From contig JAIMBE010000007.1 in NCBI GenBank assembly GCA_023511565.1, forward strand, positions 1 to 35,476: a stretch of DNA of 35,476 nucleotides. Reading direction: 5' to 3'. Below are positions 1-35,476 of this stretch, in pieces (position 1 is the stretch's first letter; every line of letters begins with the position of its first letter). A model generated the notes under the pieces. It was not told where the DNA came from. It did no database searches and saw nothing but the letters and a program-made list of their open reading frames with translations. The position numbers were made by a program, and so were the translations under genes. The DNA is from Bacillota bacterium (GTDB lineage Bacteria; Acidobacteriota; Terriglobia; Acidiferrales; UBA7541).

Positions 1-19
1 GGGCGGCCTCGGGCCGCCC
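1..19 (-). terminator. GC-rich hairpin after the coiled-coil gene
   Basis: An 8-bp perfect stem (GGGCGGCC and GGCCGCCC) closes on a 3-nt loop, 18 bp beyond the stop codon of the leftward gene. The T-tract expected on the minus strand would lie outside the window, so a rho-independent terminator is likely but not fully shown. Confidence 0.55.
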
Positions 20-37
20 CGGGTTGTCAATATCCTG

Positions 38-901
38 CTAGAAGCCGGAAGCCGCCGCGCCGGATTTTGGCGTGGAGAGATAGCCGACGATGCGATCCTT
101 GGAGAGCTCGAAGACAACAATTTCATAGGGCCAACGCGCGCCCTGCTGGACGTAGAACTGCACGGGCTCGTAGAGCGTCTTGTCTTTCTTTTCGATGGCT
201 TTGTCACCGACATAAACGTCGAGGGTGTAGCGGTAGTGCTTGGTATCCGCTTTCTTCAGGCGGACGCGGATGGGGCCCACCGGTTGCGGGTCGCGGGTCT
301 TGCGAAGATCGAATTCGAAGTAGTTGCGTTCGCCCAGCCGCTTGAGTTCTTCGAGCTCTTCCCGGTTGCGGGCGATCAGGCCGCTCTGCACGCCGAGGTC
401 ACCGATGGCGCGTTCCAGCTTGCTGATGGTGGCATCGAGCTGCTGCCGGGTGGCTTCCACCTGGCTTTTCGTGCCGCTCAGCTCGCCGGAGAGGGCGCCG
501 AGCTGCTCCTGCGTGTGCTGCCGGGTCTCGGTGAGCTGAGTGCGGAGCTGTTCATCGGCAGCCATCTGCTCTTTGCGGATGGACTGGGCCAGCGCGCGGG
601 CCCGGGCCAGCTCCTGCTGGGTCAGACCGAGCTTCTCCGAAGTAACGTCGAGCTGTCCCCGGATTTGGGCCAGGCGGTCGTTGGCCTGGGCCAGCTGTGC
701 TTCCAGCATTGCGTTGCGCTGTTCCAGCCTGTCCACCTGGCTGCGGAGCTCCTGGCGCGTGGAGTAGCTCGCGTAGCCGAGATAGCCCAGAGCAGCCAGC
801 ACCACGAAGAAGGCTACAAGAATCCAGCGAGGCGTGGCCGCTGTTTCAATCTGTCCTCCACCGGACACCTGATCCGGTGGAAGGTTCGATGGTGTGCTCA
901 T
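38..901 (-). CDS. Membrane-anchored coiled-coil protein of unknown function
   Basis: A 287-residue protein with no family I recognise. A short polar N-terminus is followed by one hydrophobic segment (about residues 26-45, WILVAFFVVLAALGYLGYAS), then a long Q/E/R/L-rich coiled coil (about 48-195). A compact C-terminal domain of about 90 residues carries the pattern YFEFDLRKTRDP and a likely beta-rich core. The topology suggests an inner-membrane anchor with the coiled coil and C-terminal domain on the outer face. The ATG at 901 has an excellent Shine-Dalgarno (GGAGGA, about 7 nt away). It lies downstream of queF on the same strand with about 100 bp between them, so co-transcription is possible. 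The function is unknown; scaffold or envelope roles would be guesses. Confidence 0.85.
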   Translation of the reverse strand: MSTPSNLPPDQVSGGGQIETAATPRWILVAFFVVLAALGYLGYASYSTRQELRSQVDRLEQRNAMLEAQLAQANDRLAQIRGQLDVTSEKLGLTQQELARARALAQSIRKEQMAADEQLRTQLTETRQHTQEQLGALSGELSGTKSQVEATRQQLDATISKLERAIGDLGVQSGLIARNREELEELKRLGERNYFEFDLRKTRDPQPVGPIRVRLKKADTKHYRYTLDVYVGDKAIEKKDKTLYEPVQFYVQQGARWPYEIVVFELSKDRIVGYLSTPKSGAAASGF

Positions 902-1003
902 CGGGTTTCCTCCTCGGATGCGCGGTACAAACGCATCGCGGTGCCAGTTCGATTATGTTCCAGCCCGGCGCACTTGTCCACCGCAAGACTGCCAGCGGCG
1001 GGA

Positions 1004-1390
1004 TCAGCGTCGACGCGGCCAGCGAGCTTCGACCGTTGTCCGGAGACCGCCGCGGGGGGTGAATTCGCCACGCACTACACACCAGACCGGACGGGTCGCC
1101 TGCACCACATCGCGCAGGATGCGATTGACGGCGTTTTCGTAGAAAATGCCCAGGTTCCGATACGCCAGCAGATACATCTTCAGAGCCTTCAGCTCCAGGC
1201 ACAGCTTGCGCGGCTGATATTCGATCGTGATGGTGCCGAAATCGGGCAGGCCGGTCTTCGGGCATACCGAGGTGTACTCGGGAAAACGAATCGTGATGGT
1301 GTAGCCGGGGAACTGATTCGGCCACGTCTGCAGCTTGGGCAACCGCGCCTTCAGGCCGGCGCGGGCGTGTTCAACCGTGTAGTCGGGCAT
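1004..1390 (-). CDS. queF: NADPH-dependent 7-cyano-7-deazaguanine (preQ0) reductase QueF
   Basis: QueF reduces the nitrile of preQ0 to the amine of preQ1 in queuosine tRNA modification, in the cytoplasm. The 128-residue product matches the short, unimodular (YkvM-type) family. It has the catalytic cysteine in SVCPKTGLPDF and the diagnostic QueF motif ELKALKMYL. The downstream segment NLGIFYENAVNRI, with a Glu and nearby His-poor region, is also family-like. The frame is open upstream to 1909, but the homologous part begins at the ATG at 1390 (MPDYTVEH), preceded by GAGAGG. A TACAAT hexamer sits just upstream (1405-1410). No preQ1 riboswitch is apparent because the leader would be very short. 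The other queuosine genes are not in the window. Confidence 0.93.
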   Translation of the reverse strand: MPDYTVEHARAGLKARLPKLQTWPNQFPGYTITIRFPEYTSVCPKTGLPDFGTITIEYQPRKLCLELKALKMYLLAYRNLGIFYENAVNRILRDVVQATRPVWCVVRGEFTPRGGLRTTVEARWPRRR

Positions 1391-1498
1391 GGCCCTCTCG
1401 CCCGATTGTACAACAGCCGGGCCACGGTTTTTCTTGTCCAGGCACCGCCGACTCGAGTATGCTGAGGCATCAAGCCGTACCTCGAGCAGCCACGAGCC

Positions 1499-1885
1499 GT
1501 GATCTGCCCTCGGTGCCTGAGCGCCAGTTGTCGCCGTTCGCGACGTCGCGGCGTAATCGATTTTCTGGGAACGTGGGTCGGACTGCGACCCTGGCGGTGC
1601 CGCCTGTGTGAGTCCCGTTTCTACGGCTGGCGGACCGCCGCGGTGCACGCGCTGTACGCGCATTGTCCGCAGTGCGGCAACCTGACTCTGGAGCGAAGCA
1701 CGCCCGGGCACGGTGCGCCGGCTTGGAAACAGCTTCTCCGCCAGATGGGACTGCCCGTGTATCGCTGTGACGCCTGCCGAATCCGATTCTTCTCGATTCG
1801 CCCTTACCGGAAAATTGTGCCGCGGTCCATCTCCACGCCTGGTTCCACCAAGCAGAGAGCACCCTCGCAACCCGGACCGGCGTGA
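1499..1885 (+). CDS. Small zinc-ribbon protein
   Basis: A 128-residue protein with four CxxC knuckles: CPRC near the N-terminus, CRLC around residue 36, CPQC around 58 and CDAC around 90. This is consistent with two zinc ribbons, the pairs being separated by a basic, Trp/Arg-rich segment. The C-terminus is a low-complexity Ser/Pro/Gln tail. The start used is GTG at 1499; no clear Shine-Dalgarno is visible and no in-frame ATG gives a better option. It is divergent from queF across a 108-bp gap. The regular cysteine spacing argues that this is a real gene. The function is unknown; nucleic-acid binding is a family-level guess. Confidence 0.7.
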   Translation: MICPRCLSASCRRSRRRGVIDFLGTWVGLRPWRCRLCESRFYGWRTAAVHALYAHCPQCGNLTLERSTPGHGAPAWKQLLRQMGLPVYRCDACRIRFFSIRPYRKIVPRSISTPGSTKQRAPSQPGPA

Positions 1886-1936
1886 ATGGCAAACCGCTCT
1901 ATCCGCCATCGCCTTCGGCGCCTGCGGCGTGCAGGC

Positions 1937-1966
1937 TTGACGGCATCACTCGGGACAGGCTATAAA
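1937..1966 (+). promoter_or_regulatory. Sigma-70-type promoter for tRNA-Glu
   Basis: A -35 element TTGACG (1937-1942) and a -10 element TATAAA (1961-1966) are separated by 18 bp. They lie about 28 bp upstream of the tRNA-Glu 5' end, a normal stable-RNA promoter arrangement. Confidence 0.75.
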
Positions 1967-1993
1967 CGGTTTGCGACAACGCGAAGCATGCCT

Positions 1994-2068
1994 GGCGGTA
2001 TCGTCTAGGGGTTAGGACGCCAGATTCTCAATCTGGAAACCCGGGTTCGATTCCCGGTACCGCTACCA
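1994..2068 (+). tRNA. tRNA-Glu (anticodon CTC)
   Basis: A complete cloverleaf can be folded by eye. The acceptor GGCGGTA pairs with TACCGCT, with a G-U at the first pair. The anticodon stem CCAGA/TCTGG carries the loop TTCTCAA, giving anticodon CTC (codon GAG). The T arm is CCGGG-TTCGATT-CCCGG. The CCA end is encoded at 2066-2068. Its strong promoter lies immediately upstream. Confidence 0.97.
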
Positions 2069-2637
2069 ATTCCCTTTCTTTTTATCCCAGCCAGGGGATT
2101 CAAGAACAAGCACTCGCCGCGAGAAAAGTTTGCACCGTCTGAGCCAGTGACAGGCCGTTCCCCTGCGGGTCGGCAAGGGGCAGGCACAGTCGGGTGCAGT
2201 GATCCGTCCTGACACTCACAATTTGAGTGGCTGACGTCGGAGGCTTCGTGCCCACTTCCCCACCACCAGCTGCAAGCACATCCGGCAAGGGTGCTGCCTT
2301 TCTCCCGGTCTTTTGATGGTTTGTGCGGCGATCTTGGACAATCCCAGGACAATGCCAGAATCGTCGAACCCAGCGTCGGGTCAACGGATCAGCTCTGTCC
2401 TGTCGCTGGCCACAGCAGTGTTACAATCAACCAGTGGTATGGGCACCCGAGCCCAAAGGCAATTGCCTGCGCTCTCGAACGGTGGGAGAGTCACAACGCC
2501 CGAGCTGCAACGAAGGCAGTCCATCGAGAACGTCAGAAGCAGCGCGGGGGTAACAAGGAAGGGCCGGGCTCACCCAGTCCCTACACCGCTTGAGCAGGAA
2601 TCAGGCGTGGCAGGCTCGTTCTATCCTTGCAACAGTG
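2069..2637. other. Gene-poor stretch between two tRNA genes
   Basis: This 569-bp stretch has no convincing intact gene. The only protein-like signal is a recombinase-like fragment at about 2405-2500 (listed separately). Small open frames on either strand have no recognisable domains, and those running into the tRNA genes are artefacts of tRNA sequence. Together these suggest a decayed integration site. I see no direct repeat that would define attachment ends. Confidence 0.5.
2405..2500 (+). pseudogene. C-terminal remnant of a tyrosine recombinase (integrase)
   Basis: The translation of this stretch reads AGHSSVTINQWYGHPSPKAI followed by ACALERWESHN. It closely follows the C-terminal catalytic signature of phage-type tyrosine recombinases (GHSS-x-T-x-x-x-Y-x-H, with the nucleophilic Tyr, then P-x-A-x-x-A-x-E-R-x-E). 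Everything upstream that should encode the Arg and Lys catalytic residues and the core-binding domain is missing, and no start codon is placed sensibly. It lies between tRNA-Glu and the CAT tRNA, a typical integration neighbourhood. The call rests on motif resemblance alone. Confidence 0.55.
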
Positions 2638-2713
2638 GGGCCCGTAGCTCAGCGGTCAGAGCAGCGGACTCATAATCCGTCGGTCCCTGGTTCGAATCCA
2701 GGCGGGCCCACCA
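2638..2713 (+). tRNA. tRNA with CAT anticodon, probably tRNA-Ile2
   Basis: A full cloverleaf with acceptor GGGCCCG/CGGGCCC, anticodon stem GCGGA/TCCGT with loop CTCATAA (anticodon CAT), T arm CCTGG-TTCGAAT-CCAGG and encoded CCA. It is not an initiator tRNA, because the 1-72 pair is G-C. C4-G69 and C5-G68 in the acceptor stem, plus the ACTCATAAT context, resemble the E. coli tRNA-Ile2 that TilS converts with lysidine at C34. Elongator tRNA-Met of E. coli has U4-A69 and A5-U68 instead. Elongator Met remains possible. Confidence 0.93.
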
Positions 2714-2855
2714 GAACCCACTGCACAGTCCCAGGGACTCATTGGACGGTTTTGGTTCTGCCGTGGTTCGATCGGTTTTGTCCCTGCTTCGAGCGTATCG
2801 CGACGTTTGGGTATGAGGTCTCCTTGCCTAGGAGGCAGCGCTTTCCGTAGAGAGC

Positions 2856-3980
2856 TCACCCTGTGGGACAAAGAGAGCGATACAGTGCGGCCACTTCTCG
2901 AGCGGTGTGGTCGGCCGAGAAGTGCGTACGCACTCGAGCGGCTGCGGCGGCACATAGCCGCTCGCGGAGCACCGGATCCCGCAAGAGGCGCAGGCAAGCT
3001 GCCGCCAGGTCGTCCGGCCGACTGGTGGGCACGCAGAGGCCGTAGACTCCGTCTTCCACTACTTCTGCAATGCCGCCCACCGGGCGCGCGACCACCGGCA
3101 CGCCGAGGGCCATGGCTTCGAGCAGCACCATGGGCAGGCCTTCGTGTTCCGAGCAGAGAACGAATACATCCATGGCGCGCAGCACGTCGTAGAGATCGGC
3201 TCGGTGGCCCGTGAACAGCACGTGTTCACCGAGCCCCAGTTGATGGGCCAGTTCCCGAAGTGGACGCGCCTGGCTGCCCTCGCCCACGATCAGGAAGCGC
3301 ATCTGGGCCTCCTGTGCAAGCAGCCGTCGCGCCGCTTCCAGAAACAAGTCCAGTCGCTTGACCGGCTCCAGCCGCCCGGCCGTTCCCACCACGTGGCCCT
3401 CGGCTGGCAATCCGAGTCGTTGTCGGGCTTGCTGCGCAGTCAGCTTCGAGAACACCTGTCCCGCATCAATTCCGTTGCGAATCACCACCACGCGCTCGTC
3501 ACCGAATGGCCGGGCGAGTTGCCGACGCAGGTCTGCGCTCACCACAATGACTCGGTCTGTGCGATAGCGCGCCACCATGCGATCCAGCCAGTGCACCGTT
3601 GCCTGTCGGAACCGTCTCCAGCCTTGCACGGGCTCCCGGGCGCCGTGCTGGGTTCGAACCACGACCGGTATCCGGAGCCGGCTCGCAAGCAGCGCCGCCA
3701 GCAGGTTTTCCTTGTAGCGGTGGGAGTGCAGCACCTGGACGTCGTACTGACGAAGGAAATCCGTGGCCCGAGCAAGAAGGCCGAAGAACGAGTGCTGGCT
3801 TTCGGGAATCACCAGAACCTGCACGCCGCAGCTCCTGGCTTCTTCGGCCAGGCGGCCTTCGTTCAGGAAAATCGCCAGCAGTTGAAACTCGCCGCTCCGG
3901 GCCAGGGAGCGCAACAGCGTGGCAACCTGCACCTCAGCGCCCGCCCACAGGTCACCCGAGGCAATGTGGCAGACTGTCAT
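2856..3980 (-). CDS. GT4-family glycosyltransferase (last gene of the EPS operon)
   Basis: A GT-B fold retaining glycosyltransferase that would add a sugar to the lipid-linked repeat unit on the cytoplasmic face. The N-terminal Rossmann half starts directly at the ATG (MTVCHIASGDLWAGAEVQ, the sugar-acceptor glycine loop). The C-terminal nucleotide-sugar half contains GTAGRLEPVKRLDLFLEA and the E-x7-E motif region EHEGLPMVLLEAMALGVPVV. The product is 374 residues, normal for the family. The frame is open to a TTG at 4058 that would overlap the preceding gene, but the ATG at 3980 coincides with the conserved start of the fold. Sugar and linkage cannot be read from the sequence. Confidence 0.9.
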   Translation of the reverse strand: MTVCHIASGDLWAGAEVQVATLLRSLARSGEFQLLAIFLNEGRLAEEARSCGVQVLVIPESQHSFFGLLARATDFLRQYDVQVLHSHRYKENLLAALLASRLRIPVVVRTQHGAREPVQGWRRFRQATVHWLDRMVARYRTDRVIVVSADLRRQLARPFGDERVVVIRNGIDAGQVFSKLTAQQARQRLGLPAEGHVVGTAGRLEPVKRLDLFLEAARRLLAQEAQMRFLIVGEGSQARPLRELAHQLGLGEHVLFTGHRADLYDVLRAMDVFVLCSEHEGLPMVLLEAMALGVPVVARPVGGIAEVVEDGVYGLCVPTSRPDDLAAACLRLLRDPVLRERLCAAAAARVRTHFSADHTAREVAALYRSLCPTG

Positions 3981-4026
3981 CCGTGAGCAGCGCGAGGCGT
4001 TTTCGCACACCGGTGCTGCCGGCAGC

Positions 4027-5166
4027 TCAGGTCCGACGGCTGGGTTGCCAGATGACAAATCGTTCTCCGGACAGATAGTACATCCAGGCCATCACCGTGG
4101 CGGCACTGCCCAGAAGGAAAAAGCCCGCCGGACGCAGCAGCTTCAGCACGGAGCCGGGGTTCAACAGCAGCGACAGCAGCCCCCCACCGTGCACGACCGC
4201 CTGCGCCAGCAGCGCCAGGCGGTAGATGGCTCCTGCATCGTGCAGCGCGATGCTGGACCCCAGCAGACCGAGGGCGGCAAATGGCACCAGCCAGCGGAAC
4301 AGCTTGTGGCTGGCCAGTTGCACGGCAAAGAAACCGTAGCGGAACGGATTCAGCAGGTGGGCGTGCAGGAAGAGCACGTCCAGCCCATGGACGATCGTGC
4401 GCACCTTGCGGGTCAGTTCATCGCGCTCGGAACGTACCACTCCGTAGCGGCCGCGGCATTCCAGATCCACCACGGTGCGCAAACCCTTTTCGGCGGCGTG
4501 CAGGGGCAGGAAGAAGTCACTGGACATCGTCGTGTGCCATGCGTCACAGATCTCGCGGCGGGCGGCAAAAAACGAGCCACTGACACCGACCAGGGAACCC
4601 GCACGTGCCTCCAACCGCCGCAGGGCCATCTCCAGCTGCACATAGATGCGCTCGCCCGCCCATGGCACCTTGTCGCTGAGAACTTCGTCCTCGCTGCTCA
4701 CACAACCGACGGTCGGATCGGCAAAATTGGCAACGATCTTCGACAACGCGTCGCGATCCAGATCCGCCGAGCAGTCGGTGAACACAACGATTTCACCGTG
4801 CGAGGCCTGCAGCGCCAGCCACTGCGCATGATGCTTCCCTTTTCGTTCTTTCAACTCGAGGCAGCGTACACCCCGGCTTTCATACTGCCGAGCGACCGCG
4901 AGGGTTTCATCGTTCGAGCCGTCGGAGACGACAAAAATCTCCCGCCGGTCCTCCGGATAGTCCAGCGCCAACGTGTTTTCGATCTTGCGGGCGATTCTAG
5001 CGGCTTCGTTGTGCGCCGGGATAATCACCGTTACGGTGGGCTGCAGGGGGGCCCGGCGGTGAGAAACCTTTCGCCGCTGGGCGACGAGCGCGAGCAGCAA
5101 GGGATAGCCCACGAACGTGTACGCCAGAAAGGCCGCACACAGCCAGAAAATTCCGATCCAGAACAT
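4027..5166 (-). CDS. GT2-family membrane glycosyltransferase
   Basis: A 379-residue GT-A glycosyltransferase with an N-terminal membrane helix (about 3-28). The catalytic domain includes TVIIPAHNEA, the nucleotide-binding VVSDGSNDET and the DxD-like FTDCSADLD. The acceptor-side SSDFFLPL probably contains the catalytic base Asp in a modified ED motif. Three or four C-terminal membrane segments follow (about 270-365). This is the architecture of polysaccharide chain-building GT2 enzymes such as those in XrtA loci. It starts 4 bp after the stop of the preceding glycosyltransferase gene, so it is translationally linked. Donor sugar unknown. Confidence 0.92.
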   Translation of the reverse strand: MFWIGIFWLCAAFLAYTFVGYPLLLALVAQRRKVSHRRAPLQPTVTVIIPAHNEAARIARKIENTLALDYPEDRREIFVVSDGSNDETLAVARQYESRGVRCLELKERKGKHHAQWLALQASHGEIVVFTDCSADLDRDALSKIVANFADPTVGCVSSEDEVLSDKVPWAGERIYVQLEMALRRLEARAGSLVGVSGSFFAARREICDAWHTTMSSDFFLPLHAAEKGLRTVVDLECRGRYGVVRSERDELTRKVRTIVHGLDVLFLHAHLLNPFRYGFFAVQLASHKLFRWLVPFAALGLLGSSIALHDAGAIYRLALLAQAVVHGGGLLSLLLNPGSVLKLLRPAGFFLLGSAATVMAWMYYLSGERFVIWQPSRRT

Positions 5167-5170
5167 GGCC

Positions 5171-6286
5171 CTATCGCGACTCCAGAACCCGCCGGTAGAG
5201 GTCTTCGTACTCGCGGATCATTCGGCTCAGCGTGAACTCGCGGTGCAGTTTCGCCCGGGCTTCTGCGCCCATCCTGCGGCCCTGCTCCGGGTGTTCGAGC
5301 AGGCGGGCGATGCCCCGGGCCAGCTCGTCGATATTGCCGGGTTCGACCAGAAGACCCGTGCGTCCATCCTCGACCGCTTCCGGTGGCCCTCCCGACCGTG
5401 TCACGACCATGGGCTTGCCGGCGGCCATGGCCTCCAGCGCGACCAGCGGGAAACCTTCGCTGGTGGAGGCCAGCACAAAAATGTCCAGCTCGCTCAGGAT
5501 CTGTGGCACATCGGCGCGAAAGCCCAGGAAAAGGAAGCGATCCCACAGCCCTAGCTCTTCCACCAGTCGGAACAGCGGCGCCCCAAGCTGTGGATCCACA
5601 TCGCCGACGGCCAGGAAGCGCGCCTGCGGATAGCGCTGCGCCAGCCGGTGGGCCGCGCGGATCAGATACTCATGCCCTTTGCTCTGGCGGACGTTGGCAA
5701 CGGTACCAATCAGGATTTCGCCGTTCTGACACTGCAATTCCTGACGGAGCGAGCTGTGGGACGACGGAGCAAACCGCTCGGGGACGATGCCGTTGTAGAT
5801 GCGGACCAGCTTCTCCGGCGGGAATCCAGCCTCCGCGAGCAGGTTCCGGACGTGATCGCAAACCGTTACCACGGCAGCGGCGCGCGCGCGTACGGTGCGC
5901 AGTTTGATCGCCTGCCGCAGCTTGCGTCCCCGCTGCAGTTCGATGGGACCGTGGTAGGTCACCACCGTAGGGCAACCGGTCCACCCGCCTGCCAGGCAAC
6001 TGTAGAAATTTTGATCGGGAAGGTGCGAGTGGATCAGGTCGACACCTTCGGCTCGCACCAGCCTCGCCAGAGCGCGGGGCACCTGCAGGTCGTACCACTT
6101 CTTGCCGCTGACGATGTGCGTCGGGACACCGGCAGCACGAAGCTGCTGGTACAGCCAGTCCTCTTTGGGCACCACGGCAATCGAGCGGAACTGTGTCGGA
6201 TCCAGTTGCGTCGCCAATTGCAGCAGAACCGTTTCGGCGCCGCCTGGCCCCGCTGTTTCAATCGTGTGGAGGATCGTGTACCTCAT
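5171..6286 (-). CDS. GT4-family glycosyltransferase
   Basis: A 371-residue GT-B enzyme. The N-terminus MRYTILHTIETAGPGGAET carries the Gly-Gly-Ala-Glu acceptor loop. The C-terminal donor domain has IGTVANVRQSKGHEYLIRAA and STSEGFPLVALEAMAAGKPM with the E-x7-E motif. It resembles sugar transferases associated with EpsH/XrtA systems. The start is fixed at 6286 by a 4-bp ATGA overlap with the upstream ATP-grasp gene. A longer open frame exists to 6574 but would run deep into that gene. Role inferred: one step of repeat-unit assembly. Confidence 0.92.
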   Translation of the reverse strand: MRYTILHTIETAGPGGAETVLLQLATQLDPTQFRSIAVVPKEDWLYQQLRAAGVPTHIVSGKKWYDLQVPRALARLVRAEGVDLIHSHLPDQNFYSCLAGGWTGCPTVVTYHGPIELQRGRKLRQAIKLRTVRARAAAVVTVCDHVRNLLAEAGFPPEKLVRIYNGIVPERFAPSSHSSLRQELQCQNGEILIGTVANVRQSKGHEYLIRAAHRLAQRYPQARFLAVGDVDPQLGAPLFRLVEELGLWDRFLFLGFRADVPQILSELDIFVLASTSEGFPLVALEAMAAGKPMVVTRSGGPPEAVEDGRTGLLVEPGNIDELARGIARLLEHPEQGRRMGAEARAKLHREFTLSRMIREYEDLYRRVLESR

Positions 6287-7536
6287 CGCGACGACCCTCC
6301 CGTGGCAAGGACCTTCGGCTTCGCGGCCGGCAGTGCCCGGGCCGGGCGGCGGAGCAGATCGCGGAGATAGAGCTTCAGCTCGAACCAGCCCGGGGCGGGG
6401 TCGTCCCAGCGCAGCACTTCGCTGCGTGTGTTCGGCGTGCCGGGCTTGAGGAAGTGGCCGAGCGCGCGCCAACGGGAAGCCTCTGCGGGGGCCAGCCGGC
6501 GAACCTGCTCCTGGTGTCGGAATACGGCGAGCAGGTAGTCCAACTCGCCCAACCGCCACCGGCTGCGCACCCACGGCCGATAGTGGAACTGGGCGGCCAC
6601 ACGCTCACCCAGCGCCAGCCGGTAGAGGAGCAGCGGGAAATCCAGGCCCGCGTCAATGGCCAGTTGCAGCGAGCCCCAGAAGCGGGCGTTGATTTCCATC
6701 AGTTTCAGCTTCCCGTCGCGGCGGTCCTGTTTGTATTCGACCATAGCAGGCCCGTTCCATCCGATCGCCCGCAGCAGCGCGAACGACTGCTCCACCAGGG
6801 ATTCGTCCAGCGGCAGGCTTTCGCGCAGCACGCTCGCCCCGCCCCAGGGCGGTTTCTCCAGGAGCCGGCGATGACAGAAGGCCGCCTGGAGTTGCTGACT
6901 CCAAACCAGGAGAAACACTCCGCGTCCTTCGCCTTCGATTTTTTCCTGCACCAACGGCGCCACTCCCTGCGCGGCCACTTCGGCGTAACTCCGCTGCAGC
7001 TCCTCTGCGGTCTGGGCGTAGCGGACCGACCCGCTGATCCAGCCGTCGTTCCGCAGCATCCGCGAGAACCGCGGTTTGATCACCACCGGGTAGGGTAGCC
7101 GTGCCGCAAATGCCTCCAGCGATTCCTCCGGCGGGCGATCGAAGCTAGCGGGCACGGCGATGCCGAGCCTTTCGGCGATCTGCACGACTTCGGCTTTGTC
7201 CTGCGCGCGCCGCAGGGACGCCTCTTCGCCCATGGGCAGACACACAGAGGCCGGGAGTTGGGCCCGCAGCGGCGCCGTCAGCAGTGTGGTGACATCGGTC
7301 ATGGGCAGCAACACCCGATAGTCGCCGGAATGCATTTCGTGCTGCAGGAATTGCTGGAACTCGTGCGGCCGTTCCCACGGCGAGGGATAACAGACACGAC
7401 GCGCGCAGTACCGAGAACTGCCGGCCAGGCTCTGCGCTGCACTGTGGCCGACAACCACACGGATGCCCGCCCGACCGAGCGAACGGACTACGGCCAGGGT
7501 CGCGCGCTGGTCGCCATCGGTGACCAAGACGGCCAT
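6283..7536 (-). CDS. ATP-grasp carboxylate-amine ligase-like protein
   Basis: A 417-residue ATP-grasp protein. The pre-ATP-grasp Rossmann segment starts AVLVTDGDQRATLAVVRSLG, with the pattern seen in CarB-like ligases. The ATP-grasp lobe has YPVVIKPRFSR with the nucleotide-binding Lys, and the Mg-binding end is KLMEINARFWGSLQLAIDAG with the conserved E-x-N-x-R-F-x-G. Such enzymes form an acyl phosphate and couple it to an amine, so this one might add an amino acid or similar group to a carboxylated sugar; that is inference. ATG at 7536 has AGGGAA at good spacing; the upstream TTG at 7557 is less likely. It follows the deacetylase gene by 8 bp. Confidence 0.88.
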   Translation of the reverse strand: MAVLVTDGDQRATLAVVRSLGRAGIRVVVGHSAAQSLAGSSRYCARRVCYPSPWERPHEFQQFLQHEMHSGDYRVLLPMTDVTTLLTAPLRAQLPASVCLPMGEEASLRRAQDKAEVVQIAERLGIAVPASFDRPPEESLEAFAARLPYPVVIKPRFSRMLRNDGWISGSVRYAQTAEELQRSYAEVAAQGVAPLVQEKIEGEGRGVFLLVWSQQLQAAFCHRRLLEKPPWGGASVLRESLPLDESLVEQSFALLRAIGWNGPAMVEYKQDRRDGKLKLMEINARFWGSLQLAIDAGLDFPLLLYRLALGERVAAQFHYRPWVRSRWRLGELDYLLAVFRHQEQVRRLAPAEASRWRALGHFLKPGTPNTRSEVLRWDDPAPGWFELKLYLRDLLRRPARALPAAKPKVLATGGSSR

Positions 7537-7544
7537 CAGGTTCC

Positions 7545-8555
7545 CTATCGTCCCCAAGCAAGCCGGAATCGTGTGACTGCGGCGGAAAAGTTGCCGTCCC
7601 GTCCCACCACGCAGCCTTCATGGAACAGGAAGCGGCGCACCGTCAGCGGGTCGTCATCGGCGCGATGCACGCCGCTGCGCACTGTAAAGGCGCATTCGAA
7701 CCCGGCGTCTTGTACCCGCTGCCGCACCTGCGGATTCCAATCGCCGTTCGGGTAGGCGAAAGCGCGCACCGGCTGCTGGAGTTTCGCCTCAATCTGCTGC
7801 CGAGAAACAGACAGCTCGTACCTCACGGTGGCTTCGTCTTCGTAGGTCAGCAGCGGATGCGTGACTGTGTGCGAGCCGAAGCGGATTCCTGCCCGGGCCA
7901 TCTCGGCGGCTTCTTCCCAACTGAGCAGGGCATCGCCGTTGGCTCCCCCGACCGTTTCGGCGAGGGGCTGCAGAATTTCCTCGCGCCGGGCGGCGGGTCT
8001 GTGTTTCAACGACTCGATCAAAGCCTCGAGCTCCTTGTGCGCCGTGCCGCCTGCGGTCGCGGCGCGCTGGCGGATCCGTTCCCGCAGAACGGGGTCTGGC
8101 CAGGCCCGGATCAATTGCTCGGGCCAGAACGTCCGGTCGGTGCCGATGAAGCCGGTGGCCAGGAAGATCGTTGCCGGCAGACGATACTGTTGCAGCAGCG
8201 GGAAGGCCACGGTGTAGTTGTCCCGCCAGCCGTCATCGAACGTGATCAAACAGGCCGGTCGGCCGTCGCGGGGCTCGAAATCGCCGCTGAGAAATTCGTC
8301 CAGTGAGAGAACCCGGAAATTCTGGACGAGAAACTCCAGCAAGCGGGCAAACGTCGGCGCGCGCATCACCATGCCCGGCAACGAGTGGGCCTGGCGTTCC
8401 TGTTCCGGGCTCAGGACGCGGTGCAGCCCCAGCACATAGACCACGTGCGGACGTCGCCTACGAAGGGCCGGTGCGACGCGGCGCCGCGATCTCCCGGAGC
8501 CGTAGAGCAGCTCGGCCAGAGCGAAGCGAATCCGTTGGCGCCAGCTAACGCGCAT
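7545..8555 (-). CDS. Polysaccharide deacetylase (NodB/CE4 family) of the EPS operon
   Basis: A 336-residue CE4 esterase. It has the metal-binding and catalytic Asp motif in CLITFDDGWRDNYTVAFPLL and the His-x3-His motif in FGSHTVTHPLLTYED. The later motif FAYPNGDWNPQVRQRVQDAGF matches the family's C-terminal region. It would remove N- or O-acetyl groups from the polymer or an intermediate. No clear signal peptide follows the ATG at 8555 (MRVSWRQRIRFALAELLYG is basic and weakly hydrophobic), so localisation is uncertain. It overlaps the preceding glycosyltransferase gene by 11 bp. This is one of two deacetylases in the locus; the other (26193) is the typical XrtA-associated form. Confidence 0.92.
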   Translation of the reverse strand: MRVSWRQRIRFALAELLYGSGRSRRRVAPALRRRRPHVVYVLGLHRVLSPEQERQAHSLPGMVMRAPTFARLLEFLVQNFRVLSLDEFLSGDFEPRDGRPACLITFDDGWRDNYTVAFPLLQQYRLPATIFLATGFIGTDRTFWPEQLIRAWPDPVLRERIRQRAATAGGTAHKELEALIESLKHRPAARREEILQPLAETVGGANGDALLSWEEAAEMARAGIRFGSHTVTHPLLTYEDEATVRYELSVSRQQIEAKLQQPVRAFAYPNGDWNPQVRQRVQDAGFECAFTVRSGVHRADDDPLTVRRFLFHEGCVVGRDGNFSAAVTRFRLAWGR

Positions 8556-9870
8556 GGACCACCGTTTCCTCGAAGACGCGCGCCAGTCGCTCCGCCTGCC
8601 GGTCCCAGCGGAACTGGGCGACAAATTCCGGACGCCGCGGGCGGGGCGGCACGTCATTGTTCTGGTAGTTCTTCAGAACGGATCCCAGAATTTCCTTGAT
8701 CCGGGCAGGATCCTCCGGCGGGAACACCCAGCCGGCTTCGGCCCCCTGGATGAGTTCCTGGATCCCTCCCGGGCGGGTGACCGCCAGAATGGGGCGGCCG
8801 ACGCGCAGGTAGTCGTAAGTTTTTCCGGCAATCGCCTGGCGGGAAAACTCCGGCCGACCCCAGAGCAGCAGCAGGAAATCGCTCGCACGCATCATCTGCA
8901 GCACCTGGGTCCGGTCGCTCAGGTACGGGTAGAATTCCGTGATTTCGTTCAACACCGAGCTGCGGATGAACTCGACAATGCCGCTGTGCGGGTAGCCGCC
9001 GATGTTCAACCGCAGGCGGGCCTTCAGTTCCGGAGATTCGCGCAGCAGCTCGGCGAGTGCCTCGAAGAATCGCCCTTCGTTGCCGTGGTAGACCGTGCCG
9101 AAGTGCGAGATGTGAATGAAACCGCGGGGCAGCGCCTGCACCGAGGTGTTGTCCAGTACAGCAAAATCTTCTTCCCAGAAGCCATTGCGCACGACGGCAA
9201 ATTTCTCTGGCGGCAGGCCCTGTTGCCGAGTCAGCTCCTCGGCGTGCCCTTGCACCATCACCACCACGCGGTCGGCACGGCGCATCACGTGGGTGTACAG
9301 CCAGTGATCGGCCCGGGCACGCAGCCGCCTCGGTCCGGGGTACCAGGGGTCCATGAATTCCGAGACCCAGGGCAACCCGAACAGATTCTTCAGCAGCAGA
9401 CCCACAACCGGTGCCGCGCGGGGTGGTGTGGTCGTGTAGAGGAGGTCAAACGGCCGCTCCATGTGCAGGCGGATTGCCTCCAGCAGTGCGAATGGAATCC
9501 AACCGGCCGTTTCGTCCGGGAAATAGAATGTGGAGCGCACCAACGCCGCCAGGCGTCGCAGCCACTGTCCAGTCCGCGAGGGCCCGCGCCCGTTGGTGTG
9601 TACCGGCAACAGCCCCGAGCGGCGCACGACGGCGGCCGCCCGGTCGTCCCACCGCAGGAGATGCAGATAGGGCGTGCACACAATGCGGAGCTGAGGTGGC
9701 AGCTTTTGCAGCAGGGCGGGTTCCAACACGCCCTGGTCTTCCCGCACTGTCAGTACGGTGGGTTCCCAACCGTGCTCGGCGACGTAGCGCGTCATCGCCG
9801 TCATGCGATGGACAGCGCTGGTCCGCCGGGGCGGGTAGTCGAAGGAAATGATCAGGACTCGTCTTTTCAT
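8545..9870 (-). CDS. GT4-family glycosyltransferase
   Basis: A 441-residue GT-B glycosyltransferase. Its N-terminus RVLIISFDYPPRRTSAVHR is the acceptor-domain pattern of the WcaI/WbuB-like group. The donor domain includes RNGFWEEDF and FSRQAIAGKTYDYLRVGRPI followed by GGIQELIQGAEAGWVFPPED. Two starts are possible. The ATG at 9870 coincides with the beginning of the fold and is preferred. A GTG at 10002 has a better Shine-Dalgarno (GGGGAG) and would sit 16 bp after the DegT gene, but the extra 44 residues are low in third-position GC and look unlike coding sequence. Confidence 0.88.
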   Translation of the reverse strand: MKRRVLIISFDYPPRRTSAVHRMTAMTRYVAEHGWEPTVLTVREDQGVLEPALLQKLPPQLRIVCTPYLHLLRWDDRAAAVVRRSGLLPVHTNGRGPSRTGQWLRRLAALVRSTFYFPDETAGWIPFALLEAIRLHMERPFDLLYTTTPPRAAPVVGLLLKNLFGLPWVSEFMDPWYPGPRRLRARADHWLYTHVMRRADRVVVMVQGHAEELTRQQGLPPEKFAVVRNGFWEEDFAVLDNTSVQALPRGFIHISHFGTVYHGNEGRFFEALAELLRESPELKARLRLNIGGYPHSGIVEFIRSSVLNEITEFYPYLSDRTQVLQMMRASDFLLLLWGRPEFSRQAIAGKTYDYLRVGRPILAVTRPGGIQELIQGAEAGWVFPPEDPARIKEILGSVLKNYQNNDVPPRPRRPEFVAQFRWDRQAERLARVFEETVVHAR

Positions 9871-10018
9871 CGTTCTGCTCGTATTGGGATCGGCAGCGAT
9901 CCACCCATGGGGCTGCCGGATGGGTCGTTCCGCAAACCGAGCCCTTTCTGCAAAGGTTGCCTCTGAGGAACGACGCGGCTCGAAATGATTCTGCACGCTC
10001 ACCTGTGTTTCTCCCCGG

Positions 10019-11218
10019 TCAAAATTCTCGCAGAATCTGGATCATGGCTTCGCGGTCCCGCGCCGTCACCAGCGGGTGTGTCGGCAACGTGATCAGCCGC
10101 TGGGCCACCGACTCCGCTGCGGGGCAATGGCCCTGCGGGGTCGACCAGTGCGATCGAGCCGCGGCGATGTCGCAAACTGCGCTGGGGTAATATCCACTCG
10201 CACCCAGCCCGGCAGCCTGCAGACGCGCCAGTACAGCCTGGCGGAGCTCTCGATGTGCCGCAAGCACCGGCATGCGGATATAAACCGGTTCGCTGTAGGG
10301 GAGCGGCTGCGGCAGTTGAAAACTGGAACTGCCGTGCAGTGCGGCACGCAATGCCTCTGCGTTCGTTCGCCGGATCTGGTTGACTCGCTCCAATTTCTGC
10401 TGCATTTCGGCGAGCAGCGCTGCGGAAACCCGGCACAGTCGCGACAGAGGAAAATCCGGGTTGTACTCGGTCACCCCGAGCTTCAGGAAGGGCAGCGAGT
10501 GCGGGAGCCAGTACAGACCGGGATGCAACAGCAGCGCACCAGCCAGCATTTTGGCGGCTACAGCGACCGTGTGCGGCCACGAAGCTGGCGGGAGCTGTGC
10601 CAGCTCTGCGTGGATTGCCTTGGCGATGACCGCGTCTCGGGTCACCAGGATTCCGCCCTCAACTGCCGGCAGTGCTTTGCCCCGGCCCAGGCTGTAGAGG
10701 CCTACGTCTCCCATCGTGCCTGCCCGCTGTCCCTGGAGGGTGGCACCCATGGCCTGGGCGGCGTCGTCCACCACGTAGGCACCTTTGGCAGTAGCGATCC
10801 GCCGGATGCGCGGAACATCATTCACCAGACCCAGCAAATGGCCCGCCACCACGCACAGCAGATGTTTCTCCGGGAGGGATTCCAGGTGCGCGTAGTCGAA
10901 ATCGAGCGTTTCGGGCTGGATTTCGACCGGGAGGATCCGCAGGCCGGCGCGAGCCACAGCCGCCGGCACCGAGAAACAAGTGTACGCGGGTATGGCCACC
11001 ACGTTGCGTTCCGGCTGCAACCGGTGCAGCGCGCGCAGTGCGACCCAAAGCGCCGTACGCCCCGAGTTCACTGTGTAGACGTACGGCACAGCCAGCCAAG
11101 ACTCGAGGGTTCGCAGCACGCGTTCGTGCGTTCCATTGGCCACGAGGGTCCTGCCGAGGGCGGTGAGCAGGGTCCGCCCTTCGAGTGGCACTCCCGCAGG
11201 TGGCAGTCTCCGCAGCAT
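10019..11218 (-). CDS. DegT/DnrJ/EryC1-family PLP aminotransferase
   Basis: A 399-residue sugar aminotransferase-like protein, fold-type I PLP enzyme. The cofactor Asp is in YVVDDAAQAMGATLQG (about residue 152) and the Schiff-base Lys is in SLGRGKALPAVEGGI (about 181). The N-terminal NSGRTALWVALRAL is the usual phosphate-binding segment. The family aminates keto-sugar nucleotides to give amino-sugar donors. A Lys preceded by Gly-Arg-Gly-rich sequence rather than the common SF/NxxKxxT pattern makes it a divergent member. Its position between the Wzy-like and glycosyltransferase genes supports a role in precursor supply for this polymer. Confidence 0.9.
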   Translation of the reverse strand: MLRRLPPAGVPLEGRTLLTALGRTLVANGTHERVLRTLESWLAVPYVYTVNSGRTALWVALRALHRLQPERNVVAIPAYTCFSVPAAVARAGLRILPVEIQPETLDFDYAHLESLPEKHLLCVVAGHLLGLVNDVPRIRRIATAKGAYVVDDAAQAMGATLQGQRAGTMGDVGLYSLGRGKALPAVEGGILVTRDAVIAKAIHAELAQLPPASWPHTVAVAAKMLAGALLLHPGLYWLPHSLPFLKLGVTEYNPDFPLSRLCRVSAALLAEMQQKLERVNQIRRTNAEALRAALHGSSSFQLPQPLPYSEPVYIRMPVLAAHRELRQAVLARLQAAGLGASGYYPSAVCDIAAARSHWSTPQGHCPAAESVAQRLITLPTHPLVTARDREAMIQILREF

Positions 11219-11230
11219 CGTTCCGTGCCT

Positions 11231-12613
11231 TCAGCGCGTGGTGGATACCAGAAGCTCTTCTTTGAACGTTTCGCGGACGGGTGATTGCTCTGGTACCGCA
11301 GCCCGACTGGATTGGACAGCAACCGTGTGCAGGCTGGCGCTCAGGCCCAGCAGAAGCCAGATGTGCGGGTAGTACAGGACTGAAACGAACGCCGCACTGG
11401 CCATAAAACCGATCATCCCGAGGTCGAGCCCGAGGGCCAGACAGTAGAAGAAGTTCTGTTTGCCCGCGGGATCCGTCGCCAGAATCTGCTTCCGCGTCAG
11501 TGCGTTCAGCCGGAAGAACAGAATGAACAAAACGATCAGCGGCACCAACCCGATCAGCCCCAGCTCGGTCAGCGCTTCGATGTAGACGCTATGGGAGACA
11601 AACGGGCCGGGGTGGGGATCGTTTTCGTTGTAGTGTTCGAAGCGAACGATTGGATAGTTGTGCGGGCCGACCCCGAAAATCGGGTGGTCCTGGAACATCT
11701 TCAGCCCCTGTTTCCAGAGGTAGATGCGGTGGCTGGCCGTCCCGTCCTGTTGCCAGTTCATCCCGGATTCCACGCGGTCCTTGCTGGCCTCCGGCAAGAA
11801 GTAGACCACCCCGACAATGACGATCACCAACATCATGAGCGCAGCGCTTTTTCGAGGATTCCGAAGAAGGGCTGCGGCGCCGGAGGCCAGCGCGCCCACC
11901 AGCGCCCCGCGTGAACCACAGACCAGAATCGCGGCCAGAAAGGTTAACGCAGAAGCGAACAGCAGCATGCGGATGAGCTTGCTCTCCCGAGCAAAGAACA
12001 GATAGCCGGCCACCGGAAAGATGATGCACATCCCGACTCCGAAGTCGGCGGCGTTCGCGAAGAAGCCGGTCGAACCCGCACCCACACCGAATTTGGCCAG
12101 CGCCCAGCCCGGTACCCCCGCCGCCAGCAACGTGAAATAGCTGCGGACGACAAACTGCGCCATTTTCAGGTTTAGCAGGAGCAACAAGAGCAGGAACACG
12201 CGCAGCCGCCAGCCATTGGTCAGCACACGAGTGATGAGAAAATAGATCACCAGCCAGCGCAGAATGTCGAAAAAACCGGTCCAGGCCCGATCGCTGTGCA
12301 CGGCCAGCAACGTGACAAACAGCAGGGTGAACAGAAACAGCAGGAGCCACCGGTCCATCCAGAGGACGGCGAGGGGACGACGGGCAATTCCTCTTGGGGC
12401 CAGAATCCACCCGATGATGCCGAGCGCGACCGCGATCTTCCCGATCTGCAGGGGTACCAGGACGGGATACATCGCACCCAAGCGCGTGTACTCCACCACC
12501 AGGTAGAACAACAGGCCGACAAACGCCAGGTCCCAGCGGCGCTCTTTGGCCGGTCGCTCCCAGGTCCCCGGGACGGAGTCCAGCGTCGTCTCGAATTGGG
12601 CAGCATGACTCAC
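11231..12613 (-). CDS. O-antigen ligase / Wzy-like polymerase (membrane protein)
   Basis: A 460-residue polytopic membrane protein with about eleven hydrophobic segments and a large loop near residues 310-370. That loop contains the Wzy_C-type pattern IFGVGPHNYPIV followed by SHSVYIEALTELGLIGL. WaaL/Wzy family proteins share such an H-x-x-Y/E-x-G signature in the periplasmic loop. In this setting it is the likely polymerase that links repeat units in the periplasm. The GTG start at 12613 overlaps the upstream TAG by one base; the frame is open further upstream inside the neighbouring gene, but without coding character. A ligase role is an alternative. Confidence 0.9.
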   Translation of the reverse strand: MSHAAQFETTLDSVPGTWERPAKERRWDLAFVGLLFYLVVEYTRLGAMYPVLVPLQIGKIAVALGIIGWILAPRGIARRPLAVLWMDRWLLLFLFTLLFVTLLAVHSDRAWTGFFDILRWLVIYFLITRVLTNGWRLRVFLLLLLLLNLKMAQFVVRSYFTLLAAGVPGWALAKFGVGAGSTGFFANAADFGVGMCIIFPVAGYLFFARESKLIRMLLFASALTFLAAILVCGSRGALVGALASGAAALLRNPRKSAALMMLVIVIVGVVYFLPEASKDRVESGMNWQQDGTASHRIYLWKQGLKMFQDHPIFGVGPHNYPIVRFEHYNENDPHPGPFVSHSVYIEALTELGLIGLVPLIVLFILFFRLNALTRKQILATDPAGKQNFFYCLALGLDLGMIGFMASAAFVSVLYYPHIWLLLGLSASLHTVAVQSSRAAVPEQSPVRETFKEELLVSTTR

Positions 12614-13983
12614 TACCGACTCCCGCGGCCCAGGACCACGGTCTTGATCGTTTGCAACACGATGTACAAATCCAGCGAGAGCGAAAGATTCTTGATGTAG
12701 TAGAGGTCGTAGCGGAGCTTTTCTTTCGACTCTTCCACCGAGGCGCCGTAGTGGTAGTTGATTTGTGCCCATCCGGTGATGCCGGGCCGGACGATGTGCC
12801 GCAGATGGTAGTAGGGAATGTGCGCGGAGAGCATTTCGACAAACTCGGGCCGCTCGGGCCGCGGACCGACAAACCCCATGTCACCCCGGAGTACATTCCA
12901 CAGTTGAGGGAGTTCATCGAGCCGCGTCTTGCGCAGGAAGCGTCCCACGGGCGTGATCCGCGGGTCGTTGTCGCCGGCCCAGGTGGGTCCGATGTCGGCT
13001 TCGGCGTCGACATGCATCGTACGGAATTTGTAGCAGTAGAACACGCGGCCGAACTGTCCGACGCGCTGCTGCCGGTAGAACACCGGCCCGGGCGACGTGA
13101 GCCGGATGGCCAGGGCAATCAACGGGATCAGGGGCAGCACCACAATCAGCAAGGCCAGCGAAATCAGAATCGAGATCAGCCGACGCATTAACAGAAACGT
13201 TGAATGCAGGCGGAAGCCGTCGGAAAAAATCAACCAGCTCGGATAGAGCTGGTCCACTTCGATTTTGCCGGAAACTTTCTCCAGCAGCGTGGTGGCCTCA
13301 TCAATTTTGATGCCCTGCAGCCGCAGCTCCAGCAATTCCCGCACGGGCATGATGCTGCGTCGATCTTCCAGGGCCACAATCACGCGATCCACCCGCGCGT
13401 TGTGGGCCAACTCAGTCAGGCGATTGCCCAGCGTTTCACGGTTCAACGATCCGTTCTGCAGCGCGCCGGCCCAGCCGATCACTTCCATGCCCAGTTCGGG
13501 GCGGGTACGCAGCGTTTCGACCAGACGCCGGGCGCGTTCGCCGCTGCCCAGCACGTAGACGCGTTCGCGCAGGAACGGCCTCTGCAGCAACCACTCGAAG
13601 GCCCGGCGCCAGGAGATCAGTCCTGCTGTGGCCAGCGTCAGTCCGATCGAGAACACGTTGTTCCCGATCTGGAATCCTGGGAACAAATAAATAACCACGG
13701 CCAACAGGAGCGCGAGGCTGCCGAGCGCGAACAGCAGACGAACGTACACATCGTTCCATCCCCGCTGCAGGTCGTAGAGATCGAAGTAGTAGAAGCCGAG
13801 CAGGGTCAGCCCGCTCACCGCCAACACTTTCGCCAGGCCATTCTCGTAGTTCAGGACGAGATAGGCATCGGGCCCGCAGCAGATCAGAACGGCCAGCAGT
13901 AGCGAGGCCGCAATGATCAGGGCCTCGGTGCCGATCAACACCAGTGTTCGAGCGGGATAGTAGACGTTGAACAGTCGAACCAC
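12613..13983 (-). CDS. Polyprenyl glycosylphosphotransferase, XrtA-associated (EpsB/WbaP-like)
   Basis: This protein starts repeat-unit synthesis by transferring a sugar phosphate to undecaprenyl phosphate. The 456-residue product has four N-terminal membrane helices, a CoA-binding-like central domain (RVYVLGSGERARRL), one more helix (about 285-310) and the catalytic C-terminal domain. Catalytic-domain motifs include SPGPVFYRQQRVGQFGRVF, YKFRTMHVDAE, TRLDELPQLWNVLRGDMGFV and GPRPERPEF. Length and architecture match the PEP-CTERM-associated EpsB_2 type. The GTG at 13983 has AGGA about 11 nt upstream and lies 7 bp after the kinase gene; an ATG-containing extension to 14064 would overlap that gene. 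Confidence 0.95.
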   Translation of the reverse strand: MVRLFNVYYPARTLVLIGTEALIIAASLLLAVLICCGPDAYLVLNYENGLAKVLAVSGLTLLGFYYFDLYDLQRGWNDVYVRLLFALGSLALLLAVVIYLFPGFQIGNNVFSIGLTLATAGLISWRRAFEWLLQRPFLRERVYVLGSGERARRLVETLRTRPELGMEVIGWAGALQNGSLNRETLGNRLTELAHNARVDRVIVALEDRRSIMPVRELLELRLQGIKIDEATTLLEKVSGKIEVDQLYPSWLIFSDGFRLHSTFLLMRRLISILISLALLIVVLPLIPLIALAIRLTSPGPVFYRQQRVGQFGRVFYCYKFRTMHVDAEADIGPTWAGDNDPRITPVGRFLRKTRLDELPQLWNVLRGDMGFVGPRPERPEFVEMLSAHIPYYHLRHIVRPGITGWAQINYHYGASVEESKEKLRYDLYYIKNLSLSLDLYIVLQTIKTVVLGRGSR

Positions 13984-13990
13984 AGCAGTT

Positions 13991-14890
13991 TCAGTCCTTC
14001 CGTTTTCCGTTCTTGGGATACCGATACTGGTAATAAGAGCCATAGCTGGCTCCTGCCGGCACACAGTTCAGCACGGCGCCCAGCAACGGCTTGTCACGAA
14101 ACTCCTGCCGCACCTTCTGCGCGAGGTCGAACGGAGTCTGTGCCGCGCGCACCACCAGCAACACGCCATCGGCCAGCCCGGCCAGCAACGCCGCATCGGA
14201 GACGGGGATGGCCGGCGGCGAATCAATCACAATCCAGTCAAACAGCGGCGCCATCTGCTGGAGCAATTCCCGCATGCGTCCATTGATGAGCAGCTCGTTC
14301 GGATTGGGCGTCGGTCGTCCACCCGGAATAAAGAACAGGTTGCCCTGCGGGCTGCGCTGCACGACGGAGAACAGATCGGCCGCGCCGCGCAGGTAATCAC
14401 TCAGCCCGGGGTACAGGTTTGTGCCCAGCGAAAGATGCAGCCGCGACCAGCGCAGGTCAGCATCGATCAGCAGCACACGTCGCTCATGCTGACGTACGAA
14501 GACCTGCGCCAGATTGGCCGCCACGAAGCTTTTTCCTTCGGCCGGCAGCGCACTGGTGATCAGCAGCGTTTTCAGCGGTTGCTTCTCCCGCACCTTGTAG
14601 AGTCGCGCGCGCAAGGTGCGGAATTCCTCGGTGCCGGTGCCGTGGCCGTGCGACTGCAGAAACAGCATCGTCTGCGGGTCCGGATCCCAATTTCCCTGCG
14701 GGCAGCGTTCGAGCAACATCTCCAGGGTCAGGGCGGCCGGCTCAGCGGCCGGGGCCGCAGCCGTCGGCGCCGTCCGCTCGAACGGGACTGTGGTGGCCTC
14801 AAACCGGGCGGCAACACCAGCCTCTGGGGGGGCGTGCGGTGCCGTCCGCTCCAGTTCAGCTCGCTTCAGGGCTTCGTGAATGCGGCTCAT
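13991..14890 (-). CDS. XrtA-associated tyrosine autokinase (BY-kinase-like ATPase)
   Basis: A 299-residue cytoplasmic BY-kinase. The N-terminus MSRIHEALKRAE is typical of the exosortase-associated group. The catalytic core has Walker A (SALPAEGKSFVAANLA), Walker A' (LLIDADLRWSRLHLSLG) and Walker B (DWIVIDSPPAIPVSD). A C-terminal tyrosine cluster (YGSYYQYRYPKN) provides autophosphorylation sites. Such kinases cycle with the chain-length protein to control polymer length. The gene overlaps the AAA ATPase gene by 4 bp (ATGA) and sits two genes below the Wzz-like gene, as is usual in XrtA loci. Confidence 0.95.
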   Translation of the reverse strand: MSRIHEALKRAELERTAPHAPPEAGVAARFEATTVPFERTAPTAAAPAAEPAALTLEMLLERCPQGNWDPDPQTMLFLQSHGHGTGTEEFRTLRARLYKVREKQPLKTLLITSALPAEGKSFVAANLAQVFVRQHERRVLLIDADLRWSRLHLSLGTNLYPGLSDYLRGAADLFSVVQRSPQGNLFFIPGGRPTPNPNELLINGRMRELLQQMAPLFDWIVIDSPPAIPVSDAALLAGLADGVLLVVRAAQTPFDLAQKVRQEFRDKPLLGAVLNCVPAGASYGSYYQYRYPKNGKRKD

Positions 14891-15843
14891 AGTTTCCTTT
14901 CCCGTGGAGTTGCCGGCCGCTCTTCCGGCGCGCGCATCTGATCCACCAAGCTCGCCAATGCCTTCAGGGCTTCCAGCAAGGTGAGGTTTTCACCATTCGA
15001 CCGGTCGGGTGGTTTCGGCGCTACCGGCTCGATCCGGTCCAGATCGAACTCCTTTGCGACTTCGTGGATCGTTTCCGGGTCGACGTTTTCCTTTCCGTCG
15101 ACGAACGCGCTGATCAGGGCGTGCTCGCACAGCAGGTTGATCACCCGCGGGATACCCTGCGAGTACCGGTGGATGGCTTCCACCGCTTCTGGCAGGAACA
15201 GGGTTCGGCCGTCGCTGCCGGCGATCCGCAACCGCTCGTGGATGTATCCCCGGGTTTCCTCCAGATTCAGCGGGTGCGTTTTCGCCCGCAGTGTGATCCG
15301 CTGGCGCAACTGGCGCAGTTGTGGTTGATTCAGTTTTTCTTCCAGCTCCGGCTGTCCCGCCAGAACAATCTGGAGCAGCTTTTCGGTCGCCGTCTCCAGA
15401 TTGGTCAGCAAGCGGATCTCTTCGAGCACCTGGGGCGAAAGGTTCTGCGCCTCATCCACGACAAGCACGGCGGTTTCTCCCGCCTTGTAGCGATCGAGCA
15501 ACCACTGGTTCAGCTTGAGCAACACCTGGCTCTTCTGTTTCGTATCGCAGGGGATTCCGAAATCCGCCATCATGAAGTCGAGGAACTGCGAAACGTTCAG
15601 CCGGGAATTGAACACAAAGGCGGTGGCCACCCGCTCGCGGCGCAGCCAATCGAGGAGTTTGTTCAGCAGTGTGGTTTTCCCGGTACCGACTTCGCCGGTC
15701 AGCAGAATGAATCCCTTGCGGCTCTGGATGCCATAGGTGAGGCACGCCAGGGCTTCCTGCGTGTGCCGCGTGAGGAACAGATAGCGCGGGTCCGGATTGA
15801 CGTTGAACGGATTTTCCTTCAGACCGAAATGTTTTTTGTACAT
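14887..15843 (-). CDS. XrtA-associated AAA ATPase (ExeA-like)
   Basis: A 318-residue AAA ATPase of the kind found only beside exosortase polysaccharide genes. The N-terminus MYKKHFGLKENPFNVNPDPR is the family hallmark. Walker A is LTGEVGTGKTTLL, Walker B is AVLVVDEAQNLS, and a sensor-type segment (IVLAGQPELEEKL) and a GIPRVINLLCEHALISA lid follow. Its exact job is not established; it is related to ExeA, which uses ATP for envelope secretion assembly. The C-terminal 50 residues are Pro/Glu-rich and probably flexible. It lies 10 bp after the Wzz-like gene. Confidence 0.94.
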   Translation of the reverse strand: MYKKHFGLKENPFNVNPDPRYLFLTRHTQEALACLTYGIQSRKGFILLTGEVGTGKTTLLNKLLDWLRRERVATAFVFNSRLNVSQFLDFMMADFGIPCDTKQKSQVLLKLNQWLLDRYKAGETAVLVVDEAQNLSPQVLEEIRLLTNLETATEKLLQIVLAGQPELEEKLNQPQLRQLRQRITLRAKTHPLNLEETRGYIHERLRIAGSDGRTLFLPEAVEAIHRYSQGIPRVINLLCEHALISAFVDGKENVDPETIHEVAKEFDLDRIEPVAPKPPDRSNGENLTLLEALKALASLVDQMRAPEERPATPRERKL

Positions 15844-15853
15844 CCGTTTACCC

Positions 15854-17389
15854 TCAGACCCGTGCTTGTTGCGCTGGCGACGGGAGATGCACCTGCGTCA
15901 CTTTCTTCTTCCAGAAACGGGACGGTTTGTTGTTGGCCTCCTGCACCACGGGCAGCAGAGCGAGCGTGGGCAGGCCCAGCAGCGCTTGGACATCGCGTTC
16001 GTTGCGGATGGACTTGTCGCGCATCTCGAGCAGCACGGCGATGCCTCCGCCCAGCACCAGCCCGGCCAGCAACCCGCCCAGTGCGAATTGCAATCGGTTG
16101 GGATAGGAAGGCCGCTCGGGCAGATTGGCGGGGTCCATGACCCGGAATTGCTCGCCTTGCTGGTCGCGCTCGAGGGCTTGTCCCATCTCGGACTGAGCCT
16201 TTTTGGCCAGCAGCTCGTTGTAGAACCTTTGCGCGGTGTCGTAGTCGCGGGTCAGCTCCTTGTACTGCTGCTCCACCATGGGGCTGAGCTGCACCCGCGC
16301 CTGGTAGATCCGAATCTGTTCCTGCAACCGTTCCTGCTCCCGGGTTTTTTCGCGGATGGTCAGATCGAGTTGTCGGATTTGATTCCGCAACTGCTGGATC
16401 TGTGGCGGCTCGATCAGGCGGCTACTTTCGACCTTTGACTCTGCGGGCGGAAGGGCTTCCGCTTCGGCAATTCGTCGTTCCAGGTCCGCGATGGTTTGCT
16501 TCAGGTGTGTCACATCGGGATGGTTTTCCGTGTAGCGCGCCTGCAGATCGATCAACTGTCGCTTTCGCAGCTCCAGCTCATCCTGCAGAGTGCGTGGATT
16601 CGTGCCGATCTGCGTGCTCTGCCAGGCGACCAGTTGCTGCTGCAACTGGGTTTCGGCGAACGACTTTTCCTGCTGGGCGCGGTTGATCATCTGCGTCACC
16701 GCCTCCAGCTGCGTGCTCAGGCCCATCAGCAGGTTCAGGTTGGTCTGCTCCTGCCCCGGGAGTTGCCCAATGTAGCGCCGCTTGAACTCGGCCAGCCGGG
16801 CATCTTCCGCATCCAGCTTGGCCTTGGCTTCATCCAACTGTTTCTGCAAAAACGCTGTCGTCTGCTGCGCGCGGCTCTCCCGCCACTTCAGGTTTTCCTC
16901 CATGAACATCGAGGTGATCTGCTGGCAGATCTGCTGGGCCAGATGCCGGTCCGACCACGTGAAACTGATGTAGAATCCGGGCAGTCCTTGACCGCCCCCC
17001 GCCCCGGGCAGCGATTGCACCGGGGTCACTTTGATCGCCTGGCGTAGCCGGTCGATCAAATCCTCCAGTGGCACCTGCGCCTTTTCCCGTTCGCTGAACA
17101 GCGGGTAGCGGTCAATCAACGGCTGCAGCCGCGAGCGACTCAGGATCTGCTCCCGCATCGTGCCCAGACGTTGATTCAGCTCGTCGGTGATCACCGGAGG
17201 CACGAATCGATCAGGCACCTTCTGCTGTTCGACCAGCACCAGAGTCTGCGAGGTGTACTGATCCTGGATCGACAGCGAATAGCCGAACGATCCCGCGCAC
17301 ACCAGCACCGCCGGGATCACGATGACCCAGATGCGTCGCCGGGCAATCTCCAGATATTCTTCGATCGTCAGTTCACGGTGTCCGAACAT
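15854..17389 (-). CDS. XrtA-type polysaccharide chain-length determinant (Wzz/GumC-like)
   Basis: A 511-residue inner-membrane co-polymerase. It has an N-terminal Wzz domain with a membrane helix (about 20-40: RIWVIVIPAVLVCAGSFGYS), a long periplasmic coiled coil (about 165-395, rich in Gln/Glu/Arg) with RTLQDELELRKRQLIDLQAR and NHPDVTHLKQTIADLERRI, and a second helix (about 430-452). The short cytoplasmic tail contains MRDKSIRNERDVQALLGLP. The kinase domain is not fused but encoded separately by the gene at 13991. It controls chain length and couples synthesis to the outer-membrane exporter. The 52-bp gap to the barrel gene holds no promoter that I can see. Confidence 0.95.
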   Translation of the reverse strand: MFGHRELTIEEYLEIARRRIWVIVIPAVLVCAGSFGYSLSIQDQYTSQTLVLVEQQKVPDRFVPPVITDELNQRLGTMREQILSRSRLQPLIDRYPLFSEREKAQVPLEDLIDRLRQAIKVTPVQSLPGAGGGQGLPGFYISFTWSDRHLAQQICQQITSMFMEENLKWRESRAQQTTAFLQKQLDEAKAKLDAEDARLAEFKRRYIGQLPGQEQTNLNLLMGLSTQLEAVTQMINRAQQEKSFAETQLQQQLVAWQSTQIGTNPRTLQDELELRKRQLIDLQARYTENHPDVTHLKQTIADLERRIAEAEALPPAESKVESSRLIEPPQIQQLRNQIRQLDLTIREKTREQERLQEQIRIYQARVQLSPMVEQQYKELTRDYDTAQRFYNELLAKKAQSEMGQALERDQQGEQFRVMDPANLPERPSYPNRLQFALGGLLAGLVLGGGIAVLLEMRDKSIRNERDVQALLGLPTLALLPVVQEANNKPSRFWKKKVTQVHLPSPAQQARV

Positions 17390-17441
17390 GGTTCCCCGAC
17401 TTTCGTGGTTTGGGACGGCGTCCGTCCCGGTTTTCTATGCG

Positions 17442-18911
17442 TTACTCGATCTCAATCGGCCGGTAGCCGAACCGGAATCCGATTCCGAACATATGTCGCA
17501 GCATCACCCTCCCGCACTCGGTTCCCACGCAGATGGGGAAGCTGGACTGCTGCCGCTGCACGTCGTAGCTGAAGAAAATATCCGTGTAGCGCCCCAGGGG
17601 TCGGCCGAAGCTGACCCCTCCCAGCACGGAATGGAACCGTCGGCTGTCTGTCCCGCCGGTGGCAAGCTCTGAATTCCGCGAATAGGCCAGGCGCGTGTTC
17701 CATCCCCAGTGCCGGGTGAGCTGGTGGTTCCAAACCAGTTCCGCGTGGTGGGTCCGTGCACCGGTGAAGATGCCCGAGCCGCCGTTCAGGAAGTGGTAGT
17801 AGGAGAGAGACAACCGACTGCGTTGGAACTGATAGCTCAGCACACTGCGCACCGACCACGACAGCCGTCGATCGTTCTGCAGCCCACCCGGCGCCGACCG
17901 AATCAGCAGATCCGGACCGCCCGAAAGGACCAGGGCCATCCGGTCGCTGACCTGATGCCCGTAGCCCAGATGGAGATTGTGCGAGGTCACCACCAGGTCC
18001 GAACCGATGAACCAGAACCGACCGTGCGTGTACCCTACGGCGAGAGTGTCCTGGGGGCGGATCAGATAGTTGTAGCCGGCGGAGAAGTTGGCGCTGCGCA
18101 CGTCCAGCAGGTCTCCATCCAGGAAATGGAGCAGCCCGAACGCACCGGACGCTGTTATCGAGCTGCGCCGAGTCAACTGCCGCAGCACTTGTCCGGCCAC
18201 TGCGTTGCTGATCCGTCGGCTGTCGCCACTGAAAAACGCCTGGTTGGGCAGCAGGGAGGTGTTCAGAACCGGGCCGCCCTCCCCCAGCCCGTGGCCGATG
18301 CCGATCTCCTGCGGATTGAGCAGCCCCCCTGCAGGCAAACCAAATGCGGACTCCGGCAGCCAGGAAAAGTAATCGCTGAACAAAAACTGCCAGTTGCGCA
18401 GGGTGATCCGTTGCGTGAATCCGGCCTGGTGAAAAAACCGGTTCCGGTCCTGGGCATCACTCCGGTGATTGGGAATCAGTCCGCCGCCTGAGTAGTGTGC
18501 GGTGAGCTGATAGTTCCGCCAGATGCGATCCACGGTGAGGCCAGCATTGAACAGACTGTAGGAGAACAGTTCCGGATCTCCGACGGTGGCACCGCGCCGG
18601 TTTGTGTCCACGGTCTGGCTCAGGTGCAGATAGGGGACAAAGTAGCTCCGGGTCTGTCCCATTCGTTGCAGCGTAACCGCCTCGACGCCCGTCAGCGGTG
18701 GCGGAGTGGTTTCCGTCTGCCGCCTCACGGACAGGGTTTCCTCCTGGTTGCGAGCCGCACTGCTGCTTTCGCGCGGCGCAACGGGCCCGTACGGCTCCAC
18801 GCGGTTGCTCACACGCGGATCCCGGCTCTGCTCTTTCTGCTGGGCCGCGATCGGGGGGACGCAGAGCAGGAGTCCAAATGCGAGGCCGACCACCAACCGT
18901 ATGCGTATCAT
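17442..18911 (-). CDS. Outer-membrane beta-barrel protein of the EPS locus
   Basis: A 489-residue protein with a Sec signal peptide (MIRIRLVVGLAFGLLLCVPPIAAQQ, cleavage likely near AQQ). A low-complexity linker follows, then repeated alternating amphipathic strands with aromatic ends (for example LHLGYGHQVSDRMALVLSGG) down to a C-terminal strand ending FGYRPIEIE. This matches the large hypothetical barrel proteins associated with PEP-CTERM/XrtA polysaccharide clusters. A role in export or outer-membrane anchoring of the polymer is inferred from position between wza-like and wzz-like genes. The last residue is Glu rather than the usual aromatic residue. Confidence 0.88.
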   Translation of the reverse strand: MIRIRLVVGLAFGLLLCVPPIAAQQKEQSRDPRVSNRVEPYGPVAPRESSSAARNQEETLSVRRQTETTPPPLTGVEAVTLQRMGQTRSYFVPYLHLSQTVDTNRRGATVGDPELFSYSLFNAGLTVDRIWRNYQLTAHYSGGGLIPNHRSDAQDRNRFFHQAGFTQRITLRNWQFLFSDYFSWLPESAFGLPAGGLLNPQEIGIGHGLGEGGPVLNTSLLPNQAFFSGDSRRISNAVAGQVLRQLTRRSSITASGAFGLLHFLDGDLLDVRSANFSAGYNYLIRPQDTLAVGYTHGRFWFIGSDLVVTSHNLHLGYGHQVSDRMALVLSGGPDLLIRSAPGGLQNDRRLSWSVRSVLSYQFQRSRLSLSYYHFLNGGSGIFTGARTHHAELVWNHQLTRHWGWNTRLAYSRNSELATGGTDSRRFHSVLGGVSFGRPLGRYTDIFFSYDVQRQQSSFPICVGTECGRVMLRHMFGIGFRFGYRPIEIE

Positions 18912-18920
18912 GTTTCCCCC

Positions 18921-19535
18921 TTACGGGACGACAATCGTGTCGCCCGGTTTCAGTTCGATGTTCTGTTCGGTCCGCTTCCCCTTCAGCACGTCCTTGTACT
19001 TGAACGGATACCGCACCTGCTTGCCACCTTCATCCCGCAGCACGTAGATTTCGTTCAGGTTCGCCCACTGCGAGAATCCTCCCGCGCCCGAAAGCGCCTG
19101 CAGCACGGTCATTCCGGGCAGCAGCGGGTAGGCGCCGGGGCGGACCACCTCGCCCAGCACATAGAAGTGGCGGCTGTTGATTTCCGTGACGATCACCGTC
19201 ACCTGCGGATCGGCGATAAATTTTTTCAGGCCGCTGGTGATGTTCGCGGCCAGCTCCATCGGCGTCAGACCGGCTGCCTGGACATCATCCAGCAGTGGCA
19301 GGGAAATTTTTCCGTCCGGGCGCACGGGCACGGTGCGGGTGATCTCTGGCTCCTTCCACACGCTGATGGTCAGCACGTCCTGGGCGCCAATCCGATAGTC
19401 AGCGGACGGCACGGTGACGGGGGATGTGCGGGGGCCATTCCCGTTGCCGGAGGGTGCCGTCGTCGTGCGATTGCTGGCCGGCTGAGCCTGGAGCGGTATC
19501 ACCGTCAGGAGCAGCAGCAGGGTTTTGATTCGCAT
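18921..19535 (-). CDS. Polysaccharide export protein (Wza family), no lipobox
   Basis: A 204-residue periplasmic or outer-membrane export protein. After a signal peptide (MRIKTLLLLLTVIPLQAQ) it has the Poly_export domain (YRIGAQDVLTISVWKEPEIT, then VRPDGKISLPLLDDV) and one SLBB-type domain (FYVLGEVVRPGAYPLLPGMT). It ends ELKPGDTIVVP. The related XrtA-associated Wza proteins are usually lipoproteins, but this one has no cysteine anywhere and so cannot be acylated. It would form the exit channel together with the barrel protein encoded 9 bp downstream. ATG 19535 sits 30 bp after the regulator gene. Confidence 0.93.
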   Translation of the reverse strand: MRIKTLLLLLTVIPLQAQPASNRTTTAPSGNGNGPRTSPVTVPSADYRIGAQDVLTISVWKEPEITRTVPVRPDGKISLPLLDDVQAAGLTPMELAANITSGLKKFIADPQVTVIVTEINSRHFYVLGEVVRPGAYPLLPGMTVLQALSGAGGFSQWANLNEIYVLRDEGGKQVRYPFKYKDVLKGKRTEQNIELKPGDTIVVP

Positions 19536-19565
19536 GGTTCGTACTCCTTCTTGCTTCGCAGTTCC

Positions 19566-20534
19566 TCACGTTGCCGTGGATTCATCCAGACCGATTTGTT
19601 TGAGCTTGTAGAGCAGCGCCTTGTAGCTGATTTGTAATTCCTGCGCGGCCCGCTTGCGGTTCCAGCGCGTGCGCGACAGCACTTTCAGGATCAATTCCCG
19701 TTCGGCCTGCCGGGAAGCGGCGCGGGCGGCTTCCTTCAGGGAGATGCCCTGGGCCCCGCCGTTCTTGCGTCGCACTTCGGCGGTCTGCCCGTTCAGCTCC
19801 GCCAGCACGGCACGCTCATCGCCCAGCGCGACAATTTTCTTCACTGTGTTTTCCAGCTCCCGGATGTTGCCGGGCCAGGAATGATCCGTCAGAGCGCGCA
19901 GGGCTCGCGACGTCAGCACTGGCTGCGGGCGACCAAACAGATCCGCGTACTTCCTCAGAAAATGCTCCACCAACAGCGGGATGTCTTTCTTGCAATGGCG
20001 CAGCGGGGGTAGCCGCAGGCAAACCCCGTTGATCCGGTAGTAGAGTTCTTCGCGGAAGCGCCCGGCGCGCATCAGCTCTTCCAGGGAGCGACTGGTCGAG
20101 CAGATCAATCGCGCTTCCGGCAGCGACTGGGCTCCGTTGCTCTCCGGCAGCACGTGCAACAGTTTCGGTTGCAGGACAGGGTCCAGCTCTGCGACCTCGT
20201 CGAGAAACAGGGTCCCGCCGAAGCCATTCGCGCCCAGACCCGCTTCTCCACGCAGCAGCCGATCGAGCGTCTCCAGATGCGTCAGCGCCGCGCAGTTCAC
20301 CTTGATGAACGGTTTCTGGCTCCGCCGCGAGCGTCGGTGCAGCTCCAGCGCAACGACTTCTTTGCCGGTTCCACTCTCCCCGTGCAGCAACACGGGAATA
20401 TCCGTGGGGGCGATGTCCTTGATGAATCGCTCCAGGGCCTGCATTGCAGGACTGCTCCCGCAGATAAACGACCGCACTTCCGCTCCGGCCAGCGGGTCTT
20501 CGAGCACCATCGCTTCCGTTACCTTGAGTTCCAT
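19566..20534 (-). CDS. Degenerate sigma-54-type AAA+/Fis regulator without GAFTGA
   Basis: A 322-residue NtrC-family protein without a receiver. It keeps Walker A (LLHGESGTGKEVVALELH), Walker B (GTLFLDEVAEL), the SWPGNIRELEN sensor-2 segment and a Fis-type helix-turn-helix at the end (WNRKRAAQELQISYKALLYK). Between NCAAL and GTLFLDE there are only 22 residues (THLETLDRLLRGEAGLGANG, then FG), about 11 fewer than in its two relatives in this window, and GAFTGA is gone. The usual PPLRERxxDIP is PPLRHCKKDIP, losing one arginine. ATG 20534 has GGAGG 5 nt away; TTG 20555 is less likely. First gene of the long EPS operon; probably a DNA-binding modulator rather than a classical activator. Confidence 0.9.
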   Translation of the reverse strand: MELKVTEAMVLEDPLAGAEVRSFICGSSPAMQALERFIKDIAPTDIPVLLHGESGTGKEVVALELHRRSRRSQKPFIKVNCAALTHLETLDRLLRGEAGLGANGFGGTLFLDEVAELDPVLQPKLLHVLPESNGAQSLPEARLICSTSRSLEELMRAGRFREELYYRINGVCLRLPPLRHCKKDIPLLVEHFLRKYADLFGRPQPVLTSRALRALTDHSWPGNIRELENTVKKIVALGDERAVLAELNGQTAEVRRKNGGAQGISLKEAARAASRQAERELILKVLSRTRWNRKRAAQELQISYKALLYKLKQIGLDESTAT

Positions 20535-20591
20535 CCCTGCCTCCGGAATTTTCAAACCGGACAGAGCAATGTTTTGTACCCGCCGATAACT

Positions 20592-20607
20592 TGCACGGCG
20601 GATGCCA
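20592..20607 (-). promoter_or_regulatory. Sigma-54 promoter of the long EPS operon
   Basis: On the minus strand the sequence is TGGCATCCGCCGTGCA. GG and GC are exactly 10 nt apart, as in the -24/-12 consensus TGGCAC-N5-TTGCA; the -12 box is GTGCA. The predicted start of transcription is near 20582, giving a leader of about 47 nt before the regulator ATG at 20534. Confidence 0.6.
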
Positions 20608-20821
20608 CCCGGAGAGGCATGAAACCGAAAAAGCCTCCGTGAGTAAGTCTTTTCCTGGAAGTGGGTTGGAGGTATCTGTCTTCATCACCGCCCGCATGCT
20701 CGCCCAATCGAGTTCGAGCAGGCTTCCATTAAGTGGCAACAATTTTCCCTCGCAGCTGGCCTGCACCTGCCCTTGGGTTTGGAAAGCTCCTACGCTAAGG
20801 CTTTTTTTATCTGCAAATTGA

Positions 20822-20841
20822 CTCAAGGGATCGGACTTGAG
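20822..20841. repeat. Palindrome CTCAAG-N8-CTTGAG
   Basis: A perfect 6-bp inverted repeat with an 8-bp spacer in the middle of the divergent control region, about 30 bp from the tandem GGAAA sites. It could be a second regulator site; no other copy was noticed in the window. Confidence 0.45.
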
Positions 20842-20870
20842 ATGGCCGGTTATTGCAGTTTTCAGTTGGG

Positions 20871-20886
20871 AGGAAATGGTTTTCTT
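20871..20886. promoter_or_regulatory. Putative enhancer site 1 (GGAAA-N4-TTTCT)
   Basis: AGGAAATGGTTTTCTT is a near-perfect inverted repeat with the same half-sites and 4-bp spacer as the site at 20891-20906; the two centres are 20 bp apart (about two helical turns). The centre lies about 125 bp upstream of the predicted xrtA transcription start, a typical enhancer distance for sigma-54 activators. Confidence 0.55.
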
Positions 20887-20890
20887 AGAT

Positions 20891-20906
20891 TGGAAAGAGT
20901 TTTCCA
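20891..20906. promoter_or_regulatory. Putative enhancer site 2 (TGGAAA-N4-TTTCCA)
   Basis: TGGAAAGAGTTTTCCA is a perfect inverted repeat with 6-bp arms and a 4-bp spacer, centred about 105 bp upstream of the predicted xrtA start. A third copy differing by one arm base lies upstream of the TPR gene (23638-23653). It is probably bound by one of the Fis-type regulators; which one is unknown. Confidence 0.6.
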
Positions 20907-20977
20907 CACAATCGCCCTCAGCTTTTCATTTCTTCTTCGCAATAAAAGGCTTACGACCGTGTAAGTTATGCTTCGGT

Positions 20978-20993
20978 TGGCAGAAGGATTGCT
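20978..20993 (+). promoter_or_regulatory. Sigma-54 promoter of xrtA-epsI
   Basis: TGGCAGAAGGATTGCT matches the -24/-12 consensus closely: TGGCA, correct 10-nt spacing between GG and GC, and TTGCT. Transcription would start near 21003, about 33 nt before the xrtA ATG. Confidence 0.8.
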
Positions 20994-21036
20994 CGAGAGA
21001 GTCATCTGCAAGACAGTTTGCCATCCGCATTAGTAA

Positions 21037-21933
21037 ATGAGCACGGTGACCGAGCGCTGGGCAGCTTCCGAGACTGAACACCGATTCGATTGGCATCGGT
21101 GGGTCTGGCCCGCCGCCTTGTTGGCGCTGCTGGTGGGGTTTCTCTATGCGGACGTGCTCGCACGACTCGTCCGCGACTGGTGGAACGACCCCGATTTCTC
21201 TCACGGTTTTTTTGTGCCGGCATTTGCCGGCTTTGTGATCTGGCAGCGACGCCACCAACTGGCCCGGCTCCCGCTGCAACCTTCCTGGCTGGGACTGGCG
21301 GTGATTGGCGGTTCGCTCTGCACGCTGATTGTCGGCGTGCTCGGCGCTGAGCTGTTCCTACAGCGGTCTTCCTTTGTACTGCTGCTGACGGGTCTGGTGA
21401 TCCATTTTTTCGGCTGGAGCTGGTTCCGCGCTCTGCTGTTTCCGCTGGCCTGTCTTTTCCTGATGATTCCGATCCCCTCGATCCTCTACAACCGGATCGC
21501 TTTTCCGCTGCAACTGCTGGCATCGGAGATTGCCGCGACCGTGCTGGCTGTTCTCCGGGTGCCGGTTTTGCTGGAAGGCAACGTCATTCGGTTGCCGTAC
21601 ATGATGCTGGAGGTGGTGGAAGCGTGCAGCGGACTCCGTTCGCTGGTCTCGCTCCTCACGCTGGCCGTCATCTACGGACATCTGTTCGAACCGAATCTGT
21701 TTCGCCGCGCGGTGCTCGTGCTGGGTGCCGTGCCCGTGGCGGTGTTGGCCAATTCCATGCGCGTCGCCGGGACCGGCCTGCTGGGCCATTACTGGGAACC
21801 GGAAAAAGCCCAGGGATTCTTCCATACCTTTTCCGGCCTGGTGGTCTTCCTGATCTCCTTGTTTCTCCTGTTTGCCCTCCATGGGACCCTGCACGTGCTT
21901 CAGGGGTGGTGGAGTCGGAGGAAAACTCTGTGA
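21037..21933 (+). CDS. xrtA: Exosortase XrtA (EpsH-type transpeptidase)
   Basis: A 298-residue polytopic membrane protein with about eight helices. It recognises the PEP-CTERM tail of surface proteins, cleaves it and probably transfers the protein to an acceptor in the cell envelope. The catalytic triad residues can be seen: Cys197 in VVEACSGLRSLVSLLTLA, Arg242 in LANSMRVAGTGLLGHYW, and His263 in GFFHTFSGLVVF. The N-terminal WNDPDFSHGFFVPAFAGFVIW is also conserved in the family. It overlaps epsI by 4 bp, as in other XrtA loci, and is driven by a strong sigma-54 promoter. The neighbouring EPS genes support the XrtA subtype rather than another exosortase. Confidence 0.97.
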   Translation: MSTVTERWAASETEHRFDWHRWVWPAALLALLVGFLYADVLARLVRDWWNDPDFSHGFFVPAFAGFVIWQRRHQLARLPLQPSWLGLAVIGGSLCTLIVGVLGAELFLQRSSFVLLLTGLVIHFFGWSWFRALLFPLACLFLMIPIPSILYNRIAFPLQLLASEIAATVLAVLRVPVLLEGNVIRLPYMMLEVVEACSGLRSLVSLLTLAVIYGHLFEPNLFRRAVLVLGAVPVAVLANSMRVAGTGLLGHYWEPEKAQGFFHTFSGLVVFLISLFLLFALHGTLHVLQGWWSRRKTL

Positions 21934-22577
21934 AACTGACCTCCCTACGCTTCCTCGCCGTGGTGGTTCTGCTAGTTGGCGCGGCTGCCTTTCTTGAAGC
22001 GCGCAGCCGGCCCGAACAACTGCCGCCGCGCAAGATGCTCGAAGAATTTCCTCACGTTCTCGATGCGTGGGTCGGGCGCGATCTTTCCATCGCCGAGGAC
22101 GTTCAACAGGTGCTCGGGGCCGATGATTACCTTGTGCGACTCTATCAGCACAGTCCCGACGAACCCCCGATCGATCTGTTCATCGTCTTTTTCAACAGTC
22201 AGCGCACCGGAGCCACGATCCATTCCCCGCAGAACTGTCTCCCCGGTGCCGGGTGGGCCCCCATCGAGCAGGGGCGCTTGACGATTGAGTTGCCCGACCG
22301 CGAACCAATCACGGTCAACCGCTACATTATCGCCAAAGGATTGGACCGTCAGTTCGTTCTGTACTGGTACCAGGCTCATGGGCGCGTCGTCGCCAGCGAA
22401 TACTGGGCCAAGTTCTTCCTGGTCGCCGATGCGATCCGCATCAATCGCACTGACGGGGCTATGGTTCGCGTCCTCAGCCCGATCGGAAGAGAAGAGTCTG
22501 TCCAGGAGAGTGAGCAGCGCGTCGTCGAGTTCGCCCGCCGAACCTATCTTCAGCTCGGCGAATTCATCCCCGAATAG
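21930..22577 (+). CDS. epsI: EpsI family protein, exosortase partner
   Basis: A 215-residue protein with an N-terminal membrane anchor (LTSLRFLAVVVLLVGAAAFL) and an extracytoplasmic EpsI domain. The domain contains the characteristic cysteine motif HSPQNCLPGAGWAP and the segment YWYQAHGRVVASEYWAKFFL. EpsI is regularly encoded beside, or fused to, exosortases and is needed for polysaccharide production in known systems; its biochemical role is unclear. The start is GTG at 21930, overlapping the xrtA stop (GTGA) and preceded by GGAGGA. An apparent extension to 21624 lies wholly inside xrtA and is rejected. Confidence 0.93.
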   Translation: MKLTSLRFLAVVVLLVGAAAFLEARSRPEQLPPRKMLEEFPHVLDAWVGRDLSIAEDVQQVLGADDYLVRLYQHSPDEPPIDLFIVFFNSQRTGATIHSPQNCLPGAGWAPIEQGRLTIELPDREPITVNRYIIAKGLDRQFVLYWYQAHGRVVASEYWAKFFLVADAIRINRTDGAMVRVLSPIGREESVQESEQRVVEFARRTYLQLGEFIPE

Positions 22578-22622
22578 CTGTTCCTTGGCCCGAACGTGCT
22601 TCCCAAACGCTGTCCAGAGAAA

Positions 22623-22638
22623 GATTCAAGGTTTTCCA
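22623..22638. promoter_or_regulatory. Half-site of the GGAAA/TTTCC motif
   Basis: The right half GGTTTTCCA matches the enhancer-like sites, but the left arm (GATTCA) does not. It sits about 160 bp upstream of the PEP-CTERM gene's sigma-54 promoter. Weak support only. Confidence 0.25.
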
Positions 22639-22663
22639 AGACCATGCCCAACGGCATTCTTAA

Positions 22664-22692
22664 AGTTTGCAAAGTCATGCACATTCCAAACT
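22664..22692. repeat. Inverted repeat AGTTTG-N17-CAAACT
   Basis: Six-base perfect arms flank a 17-nt spacer, about 100 bp upstream of the PEP-CTERM gene's promoter. It could be a regulator site or part of a transcript hairpin after epsI. Confidence 0.3.
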
Positions 22693-22708
22693 CAAAGGTC
22701 AGAAACGA

Positions 22709-22745
22709 GGTTCTAAAAAACTGCTTTTGTTTTTAACCTTTTTAT
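22709..22745 (+). terminator. Hairpin with T-run after epsI
   Basis: GGTT and AACC close an AT-rich stem (AAAAAC with GTTTTT) and are followed directly by a T-rich tail (22739-22745). This would end the xrtA-epsI transcript and separate it from the PEP-CTERM gene promoter downstream. Confidence 0.6.
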
Positions 22746-22790
22746 TCTGTGAAAGTTGGCGATGTTGCGGGGCTGGCCTCTTTTCGACTT

Positions 22791-22806
22791 TGGCCCGAAA
22801 GTTGCT
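22791..22806 (+). promoter_or_regulatory. Sigma-54 promoter of the PEP-CTERM gene
   Basis: TGGCCCGAAAGTTGCT has TGGC and TTGCT with the correct 10-nt GG-GC spacing. The predicted start is near 22817, giving a leader of about 57 nt before the ATG at 22874. The -24 box lacks the A of TGGCA. Confidence 0.75.
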
Positions 22807-22873
22807 GAGAATGAAGAAGTGGCTGACGCGGTGCCAAGGGTAAGACCTCAGGAGAGGGGGGGGTGAAAGAAAC

Positions 22874-23596
22874 ATGCGGAAACGATTGAGTTGGCTGGTT
22901 GTGGTGGGTGTGGTGGGATTGTTGTGCGTCCCAACGCTGCAGGCAGACGATGTCACTGAGTGGGCGACCGGCAGTGGGGCCACGGCCGGCGGCCAGCCGG
23001 TAAGTGCGTCTGCGGTCATTACGGTCGGTCCTGGCGGCACCGTAACCGTTCAGCTCTTCAACAATCAGGCCAATCCCATCAGCCGGAGTCAAGCCGTCAG
23101 CGGCCTCATTATCTTTTTCAGCGATGGGACTACTTCCGGCACGATCACCAGCAGCTCCTCGACTTTGATCAACATTAATTCCGATGGCTCGGTCACCAAT
23201 CTCGGATCTACCTCGACGGGCTGGAAAACAGAGGCTTCCAGTGGTGGCCTTTCCATCTGCACCATTTGTCCGAACACCGGAAATGCTTTCGCTCCGCCCT
23301 CGAACCTGCTGATTGGTCCTCCAGATAGTGGAGGCACCTACAGTGCGGCCAACGCTTCCATTACGGGAATATTCCCGGGTCCTCCGGATCCGTGGCTGCA
23401 AACGGCCGCTACGTTCAACCTGAACATTCCTGGCCTTTCCCCTGGAGCCACGGTGGTGGGTGTGATTTTCCTGTTCGGGACTGACTCGGAGCAGGTCCCC
23501 GGCGTACTTATTCCCGAGCCCGGCACGATGGCCTTAGTGGGCACCGGCTTGATCGCAATTGGCCGCCAGTTGCGTCGGCGCCGCAAGTCAGCATAG
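22874..23596 (+). CDS. PEP-CTERM sorting-domain protein
   Basis: A 240-residue exported protein and the only visible XrtA substrate in the window. It has a Sec signal peptide (MRKRLSWLVVVGVVGLLCVP, cleavage near LQA-DD). A Ser/Thr/Gly-rich body follows that is low in Lys and Cys and probably beta-structured. The C-terminal sorting signal has the motif IPEPGT (residues 213-218), then a hydrophobic segment (MALVGTGLIAIG) and a basic end (RQLRRRRKSA). Cys129 and Cys132 form a CTIC pair in mid-protein. The ATG at 22874 follows a G-rich ribosome-binding region, and its own sigma-54 promoter lies upstream. It is likely a surface or matrix protein linked to the exopolysaccharide. Confidence 0.95.
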   Translation: MRKRLSWLVVVGVVGLLCVPTLQADDVTEWATGSGATAGGQPVSASAVITVGPGGTVTVQLFNNQANPISRSQAVSGLIIFFSDGTTSGTITSSSSTLININSDGSVTNLGSTSTGWKTEASSGGLSICTICPNTGNAFAPPSNLLIGPPDSGGTYSAANASITGIFPGPPDPWLQTAATFNLNIPGLSPGATVVGVIFLFGTDSEQVPGVLIPEPGTMALVGTGLIAIGRQLRRRRKSA

Positions 23597-23637
23597 GAAC
23601 AGGATTTTTGCAGCGTGCGGCTAGACGTGCGGTGAAA

Positions 23638-23653
23638 GGGAAAACTTTTTCCA
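23638..23653. promoter_or_regulatory. Putative enhancer site 3 (GGGAAA-N4-TTTCCA)
   Basis: GGGAAAACTTTTTCCA differs from the site at 20891-20906 in one arm base and in the spacer. Its centre is about 173 bp upstream of the predicted sigma-54 start for the TPR gene. The sequence could also form a weak transcript hairpin after the PEP-CTERM gene, so the two readings compete. Confidence 0.5.
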
Positions 23654-23744
23654 CTTCGGGGTAAGGCGGCTTCCCTCACGAACAGTTCCCGGTTACTGTT
23701 TCGACCCTCTTTCCCCCTCCCCGGTTTTCCCGAAGTGCTTTTGC

Positions 23745-23750
23745 TATAGT
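23745..23750 (+). promoter_or_regulatory. Extended -10 sigma-70-like element upstream of the TPR gene
   Basis: TATAGT preceded by TGC forms an extended -10 box. No good -35 hexamer is present. A transcript from here would begin near 23757 and have a leader of about 140 nt. It may be a second promoter beside the sigma-54 site at 23793. Confidence 0.35.
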
Positions 23751-23792
23751 GGAATAGGAGCAAGTCCGCGGATGGCTTTATCGTTTCGGGCG

Positions 23793-23808
23793 TGGCGGAG
23801 GAATTGCA
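23793..23808 (+). promoter_or_regulatory. Sigma-54 promoter of the TPR lipoprotein gene
   Basis: TGGCGGAGGAATTGCA has correct -24/-12 spacing and a perfect TTGCA -12 box. The predicted start is near 23818, about 80 nt before the ATG at 23898. Confidence 0.78.
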
Positions 23809-23897
23809 ACGCTTTGCAGCGGAGTGTTTTGTTACACCGGTCAGGATCGGCTACACGGAGTCCGGAAAAACGAAATTCGAGAAAGGTGAAGTTTCCG

Positions 23898-26192
23898 ATG
23901 CGTGCACCTCGTTGGTTTGCCCTAGCTGTCCTCATTGGTTTGACGGCGGGCCTGCTTGCGGGTTGTTCCCGCGACCCCAATGTCCGCAAACAAAAATATT
24001 TCGAGAGCGGCACGCGCTATTTCGAAGCCGGCCAATATCGCGAAGCGGCGATTCAGTATCTGAATGCGGTCCAGGTGGACCCCTCTTTTGCCGAGGCCCA
24101 TTACCAACTGGCGCAGTGTTACATGCGACTGGGGGCCTGGACAGCGGCCTATCAGGAGCTCCTCCGCACTGTTGACCTGGCTCCAGAAAATCTGAAGGCC
24201 CAGATCGAACTGGGCAATCTGCTGCTCGCCGGCCACGAATTCCAGGCGGCGCAGGAGCGCGCTGAACTGGTTCTGCAGAGAGATCCCAACAACGTGGAAG
24301 CGCACATCCTGCTGGCCAACTCGTACGCGGCGCTGCAGAATCTGCCGGCTTCGCTCGCGCAGATGCAGAAAGCCATCCAGCTCGATCCCGACCGCGCACG
24401 CAGCTATCTGAATCTGGCCTTTCTGCAGGCGAGCGCCAAGCAGGTGGCGGCTGCCGAAGCCAGCTTTCTGCGGGCCATCGAGCTGGATCCCCAGTCCGTG
24501 CCCGCGCGGCTGGCGCTAGGCAATTTCTATCAGCAGCAGCAGAAGTGGGAACGCGCCGAAGAACAGTTCCTGCGTGCTGCCGAGCTCGAACCGGGCAATC
24601 ACCTTCCGGTGGCAGCCCTGGCCCGGCTCTATCTTGGACGGAATCAACGCGAACGTGCCGAACAGCTCCTGCGGGACGCCCGGCCGCGCTTCACCAACAA
24701 TCCGGAAGGATATCGTCTGCTCGGCGACTTCCTGTTTGCCGTGGGGGATCTGGATCGCGCCCTGGAAGAATTTCTCGCTCTTTACGGTGAGCACCCGCGT
24801 GATCTGACTGTCAAAAAAAATCTGATCCAGTTGCTGATTCTTCGCGACCGTCTGGAAGAAGCTACGCGGCTGAATGACGAAATCCTCAAGGAAAACTCGC
24901 GGGACCTGGAAGCGTTGATCTATCGCGGACAGATTCTGAATCGCCGCAGGTTGTACGACGACGCCATTCAAGTGCTCCAGTCCGCCGTGAAAACGGATGC
25001 CAACAACGCGGTCGCGCTCTATCACCTGGGCGTGGCGTTCAGTCAGCTGGGCAACCTGGCCCGCGCCGAGAGCGAATGGCGCGAAGCGGTACGGGTGAAT
25101 CCGCGCATGAGCGGAGCGCTGCAAGCGCTCGCCGCCGTGGGTTTGCGACGGAACGACTTCGAACTGGTGGCCTCCAGCGCCGAAGGGCTGATTGCGGCTG
25201 AGCCCTATTCGCCCAACGGCTACGTGTTGCGCGCGATGGCCCGCATCGCCCACAGGAATTTTGCCACCGCAGAAGCGGACTTGAACACTGCGCTGCGCCT
25301 GGCGCCGGAGTCTCCCGTCGTTTACACCCGCCTGGCGGGCTTGCGCCTGCTCCAGCAGCGTTCCGCAGAGGCCGAAAGGCTGTACGAAACCGCTTTGCAG
25401 AAAGACCCGGCGCATGCGGAAGCCCTGCGCGGCCTGGTGGCCGTCTATGTGCAGCAGAAGCGTCCAGACCGTGCAGTGCAGCGCGTCGAACGCCAGATTG
25501 CCCAGGCCCCGGACAGCAGCCAGCATCGCCTGCTCTATGGCCGACTGCTGGCCGCCAACGGACAGAACGACCGCGCCCGCGAGCAGTTGCAGCGTGCCGT
25601 CGAACTCGACAAGAACAATGTGGAGGCCTTCCTCACGCTCGGTGCGCTGCTCGCCGCGCAGGGCTCGGTCGAAGACGCCGTGGCTACCTACGAACGGGCC
25701 ATCCAGGAAAATCCCCGTGAGGTGCGCAGCTACATCCTGCTTGCCGCACTGGAAGATGAAGTCCGCGGCAACTGGCAGCGCGCCCAGCAGCTCTACGAAA
25801 AGGCGCTGCAGGTGGAGCCCGACTATCCGGTCGCGGCCAACAACCTGGCCTATTTGATGCTGCAGCGCGGCGGCAACGTGGACGTGGCCCTCTCGCTGGC
25901 CCAGACCGCCCGGAGCAAGCTGCCCGAGCTGCCCAACGTAGCGGATACGTTGGCGCTGGCCTACTATCGCAAAGGCGCCTACGGCCTGGCCATTGACCTG
26001 CTCAAGGAAGCTCTGGAAAAAGCCCCCGACAACCCGACCTACCACCTGCACATCGGTTTGGCCTATCAGAAATCGAACCAACCGGAGCGGGCGCGCCGAC
26101 ATCTGGAGCGGGCTCTGGCGCTGGCGCCGCAGCATCCAGAAGCCGCCGAAGCCCGCCAGGTGCTGGCGCAGCTCGGGGGAAGCTCTGATTGA
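23898..26192 (+). CDS. prsT: XrtA/PEP-CTERM system TPR-repeat lipoprotein (PrsT-like)
   Basis: A 764-residue secreted lipoprotein. The signal peptide MRAPRWFALAVLIGLTAGLL ends in the lipobox LLAGC, and the acylated Cys is about residue 23. Almost the entire remainder is tandem 34-residue TPR units (about twenty), for example YLNLAFLQASAKQVAAAEAS and the repeated A-x-x-x-Y/F-x-x-A pattern. It matches the large TPR lipoproteins confined to XrtA/PEP-CTERM loci, whose role may be periplasmic scaffolding of export or sorting. The ATG at 23898 is chosen because the signal peptide begins there; the frame is open to 23772, which would overlap the sigma-54 promoter. It is followed directly by the deacetylase gene without a gap. 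Confidence 0.93.
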   Translation: MRAPRWFALAVLIGLTAGLLAGCSRDPNVRKQKYFESGTRYFEAGQYREAAIQYLNAVQVDPSFAEAHYQLAQCYMRLGAWTAAYQELLRTVDLAPENLKAQIELGNLLLAGHEFQAAQERAELVLQRDPNNVEAHILLANSYAALQNLPASLAQMQKAIQLDPDRARSYLNLAFLQASAKQVAAAEASFLRAIELDPQSVPARLALGNFYQQQQKWERAEEQFLRAAELEPGNHLPVAALARLYLGRNQRERAEQLLRDARPRFTNNPEGYRLLGDFLFAVGDLDRALEEFLALYGEHPRDLTVKKNLIQLLILRDRLEEATRLNDEILKENSRDLEALIYRGQILNRRRLYDDAIQVLQSAVKTDANNAVALYHLGVAFSQLGNLARAESEWREAVRVNPRMSGALQALAAVGLRRNDFELVASSAEGLIAAEPYSPNGYVLRAMARIAHRNFATAEADLNTALRLAPESPVVYTRLAGLRLLQQRSAEAERLYETALQKDPAHAEALRGLVAVYVQQKRPDRAVQRVERQIAQAPDSSQHRLLYGRLLAANGQNDRAREQLQRAVELDKNNVEAFLTLGALLAAQGSVEDAVATYERAIQENPREVRSYILLAALEDEVRGNWQRAQQLYEKALQVEPDYPVAANNLAYLMLQRGGNVDVALSLAQTARSKLPELPNVADTLALAYYRKGAYGLAIDLLKEALEKAPDNPTYHLHIGLAYQKSNQPERARRHLERALALAPQHPEAAEARQVLAQLGGSSD

Positions 26193-27179
26193 ATGATGCA
26201 CAACGGCACCGTCTCCGGCGTTTCTGCCTCCGCGGGTCCCGAGCCGGCAACGCCTCAGCGTGCGGCACAGCCGAGCCTCCACCCGGCGGGCGCACTCAGC
26301 GTGGACGTCGAAGACTACTTCCATGTCGAAGCCTTCGCCGATCGCATCCGCTACGAAGACTGGCCTTGTTTTCCCAGCCGCGTCGTGCGCAACACGCAGC
26401 GGCTGCTCGAACTGTTCGCCCGGCATGGTGCCCGCGGCACGTTCTTCATTCTCGGCTGGGTCGCGGAACGCGAACCAGCCCTGGTCCGCCAGATCGCTGC
26501 CGCCGGTCATGAGATTGCCTGCCACAGCTACCGCCACGCTGCCCTCTGGCGGCTCACCCCGGAGGAATTTCGCGCCGACACCCGCCGAGCCGTGCAAAGC
26601 CTCGAAGAGGCGGCTGGCGTTCGGGTGGTGGGCTATCGTGCCCCCACCTTCTCGATCGTGCCCCGCACGCTTTGGGCACTCGAAATTCTTGCGGAAGAAG
26701 GGTTTCTCTACGATTCCAGCGTCTTTCCCGTGGTGCACGACCTGTACGGGATCCCGCAAGCCCCCCGCTTTCCGTTCCGCTGGGAACTCGGAGCGGGCCG
26801 GAGCCTGTATGAGATTCCACCGATGACTGTACGACTGGCGGGTCGCAACCTGGCGATTGCTGGCGGCGGCTACCTGCGGCTGTATCCGATGTGGTTGACC
26901 CGCTGGGCGGTTCGCCGCGTACAGCACCGCGAAGGTCGTCCGGTGCTCATCTATCTCCATCCCTGGGAAATTGACCCGACGCAGCCCCGCCTGTCTGGTC
27001 GCTGGAAGTCGCGTTTTCGCCACTACCGAAATTTGGAGCAGATGGAAGCCCGCCTTGACGAGCTGCTGCGCACGGGCCCGTTCGTGCCGTTCCGCGAACT
27101 TTTGGAATGGGAACGCCAGTACGGTCAGCTGGCATCGGTTTCGCCTCTCCGTTTCGGCCGCTTTCCGCCAGAAAACTGA
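26193..27179 (+). CDS. XrtA-associated polysaccharide deacetylase
   Basis: A 328-residue CE4 deacetylase of the DUF3473-containing type found with exosortase systems. The catalytic Asp and Asp motif is ALSVDVEDYFHVEAF (about 33-47), the His motif is HEIACHSYRHAALWRLTPEE and the substrate-groove segment is VVGYRAPTFSI. The C-terminal extension has YLHPWEIDPTQPR and the end FRHYRNLEQMEARLDELL, the DUF3473 signature. It has no signal peptide and is probably cytoplasmic or acts at the membrane on lipid-linked sugar. Two ATG codons (26193 and 26196) follow immediately after the TPR stop codon, so it is co-transcribed with that gene. Confidence 0.95.
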   Translation: MMHNGTVSGVSASAGPEPATPQRAAQPSLHPAGALSVDVEDYFHVEAFADRIRYEDWPCFPSRVVRNTQRLLELFARHGARGTFFILGWVAEREPALVRQIAAAGHEIACHSYRHAALWRLTPEEFRADTRRAVQSLEEAAGVRVVGYRAPTFSIVPRTLWALEILAEEGFLYDSSVFPVVHDLYGIPQAPRFPFRWELGAGRSLYEIPPMTVRLAGRNLAIAGGGYLRLYPMWLTRWAVRRVQHREGRPVLIYLHPWEIDPTQPRLSGRWKSRFRHYRNLEQMEARLDELLRTGPFVPFRELLEWERQYGQLASVSPLRFGRFPPEN

Positions 27180-27199
27180 GGAAATTCCTTGCCGTGGAG

Positions 27200-27221
27200 G
27201 CACACGCAGTCGGGTGTGTGC
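27200..27221. terminator. Weak hairpin between convergent genes
   Basis: GCACAC and GTGTGC form a 6-bp stem around a 10-nt loop in the 91-bp gap between the convergent deacetylase and regulator genes. There is no T-run on either side, so terminator function is only suggested by position. Confidence 0.3.
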
Positions 27222-27270
27222 AGTCCGTTGGAAGAAAGGCATCCGGCGGGAAGTGGATGGAGGGCGAGCT

Positions 27271-28350
27271 TCAGTCTGCCGACTGCTCTGCCGCCAGCTC
27301 TCCGAGGGAAACAGACTGAGGCCGTGCTCGTTTTGCCGGCAGGCCGGCTTGGCGGATCTTGTAGAGCAACGCTCGGTAGCTGATATTCAGCGCTCGTGCA
27401 GCGCGTTTGCGGTCCCAACTGTTCGCTTCGAGCACCTGCAGAATGACCTTCCGTTCCAGCTCGAGCACCGCCTGCCGGGTCAGTTTCTTCAGGGAAATGG
27501 AGCCGTCTGCCGGGAGGTGCGGGTCCAGATAGGATGGTTCCGGCCCGCGCGCCATCAGTTCGTCGGTCATGGCCTCTTCCGAGCCCAGAATCACGTAGCG
27601 CTTCATCAGGTTTTCGAGTTCGCGGATGTTGCCAGGCCAGGAGTGCTTCTGGAGCTGCCGCATCAGTTGCGGGGACACTGGCTTGACCGGCCGGTTGTAT
27701 TTTTCGCCGTACACGTGCAGAAAGTAGTCCACCAGTTCCGGGATGTCCTCGGTGCGCTCGCGCAACGGTGGCAGCTCAATATTCACCACATTGATGCGGT
27801 AGAACAGGTCTTGGCGGAAGTTACCGGCCTCGATTTCGTCTTCGAGTTGTCGGTTCGTGGCGCACACCACGCGCACTTCGACCTTTTTGTCTTCCTGGGC
27901 GCCGATCCGGCAGAACTGCCCGTCCTGGAGCAGCTGCAGAAGTTTGGCCTGCAGAGCGGGCTCCAGTTCGCCGACCTCGTCGAGGAACAGCGTGCCGCGA
28001 TGCGCCATCTCCACCCGGCCGGGCTTGGTGCCATAGGCGCCGGTGAACGCGCCCTTTTCGTAGCCGAACAGCTCGCTTTCCAACAGCGTGCCGGGGATCG
28101 CCGGGCAGTTCACCTTGACGAACGGTCCGCTCGCCCACGGCGAGTGCCGGTGCAACAGCTTGGCCACCATCTCCTTACCCGTGCCGCTCTCGCCGCGAAT
28201 GAGCACCGGGACGTTGGCCGTGGCCACTTTCTCCACTTTCAGGCGCACGATCTGCATCGCTTCCGAGCGGCCATAGATGATGTGCTCGGGAGGAATATCG
28301 TTCGTCGGGACTGACAGCGATGGGCGGGGCTGGGCCGCAGTGGACATCAT
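27271..28350 (-). CDS. Orphan sigma-54-dependent activator (AAA+/Fis, no receiver)
   Basis: A 359-residue NtrC-family activator without an input domain. After about 35 variable residues comes the intact AAA+ domain: Walker A (LIRGESGTGKEMVAKLLH), GAFTGA (LFGYEKGAFTGAYGTKPG), Walker B (GTLFLDEVGELEP), arginine-finger region (PPLRERTEDIPELV) and sensor 2 (SWPGNIRELEN). A C-terminal Fis-type helix-turn-helix ends the protein (WDRKRAARALNISYRALLYK). With no receiver or sensor domain, activity may be controlled by level or a partner. The start is ATG 28350 (MMSTAAQ); the frame runs open to 28740 without coding character. It faces the EPS deacetylase gene convergently and is preceded by its own sigma-54-like promoter. 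Confidence 0.93.
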   Translation of the reverse strand: MMSTAAQPRPSLSVPTNDIPPEHIIYGRSEAMQIVRLKVEKVATANVPVLIRGESGTGKEMVAKLLHRHSPWASGPFVKVNCPAIPGTLLESELFGYEKGAFTGAYGTKPGRVEMAHRGTLFLDEVGELEPALQAKLLQLLQDGQFCRIGAQEDKKVEVRVVCATNRQLEDEIEAGNFRQDLFYRINVVNIELPPLRERTEDIPELVDYFLHVYGEKYNRPVKPVSPQLMRQLQKHSWPGNIRELENLMKRYVILGSEEAMTDELMARGPEPSYLDPHLPADGSISLKKLTRQAVLELERKVILQVLEANSWDRKRAARALNISYRALLYKIRQAGLPAKRARPQSVSLGELAAEQSAD

Positions 28351-28729
28351 GTTCTCAATCCATACTGTTCTCTGCACACTGTGCGCCAAAATCCAACTCT
28401 GTTGCCGGCCTGTGGGAGTTTGTAGGAAAATTCCCCGGGACCTTTGTAGTTCCATGTAAACAAAGCGTTTAGGGACGAACCCCGTTCGCGCGTGCCAATC
28501 CATCACCCTGCCGAGAGGGCCGGCCACGGGCCGGTCTCGGAAGGAAAAGCTTTGCATAGCAAGGAAGTTTGTTTCCCTAGCCTGACGGATTTCTTCCAGT
28601 ACGGGAACGGAGGCTCGCCCAGGATCGGTTTTACACCTGCTGGGCAGGGGGTGCCGGGTCATCTTTGGCTGGATAAGGCTCGCACCGGATACGCGTCTGG
28701 GCGTATACTCGGTGGTGTCCTTCCCGCTT
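28351..28729. other. Divergent intergenic region between activator and transporter genes
   Basis: This 379-bp stretch has no gene. It holds a sigma-54-like promoter for the leftward activator (28373-28388) and a GGAAAATTCC palindrome near 28428-28437. A possible -10 box TATACT lies at 28704-28709 for the rightward transporter, without a clear -35. Confidence 0.5.
28373..28388 (-). promoter_or_regulatory. Sigma-54-like promoter of the orphan activator gene
   Basis: On the minus strand the sequence is TGGCGCACAGTGTGCA: TGGC, 10-nt GG-GC spacing and a GTGCA -12 box. The predicted start near 28362 leaves a short leader of about 12 nt. This is weaker than the xrtA, TPR and PilZ promoters. Confidence 0.5.
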
Positions 28730-29977
28730 ATGAACCGCAAGGTGCTCGCCAGTTGGTGTCTGTACGACTTTGCGAACTCCTTCTATGCCGTGTTGCCCGC
28801 GGTGCTCTGGACGGTGTACTACCGCACGGTGATCGTCGGCAACGAGCAGGGACTGGGCGATCAGTGGTGGGGCCGAGCCATTTCTTCGGCGATGCTGATT
28901 GTCGCCGCGACCTCGCCGATGATGGGAGCCCTTGCCGACTATGCCGGAGTGCGCAAGCGGCTGCTGCTCCTCTACACGTTGATGGCCGTGGGGGCCGTGG
29001 GTCTGTATGCCACCGTCGAGCCGGGCATGGTGCTGTGGGGGCTGGCGGTCACTGTGGTTTCCCACGTTGGGTTCGAGGGCGCACAGGTCTTCTACAACTC
29101 CTATCTGCCCGAACTGGTTCCCCGGGAATATCAGGGCCGCGTTTCAGGCTGGGGATTTGCCACAGGCTATGCCGGTTCGTTGCTTGCCTTGGTCATGGCT
29201 CTGCCGCTGGCCGAGCGCGGGCATTTTGATCTGACCTGGCTTCTGATTGCCGGCGCCTTCCTGCTGTTTTCCCTGCCGGCCTTTTTTTGGCTGCCCGGGG
29301 ATCGTCCGGCCCGGCTCGGTGCCGGAGAAGCCGCGGGTGCCGGGATGCGCGAATCCTGGCGCACCTTCCGCGACATCCTGCGTCTGCGCGAAACGCGGCG
29401 TTTCCTGCTGGCGTACTTTTTCTACGAAGACGGCGTGAACACGGTCATCATCTCCGCGGCTGCCTTTGCCAGCATGACCCTGCGGTTCCAGACGTCCGAG
29501 CTGATCTTGTTGTTCGCCCTCGTGCAGATTTCGGCGCTGGCGGGTGCCTATTTGTGGGCGCGACCGACCGACCGGCTCGGTCCTCGCCGCGTTGTTCTGC
29601 TGCTGCTCGTGCAGTGGATTGCCGTTGTGACGGCTTCTTACTTCGTCTCCTCGACACAGTCGTTCTTTGTCATTGCCGTACTCGCCGGCAGCGGCCTGGG
29701 CGCAATCCAGGCGGCCTCGCGCGCCTTCATGGCGGGACTGATCCCACCCGGACGCGAGGGCGATTTCTTCGGTTTCTATCACCTGTGCGGGAAGTCGGCA
29801 GCGGTGCTCGGCCCACTGCTGTTTGGCGAAATCTCTGCGGCCACGTCCGGGAATCAGCGCCTGGCCATTCTTTCGGTGCTGTTGCTGTTTGTGATCGGCG
29901 GGTTGCTGCTGAGCCGCGTCCGGGCTGGTGGGCCGACGGTCGTGCCTGCCCGCCCCCTGCAGTCCCCGGCTTCCTGA
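28730..29977 (+). CDS. UMF1-type MFS transporter
   Basis: A 415-residue polytopic membrane protein with about 12 helices. The N-terminal signature KVLASWCLYDFANSFYA is typical of the UMF1 (Atg22-like) branch of the major facilitator superfamily. Further conserved stretches include SPMMGALADYAGVRKRLLLL and GAIQAASRAFMAGLIPPGRE. The substrate is unknown; relatives move small solutes or amino acids. ATG 28730 is preferred to GTG 28712 because it begins the conserved N-terminus. It is not clearly part of the EPS locus, though it lies between two of its regulators. It is convergent with the CBS protein gene across 28 bp. Confidence 0.9.
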   Translation: MNRKVLASWCLYDFANSFYAVLPAVLWTVYYRTVIVGNEQGLGDQWWGRAISSAMLIVAATSPMMGALADYAGVRKRLLLLYTLMAVGAVGLYATVEPGMVLWGLAVTVVSHVGFEGAQVFYNSYLPELVPREYQGRVSGWGFATGYAGSLLALVMALPLAERGHFDLTWLLIAGAFLLFSLPAFFWLPGDRPARLGAGEAAGAGMRESWRTFRDILRLRETRRFLLAYFFYEDGVNTVIISAAAFASMTLRFQTSELILLFALVQISALAGAYLWARPTDRLGPRRVVLLLLVQWIAVVTASYFVSSTQSFFVIAVLAGSGLGAIQAASRAFMAGLIPPGREGDFFGFYHLCGKSAAVLGPLLFGEISAATSGNQRLAILSVLLLFVIGGLLLSRVRAGGPTVVPARPLQSPAS

Positions 29978-30005
29978 GGCGCGTCTGCCCGGTATGGTGT
30001 GAGCG

Positions 30006-30440
30006 TCAACGCTGCGGGTAGATCAGAGCTTCCAGCATATCGGCGCGCGCCTTGTGGTCCGAGGCGATCACCCGCAGCAGGTCCTGCACAGAGATCATGC
30101 CCCGATAGCCGGCTTTCTTGTCCATGACCAGCAGATGATAGATGCCGTGTTTTTCCATCAGGCGCAGGCATTCGTCCAGCGAAGCGTCCGGCGGCACGAC
30201 GATCAGGTCCGTGCTCATGATTTCGGAAACGCGCATCCACGCCGGGCACTTGTTTTCGGCTGCCACCTTGTCGGAGATGTCGCTTTGCGAGACGACGCCG
30301 ACCAGATGGCCCTTTTTGTCGCGCACCCCGACGGCGCGCACGGCCCGTTCCCGCAGATAGCGAGCGGCCTCGTGGACGGTCATGTCGTCGGGGATGGAGT
30401 ACACCTCTTTGCGCGATTCAATCAGGTCCGCAACTTTCAT
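30006..30440 (-). CDS. Two-CBS-domain protein
   Basis: A 144-residue protein made almost entirely of two CBS motifs. The first is MTVHEAARYLRERAVRAVGV with GHLVGVVSQSDI. The second is ASLDECLRLMEKHGIYHLLV with RGMISVQDLLRVI. A tandem pair forms a Bateman module that binds adenine nucleotides or related ligands and usually regulates a partner. No partner domain is fused here. ATG 30440 has an excellent AGGAGG; the frame is open to 30497 without coding character. A possible sigma-54 site lies just upstream. Confidence 0.92.
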   Translation of the reverse strand: MKVADLIESRKEVYSIPDDMTVHEAARYLRERAVRAVGVRDKKGHLVGVVSQSDISDKVAAENKCPAWMRVSEIMSTDLIVVPPDASLDECLRLMEKHGIYHLLVMDKKAGYRGMISVQDLLRVIASDHKARADMLEALIYPQR

Positions 30441-30461
30441 GGGGACCTCCTGTCCGTTCTG

Positions 30462-30477
30462 AGCCGGAATCCTGCCA
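30462..30477 (-). promoter_or_regulatory. Possible sigma-54 promoter of the CBS gene
   Basis: On the minus strand the sequence is TGGCAGGATTCCGGCT. The GG-GC spacing is correct and the -24 box is good, but the -12 box (CGGCT) is poor, and the leader would be only about 11 nt with the ribosome-binding site at its start. It could be a chance match in GC-rich DNA. Confidence 0.3.
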
Positions 30478-30479
30478 AA

Positions 30480-31289
30480 ATGGTAAGCCGACCGCATCCG
30501 CGGCGCAACCAGAATCCTTCGCGGCGGCGTTGTCTTCGTGGGTGCGGCCTTCTAGAATGGCTCGAGCGGCCTGTCCGCTTTGCAGGAGGCATTCTGGAAG
30601 CGGCTGCCCAGACCTTCCGCTGGATCCATCGGGCCTCGCAAGGCATTTGGGCGCAGTCGCTGCCCGCGCCCCGGCTCGGCGTCTTGAGCGGCACCTTCAA
30701 CCCACCCACGCGCGGCCACCTGGCGGTTGGCGCAGCGGCCCTGGAGCAGCTCGGTCTGCAGGAAGTGCTGTTTGTCCTGCCCGAGCAGCCGCCCCACCGG
30801 CACGTCCTGGAGGCGTCGCTGGAGCAGCGTGCGGCGATGCTGCGTGCGGCTGTGGCGGCCGAGCCACGGTTCTCGGCAGCGATCACGCGGGGCGGCTTGC
30901 TCCTGGAGATCCACGAGGCGATTCGCGCTCACTATCCTGCAGCGACAACCTTTGTTTTTCTCGTCGGCCGCGATGCCGCAGAACGGATTTTGCTCGGCTG
31001 GCCGTATCCGGATCTGGCCCGCGCGCTGGCAGAGATGTTTGCGCGTTTCGAGCTGGGCGTAGCCGACCGCCAAGGCCCCTTCCGTCTGCCCTCCCATGCC
31101 CCGGCGGCTGCCTACGCTTCCCGGATTCACCGGCTGCGGATTCCCGCTGCGCTGGAAGAGGTTTCCGCAAGCCGCGTGCGCGAGCAGATTGCCCGCGGGG
31201 AATCCGTCGCTGACCTGCTGCCGGCCGAGGTCGAAGCCTTCATCCGGAGCCAAGCTCTGTATCGCACCCCTGAGGCCTGCTCCCGCTGA
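30480..31289 (+). CDS. nadD: Nicotinate-nucleotide adenylyltransferase (NadD-like)
   Basis: NadD converts nicotinate mononucleotide to its adenine dinucleotide in NAD synthesis. The catalytic region starts with LGVLSGTFNPPTRGHLAVGA, the nucleotidyltransferase GxFxPxHxGH motif in which the first His is replaced by Thr. The C-terminal VSASRVREQIARGESVADLL corresponds to the ISSTxIR motif, and the PAEVEAFI end is also typical. The replaced His and a shifted second motif make this a divergent member, so the substrate may differ. The frame is open from 30054; ATG 30480 is used, giving 269 residues, but the first 60 residues look poorly conserved and a shorter start is possible. Confidence 0.75.
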   Translation: MVSRPHPRRNQNPSRRRCLRGCGLLEWLERPVRFAGGILEAAAQTFRWIHRASQGIWAQSLPAPRLGVLSGTFNPPTRGHLAVGAAALEQLGLQEVLFVLPEQPPHRHVLEASLEQRAAMLRAAVAAEPRFSAAITRGGLLLEIHEAIRAHYPAATTFVFLVGRDAAERILLGWPYPDLARALAEMFARFELGVADRQGPFRLPSHAPAAAYASRIHRLRIPAALEEVSASRVREQIARGESVADLLPAEVEAFIRSQALYRTPEACSR

Positions 31290-31309
31290 ACGATGCTAGA
31301 CTGTTTTCC

Positions 31310-31771
31310 ATGCCCAGCGCACCGAGACCACGGCATCGGCTCCAGCATCGCCGCTGGCTGCGCGACGTCGTGCTGACCCTGTTTGTCCTGGGGAGCCTGC
31401 TCGCAGGCTGGCACTGGCTTTCGCCAGCCTCCAGTCCTGTTCACTACCTGCTCACGCCCGAGGCACTGCCCGCCATCCCCCGCGAACACCGGCCGGCGAC
31501 GCTCGATCCCGCTCTGATCCCGCCGCCGTGGGATGAAGGCTATCGAATCGCTCGCGAACGTCCGGCGCTGCTGGAACGACTGGCCTGCTACTGCGGTTGC
31601 TACTGGAGCCAGGGCCACCAAAACGCACTCGATTGCTTCCGCGATCGCCACGCTGAAGGCTGCCAGCTCTGTCTGCGCATCGCCCAGCGTGCCGAACAGC
31701 TCGATCGCGCCGGATACTCTCTCGAAGAAATCAAGCGGCTTACCGACCGGGAATTTTCCCCGCCACGTTGA
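31310..31771 (+). CDS. PCYCGC-motif protein
   Basis: A 153-residue protein with an N-terminal membrane anchor or signal segment (WLRDVVLTLFVLGSLLAGWH). The cysteine-rich domain LACYCGCYWSQGHQNALDCF continues with RDRHAEGCQLCLRIA. This is the PCYCGC family signature of the form CYCGC...C...C..C. The family's function is not established; cysteine spacing suggests metal or redox chemistry outside the membrane. There is no lipobox cysteine after the hydrophobic segment. It starts 20 bp after nadD and is probably transcribed with it. Confidence 0.85.
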   Translation: MPSAPRPRHRLQHRRWLRDVVLTLFVLGSLLAGWHWLSPASSPVHYLLTPEALPAIPREHRPATLDPALIPPPWDEGYRIARERPALLERLACYCGCYWSQGHQNALDCFRDRHAEGCQLCLRIAQRAEQLDRAGYSLEEIKRLTDREFSPPR

Positions 31772-31824
31772 CCGGGAGCAGCGGAGTACCGACACAGTGG
31801 CGTGCGGCACTGGCGATGGGCAGG

Positions 31825-31841
31825 TGCAGCACCGTGCTGCA
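31825..31841. repeat. Perfect palindrome TGCAGCAC-C-GTGCTGCA
   Basis: Eight-base perfect arms around a single C lie in the 180-bp gap between the convergent PCYCGC and PilZ genes. The loop is too tight for a normal terminator stem without opening inner pairs, and no T-run follows. A protein-binding site or bidirectional terminator are both possible. Confidence 0.45.
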
Positions 31842-31951
31842 GTCTGAGGCCCGCGTGCAACAGAAGAGAAGCTGAACGCGAACGCAACTGAGTTGGAGGG
31901 TGCCGCTTCGGGGGCTGGCTTTTCTGTCGGTCGTGGAAGATTCGTGCGCTG

Positions 31952-32281
31952 CTAGGCCGTTCCCGTTTCGGCGCGGATGATGTCGTATTTCTCGATGACC
32001 GCGGCGATGCCCACCGGCAGCTCGCCGTTCTGTCGTCGCTCGACGCGGACGACGCGGCCATAAGCGCGAATGTAAACCTCCGGGCCGCGGGTGATTTCTG
32101 CCGGGAGGGTCAGCGTGAAATCGAGCTCCATGCCGGGGGTCATTTCCCGATGCACCGTGAAGTAGACGCCCCGCGTGGAGATGTCGCGCGTGCGCCCGCT
32201 GCTGTGCTCTGGTTCCGAGGCTGTCCGGATAACCACGGGCAGAGAAAGTTCATAACGACGAGCCATGCGGCGCTCGGTCAT
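31952..32281 (-). CDS. PilZ-domain protein (probable c-di-GMP receptor)
   Basis: A 109-residue single-domain PilZ protein. The N-terminal basic motif RRMARRYELSLPVVI contains the RxxxR c-di-GMP binding pattern (arginines 5-9 region). The second motif TRDISTRGVYFTV matches D/NxSxxG. Both halves needed for c-di-GMP binding appear present. ATG 32281 is used; the internal ATG at 32266 is an alternative that would cut into the RxxxR motif. A near-perfect sigma-54 promoter lies about 60 bp upstream, placing this c-di-GMP receptor in the same control system as the EPS and PEP-CTERM genes. Confidence 0.92.
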   Translation of the reverse strand: MTERRMARRYELSLPVVIRTASEPEHSSGRTRDISTRGVYFTVHREMTPGMELDFTLTLPAEITRGPEVYIRAYGRVVRVERRQNGELPVGIAAVIEKYDIIRAETGTA

Positions 32282-32341
32282 AAAGGGTTGTCCCCCTCTC
32301 TACAAAATTCAGCTTCCATCTTGCCCGTGTTGCTAAAAACT

Positions 32342-32357
32342 AGCAATCACAGTGCCA
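32342..32357 (-). promoter_or_regulatory. Sigma-54 promoter of the PilZ gene
   Basis: On the minus strand the sequence is TGGCACTGTGATTGCT. It matches TGGCAC-N5-TTGCW fully, with the exact 10-nt GG-GC spacing. Predicted transcription start near 32331, giving a leader of about 50 nt before ATG 32281. This is the best -24/-12 match in the window. Confidence 0.85.
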
Positions 32358-32419
32358 AAGCAGTGTTTTTCGCCAGCCTCGAAGCTTCCACTGTGAATTT
32401 GTGGTCCTGGCCCCAGTCT

Positions 32420-32434
32420 AGTTTCGCGGAAACT
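32420..32434. repeat. Palindrome AGTTTC-GCG-GAAACT
   Basis: Six-base perfect arms with a 3-bp spacer, about 70 bp upstream of the PilZ gene's -24 box. The position suits an activator site. It resembles but does not match the GGAAA-N4-TTTCC sites, because arm order and spacing differ. Confidence 0.4.
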
Positions 32435-32633
32435 CTAAGCCCAAGTAAACCTTGGTATTACAAAGAGTAAACGGCATCGCCATCGCGCTCGGGGAGGAGT
32501 TGCGCGCTTCGGGACGATGATCGGTTCGGCGAAGAACACCCCAGTCAGCGCCAAACCTGTTGCCCACCACCTCTTTGCTGCTTTGACGAGCCATTCTGCT
32601 GCGATGAATGTGCAACAGATTGCATTCCAGACC

Positions 32634-34073
32634 CTAATGTCCGGTCTGCGGTATCGGAGCTGCGGGGCTTGAGCGGGCTCCCCGTCCCCCATCGATTTTG
32701 AACTGGCGCATCTTATAGAGCAACGCCTTGTAGCTGATTCCCAGCAGGCGCGCGGCTTCTTTGCGGTTCCAGTTGGTTTTTTCCAGCGCGTCTGCGATCG
32801 CTTCCATTTCTGCTTCGTCCTTCAAGCTGCGCACCAGCGCCTTCAACCCTTGTTCGCGGGGCTGGGCCGGCTCTTCCCGCGGGGAGGTGCGCTGACGGGT
32901 GGCAGCCATTTCCAGCAGTTCGCGGAAGCTCGATTCGTCATCCTCCAGAATCACATACCGCTTTACGAAATTTTCCAGCTCGCGCAGGTTACCCGGCCAG
33001 GGATAGCGCATGGCCGCTTCCAGCAGGTGGTCGGAGGGTAGGCGCGGTTGTTTGTTGTATTTATCTGCGTACTTCTCCAGGAAGTGCTGGAACAGCATGG
33101 GGATCTCGCGTGCCCGCTCGCGCAGGGGCGGCACGTGGATGGAGAACACGTTCAACCGGTAGTAGAGGTCTTCGCGGAACCGGCCGCAGCGGATGGCCTC
33201 CCGCACATTCACATTGGTAGCCGCCAGCACCCGCACGTCGGAGTGCACCAGGTGCCGGCCGCCGAGCCGCGAAAACTGGTGGTCCTGGAGCACATGCAAC
33301 AGCTTCGCCTGCAGGTGGGTGGGCATTTCTGCAATTTCATCCAGGAAGATCGTCCCTTTGTTCGCCAGCTCAAACTTGCCTGGCTTGAGCCGTACGGCAC
33401 CCGTGAAAGCTCCCTGTTCGTAGCCGAAGAGCTCGGATTCCAGCAGCTCGCCCGGCAAGGCCGCGCAATTCACCTTGATGAAGGGTTGAGGGGCCCGGGG
33501 CGAGCGCAGATGAATCATCCGCGCCACAACTTCTTTGCCGACGCCGCTCTCGCCGGAGATGAACACCGGCACGTCCACCGGTGCAATCTGCAGAATCTGC
33601 TGCCGGATTTTCACCATTTGCGGGCTGGCGGCCAGGAAGCTGAGATCTTCGGTCAACTGCTCGCAGTATTCCCGCAGGGCCTGGTTTTCCGCACGCAGTT
33701 GCCGTTTCTGGCGGCACTTCAGCATGGCCGCATCGAGCTCGGATTTTTCAAACGGCTTTGTCAGGTAGTCATAGGCGCCCAGGCGGATCGCTTCGACTAC
33801 CGTGCTCACCTCATTGGAACAGGAGAGCATGATCACGTTCAGGGTGGGGTCGATCTGCATCATCCCGCGCAGGGTCTCAAGGCCGTCCATCTCCTCCATC
33901 AACACGTCGAGGATGATGAAATCCGGGCGGTCTCCAGCGCCGATGCGTTCGAGCGCTTCTTTGCCGCTGGTGACGGTTTCCACCTCGTACCCATCCACTT
34001 CCAGCAGCGTCTGCAGGTACTTGCGGATGCTGGGTTCATCATCCACGACCAGGATGCGTTCTTTTCCGGCCAT
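32634..34073 (-). CDS. NtrC-type sigma-54 response regulator
   Basis: A 479-residue activator. The receiver domain has acidic pocket residues in ILVVDDEPS, the phosphoacceptor Asp56 in FIILDVLME, Ser84 and Lys106 in YLTKPFEK. The AAA+ domain has Walker A (ISGESGVGKEVVARMIH), GAFTGA (LFGYEQGAFTGAVRLKPG), Walker B (GTIFLDEIAEM) and the PPLRERAREIPMLF arginine-finger region. The Fis-type DNA-binding end is WNRKEAARLLGISYKALLYK. It lies 30 bp after its kinase gene. In role it corresponds to the PrsR regulators of PEP-CTERM systems, and is the best candidate to fire the sigma-54 promoters in this window; orthology to PrsR is not proven. Confidence 0.95.
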   Translation of the reverse strand: MAGKERILVVDDEPSIRKYLQTLLEVDGYEVETVTSGKEALERIGAGDRPDFIILDVLMEEMDGLETLRGMMQIDPTLNVIMLSCSNEVSTVVEAIRLGAYDYLTKPFEKSELDAAMLKCRQKRQLRAENQALREYCEQLTEDLSFLAASPQMVKIRQQILQIAPVDVPVFISGESGVGKEVVARMIHLRSPRAPQPFIKVNCAALPGELLESELFGYEQGAFTGAVRLKPGKFELANKGTIFLDEIAEMPTHLQAKLLHVLQDHQFSRLGGRHLVHSDVRVLAATNVNVREAIRCGRFREDLYYRLNVFSIHVPPLRERAREIPMLFQHFLEKYADKYNKQPRLPSDHLLEAAMRYPWPGNLRELENFVKRYVILEDDESSFRELLEMAATRQRTSPREEPAQPREQGLKALVRSLKDEAEMEAIADALEKTNWNRKEAARLLGISYKALLYKMRQFKIDGGRGARSSPAAPIPQTGH

Positions 34074-34103
34074 CGCTTCGTTCGCCTCCTCACTGGCTGC
34101 GTG

Positions 34104-35321
34104 TCACTCGAAATCGGTGGGCAGCAAAAATGTGAACGTGGCCCCGCGGCCGACTTCGCTGTCCACCCAGATCTTTCCGCGGTGGGCCTGAATCAGGCGC
34201 TTGGCAATCGCCAGCCCCAGTCCCATCCCGGAGGAAGAACGGTCTACGCGCACGAAATCTTCGAAAATTTCCTGATGAAACTCCGGGGCGACCCCCGGAC
34301 CGCTGTCGGCGACAGACACCTTCACGCTGTTGAACGGCGAGGCCTGGGCCCGCCGGCGTTCCACCGCCGGCACCAGGTGGGTGGCGCGCCGCTCCCAGAA
34401 ATGCGGTTCGGCCGTGATCCGGATGCGGCCGCCTGCCGGCGTGTGCTTGAGGGCGTTGTCCAGCAGGTTCACGATGACCTGCTGCACCTTCTGATAGTCG
34501 AATTTGAACGGGGGAAGTTCAGGCGCCAGGTGCGTTTCCAGCCGCACCTGCTTGCGGAGTGCGGCATCATGCCAGCGGGAAGCGATCTCTTCGATGCAGT
34601 CCCGCAGATCGTTTAGTCGGATGTGCAGCACCAGCTTGCCGCTTTCCAGCGCCGAGTAGTTCAGGAACATGGACACCAGGCGCACCAGTCGCTCGCAGCT
34701 TTCTTTGGATTCCTGCAGGATTTCCCGCTGCTTTTCGTTCAGTTTGCCGAGCGAGCCGGACAACAGCAGGTCGTAATAGCCTTTCATCACGGCCAGCGGA
34801 GTCTTCAGTTCGTGCGCCGCCGAAGCCAGAAACACGGTCTTCTGCCGATTCACTTCCTGCAGCCGCAGGTAGGCGGCCAGAAGATTCCGATAGGTAATCT
34901 CACGCTCCCGCAGCAGATCCTGCATGGTCTGGTGCAAACTGCTGTCCTCAACCACCTTGGCCGGCGCTTCCAGATGGACGACCAACCAGTTCGGCTCCGG
35001 CAGCCAGCGAATCCGCAACCGGACGGGCTCGCCCTGGCATTCCACCGAGTGACAGACTTCCTGCTCGCCGCTTTCCAGCGGAGCAAACACACTACAGGCA
35101 TCCAACCGCAGCAGATCCGCAAACAGGTTGGAGCGCTCCGTTCCGCTGAGCTTGAGGCCATGCTCGTCCAGGCATTGCTGCGCGCGAAGATTCGCATGCA
35201 GGATCCGTCCACTTCGCTCCGCCACCAGCAGCGGCCGATCCAAACCGTCCAGCAGCGAGGAGATCAGAGAGAGGGCGAGCAGGCCCCCGTTCTGCTGCTC
35301 CAGAGTAATCGCCTTTTCCAA
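34104..35321 (-). CDS. Soluble PAS-containing sensor histidine kinase
   Basis: A cytoplasmic histidine kinase of about 405 residues. An N-terminal PAS-like domain (SSLLDGLDRPLLVAERSGRI) is followed by a coiled linker, a HisKA domain with the phosphoacceptor His in FLASAAHELKTPLAVMKGYY, and a HATPase domain. The ATPase boxes are NLLDNALKHTPAG (N), VADSGPGVAPEF (G1) and SSGMGLGLAIAKRLI (G2). No membrane helix is present, unlike the membrane-spanning PrsK kinases of other PEP-CTERM systems. The start is uncertain: TTG 35321 has an ideal GGAGG, while TTG 35354 or GTG 35339 are alternatives. It is translated just upstream of its partner response regulator. Confidence 0.92.
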   Translation of the reverse strand: MEKAITLEQQNGGLLALSLISSLLDGLDRPLLVAERSGRILHANLRAQQCLDEHGLKLSGTERSNLFADLLRLDACSVFAPLESGEQEVCHSVECQGEPVRLRIRWLPEPNWLVVHLEAPAKVVEDSSLHQTMQDLLREREITYRNLLAAYLRLQEVNRQKTVFLASAAHELKTPLAVMKGYYDLLLSGSLGKLNEKQREILQESKESCERLVRLVSMFLNYSALESGKLVLHIRLNDLRDCIEEIASRWHDAALRKQVRLETHLAPELPPFKFDYQKVQQVIVNLLDNALKHTPAGGRIRITAEPHFWERRATHLVPAVERRRAQASPFNSVKVSVADSGPGVAPEFHQEIFEDFVRVDRSSSGMGLGLAIAKRLIQAHRGKIWVDSEVGRGATFTFLLPTDFE

Positions 35322-35422
35322 GCACCCCTCCGCAGACACCCCGTAAGTTTTCAATCTTAAGATTTCCGAAGGTGAGGGTTCCTTTGGTTAGGTTGCCGTG
35401 TACAGGTAAGCGGCGATAAGGA

Positions 35423-35451
35423 ATACTCGCAGACAGGCGAATTCGTGTCAA
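35423..35451 (-). promoter_or_regulatory. Possible sigma-70 promoter of the two-component operon
   Basis: On the minus strand a perfect -35 TTGACA (35446-35451) is followed 17 bp later by GAGTAT (35423-35428), a poor -10. It is about 100 bp upstream of the kinase start. No sigma-54 match is seen here, so the two-component genes seem to be made independently of the system they control. Confidence 0.4.
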
Positions 35452-35476
35452 TGGGAAATGCGTTCTATTTTGCACA

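Follow-up and report, generated by a model that had tools for sequence, protein, structure and literature searches.

Several enhancer-binding proteins (bEBPs) that lack the GAFTGA motif are known and operate with sigma-70, namely VpsR, HupR, TyrR, DhaR and the NtrC proteins of Rhodobacter capsulatus and Caulobacter (PMC3162934, PMC10274813). In the engagement of sigma-54, the L1/GAFTGA loop and the pre-sensor-1 loop act jointly (PMC2745333). NtrC of R. capsulatus requires the binding of ATP, not its hydrolysis, and a phosphorylation site is discussed for VpsR (PMC10274813). For Proteobacteria, sigma-54 control of PEP-CTERM systems through PrsK/PrsR is a prediction that has been tested in part (PMC1569441, PMC9850573), and two enhancer proteins can share their sites in Vibrio fischeri (PMC10162802).

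The stretch of 35,476 nucleotides analysed here (the window) contains an EPS operon that begins with the gene of an AAA+/Fis regulator without GAFTGA, which we call Q, and the genes of two GAFTGA-bearing paralogues, R2 and R3 (Table 1). VpsR of Vibrio cholerae resembles Q in that an AAA+/Fis bEBP fold without GAFTGA is linked to EPS, and its structures 7v2b and 7v2v match a model of Q with Z scores of 21.4 and 20.7. VpsR has a receiver-type N-terminal domain. Such a domain is missing in Q, whose operon moreover has a sigma-54 promoter, and a special kinship of the two proteins was rejected since it is not seen by profile score, Q being nearer to ZraR, NifA and NtrC1. The NtrC proteins of R. 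capsulatus and Caulobacter, HupR and TyrR resemble Q in being ordinary bEBPs apart from an L1 deletion, and the need of R. capsulatus NtrC for ATP binding alone fits the retained P-loop and the eroded Walker B of Q and its relatives. These proteins differ, however, in architecture and regulon and are not reported to head a sigma-54 operon with an operator shared by GAFTGA-bearing paralogues. PrsR (TIGR02915), the PEP-CTERM response regulator that acts with PrsK, is likewise a bEBP that serves exosortase/EPS systems, and these have sigma-54 sites (PMC1569441, PMC9850573), but Q has neither its receiver domain nor GAFTGA, reaches only 203.3 bits against TIGR02915 (cut-off 502.6) and is matched from model position 136 on. 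R3 and its kinase are the PrsK/PrsR-like pair of the window. While GAFTGA-less activators are known, the Q clade and its circuit appear to be undescribed, no description having been found in the searchable literature, outside which most subscription papers lie.

Table 1 Coordinates of the features discussed in the text, given as positions of the window.
Feature	Position	Strand	Remarks
Q, AAA+/Fis regulator without GAFTGA	19566-20534	-	322 aa from ATG; heads the EPS operon
Walker A of Q, GESGTGK	20361-20381	-	Lys kept throughout the Q clade
Truncated L1 segment of Q	20217-20282	-	expected place of GAFTGA; 11 aa shorter; fast-evolving
Walker B of Q, GTLFLDE	20196-20216	-	intact in Q; eroded in 42/74 of the clade
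Fis-type HTH domain of Q	19590-19742	-	recognition helix ISYKALLYKLKQ
Sigma-54-type -24/-12 site TGGCATCCGCCGTGCA	20592-20607	-	precedes Q and the EPS operon
Palindromic operator AGGGAAAATTGTTGCCAC	20733-20750	-	143 nt upstream of the -24 site of Q
Second operator-like palindrome TTGGAAAGAGTTTTCCAC	20890-20907	+	xrtA side
Sigma-54-type site TGGCAGAAGGATTGCT	20978-20993	+	ahead of xrtA
Exosortase xrtA	21037-21933	+	divergent from Q
Polysaccharide export gene (TIGR03027-like)	18921-19535	-	next after Q
Rest of EPS assembly block	13991-18911	-	489-aa protein without Pfam or NCBIfam match, chain length determinant, XrtA-type ATPase, tyrosine kinase
Operator AGGGAAAACTTTTTCCAC	23637-23654	+	upstream of TPR (PrsT-like) gene 23772-26192
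R2, GAFTGA-bearing single-domain paralogue	27271-28350	-	HTH ISYRALLYKIRQ
Sigma-54-type site TGGCGCACAGTGTGCA	28373-28388	-	upstream of R2
Two operator-like palindromes	28541-28578	-	upstream of R2
R3, GAFTGA-bearing response regulator	32634-34073	-	receiver, AAA+ and Fis HTH, ISYKALLYKMRQ
Histidine kinase paired with R3	34104-35354	-	

Q carries the complete domain set of a bEBP, comprising the AAA+ sigma-54 interaction domain, the lid and a Fis-type helix-turn-helix (HTH) (Pfam Sigma54_activat, AAA_lid_14 and HTH_8); an alternative TTG start at 20555 would extend the protein to 329 aa. Its AlphaFold model (mean pLDDT 86) matches the domains of NtrC1, NtrX, FlrC, FleQ and VpsR at Z 20-24, from which an intact fold is predicted. 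Motifs were compared in an alignment of Q with 115 other matches, in which GAFTGA was not found in Q and FREELYYR is present. The alignment bears out what a sequence-only reading of the same DNA had described as intact (Walker A, Walker B, sensor 2, which reads PGNIRELE, and the Fis HTH) and as shortened, that is a segment without GAFTGA lacking about 11 residues and the loop before sensor 1. From VNCAAL to LDE there are 35 residues in Q as compared to 46 in every GAFTGA-bearing relative, R2 and R3 included, and because the latter length is invariant the loss in L1 amounts to exactly 11 residues. The pre-sensor-1 segment, measured from Walker B to FRE, comprises 46 residues in Q and 52 in the paralogues. 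The shortening of both loops fits their joint work on sigma-54. A change of PPLRER to PPLRHC, also reported before, is indeed present in Q but does not belong to a conserved change: the cysteine is found in 2 of 74 clade members and arginine in the other 72, and we therefore regard it as a local change, a quirk of the genus, outside the shared lesion. An alteration absent from that reading concerns sensor 1, which is CSTSR instead of CATNR. Q itself keeps the switch Asn, Walker A, the DE of Walker B, the arginine fingers (R-fingers) and sensor 2, and is without the sensor-1 Asn only.

Searches of related genomes and of a genome collection yielded 74 distinct GAFTGA-less relatives of Q, nearly all labelled Acidobacteriota; the hosts are soil and groundwater Acidobacteriota. 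One contig labelled Verrucomicrobia (L052) bears a Q gene near-identical to those of Acidobacteria gp1 and is probably misbinned. Orthologues with an intact GAFTGA, which would have indicated a local lesion, were looked for; the motif occurs in none of the 74 proteins, and the shortened loop does not represent a local lesion. A quick maximum-likelihood tree, built with VpsR, TyrR and similar bEBPs left aside, places the 74 proteins together to one side of a branch supported by an SH-aLRT of 99 and the R2-type and R3-type proteins to the other, with a single change of state.

Conservation within the clade is distributed unevenly. The HTH is the best-conserved part (mean pairwise identity 81%) and L1 reaches 14%, the inverse of R2-type proteins with 79% in L1 and 67% in the HTH. 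In a comparison of two species, represented by the window and a sister genome with an 87% identical Q protein, dN/dS is 0.105 for Q overall, 0.012 for the HTH, 0.037 for the initial portion of the AAA+ domain and 0.245 for the L1 remnant, as compared to 0.124 for R2 and 0.138 for the export gene. Q is under purifying selection, like R2 and the export gene. Chance is excluded as the cause of the missing GAFTGA, given its absence from all 74 relatives and the purifying selection on the gene; a local frameshift or deletion, an assembly artefact and a pseudogene are ruled out by the 74 relatives, synteny and dN/dS.

Retained in the clade are the P-loop Lys (74/74), R-finger 1 (70/74), R-finger 2 (62/74) and the sensor-2 Arg (66/74). 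Other positions are eroded, with the switch Asn present in 7, the Walker B Asp in 43 and the Walker B Glu in 58 of the 74 proteins; the sensor-1 Asn is found in 4/74 as compared to 40/42 of the GAFTGA-bearing relatives. The five residues of the hydrolysis and relay set (N87-D119-E120-N155-R174, i.e. switch Asn, Walker B DE, sensor-1 Asn and R-finger) occur together in 0/74 Q proteins and in 30/42 GAFTGA-bearing relatives. The clade-wide deletion of L1 and the erosion of relay residues in the switch Asn, Walker B and sensor 1 lend good support to the earlier suspicion that Q is probably unable to open sigma-54 complexes. The loss of ATPase relay residues from some clade members could also be taken as the mark of a functionless, decaying duplicate. 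We find this hardly credible: the low dN/dS of Q overall and of its HTH in particular, the near-invariance of the HTH across 74 proteins and the fixed operon position all stand against it.

That Q comes first in the EPS operon, as had been stated, holds across the clade. Of 51 loci with sufficient sequence, 50 have the export gene next to Q; after it there usually come the same EPS assembly genes, and a divergent xrtA lies within 4 kb in 28 of 44 loci. In L119 and L122, genomes in which the related-genome search found no Q ortholog, and in L098, the place directly before an export gene that Q occupies elsewhere is taken by an R2-type GAFTGA-bearing regulator. The second EPS-operon gene (17442-18911, minus strand) encodes a 489-aa protein to which no Pfam or NCBIfam family matched; the gene is syntenic, with 25-35% identity in most loci, and its product is possibly an outer-membrane beta-barrel.

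A -24/-12 site, defined as GG-N10-GC with a score of at least 9/11, is present upstream of Q in 43/55 loci, with 1.9 expected by shuffling, and commonly lies 65-95 nt before the ATG; the genome-search set, which overlaps the 55-locus set, has it in 21 of 26 Q loci. The site of the window scores 9/11 and so falls short of a perfect match. Operon-internal genes (export, chain length) have such a site in approximately one tenth of cases, and rpoN is present in the genome from which the window originates. A further sigma-54-type site, TGGCCCGAAAGTTGCT (22791-22806, plus strand), precedes a PEP-CTERM gene (22874-23596); a strong operator match upstream of this site was not found.

The operator is an 18-bp palindrome with the consensus TGGGAAAA-NN-TTTTCCCA. 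By position weight matrix (PWM) it is located ≈127-153 nt upstream of the -24/-12 site in 45/46 Q loci, a figure that holds partly by construction because the PWM was trained on the same promoter regions; the one exceptional locus has a chance-like match at -24. Tests independent of the PWM are the fixed spacing, shuffled controls, and the promoters of R2 and other genes. Scores of at least 10.5 occur 10 times in the window, as compared to 0.6-1.2 expected, and the top sites are all at regulon promoters. R2-type genes of genomes in which no Q ortholog was found (L121, L036 and L037) carry the same operator as tandem copies 21 bp apart, ≈146 nt before a -24/-12-like site, and the operator is therefore independent of Q.

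Every one of the 26 Q-bearing genomes examined encodes a GAFTGA-bearing R2 and/or R3, and nearly all of these paralogues have an ISY[KR]AL-type recognition helix. Among the eight bEBPs of the window's own genome with sequence, the SY[KR]ALLYK helix is found only in Q (ISYKALLYKLK), R2 (ISYRALLYKIR) and R3 (ISYKALLYKMR), three similar although not identical helices. We infer that the operator belongs to Q, R2 and R3. As a separate observation, GAFTGA-bearing R2-type regulators of six loci (L014, L015, L016, L017, L163 and L168) have LDG instead of LDE in Walker B and have thus lost the catalytic glutamate. Complementary defects, with LDG in R2 and LDE in Q, exist in G005, G017 and G027; as a rule this was dismissed, as both proteins have LDG in G033.

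We give even chances to the assumption that Q is a non-activating paralogue, produced from its own sigma-54 operon, that binds the enhancer of the activators and damps expression. In this view Q, a paralogue of R2 and R3, would no longer have the machinery with which these sigma-54 activators contact sigma-54, and strong selection has preserved its DNA-binding domain, its nucleotide-binding loop and most arginines of the oligomer interface. The sigma-54 promoter of the EPS operon would be fired by a GAFTGA-bearing activator at the palindrome ≈143 nt upstream, for which R3 and its kinase, and/or R2, are the likeliest candidates. As first product of the operon, Q may occupy the same operator or co-assemble with the activator, would not remodel sigma-54, and would thereby provide a built-in negative feedback on the expression of the EPS and XrtA genes. 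From the sequences we infer binding of Q to the operator, activation by R2 and R3 and a negative net effect. A product that is made only after the sigma-54 promoter has fired, and that is itself unable to fire it, would most simply be a feedback element, possibly of negative sign. Three mechanisms had been proposed by the sequence-only reading. Of these, feedback competition is now favoured by evidence beyond that reading, namely the sigma-54 promoter and shared operator before Q, the near-identity of its recognition helix to those of R2 and R3, and the inverted conservation of HTH and L1; a partner subunit and a sigma-70 regulator remain as rivals. A point against decoy-like feedback, however, is the retention of the P-loop Lys (74/74) and of the R-finger (70/74), which suggests a continuing role for nucleotide binding or ring assembly, beyond what a pure DNA decoy needs.

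The same promoter regions hold a second signal. A conserved TAxxxT hexamer resembling a sigma-70 -10 element is found exactly 17 nt downstream of the right operator arm TTKCC in 23/45 Q loci (offset 34 from the operator start); at every other offset between 18 and 99 the count stays below 6 loci. Hexamer and operator together look like a sigma-70 promoter with a -35 overlapping the operator. Q may accordingly depend on sigma-70 in the manner of VpsR, NtrC of R. capsulatus or TyrR, and bind the palindrome to activate or repress this promoter, with the GAFTGA-bearing paralogues using the same palindrome as enhancer for the downstream sigma-54 promoter. This alternative, the main rival of feedback, which we consider possible but doubtful, has in its favour the exact spacing and the reports of GAFTGA-less bEBPs with sigma-70, including VpsR for EPS (PMC10274813, PMC3162934). 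The hexamer is common in Terriglobales-like loci, but neither the window nor the majority of loci in its family, which conserve the sigma-54 site, have it, and support for a sigma-70 role therefore comes mainly from elsewhere in the clade. In addition, the resemblance to a -35 element is poor, the loci with the hexamer are in part interrelated, and Q itself is made from a sigma-54-type promoter. In the Terriglobales-like loci the hexamer suggests that the operator also serves a sigma-70 promoter, a point against the feedback reading since an activator or a classical repressor would fit it equally well. One operator might even serve two polymerases, as an enhancer of GAFTGA-bearing proteins at the sigma-54 promoter and as a -35-overlapping site of Q at the sigma-70 promoter, so that Q would switch the operon between polymerases or off. 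We regard this as rather unlikely; if true, it would represent a promoter switch built by duplication of a bEBP and deletion of its sigma-54 loop.

The retained arginines bear on still another role, that of a non-catalytic partner in mixed rings with R2 or R3, in which Q would aid DNA binding and assembly and lend arginine fingers, and the GAFTGA-bearing subunits would touch sigma-54. Among the 42 Q proteins with a non-DE Walker B, the trans-acting Arg is kept in 40 and the P-loop Lys in all; the block of lid and R-fingers is as conserved in Q (57% identity) as in R2-type proteins (59%), R2 and/or R3 accompany Q in every genome (n = 26), and heterohexamers of LuxO and SypG have been proposed (PMC10162802). 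Yet Q would sit behind a promoter that needs Q for its activation, R3 and R2 are complete alone, genomes without a found Q ortholog have working-looking R2/R3 loci, and the retained Arg may be structural. We consider such a partnership quite improbable.

The clade as a whole represents an enhancer-binding protein repurposed by loss of its sigma-54 loop, with the DNA-binding part now the most conserved, and warns against annotating its genes as 'sigma-54 activator'. Q lies inside a sigma-54 operon beside intact paralogues, and one can therefore test directly what becomes of a GAFTGA-less paralogue, be it a competitor, a partner or a sigma-70 regulator. For the Acidobacteriota an EPS/exosortase regulon is predicted, together with the sequences of its promoters and operators.

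Some minor observations concern c-di-GMP. Positions equivalent to R144 and R185 of the FleQ c-di-GMP site, read from the alignment, have Arg in 18/74 and 24/74 clade members, and position 70 at this FleQ-type site is Leu in the Q of the window. When the window's own genome was searched for the operator with up to 3 mismatches, matches outside the window were mostly by unrelated ORFs, with one exception that precedes a PilZ gene. The best genome-wide match (2 mismatches; L123, G000:C74, 1141-1158) lies 78 nt ahead of a PilZ-domain gene (1219-1593). Within the window, a PilZ-domain protein is encoded downstream of R3 (31952-32281, minus strand) with a full-score sigma-54 site, TGGCACTGTGATTGCT, at 32342-32357 (minus strand), which suggests a link of c-di-GMP to the EPS regulon.

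Follow-up and report, generated by a model that had tools for sequence, protein, structure and literature searches.

The window, i.e., the whole stretch of 35,476 nucleotides (35 kb) that was analysed, comes from a soil-type acidobacterium. On its plus strand, the exosortase gene xrtA (21037..21933) is followed by epsI (DUF3485; 21930..22577), a PEP-CTERM protein gene (22874..23596) and prsT (23898..26192), the latter passing the TIGR02917 (PrsT) model with 336.2 bits (curated cut-off: 312.2). Three regulator genes, here named after their first coordinate, lie on the minus strand. Regulator 19566 (19566..20555), divergent to xrtA, has an AAA+ domain and a Fis-type HTH, no N-terminal sensor domain and no GAFTGA loop, which is missing through a 12-residue deletion also found in its orthologs. 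Regulator 27271 (27271..28740) is an enhancer-binding protein without receiver domain, while 32634 (32634..34073) is an NtrC-type response regulator paired with a histidine kinase (34104..35354, minus strand); GAFTGA is intact in both (residues 230 and 221, respectively). The match of 32634 to PrsR (TIGR02915) is nearly full-length and below the cut-off (389.0 vs. 502.6 bits). Finally, the recognition helix is nearly identical among the three regulators.

Predicted sigma-54 promoters, defined by a GG at -24 and a GC at -12 with N10 between them, upstream of a gene, were found at 20977, 22790 and 23792, as well as at 20608 and 32358 on the minus strand, and all are retained in the sister species (G001). 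They precede xrtA (TTGGCAGAAGGATTGCT, 20977..20993, plus strand; GG and GC also retained in G002), the PEP-CTERM gene (TTGGCCCGAAAGTTGCT, 22790..22806, plus strand), prsT (GTGGCGGAGGAATTGCA, 23792..23808, plus strand) and 19566 (GTGGCATCCGCCGTGCA, 20592..20608, minus strand; 16/17 bases in the sister species and a counterpart in about 10 relatives), those of xrtA and the PEP-CTERM gene ranking among the top scores in the window. The sigma factor gene itself, rpoN, is present according to PF04552 matches in the source genome (G000; partial, at a contig end), in the sister species and, out of five further relatives that were searched, in four.

Upstream of two of these promoters stands a palindrome, GGAAA-N4-TTTCC (GGAAANNNNTTTCC), which we call class A and to which no strand is assigned. 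Its exact form occurs twice in the window, once before xrtA and once before prsT, against 0.01 expected from dinucleotide shuffles, an excess of about 200 times over chance, but it becomes far less special when two mismatches are allowed (23 found vs. 12.9 expected). The three palindromes of the preliminary description, at 20871, 20891 and 23638, are all in place: a main xrtA copy (TGGAAAGAGTTTTCCA, 20891-20906), a site before prsT (GGGAAAACTTTTTCCA, 23638-23653) and a weak upstream tandem copy (AGGAAATGGTTTTCTT, 20871-20886), degenerate with three mismatches to TGGAAAN4TTTCCA; the two tandem centres are indeed 20 bp apart. As for the distances of 125, 105 and 173 bp, they do not hold for the start codons (21037 and 23898) but agree with the points at which, judging from the sigma-54 promoters, transcription is predicted to begin (~21003 and ~23818), placing the sites at about -125/-105 (xrtA) and -173 (prsT). 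A related, A-like element (CCATTAAGTGGCAACAATTTTCCC, 20726..20749, no strand assigned), hereafter element C, is the probable enhancer of 19566: it is identical in the sister species over 20733-20749 (17/17), and in nine genomes its distance from the 19566 promoter, on the upstream side, is 138-144 bp.

The preliminary description had made its idea depend on conservation of the motif in orthologous promoters, and the idea survived this comparison. In the sister species, 15 of 16 bases are unchanged both at the main xrtA copy and at the site before prsT, amid flanks of 57-59% identity, the prsT site being among the best-conserved 16-mers of its intergenic gap. The tandem pair at xrtA, weak copy included, recurs with a spacing of 21 bp in the sister species and of 20 bp in a distant relative (G011). 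More broadly, the exact palindrome was found upstream of xrtA in five of 18 genomes, against 0.014 expected; in the tree, one branch has all xrtA loci with class A on the same side (G022 belonging to neither labelled group), so that these relatives are not fully independent. In G011, prsT comes directly after epsI, in a single operon under the xrtA promoter; where a PEP-CTERM gene stands between epsI and prsT, the latter is preceded by a class A site and a sigma-54 promoter of its own. Elsewhere in the genome, a glycosyltransferase/FemAB-like operon has class A and a sigma-54 promoter upstream, conserved in both the source genome and the sister species. Moreover, class A precedes the kinase/response-regulator operon in five relatives (the sister species, G002, G013, G014 and G024), there with a sigma-70-like rather than a sigma-54 promoter.

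Genome-wide tests in the source genome were pattern searches. Further matches with one mismatch were recovered inside reading frames (contigs C165 and C206), in or near gene ends (C160 and C173) and ~100 bp upstream of a gene for DnaK (Hsp70; C157), and were treated as chance, since no strong sigma-54 promoter is near any of them. Across the family, the strict combination of class A and promoter is rare, with five matches in 89 genomes vs. two for the reversed pattern. The five comprise xrtA in the source genome and in G002, a G106 sugar locus, and a locus common to G025 and G093.

The PEP-CTERM gene itself seems to be controlled through a different palindrome, not through class A. This class B (consensus TGCAA-N4-TTGCA, no strand assigned) is found before the gene with one core mismatch (TTGCAAAGTCATGCAC, 22667..22682) and is exact in the sister species; it also precedes the PEP-CTERM genes of G015 and G031 and, in a sister genus, both PEP-CTERM genes and xrtA. 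A further copy (TGCAACGCTTTGCA, 23805..23818; 13/14 in the sister species) overlaps the prsT promoter at its -12 element. The class A half-site that had been proposed before the PEP-CTERM promoter (TTTTCCA, 22632-22638) does exist, but this 7-mer occurs 11 times on the two strands of the window and lacks conservation, only 4/7 of its bases being kept in the sister species, and we therefore attribute it to chance, outside the system. A rewiring of xrtA from class B to class A was considered and set aside, as the exosortases of class B genomes may belong to another lineage; G008 and G020 each have two exosortase copies. In the Acidobacteriaceae xrtA loci L038 and L039, both classes are absent. 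No Rfam element overlapping the sites was found.

A sigma-54 promoter with an activator site is expected to have a conserved palindrome roughly 80-200 bp upstream, and such palindromes are present: class A before xrtA, before prsT and before the glycosyltransferase operon, and class B before the PEP-CTERM gene. Given its place upstream of sigma-54 promoters and its conservation among related species, class A very probably serves as the binding site of an activator, and we put the probability that it is a sigma-54 enhancer site at roughly 0.8, a figure that does not extend to the identity of the regulator. What stands of the enhancer reading first offered is the position of the sites before sigma-54 promoters, their conservation at xrtA and prsT and the recurrence of the two-turn tandem, whereas the PEP-CTERM half-site drops out. 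Under this model, class A would form the upstream activating sequence on which a sigma-54-dependent enhancer-binding protein acts: its dimers would sit on the palindromes (two turns apart at xrtA), assemble into an AAA+ ring and, through a DNA loop, reach the sigma-54 polymerase waiting at -24/-12. Such an activator would turn on xrtA-epsI, prsT and the distant glycosyltransferase operon and, via element C, would also drive the divergent gene of 19566.

Three regulators had been named as candidates for this role. Among them, 19566 is unlikely to be the activator, at least alone, because it is devoid of the GAFTGA sigma-54 contact loop and its own gene lies behind a sigma-54 promoter; it is probably a feedback or sigma-70-type partner. 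The best fit is 32634, owing to the class A site at its own operon in several relatives, which it would then also regulate, and we hold its assignment as the class A activator to be slightly better than an even bet, the near-identity of the recognition helices counting against fixing which regulator pairs with class A.

The alternative that survives best, though we consider it unlikely, is that class A is the operator of 19566, acting as a repressor or a sigma-70-type regulator from the shared region, while the true sigma-54 activator binds elsewhere. Two class A sites do fall between the divergent 19566 and xrtA genes, class A occurs at xrtA only in genomes where 19566 adjoins it, homologs without GAFTGA work with sigma-70 (PMC3162934), and the sigma-70-like promoter of the kinase-regulator operon points the same way. 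Yet G013 has class A before that operon without any 19566 ortholog, many genomes with 19566 have no class A at xrtA, and the comparison of the source genome with the sister species revealed no other conserved palindrome at the usual enhancer distance from the xrtA and prsT promoters. Somewhat more doubtful still is 27271 as the class A activator in place of 32634: it has GAFTGA, it belongs to the locus and its recognition helix is very similar, but its gene has no class A plus sigma-54 promoter upstream, either in the window or in the sister species, while the operon of 32634 carries class A in five relatives. Finally, it is very improbable that the palindromes are due to chance or have another role, for instance as DnaA boxes or RNA hairpins, even though short palindromes with mismatches are common and TTTTCCACA at xrtA is one base off the classical DnaA box, given that exact class A is some 200-fold over chance and kept amid diverged flanks, that at prsT, at the glycosyltransferase site and in G011 the palindrome is conserved without the CACA tail, and that the xrtA sites, being placed between divergent genes, are where a terminator would not be needed.

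Returning to class A as a sigma-54 enhancer, the two palindromes can be combined into a wider scheme, which we put forward as tentative: class A would serve the sortase and PrsT, class B the PEP-CTERM protein, 19566 would be a feedback competitor driven through the A-like element, and the class B regulator would repress prsT, as its palindrome covers the -12 element there. Within this scheme, separate enhancer classes would allow the enzyme and its substrate to be switched separately.

As predicted here, the system is an acidobacterial counterpart, with other DNA boxes, of the proteobacterial sigma-54/PrsR control of PEP-CTERM genes. Proteobacteria, in which a single box precedes PEP-CTERM genes, are the only group from which the control of exosortase systems is known. 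If our reading is true, it provides definite, testable boxes from beyond that phylum, places prsT and also the gene of the sortase under sigma-54 control, sets the enhancer of the enzyme apart from that of its substrate, and points to a degenerate enhancer-binding protein inside the circuit; both boxes could then be used to predict more surface-polysaccharide genes of the regulon.

In Proteobacteria, the PEP-CTERM box and PrsK-PrsR were described by Haft et al. 2006 (PMC1569441), whose 17-nt motif 1, reported only from that phylum, ends in TTTACA at its 3' side and stands upstream of PEP-CTERM genes with a spacer of ~63 nt. Both systems include PrsT and share an activator motif, a spacer, sigma-54 -24/-12 elements and, as predicted binder, an NtrC-type regulator with its kinase. 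In contrast to motif 1, the acidobacterial palindromes have TTTCC and TTGCA arms, longer spacers and one class at xrtA/prsT; as compared with the text description of the motif rather than its logo, class A ends in TTTCCA/TTTCCC and class B in TTGCAC/TTGCAA. DVUA0057 of Desulfovibrio vulgaris, a sigma-54 response regulator located by DAP-chip at PEP-CTERM gene promoters (Rajeev et al. 2011, PMC3333781), resembles the present case in acting at such promoters in an exopolysaccharide context, but it is not acidobacterial and its binding motif was not validated in that study. In Aquincola tertiaricarbonis, pepA, an RpoN1-dependent PEP-CTERM gene adjoining prsT, has a -24/-12 promoter that was mapped and an upstream enhancer that was predicted (PMC9850573); there, prsT is unaffected by the loss of rpoN1, whereas the acidobacterial prsT is preceded by a conserved sigma-54 promoter and a class A site of its own. 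Lastly, VpsR, TyrR and HupR (PMC3162934) and Caulobacter NtrC (PMC12421884) are, like 19566, homologs of enhancer-binding proteins with AAA+ and Fis-type HTH domains and without GAFTGA, and VpsR also controls surface polysaccharide; unlike these VpsR-type homologs, 19566 has no N-terminal sensor, lies behind a sigma-54 promoter and is divergent to xrtA.

The PEP-CTERM/exosortase locus lies within the window, which is contig C203 in a genome of 2.6 Mb. Plus-strand genes are xrtA, epsI and those encoding the PEP-CTERM protein, PrsT and an XrtA-system deacetylase; the minus strand encodes an export protein, three enhancer-binding-type regulators and a histidine kinase. The genome also has rpoN (partial, at a contig end). 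The three GGAAA-N4-TTTCC palindromes (class A) were confirmed at 20871-20886 and 20891-20906, in tandem before xrtA (the second being the main site), and at 23638-23653, before prsT; exact GGAAANNNNTTTCC occurs twice in the window, for 0.01 expected. Promoters of the sigma-54 (-24/-12) type are found at 20977 (TTGGCAGAAGGATTGCT), 22790 (TTGGCCCGAAAGTTGCT) and 23792 (GTGGCGGAGGAATTGCA), and the site-to-start distances of the preliminary description fit predicted transcription starts but not start codons.

The motif is kept in orthologous promoters, the check which that description proposed: in the sister species (G001), 15/16 bases are retained at both the main xrtA site and the prsT site, against 57-59% identity for the rest of both gaps. 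The first tandem copy aligns poorly base by base (8/16), but G001 does have a counterpart, CGGAAACAGTTTTCTT, at a distance of 21 bp from the main site. Exact class A sites occur in 5/18 xrtA upstream regions (own genome counted) vs. 0.014 expected, and one relative (G011, xrtA about 65% identical) carries an exact tandem pair with 20-bp spacing, 98 bp above its xrtA promoter. Class A at xrtA needs one change on the tree, as does class B (TGCAA-N4-TTGCA), so independent events among the relatives are few; across the wider family, the composite class A search was weak. In our genome and G001, the PEP-CTERM gene stands between epsI and prsT, and there a separate class A site and sigma-54 promoter precede prsT. 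In G011 epsI is immediately followed by prsT, and in G002 the gap is short, so that one promoter, that of xrtA, can drive xrtA, epsI and prsT together.

Elsewhere in the genome, TGGAAACTAATTTCCC is found 202 bp above the sigma-54 promoter of a glycosyltransferase/FemAB-like operon, site and promoter both being kept in G001. Class A and a sigma-54 promoter are also kept before a FAD/NAD(P)-binding-protein-like gene in two genomes of a sister genus (G025, G093), and G106 has, between glycosyltransferase-like and sugar-nucleotide transferase-like genes, an exact site followed about 103 bp further on by a strong sigma-54 promoter.

The half-site (22632-22638) thought to precede the PEP-CTERM promoter is not conserved (4/7 in G001). 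This gene is preceded by a conserved sigma-54 promoter of its own, with a class B palindrome, TTGCAAAGTCATGCAC (TTGCAACTCTTTGCAC in G001), about 110 bp above it. Class B with a sigma-54 promoter gave 8 matches in 89 genomes (reversed pattern, 0), among them the PEP-CTERM genes of G001, G015 and G031; exact class B sites lie upstream of xrtA in G003, G013, G015 and G031. In both species, a class B palindrome (23805) also overlaps the prsT promoter at its -12 element (within 23792-23818), a position that would suit repression. Class B recurs at 32611, between the response regulator and PilZ genes. Upstream of a second PEP-CTERM gene (our contig C39), we found one class B-like site with one mismatch, but neither a class A site nor a clear sigma-54 promoter.

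Of the regulators, 19566 lacks the GAFTGA loop through a 12-residue deletion, as do its orthologs adjoining xrtA. Known GAFTGA-less homologs (TyrR, DhaR, HupR) are sigma-70-dependent, and VpsR likewise lacks the loop (PMC3162934); Caulobacter NtrC acts at sigma-70 promoters (PMC12421884). The 19566 gene itself has a conserved sigma-54 promoter (20608, minus strand), and in nine genomes an A-like element (20726-20749 in the window) stands 138-144 bp further upstream. Among xrtA-bearing genomes, 19566 was not found in G003, G013, G015, G025 and G031; four of these have class B at xrtA, the G025 contig being too short upstream to tell. In G005 and G017, where xrtA was not found, 19566 and 27271 each have a counterpart, the two a short distance apart (L123, L124, L142, L146); in G017 the 19566 counterpart is preceded by a sigma-54 promoter and an exact class A site.

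Sigma-54 activation is in principle open to 27271 (GAFTGA, no receiver) and 32634 (receiver and GAFTGA). Recognition helices of all three are nearly alike (ISYKALLYK-like), so sequence alone does not tell which regulator goes with which site. We favour 32634 as the putative class A regulator, since the role calls for GAFTGA and relatives have the site at the 32634 operon itself: in G001, G002, G013, G014 and G024, class A is found about 180-245 bp upstream of the kinase gene in the 34104/32634 operon, our contig ending short of the equivalent place. Counterparts of 32634 occur in 14 family relatives (79-95% identity), each with its paired kinase. A sigma-54 promoter was sought and not found for this operon in those five genomes, where the promoter looks sigma-70-like by eye (TTGACA, TATT-like stretches).

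We found no open-access paper linking exosortase, Acidobacteria and sigma-54. An activator motif with a sigma-54 motif was described in Proteobacteria only, PrsR being its predicted binder (Haft et al. 2006, PMC1569441); DAP-chip placed DVUA0057 at PEP-CTERM promoters (PMC3333781), and in Aquincola pepA is RpoN-dependent while prsT is not (PMC9850573). The PilZ gene (31952-32560) lies behind a sigma-54 promoter (32358, minus strand) with the same sequence in the sister species, and the conserved stretches upstream of it, GTTTACT...TTTGTAA and GGTTTACTT, are reminiscent of the PEP-CTERM box of Proteobacteria, with its TTTACA end.
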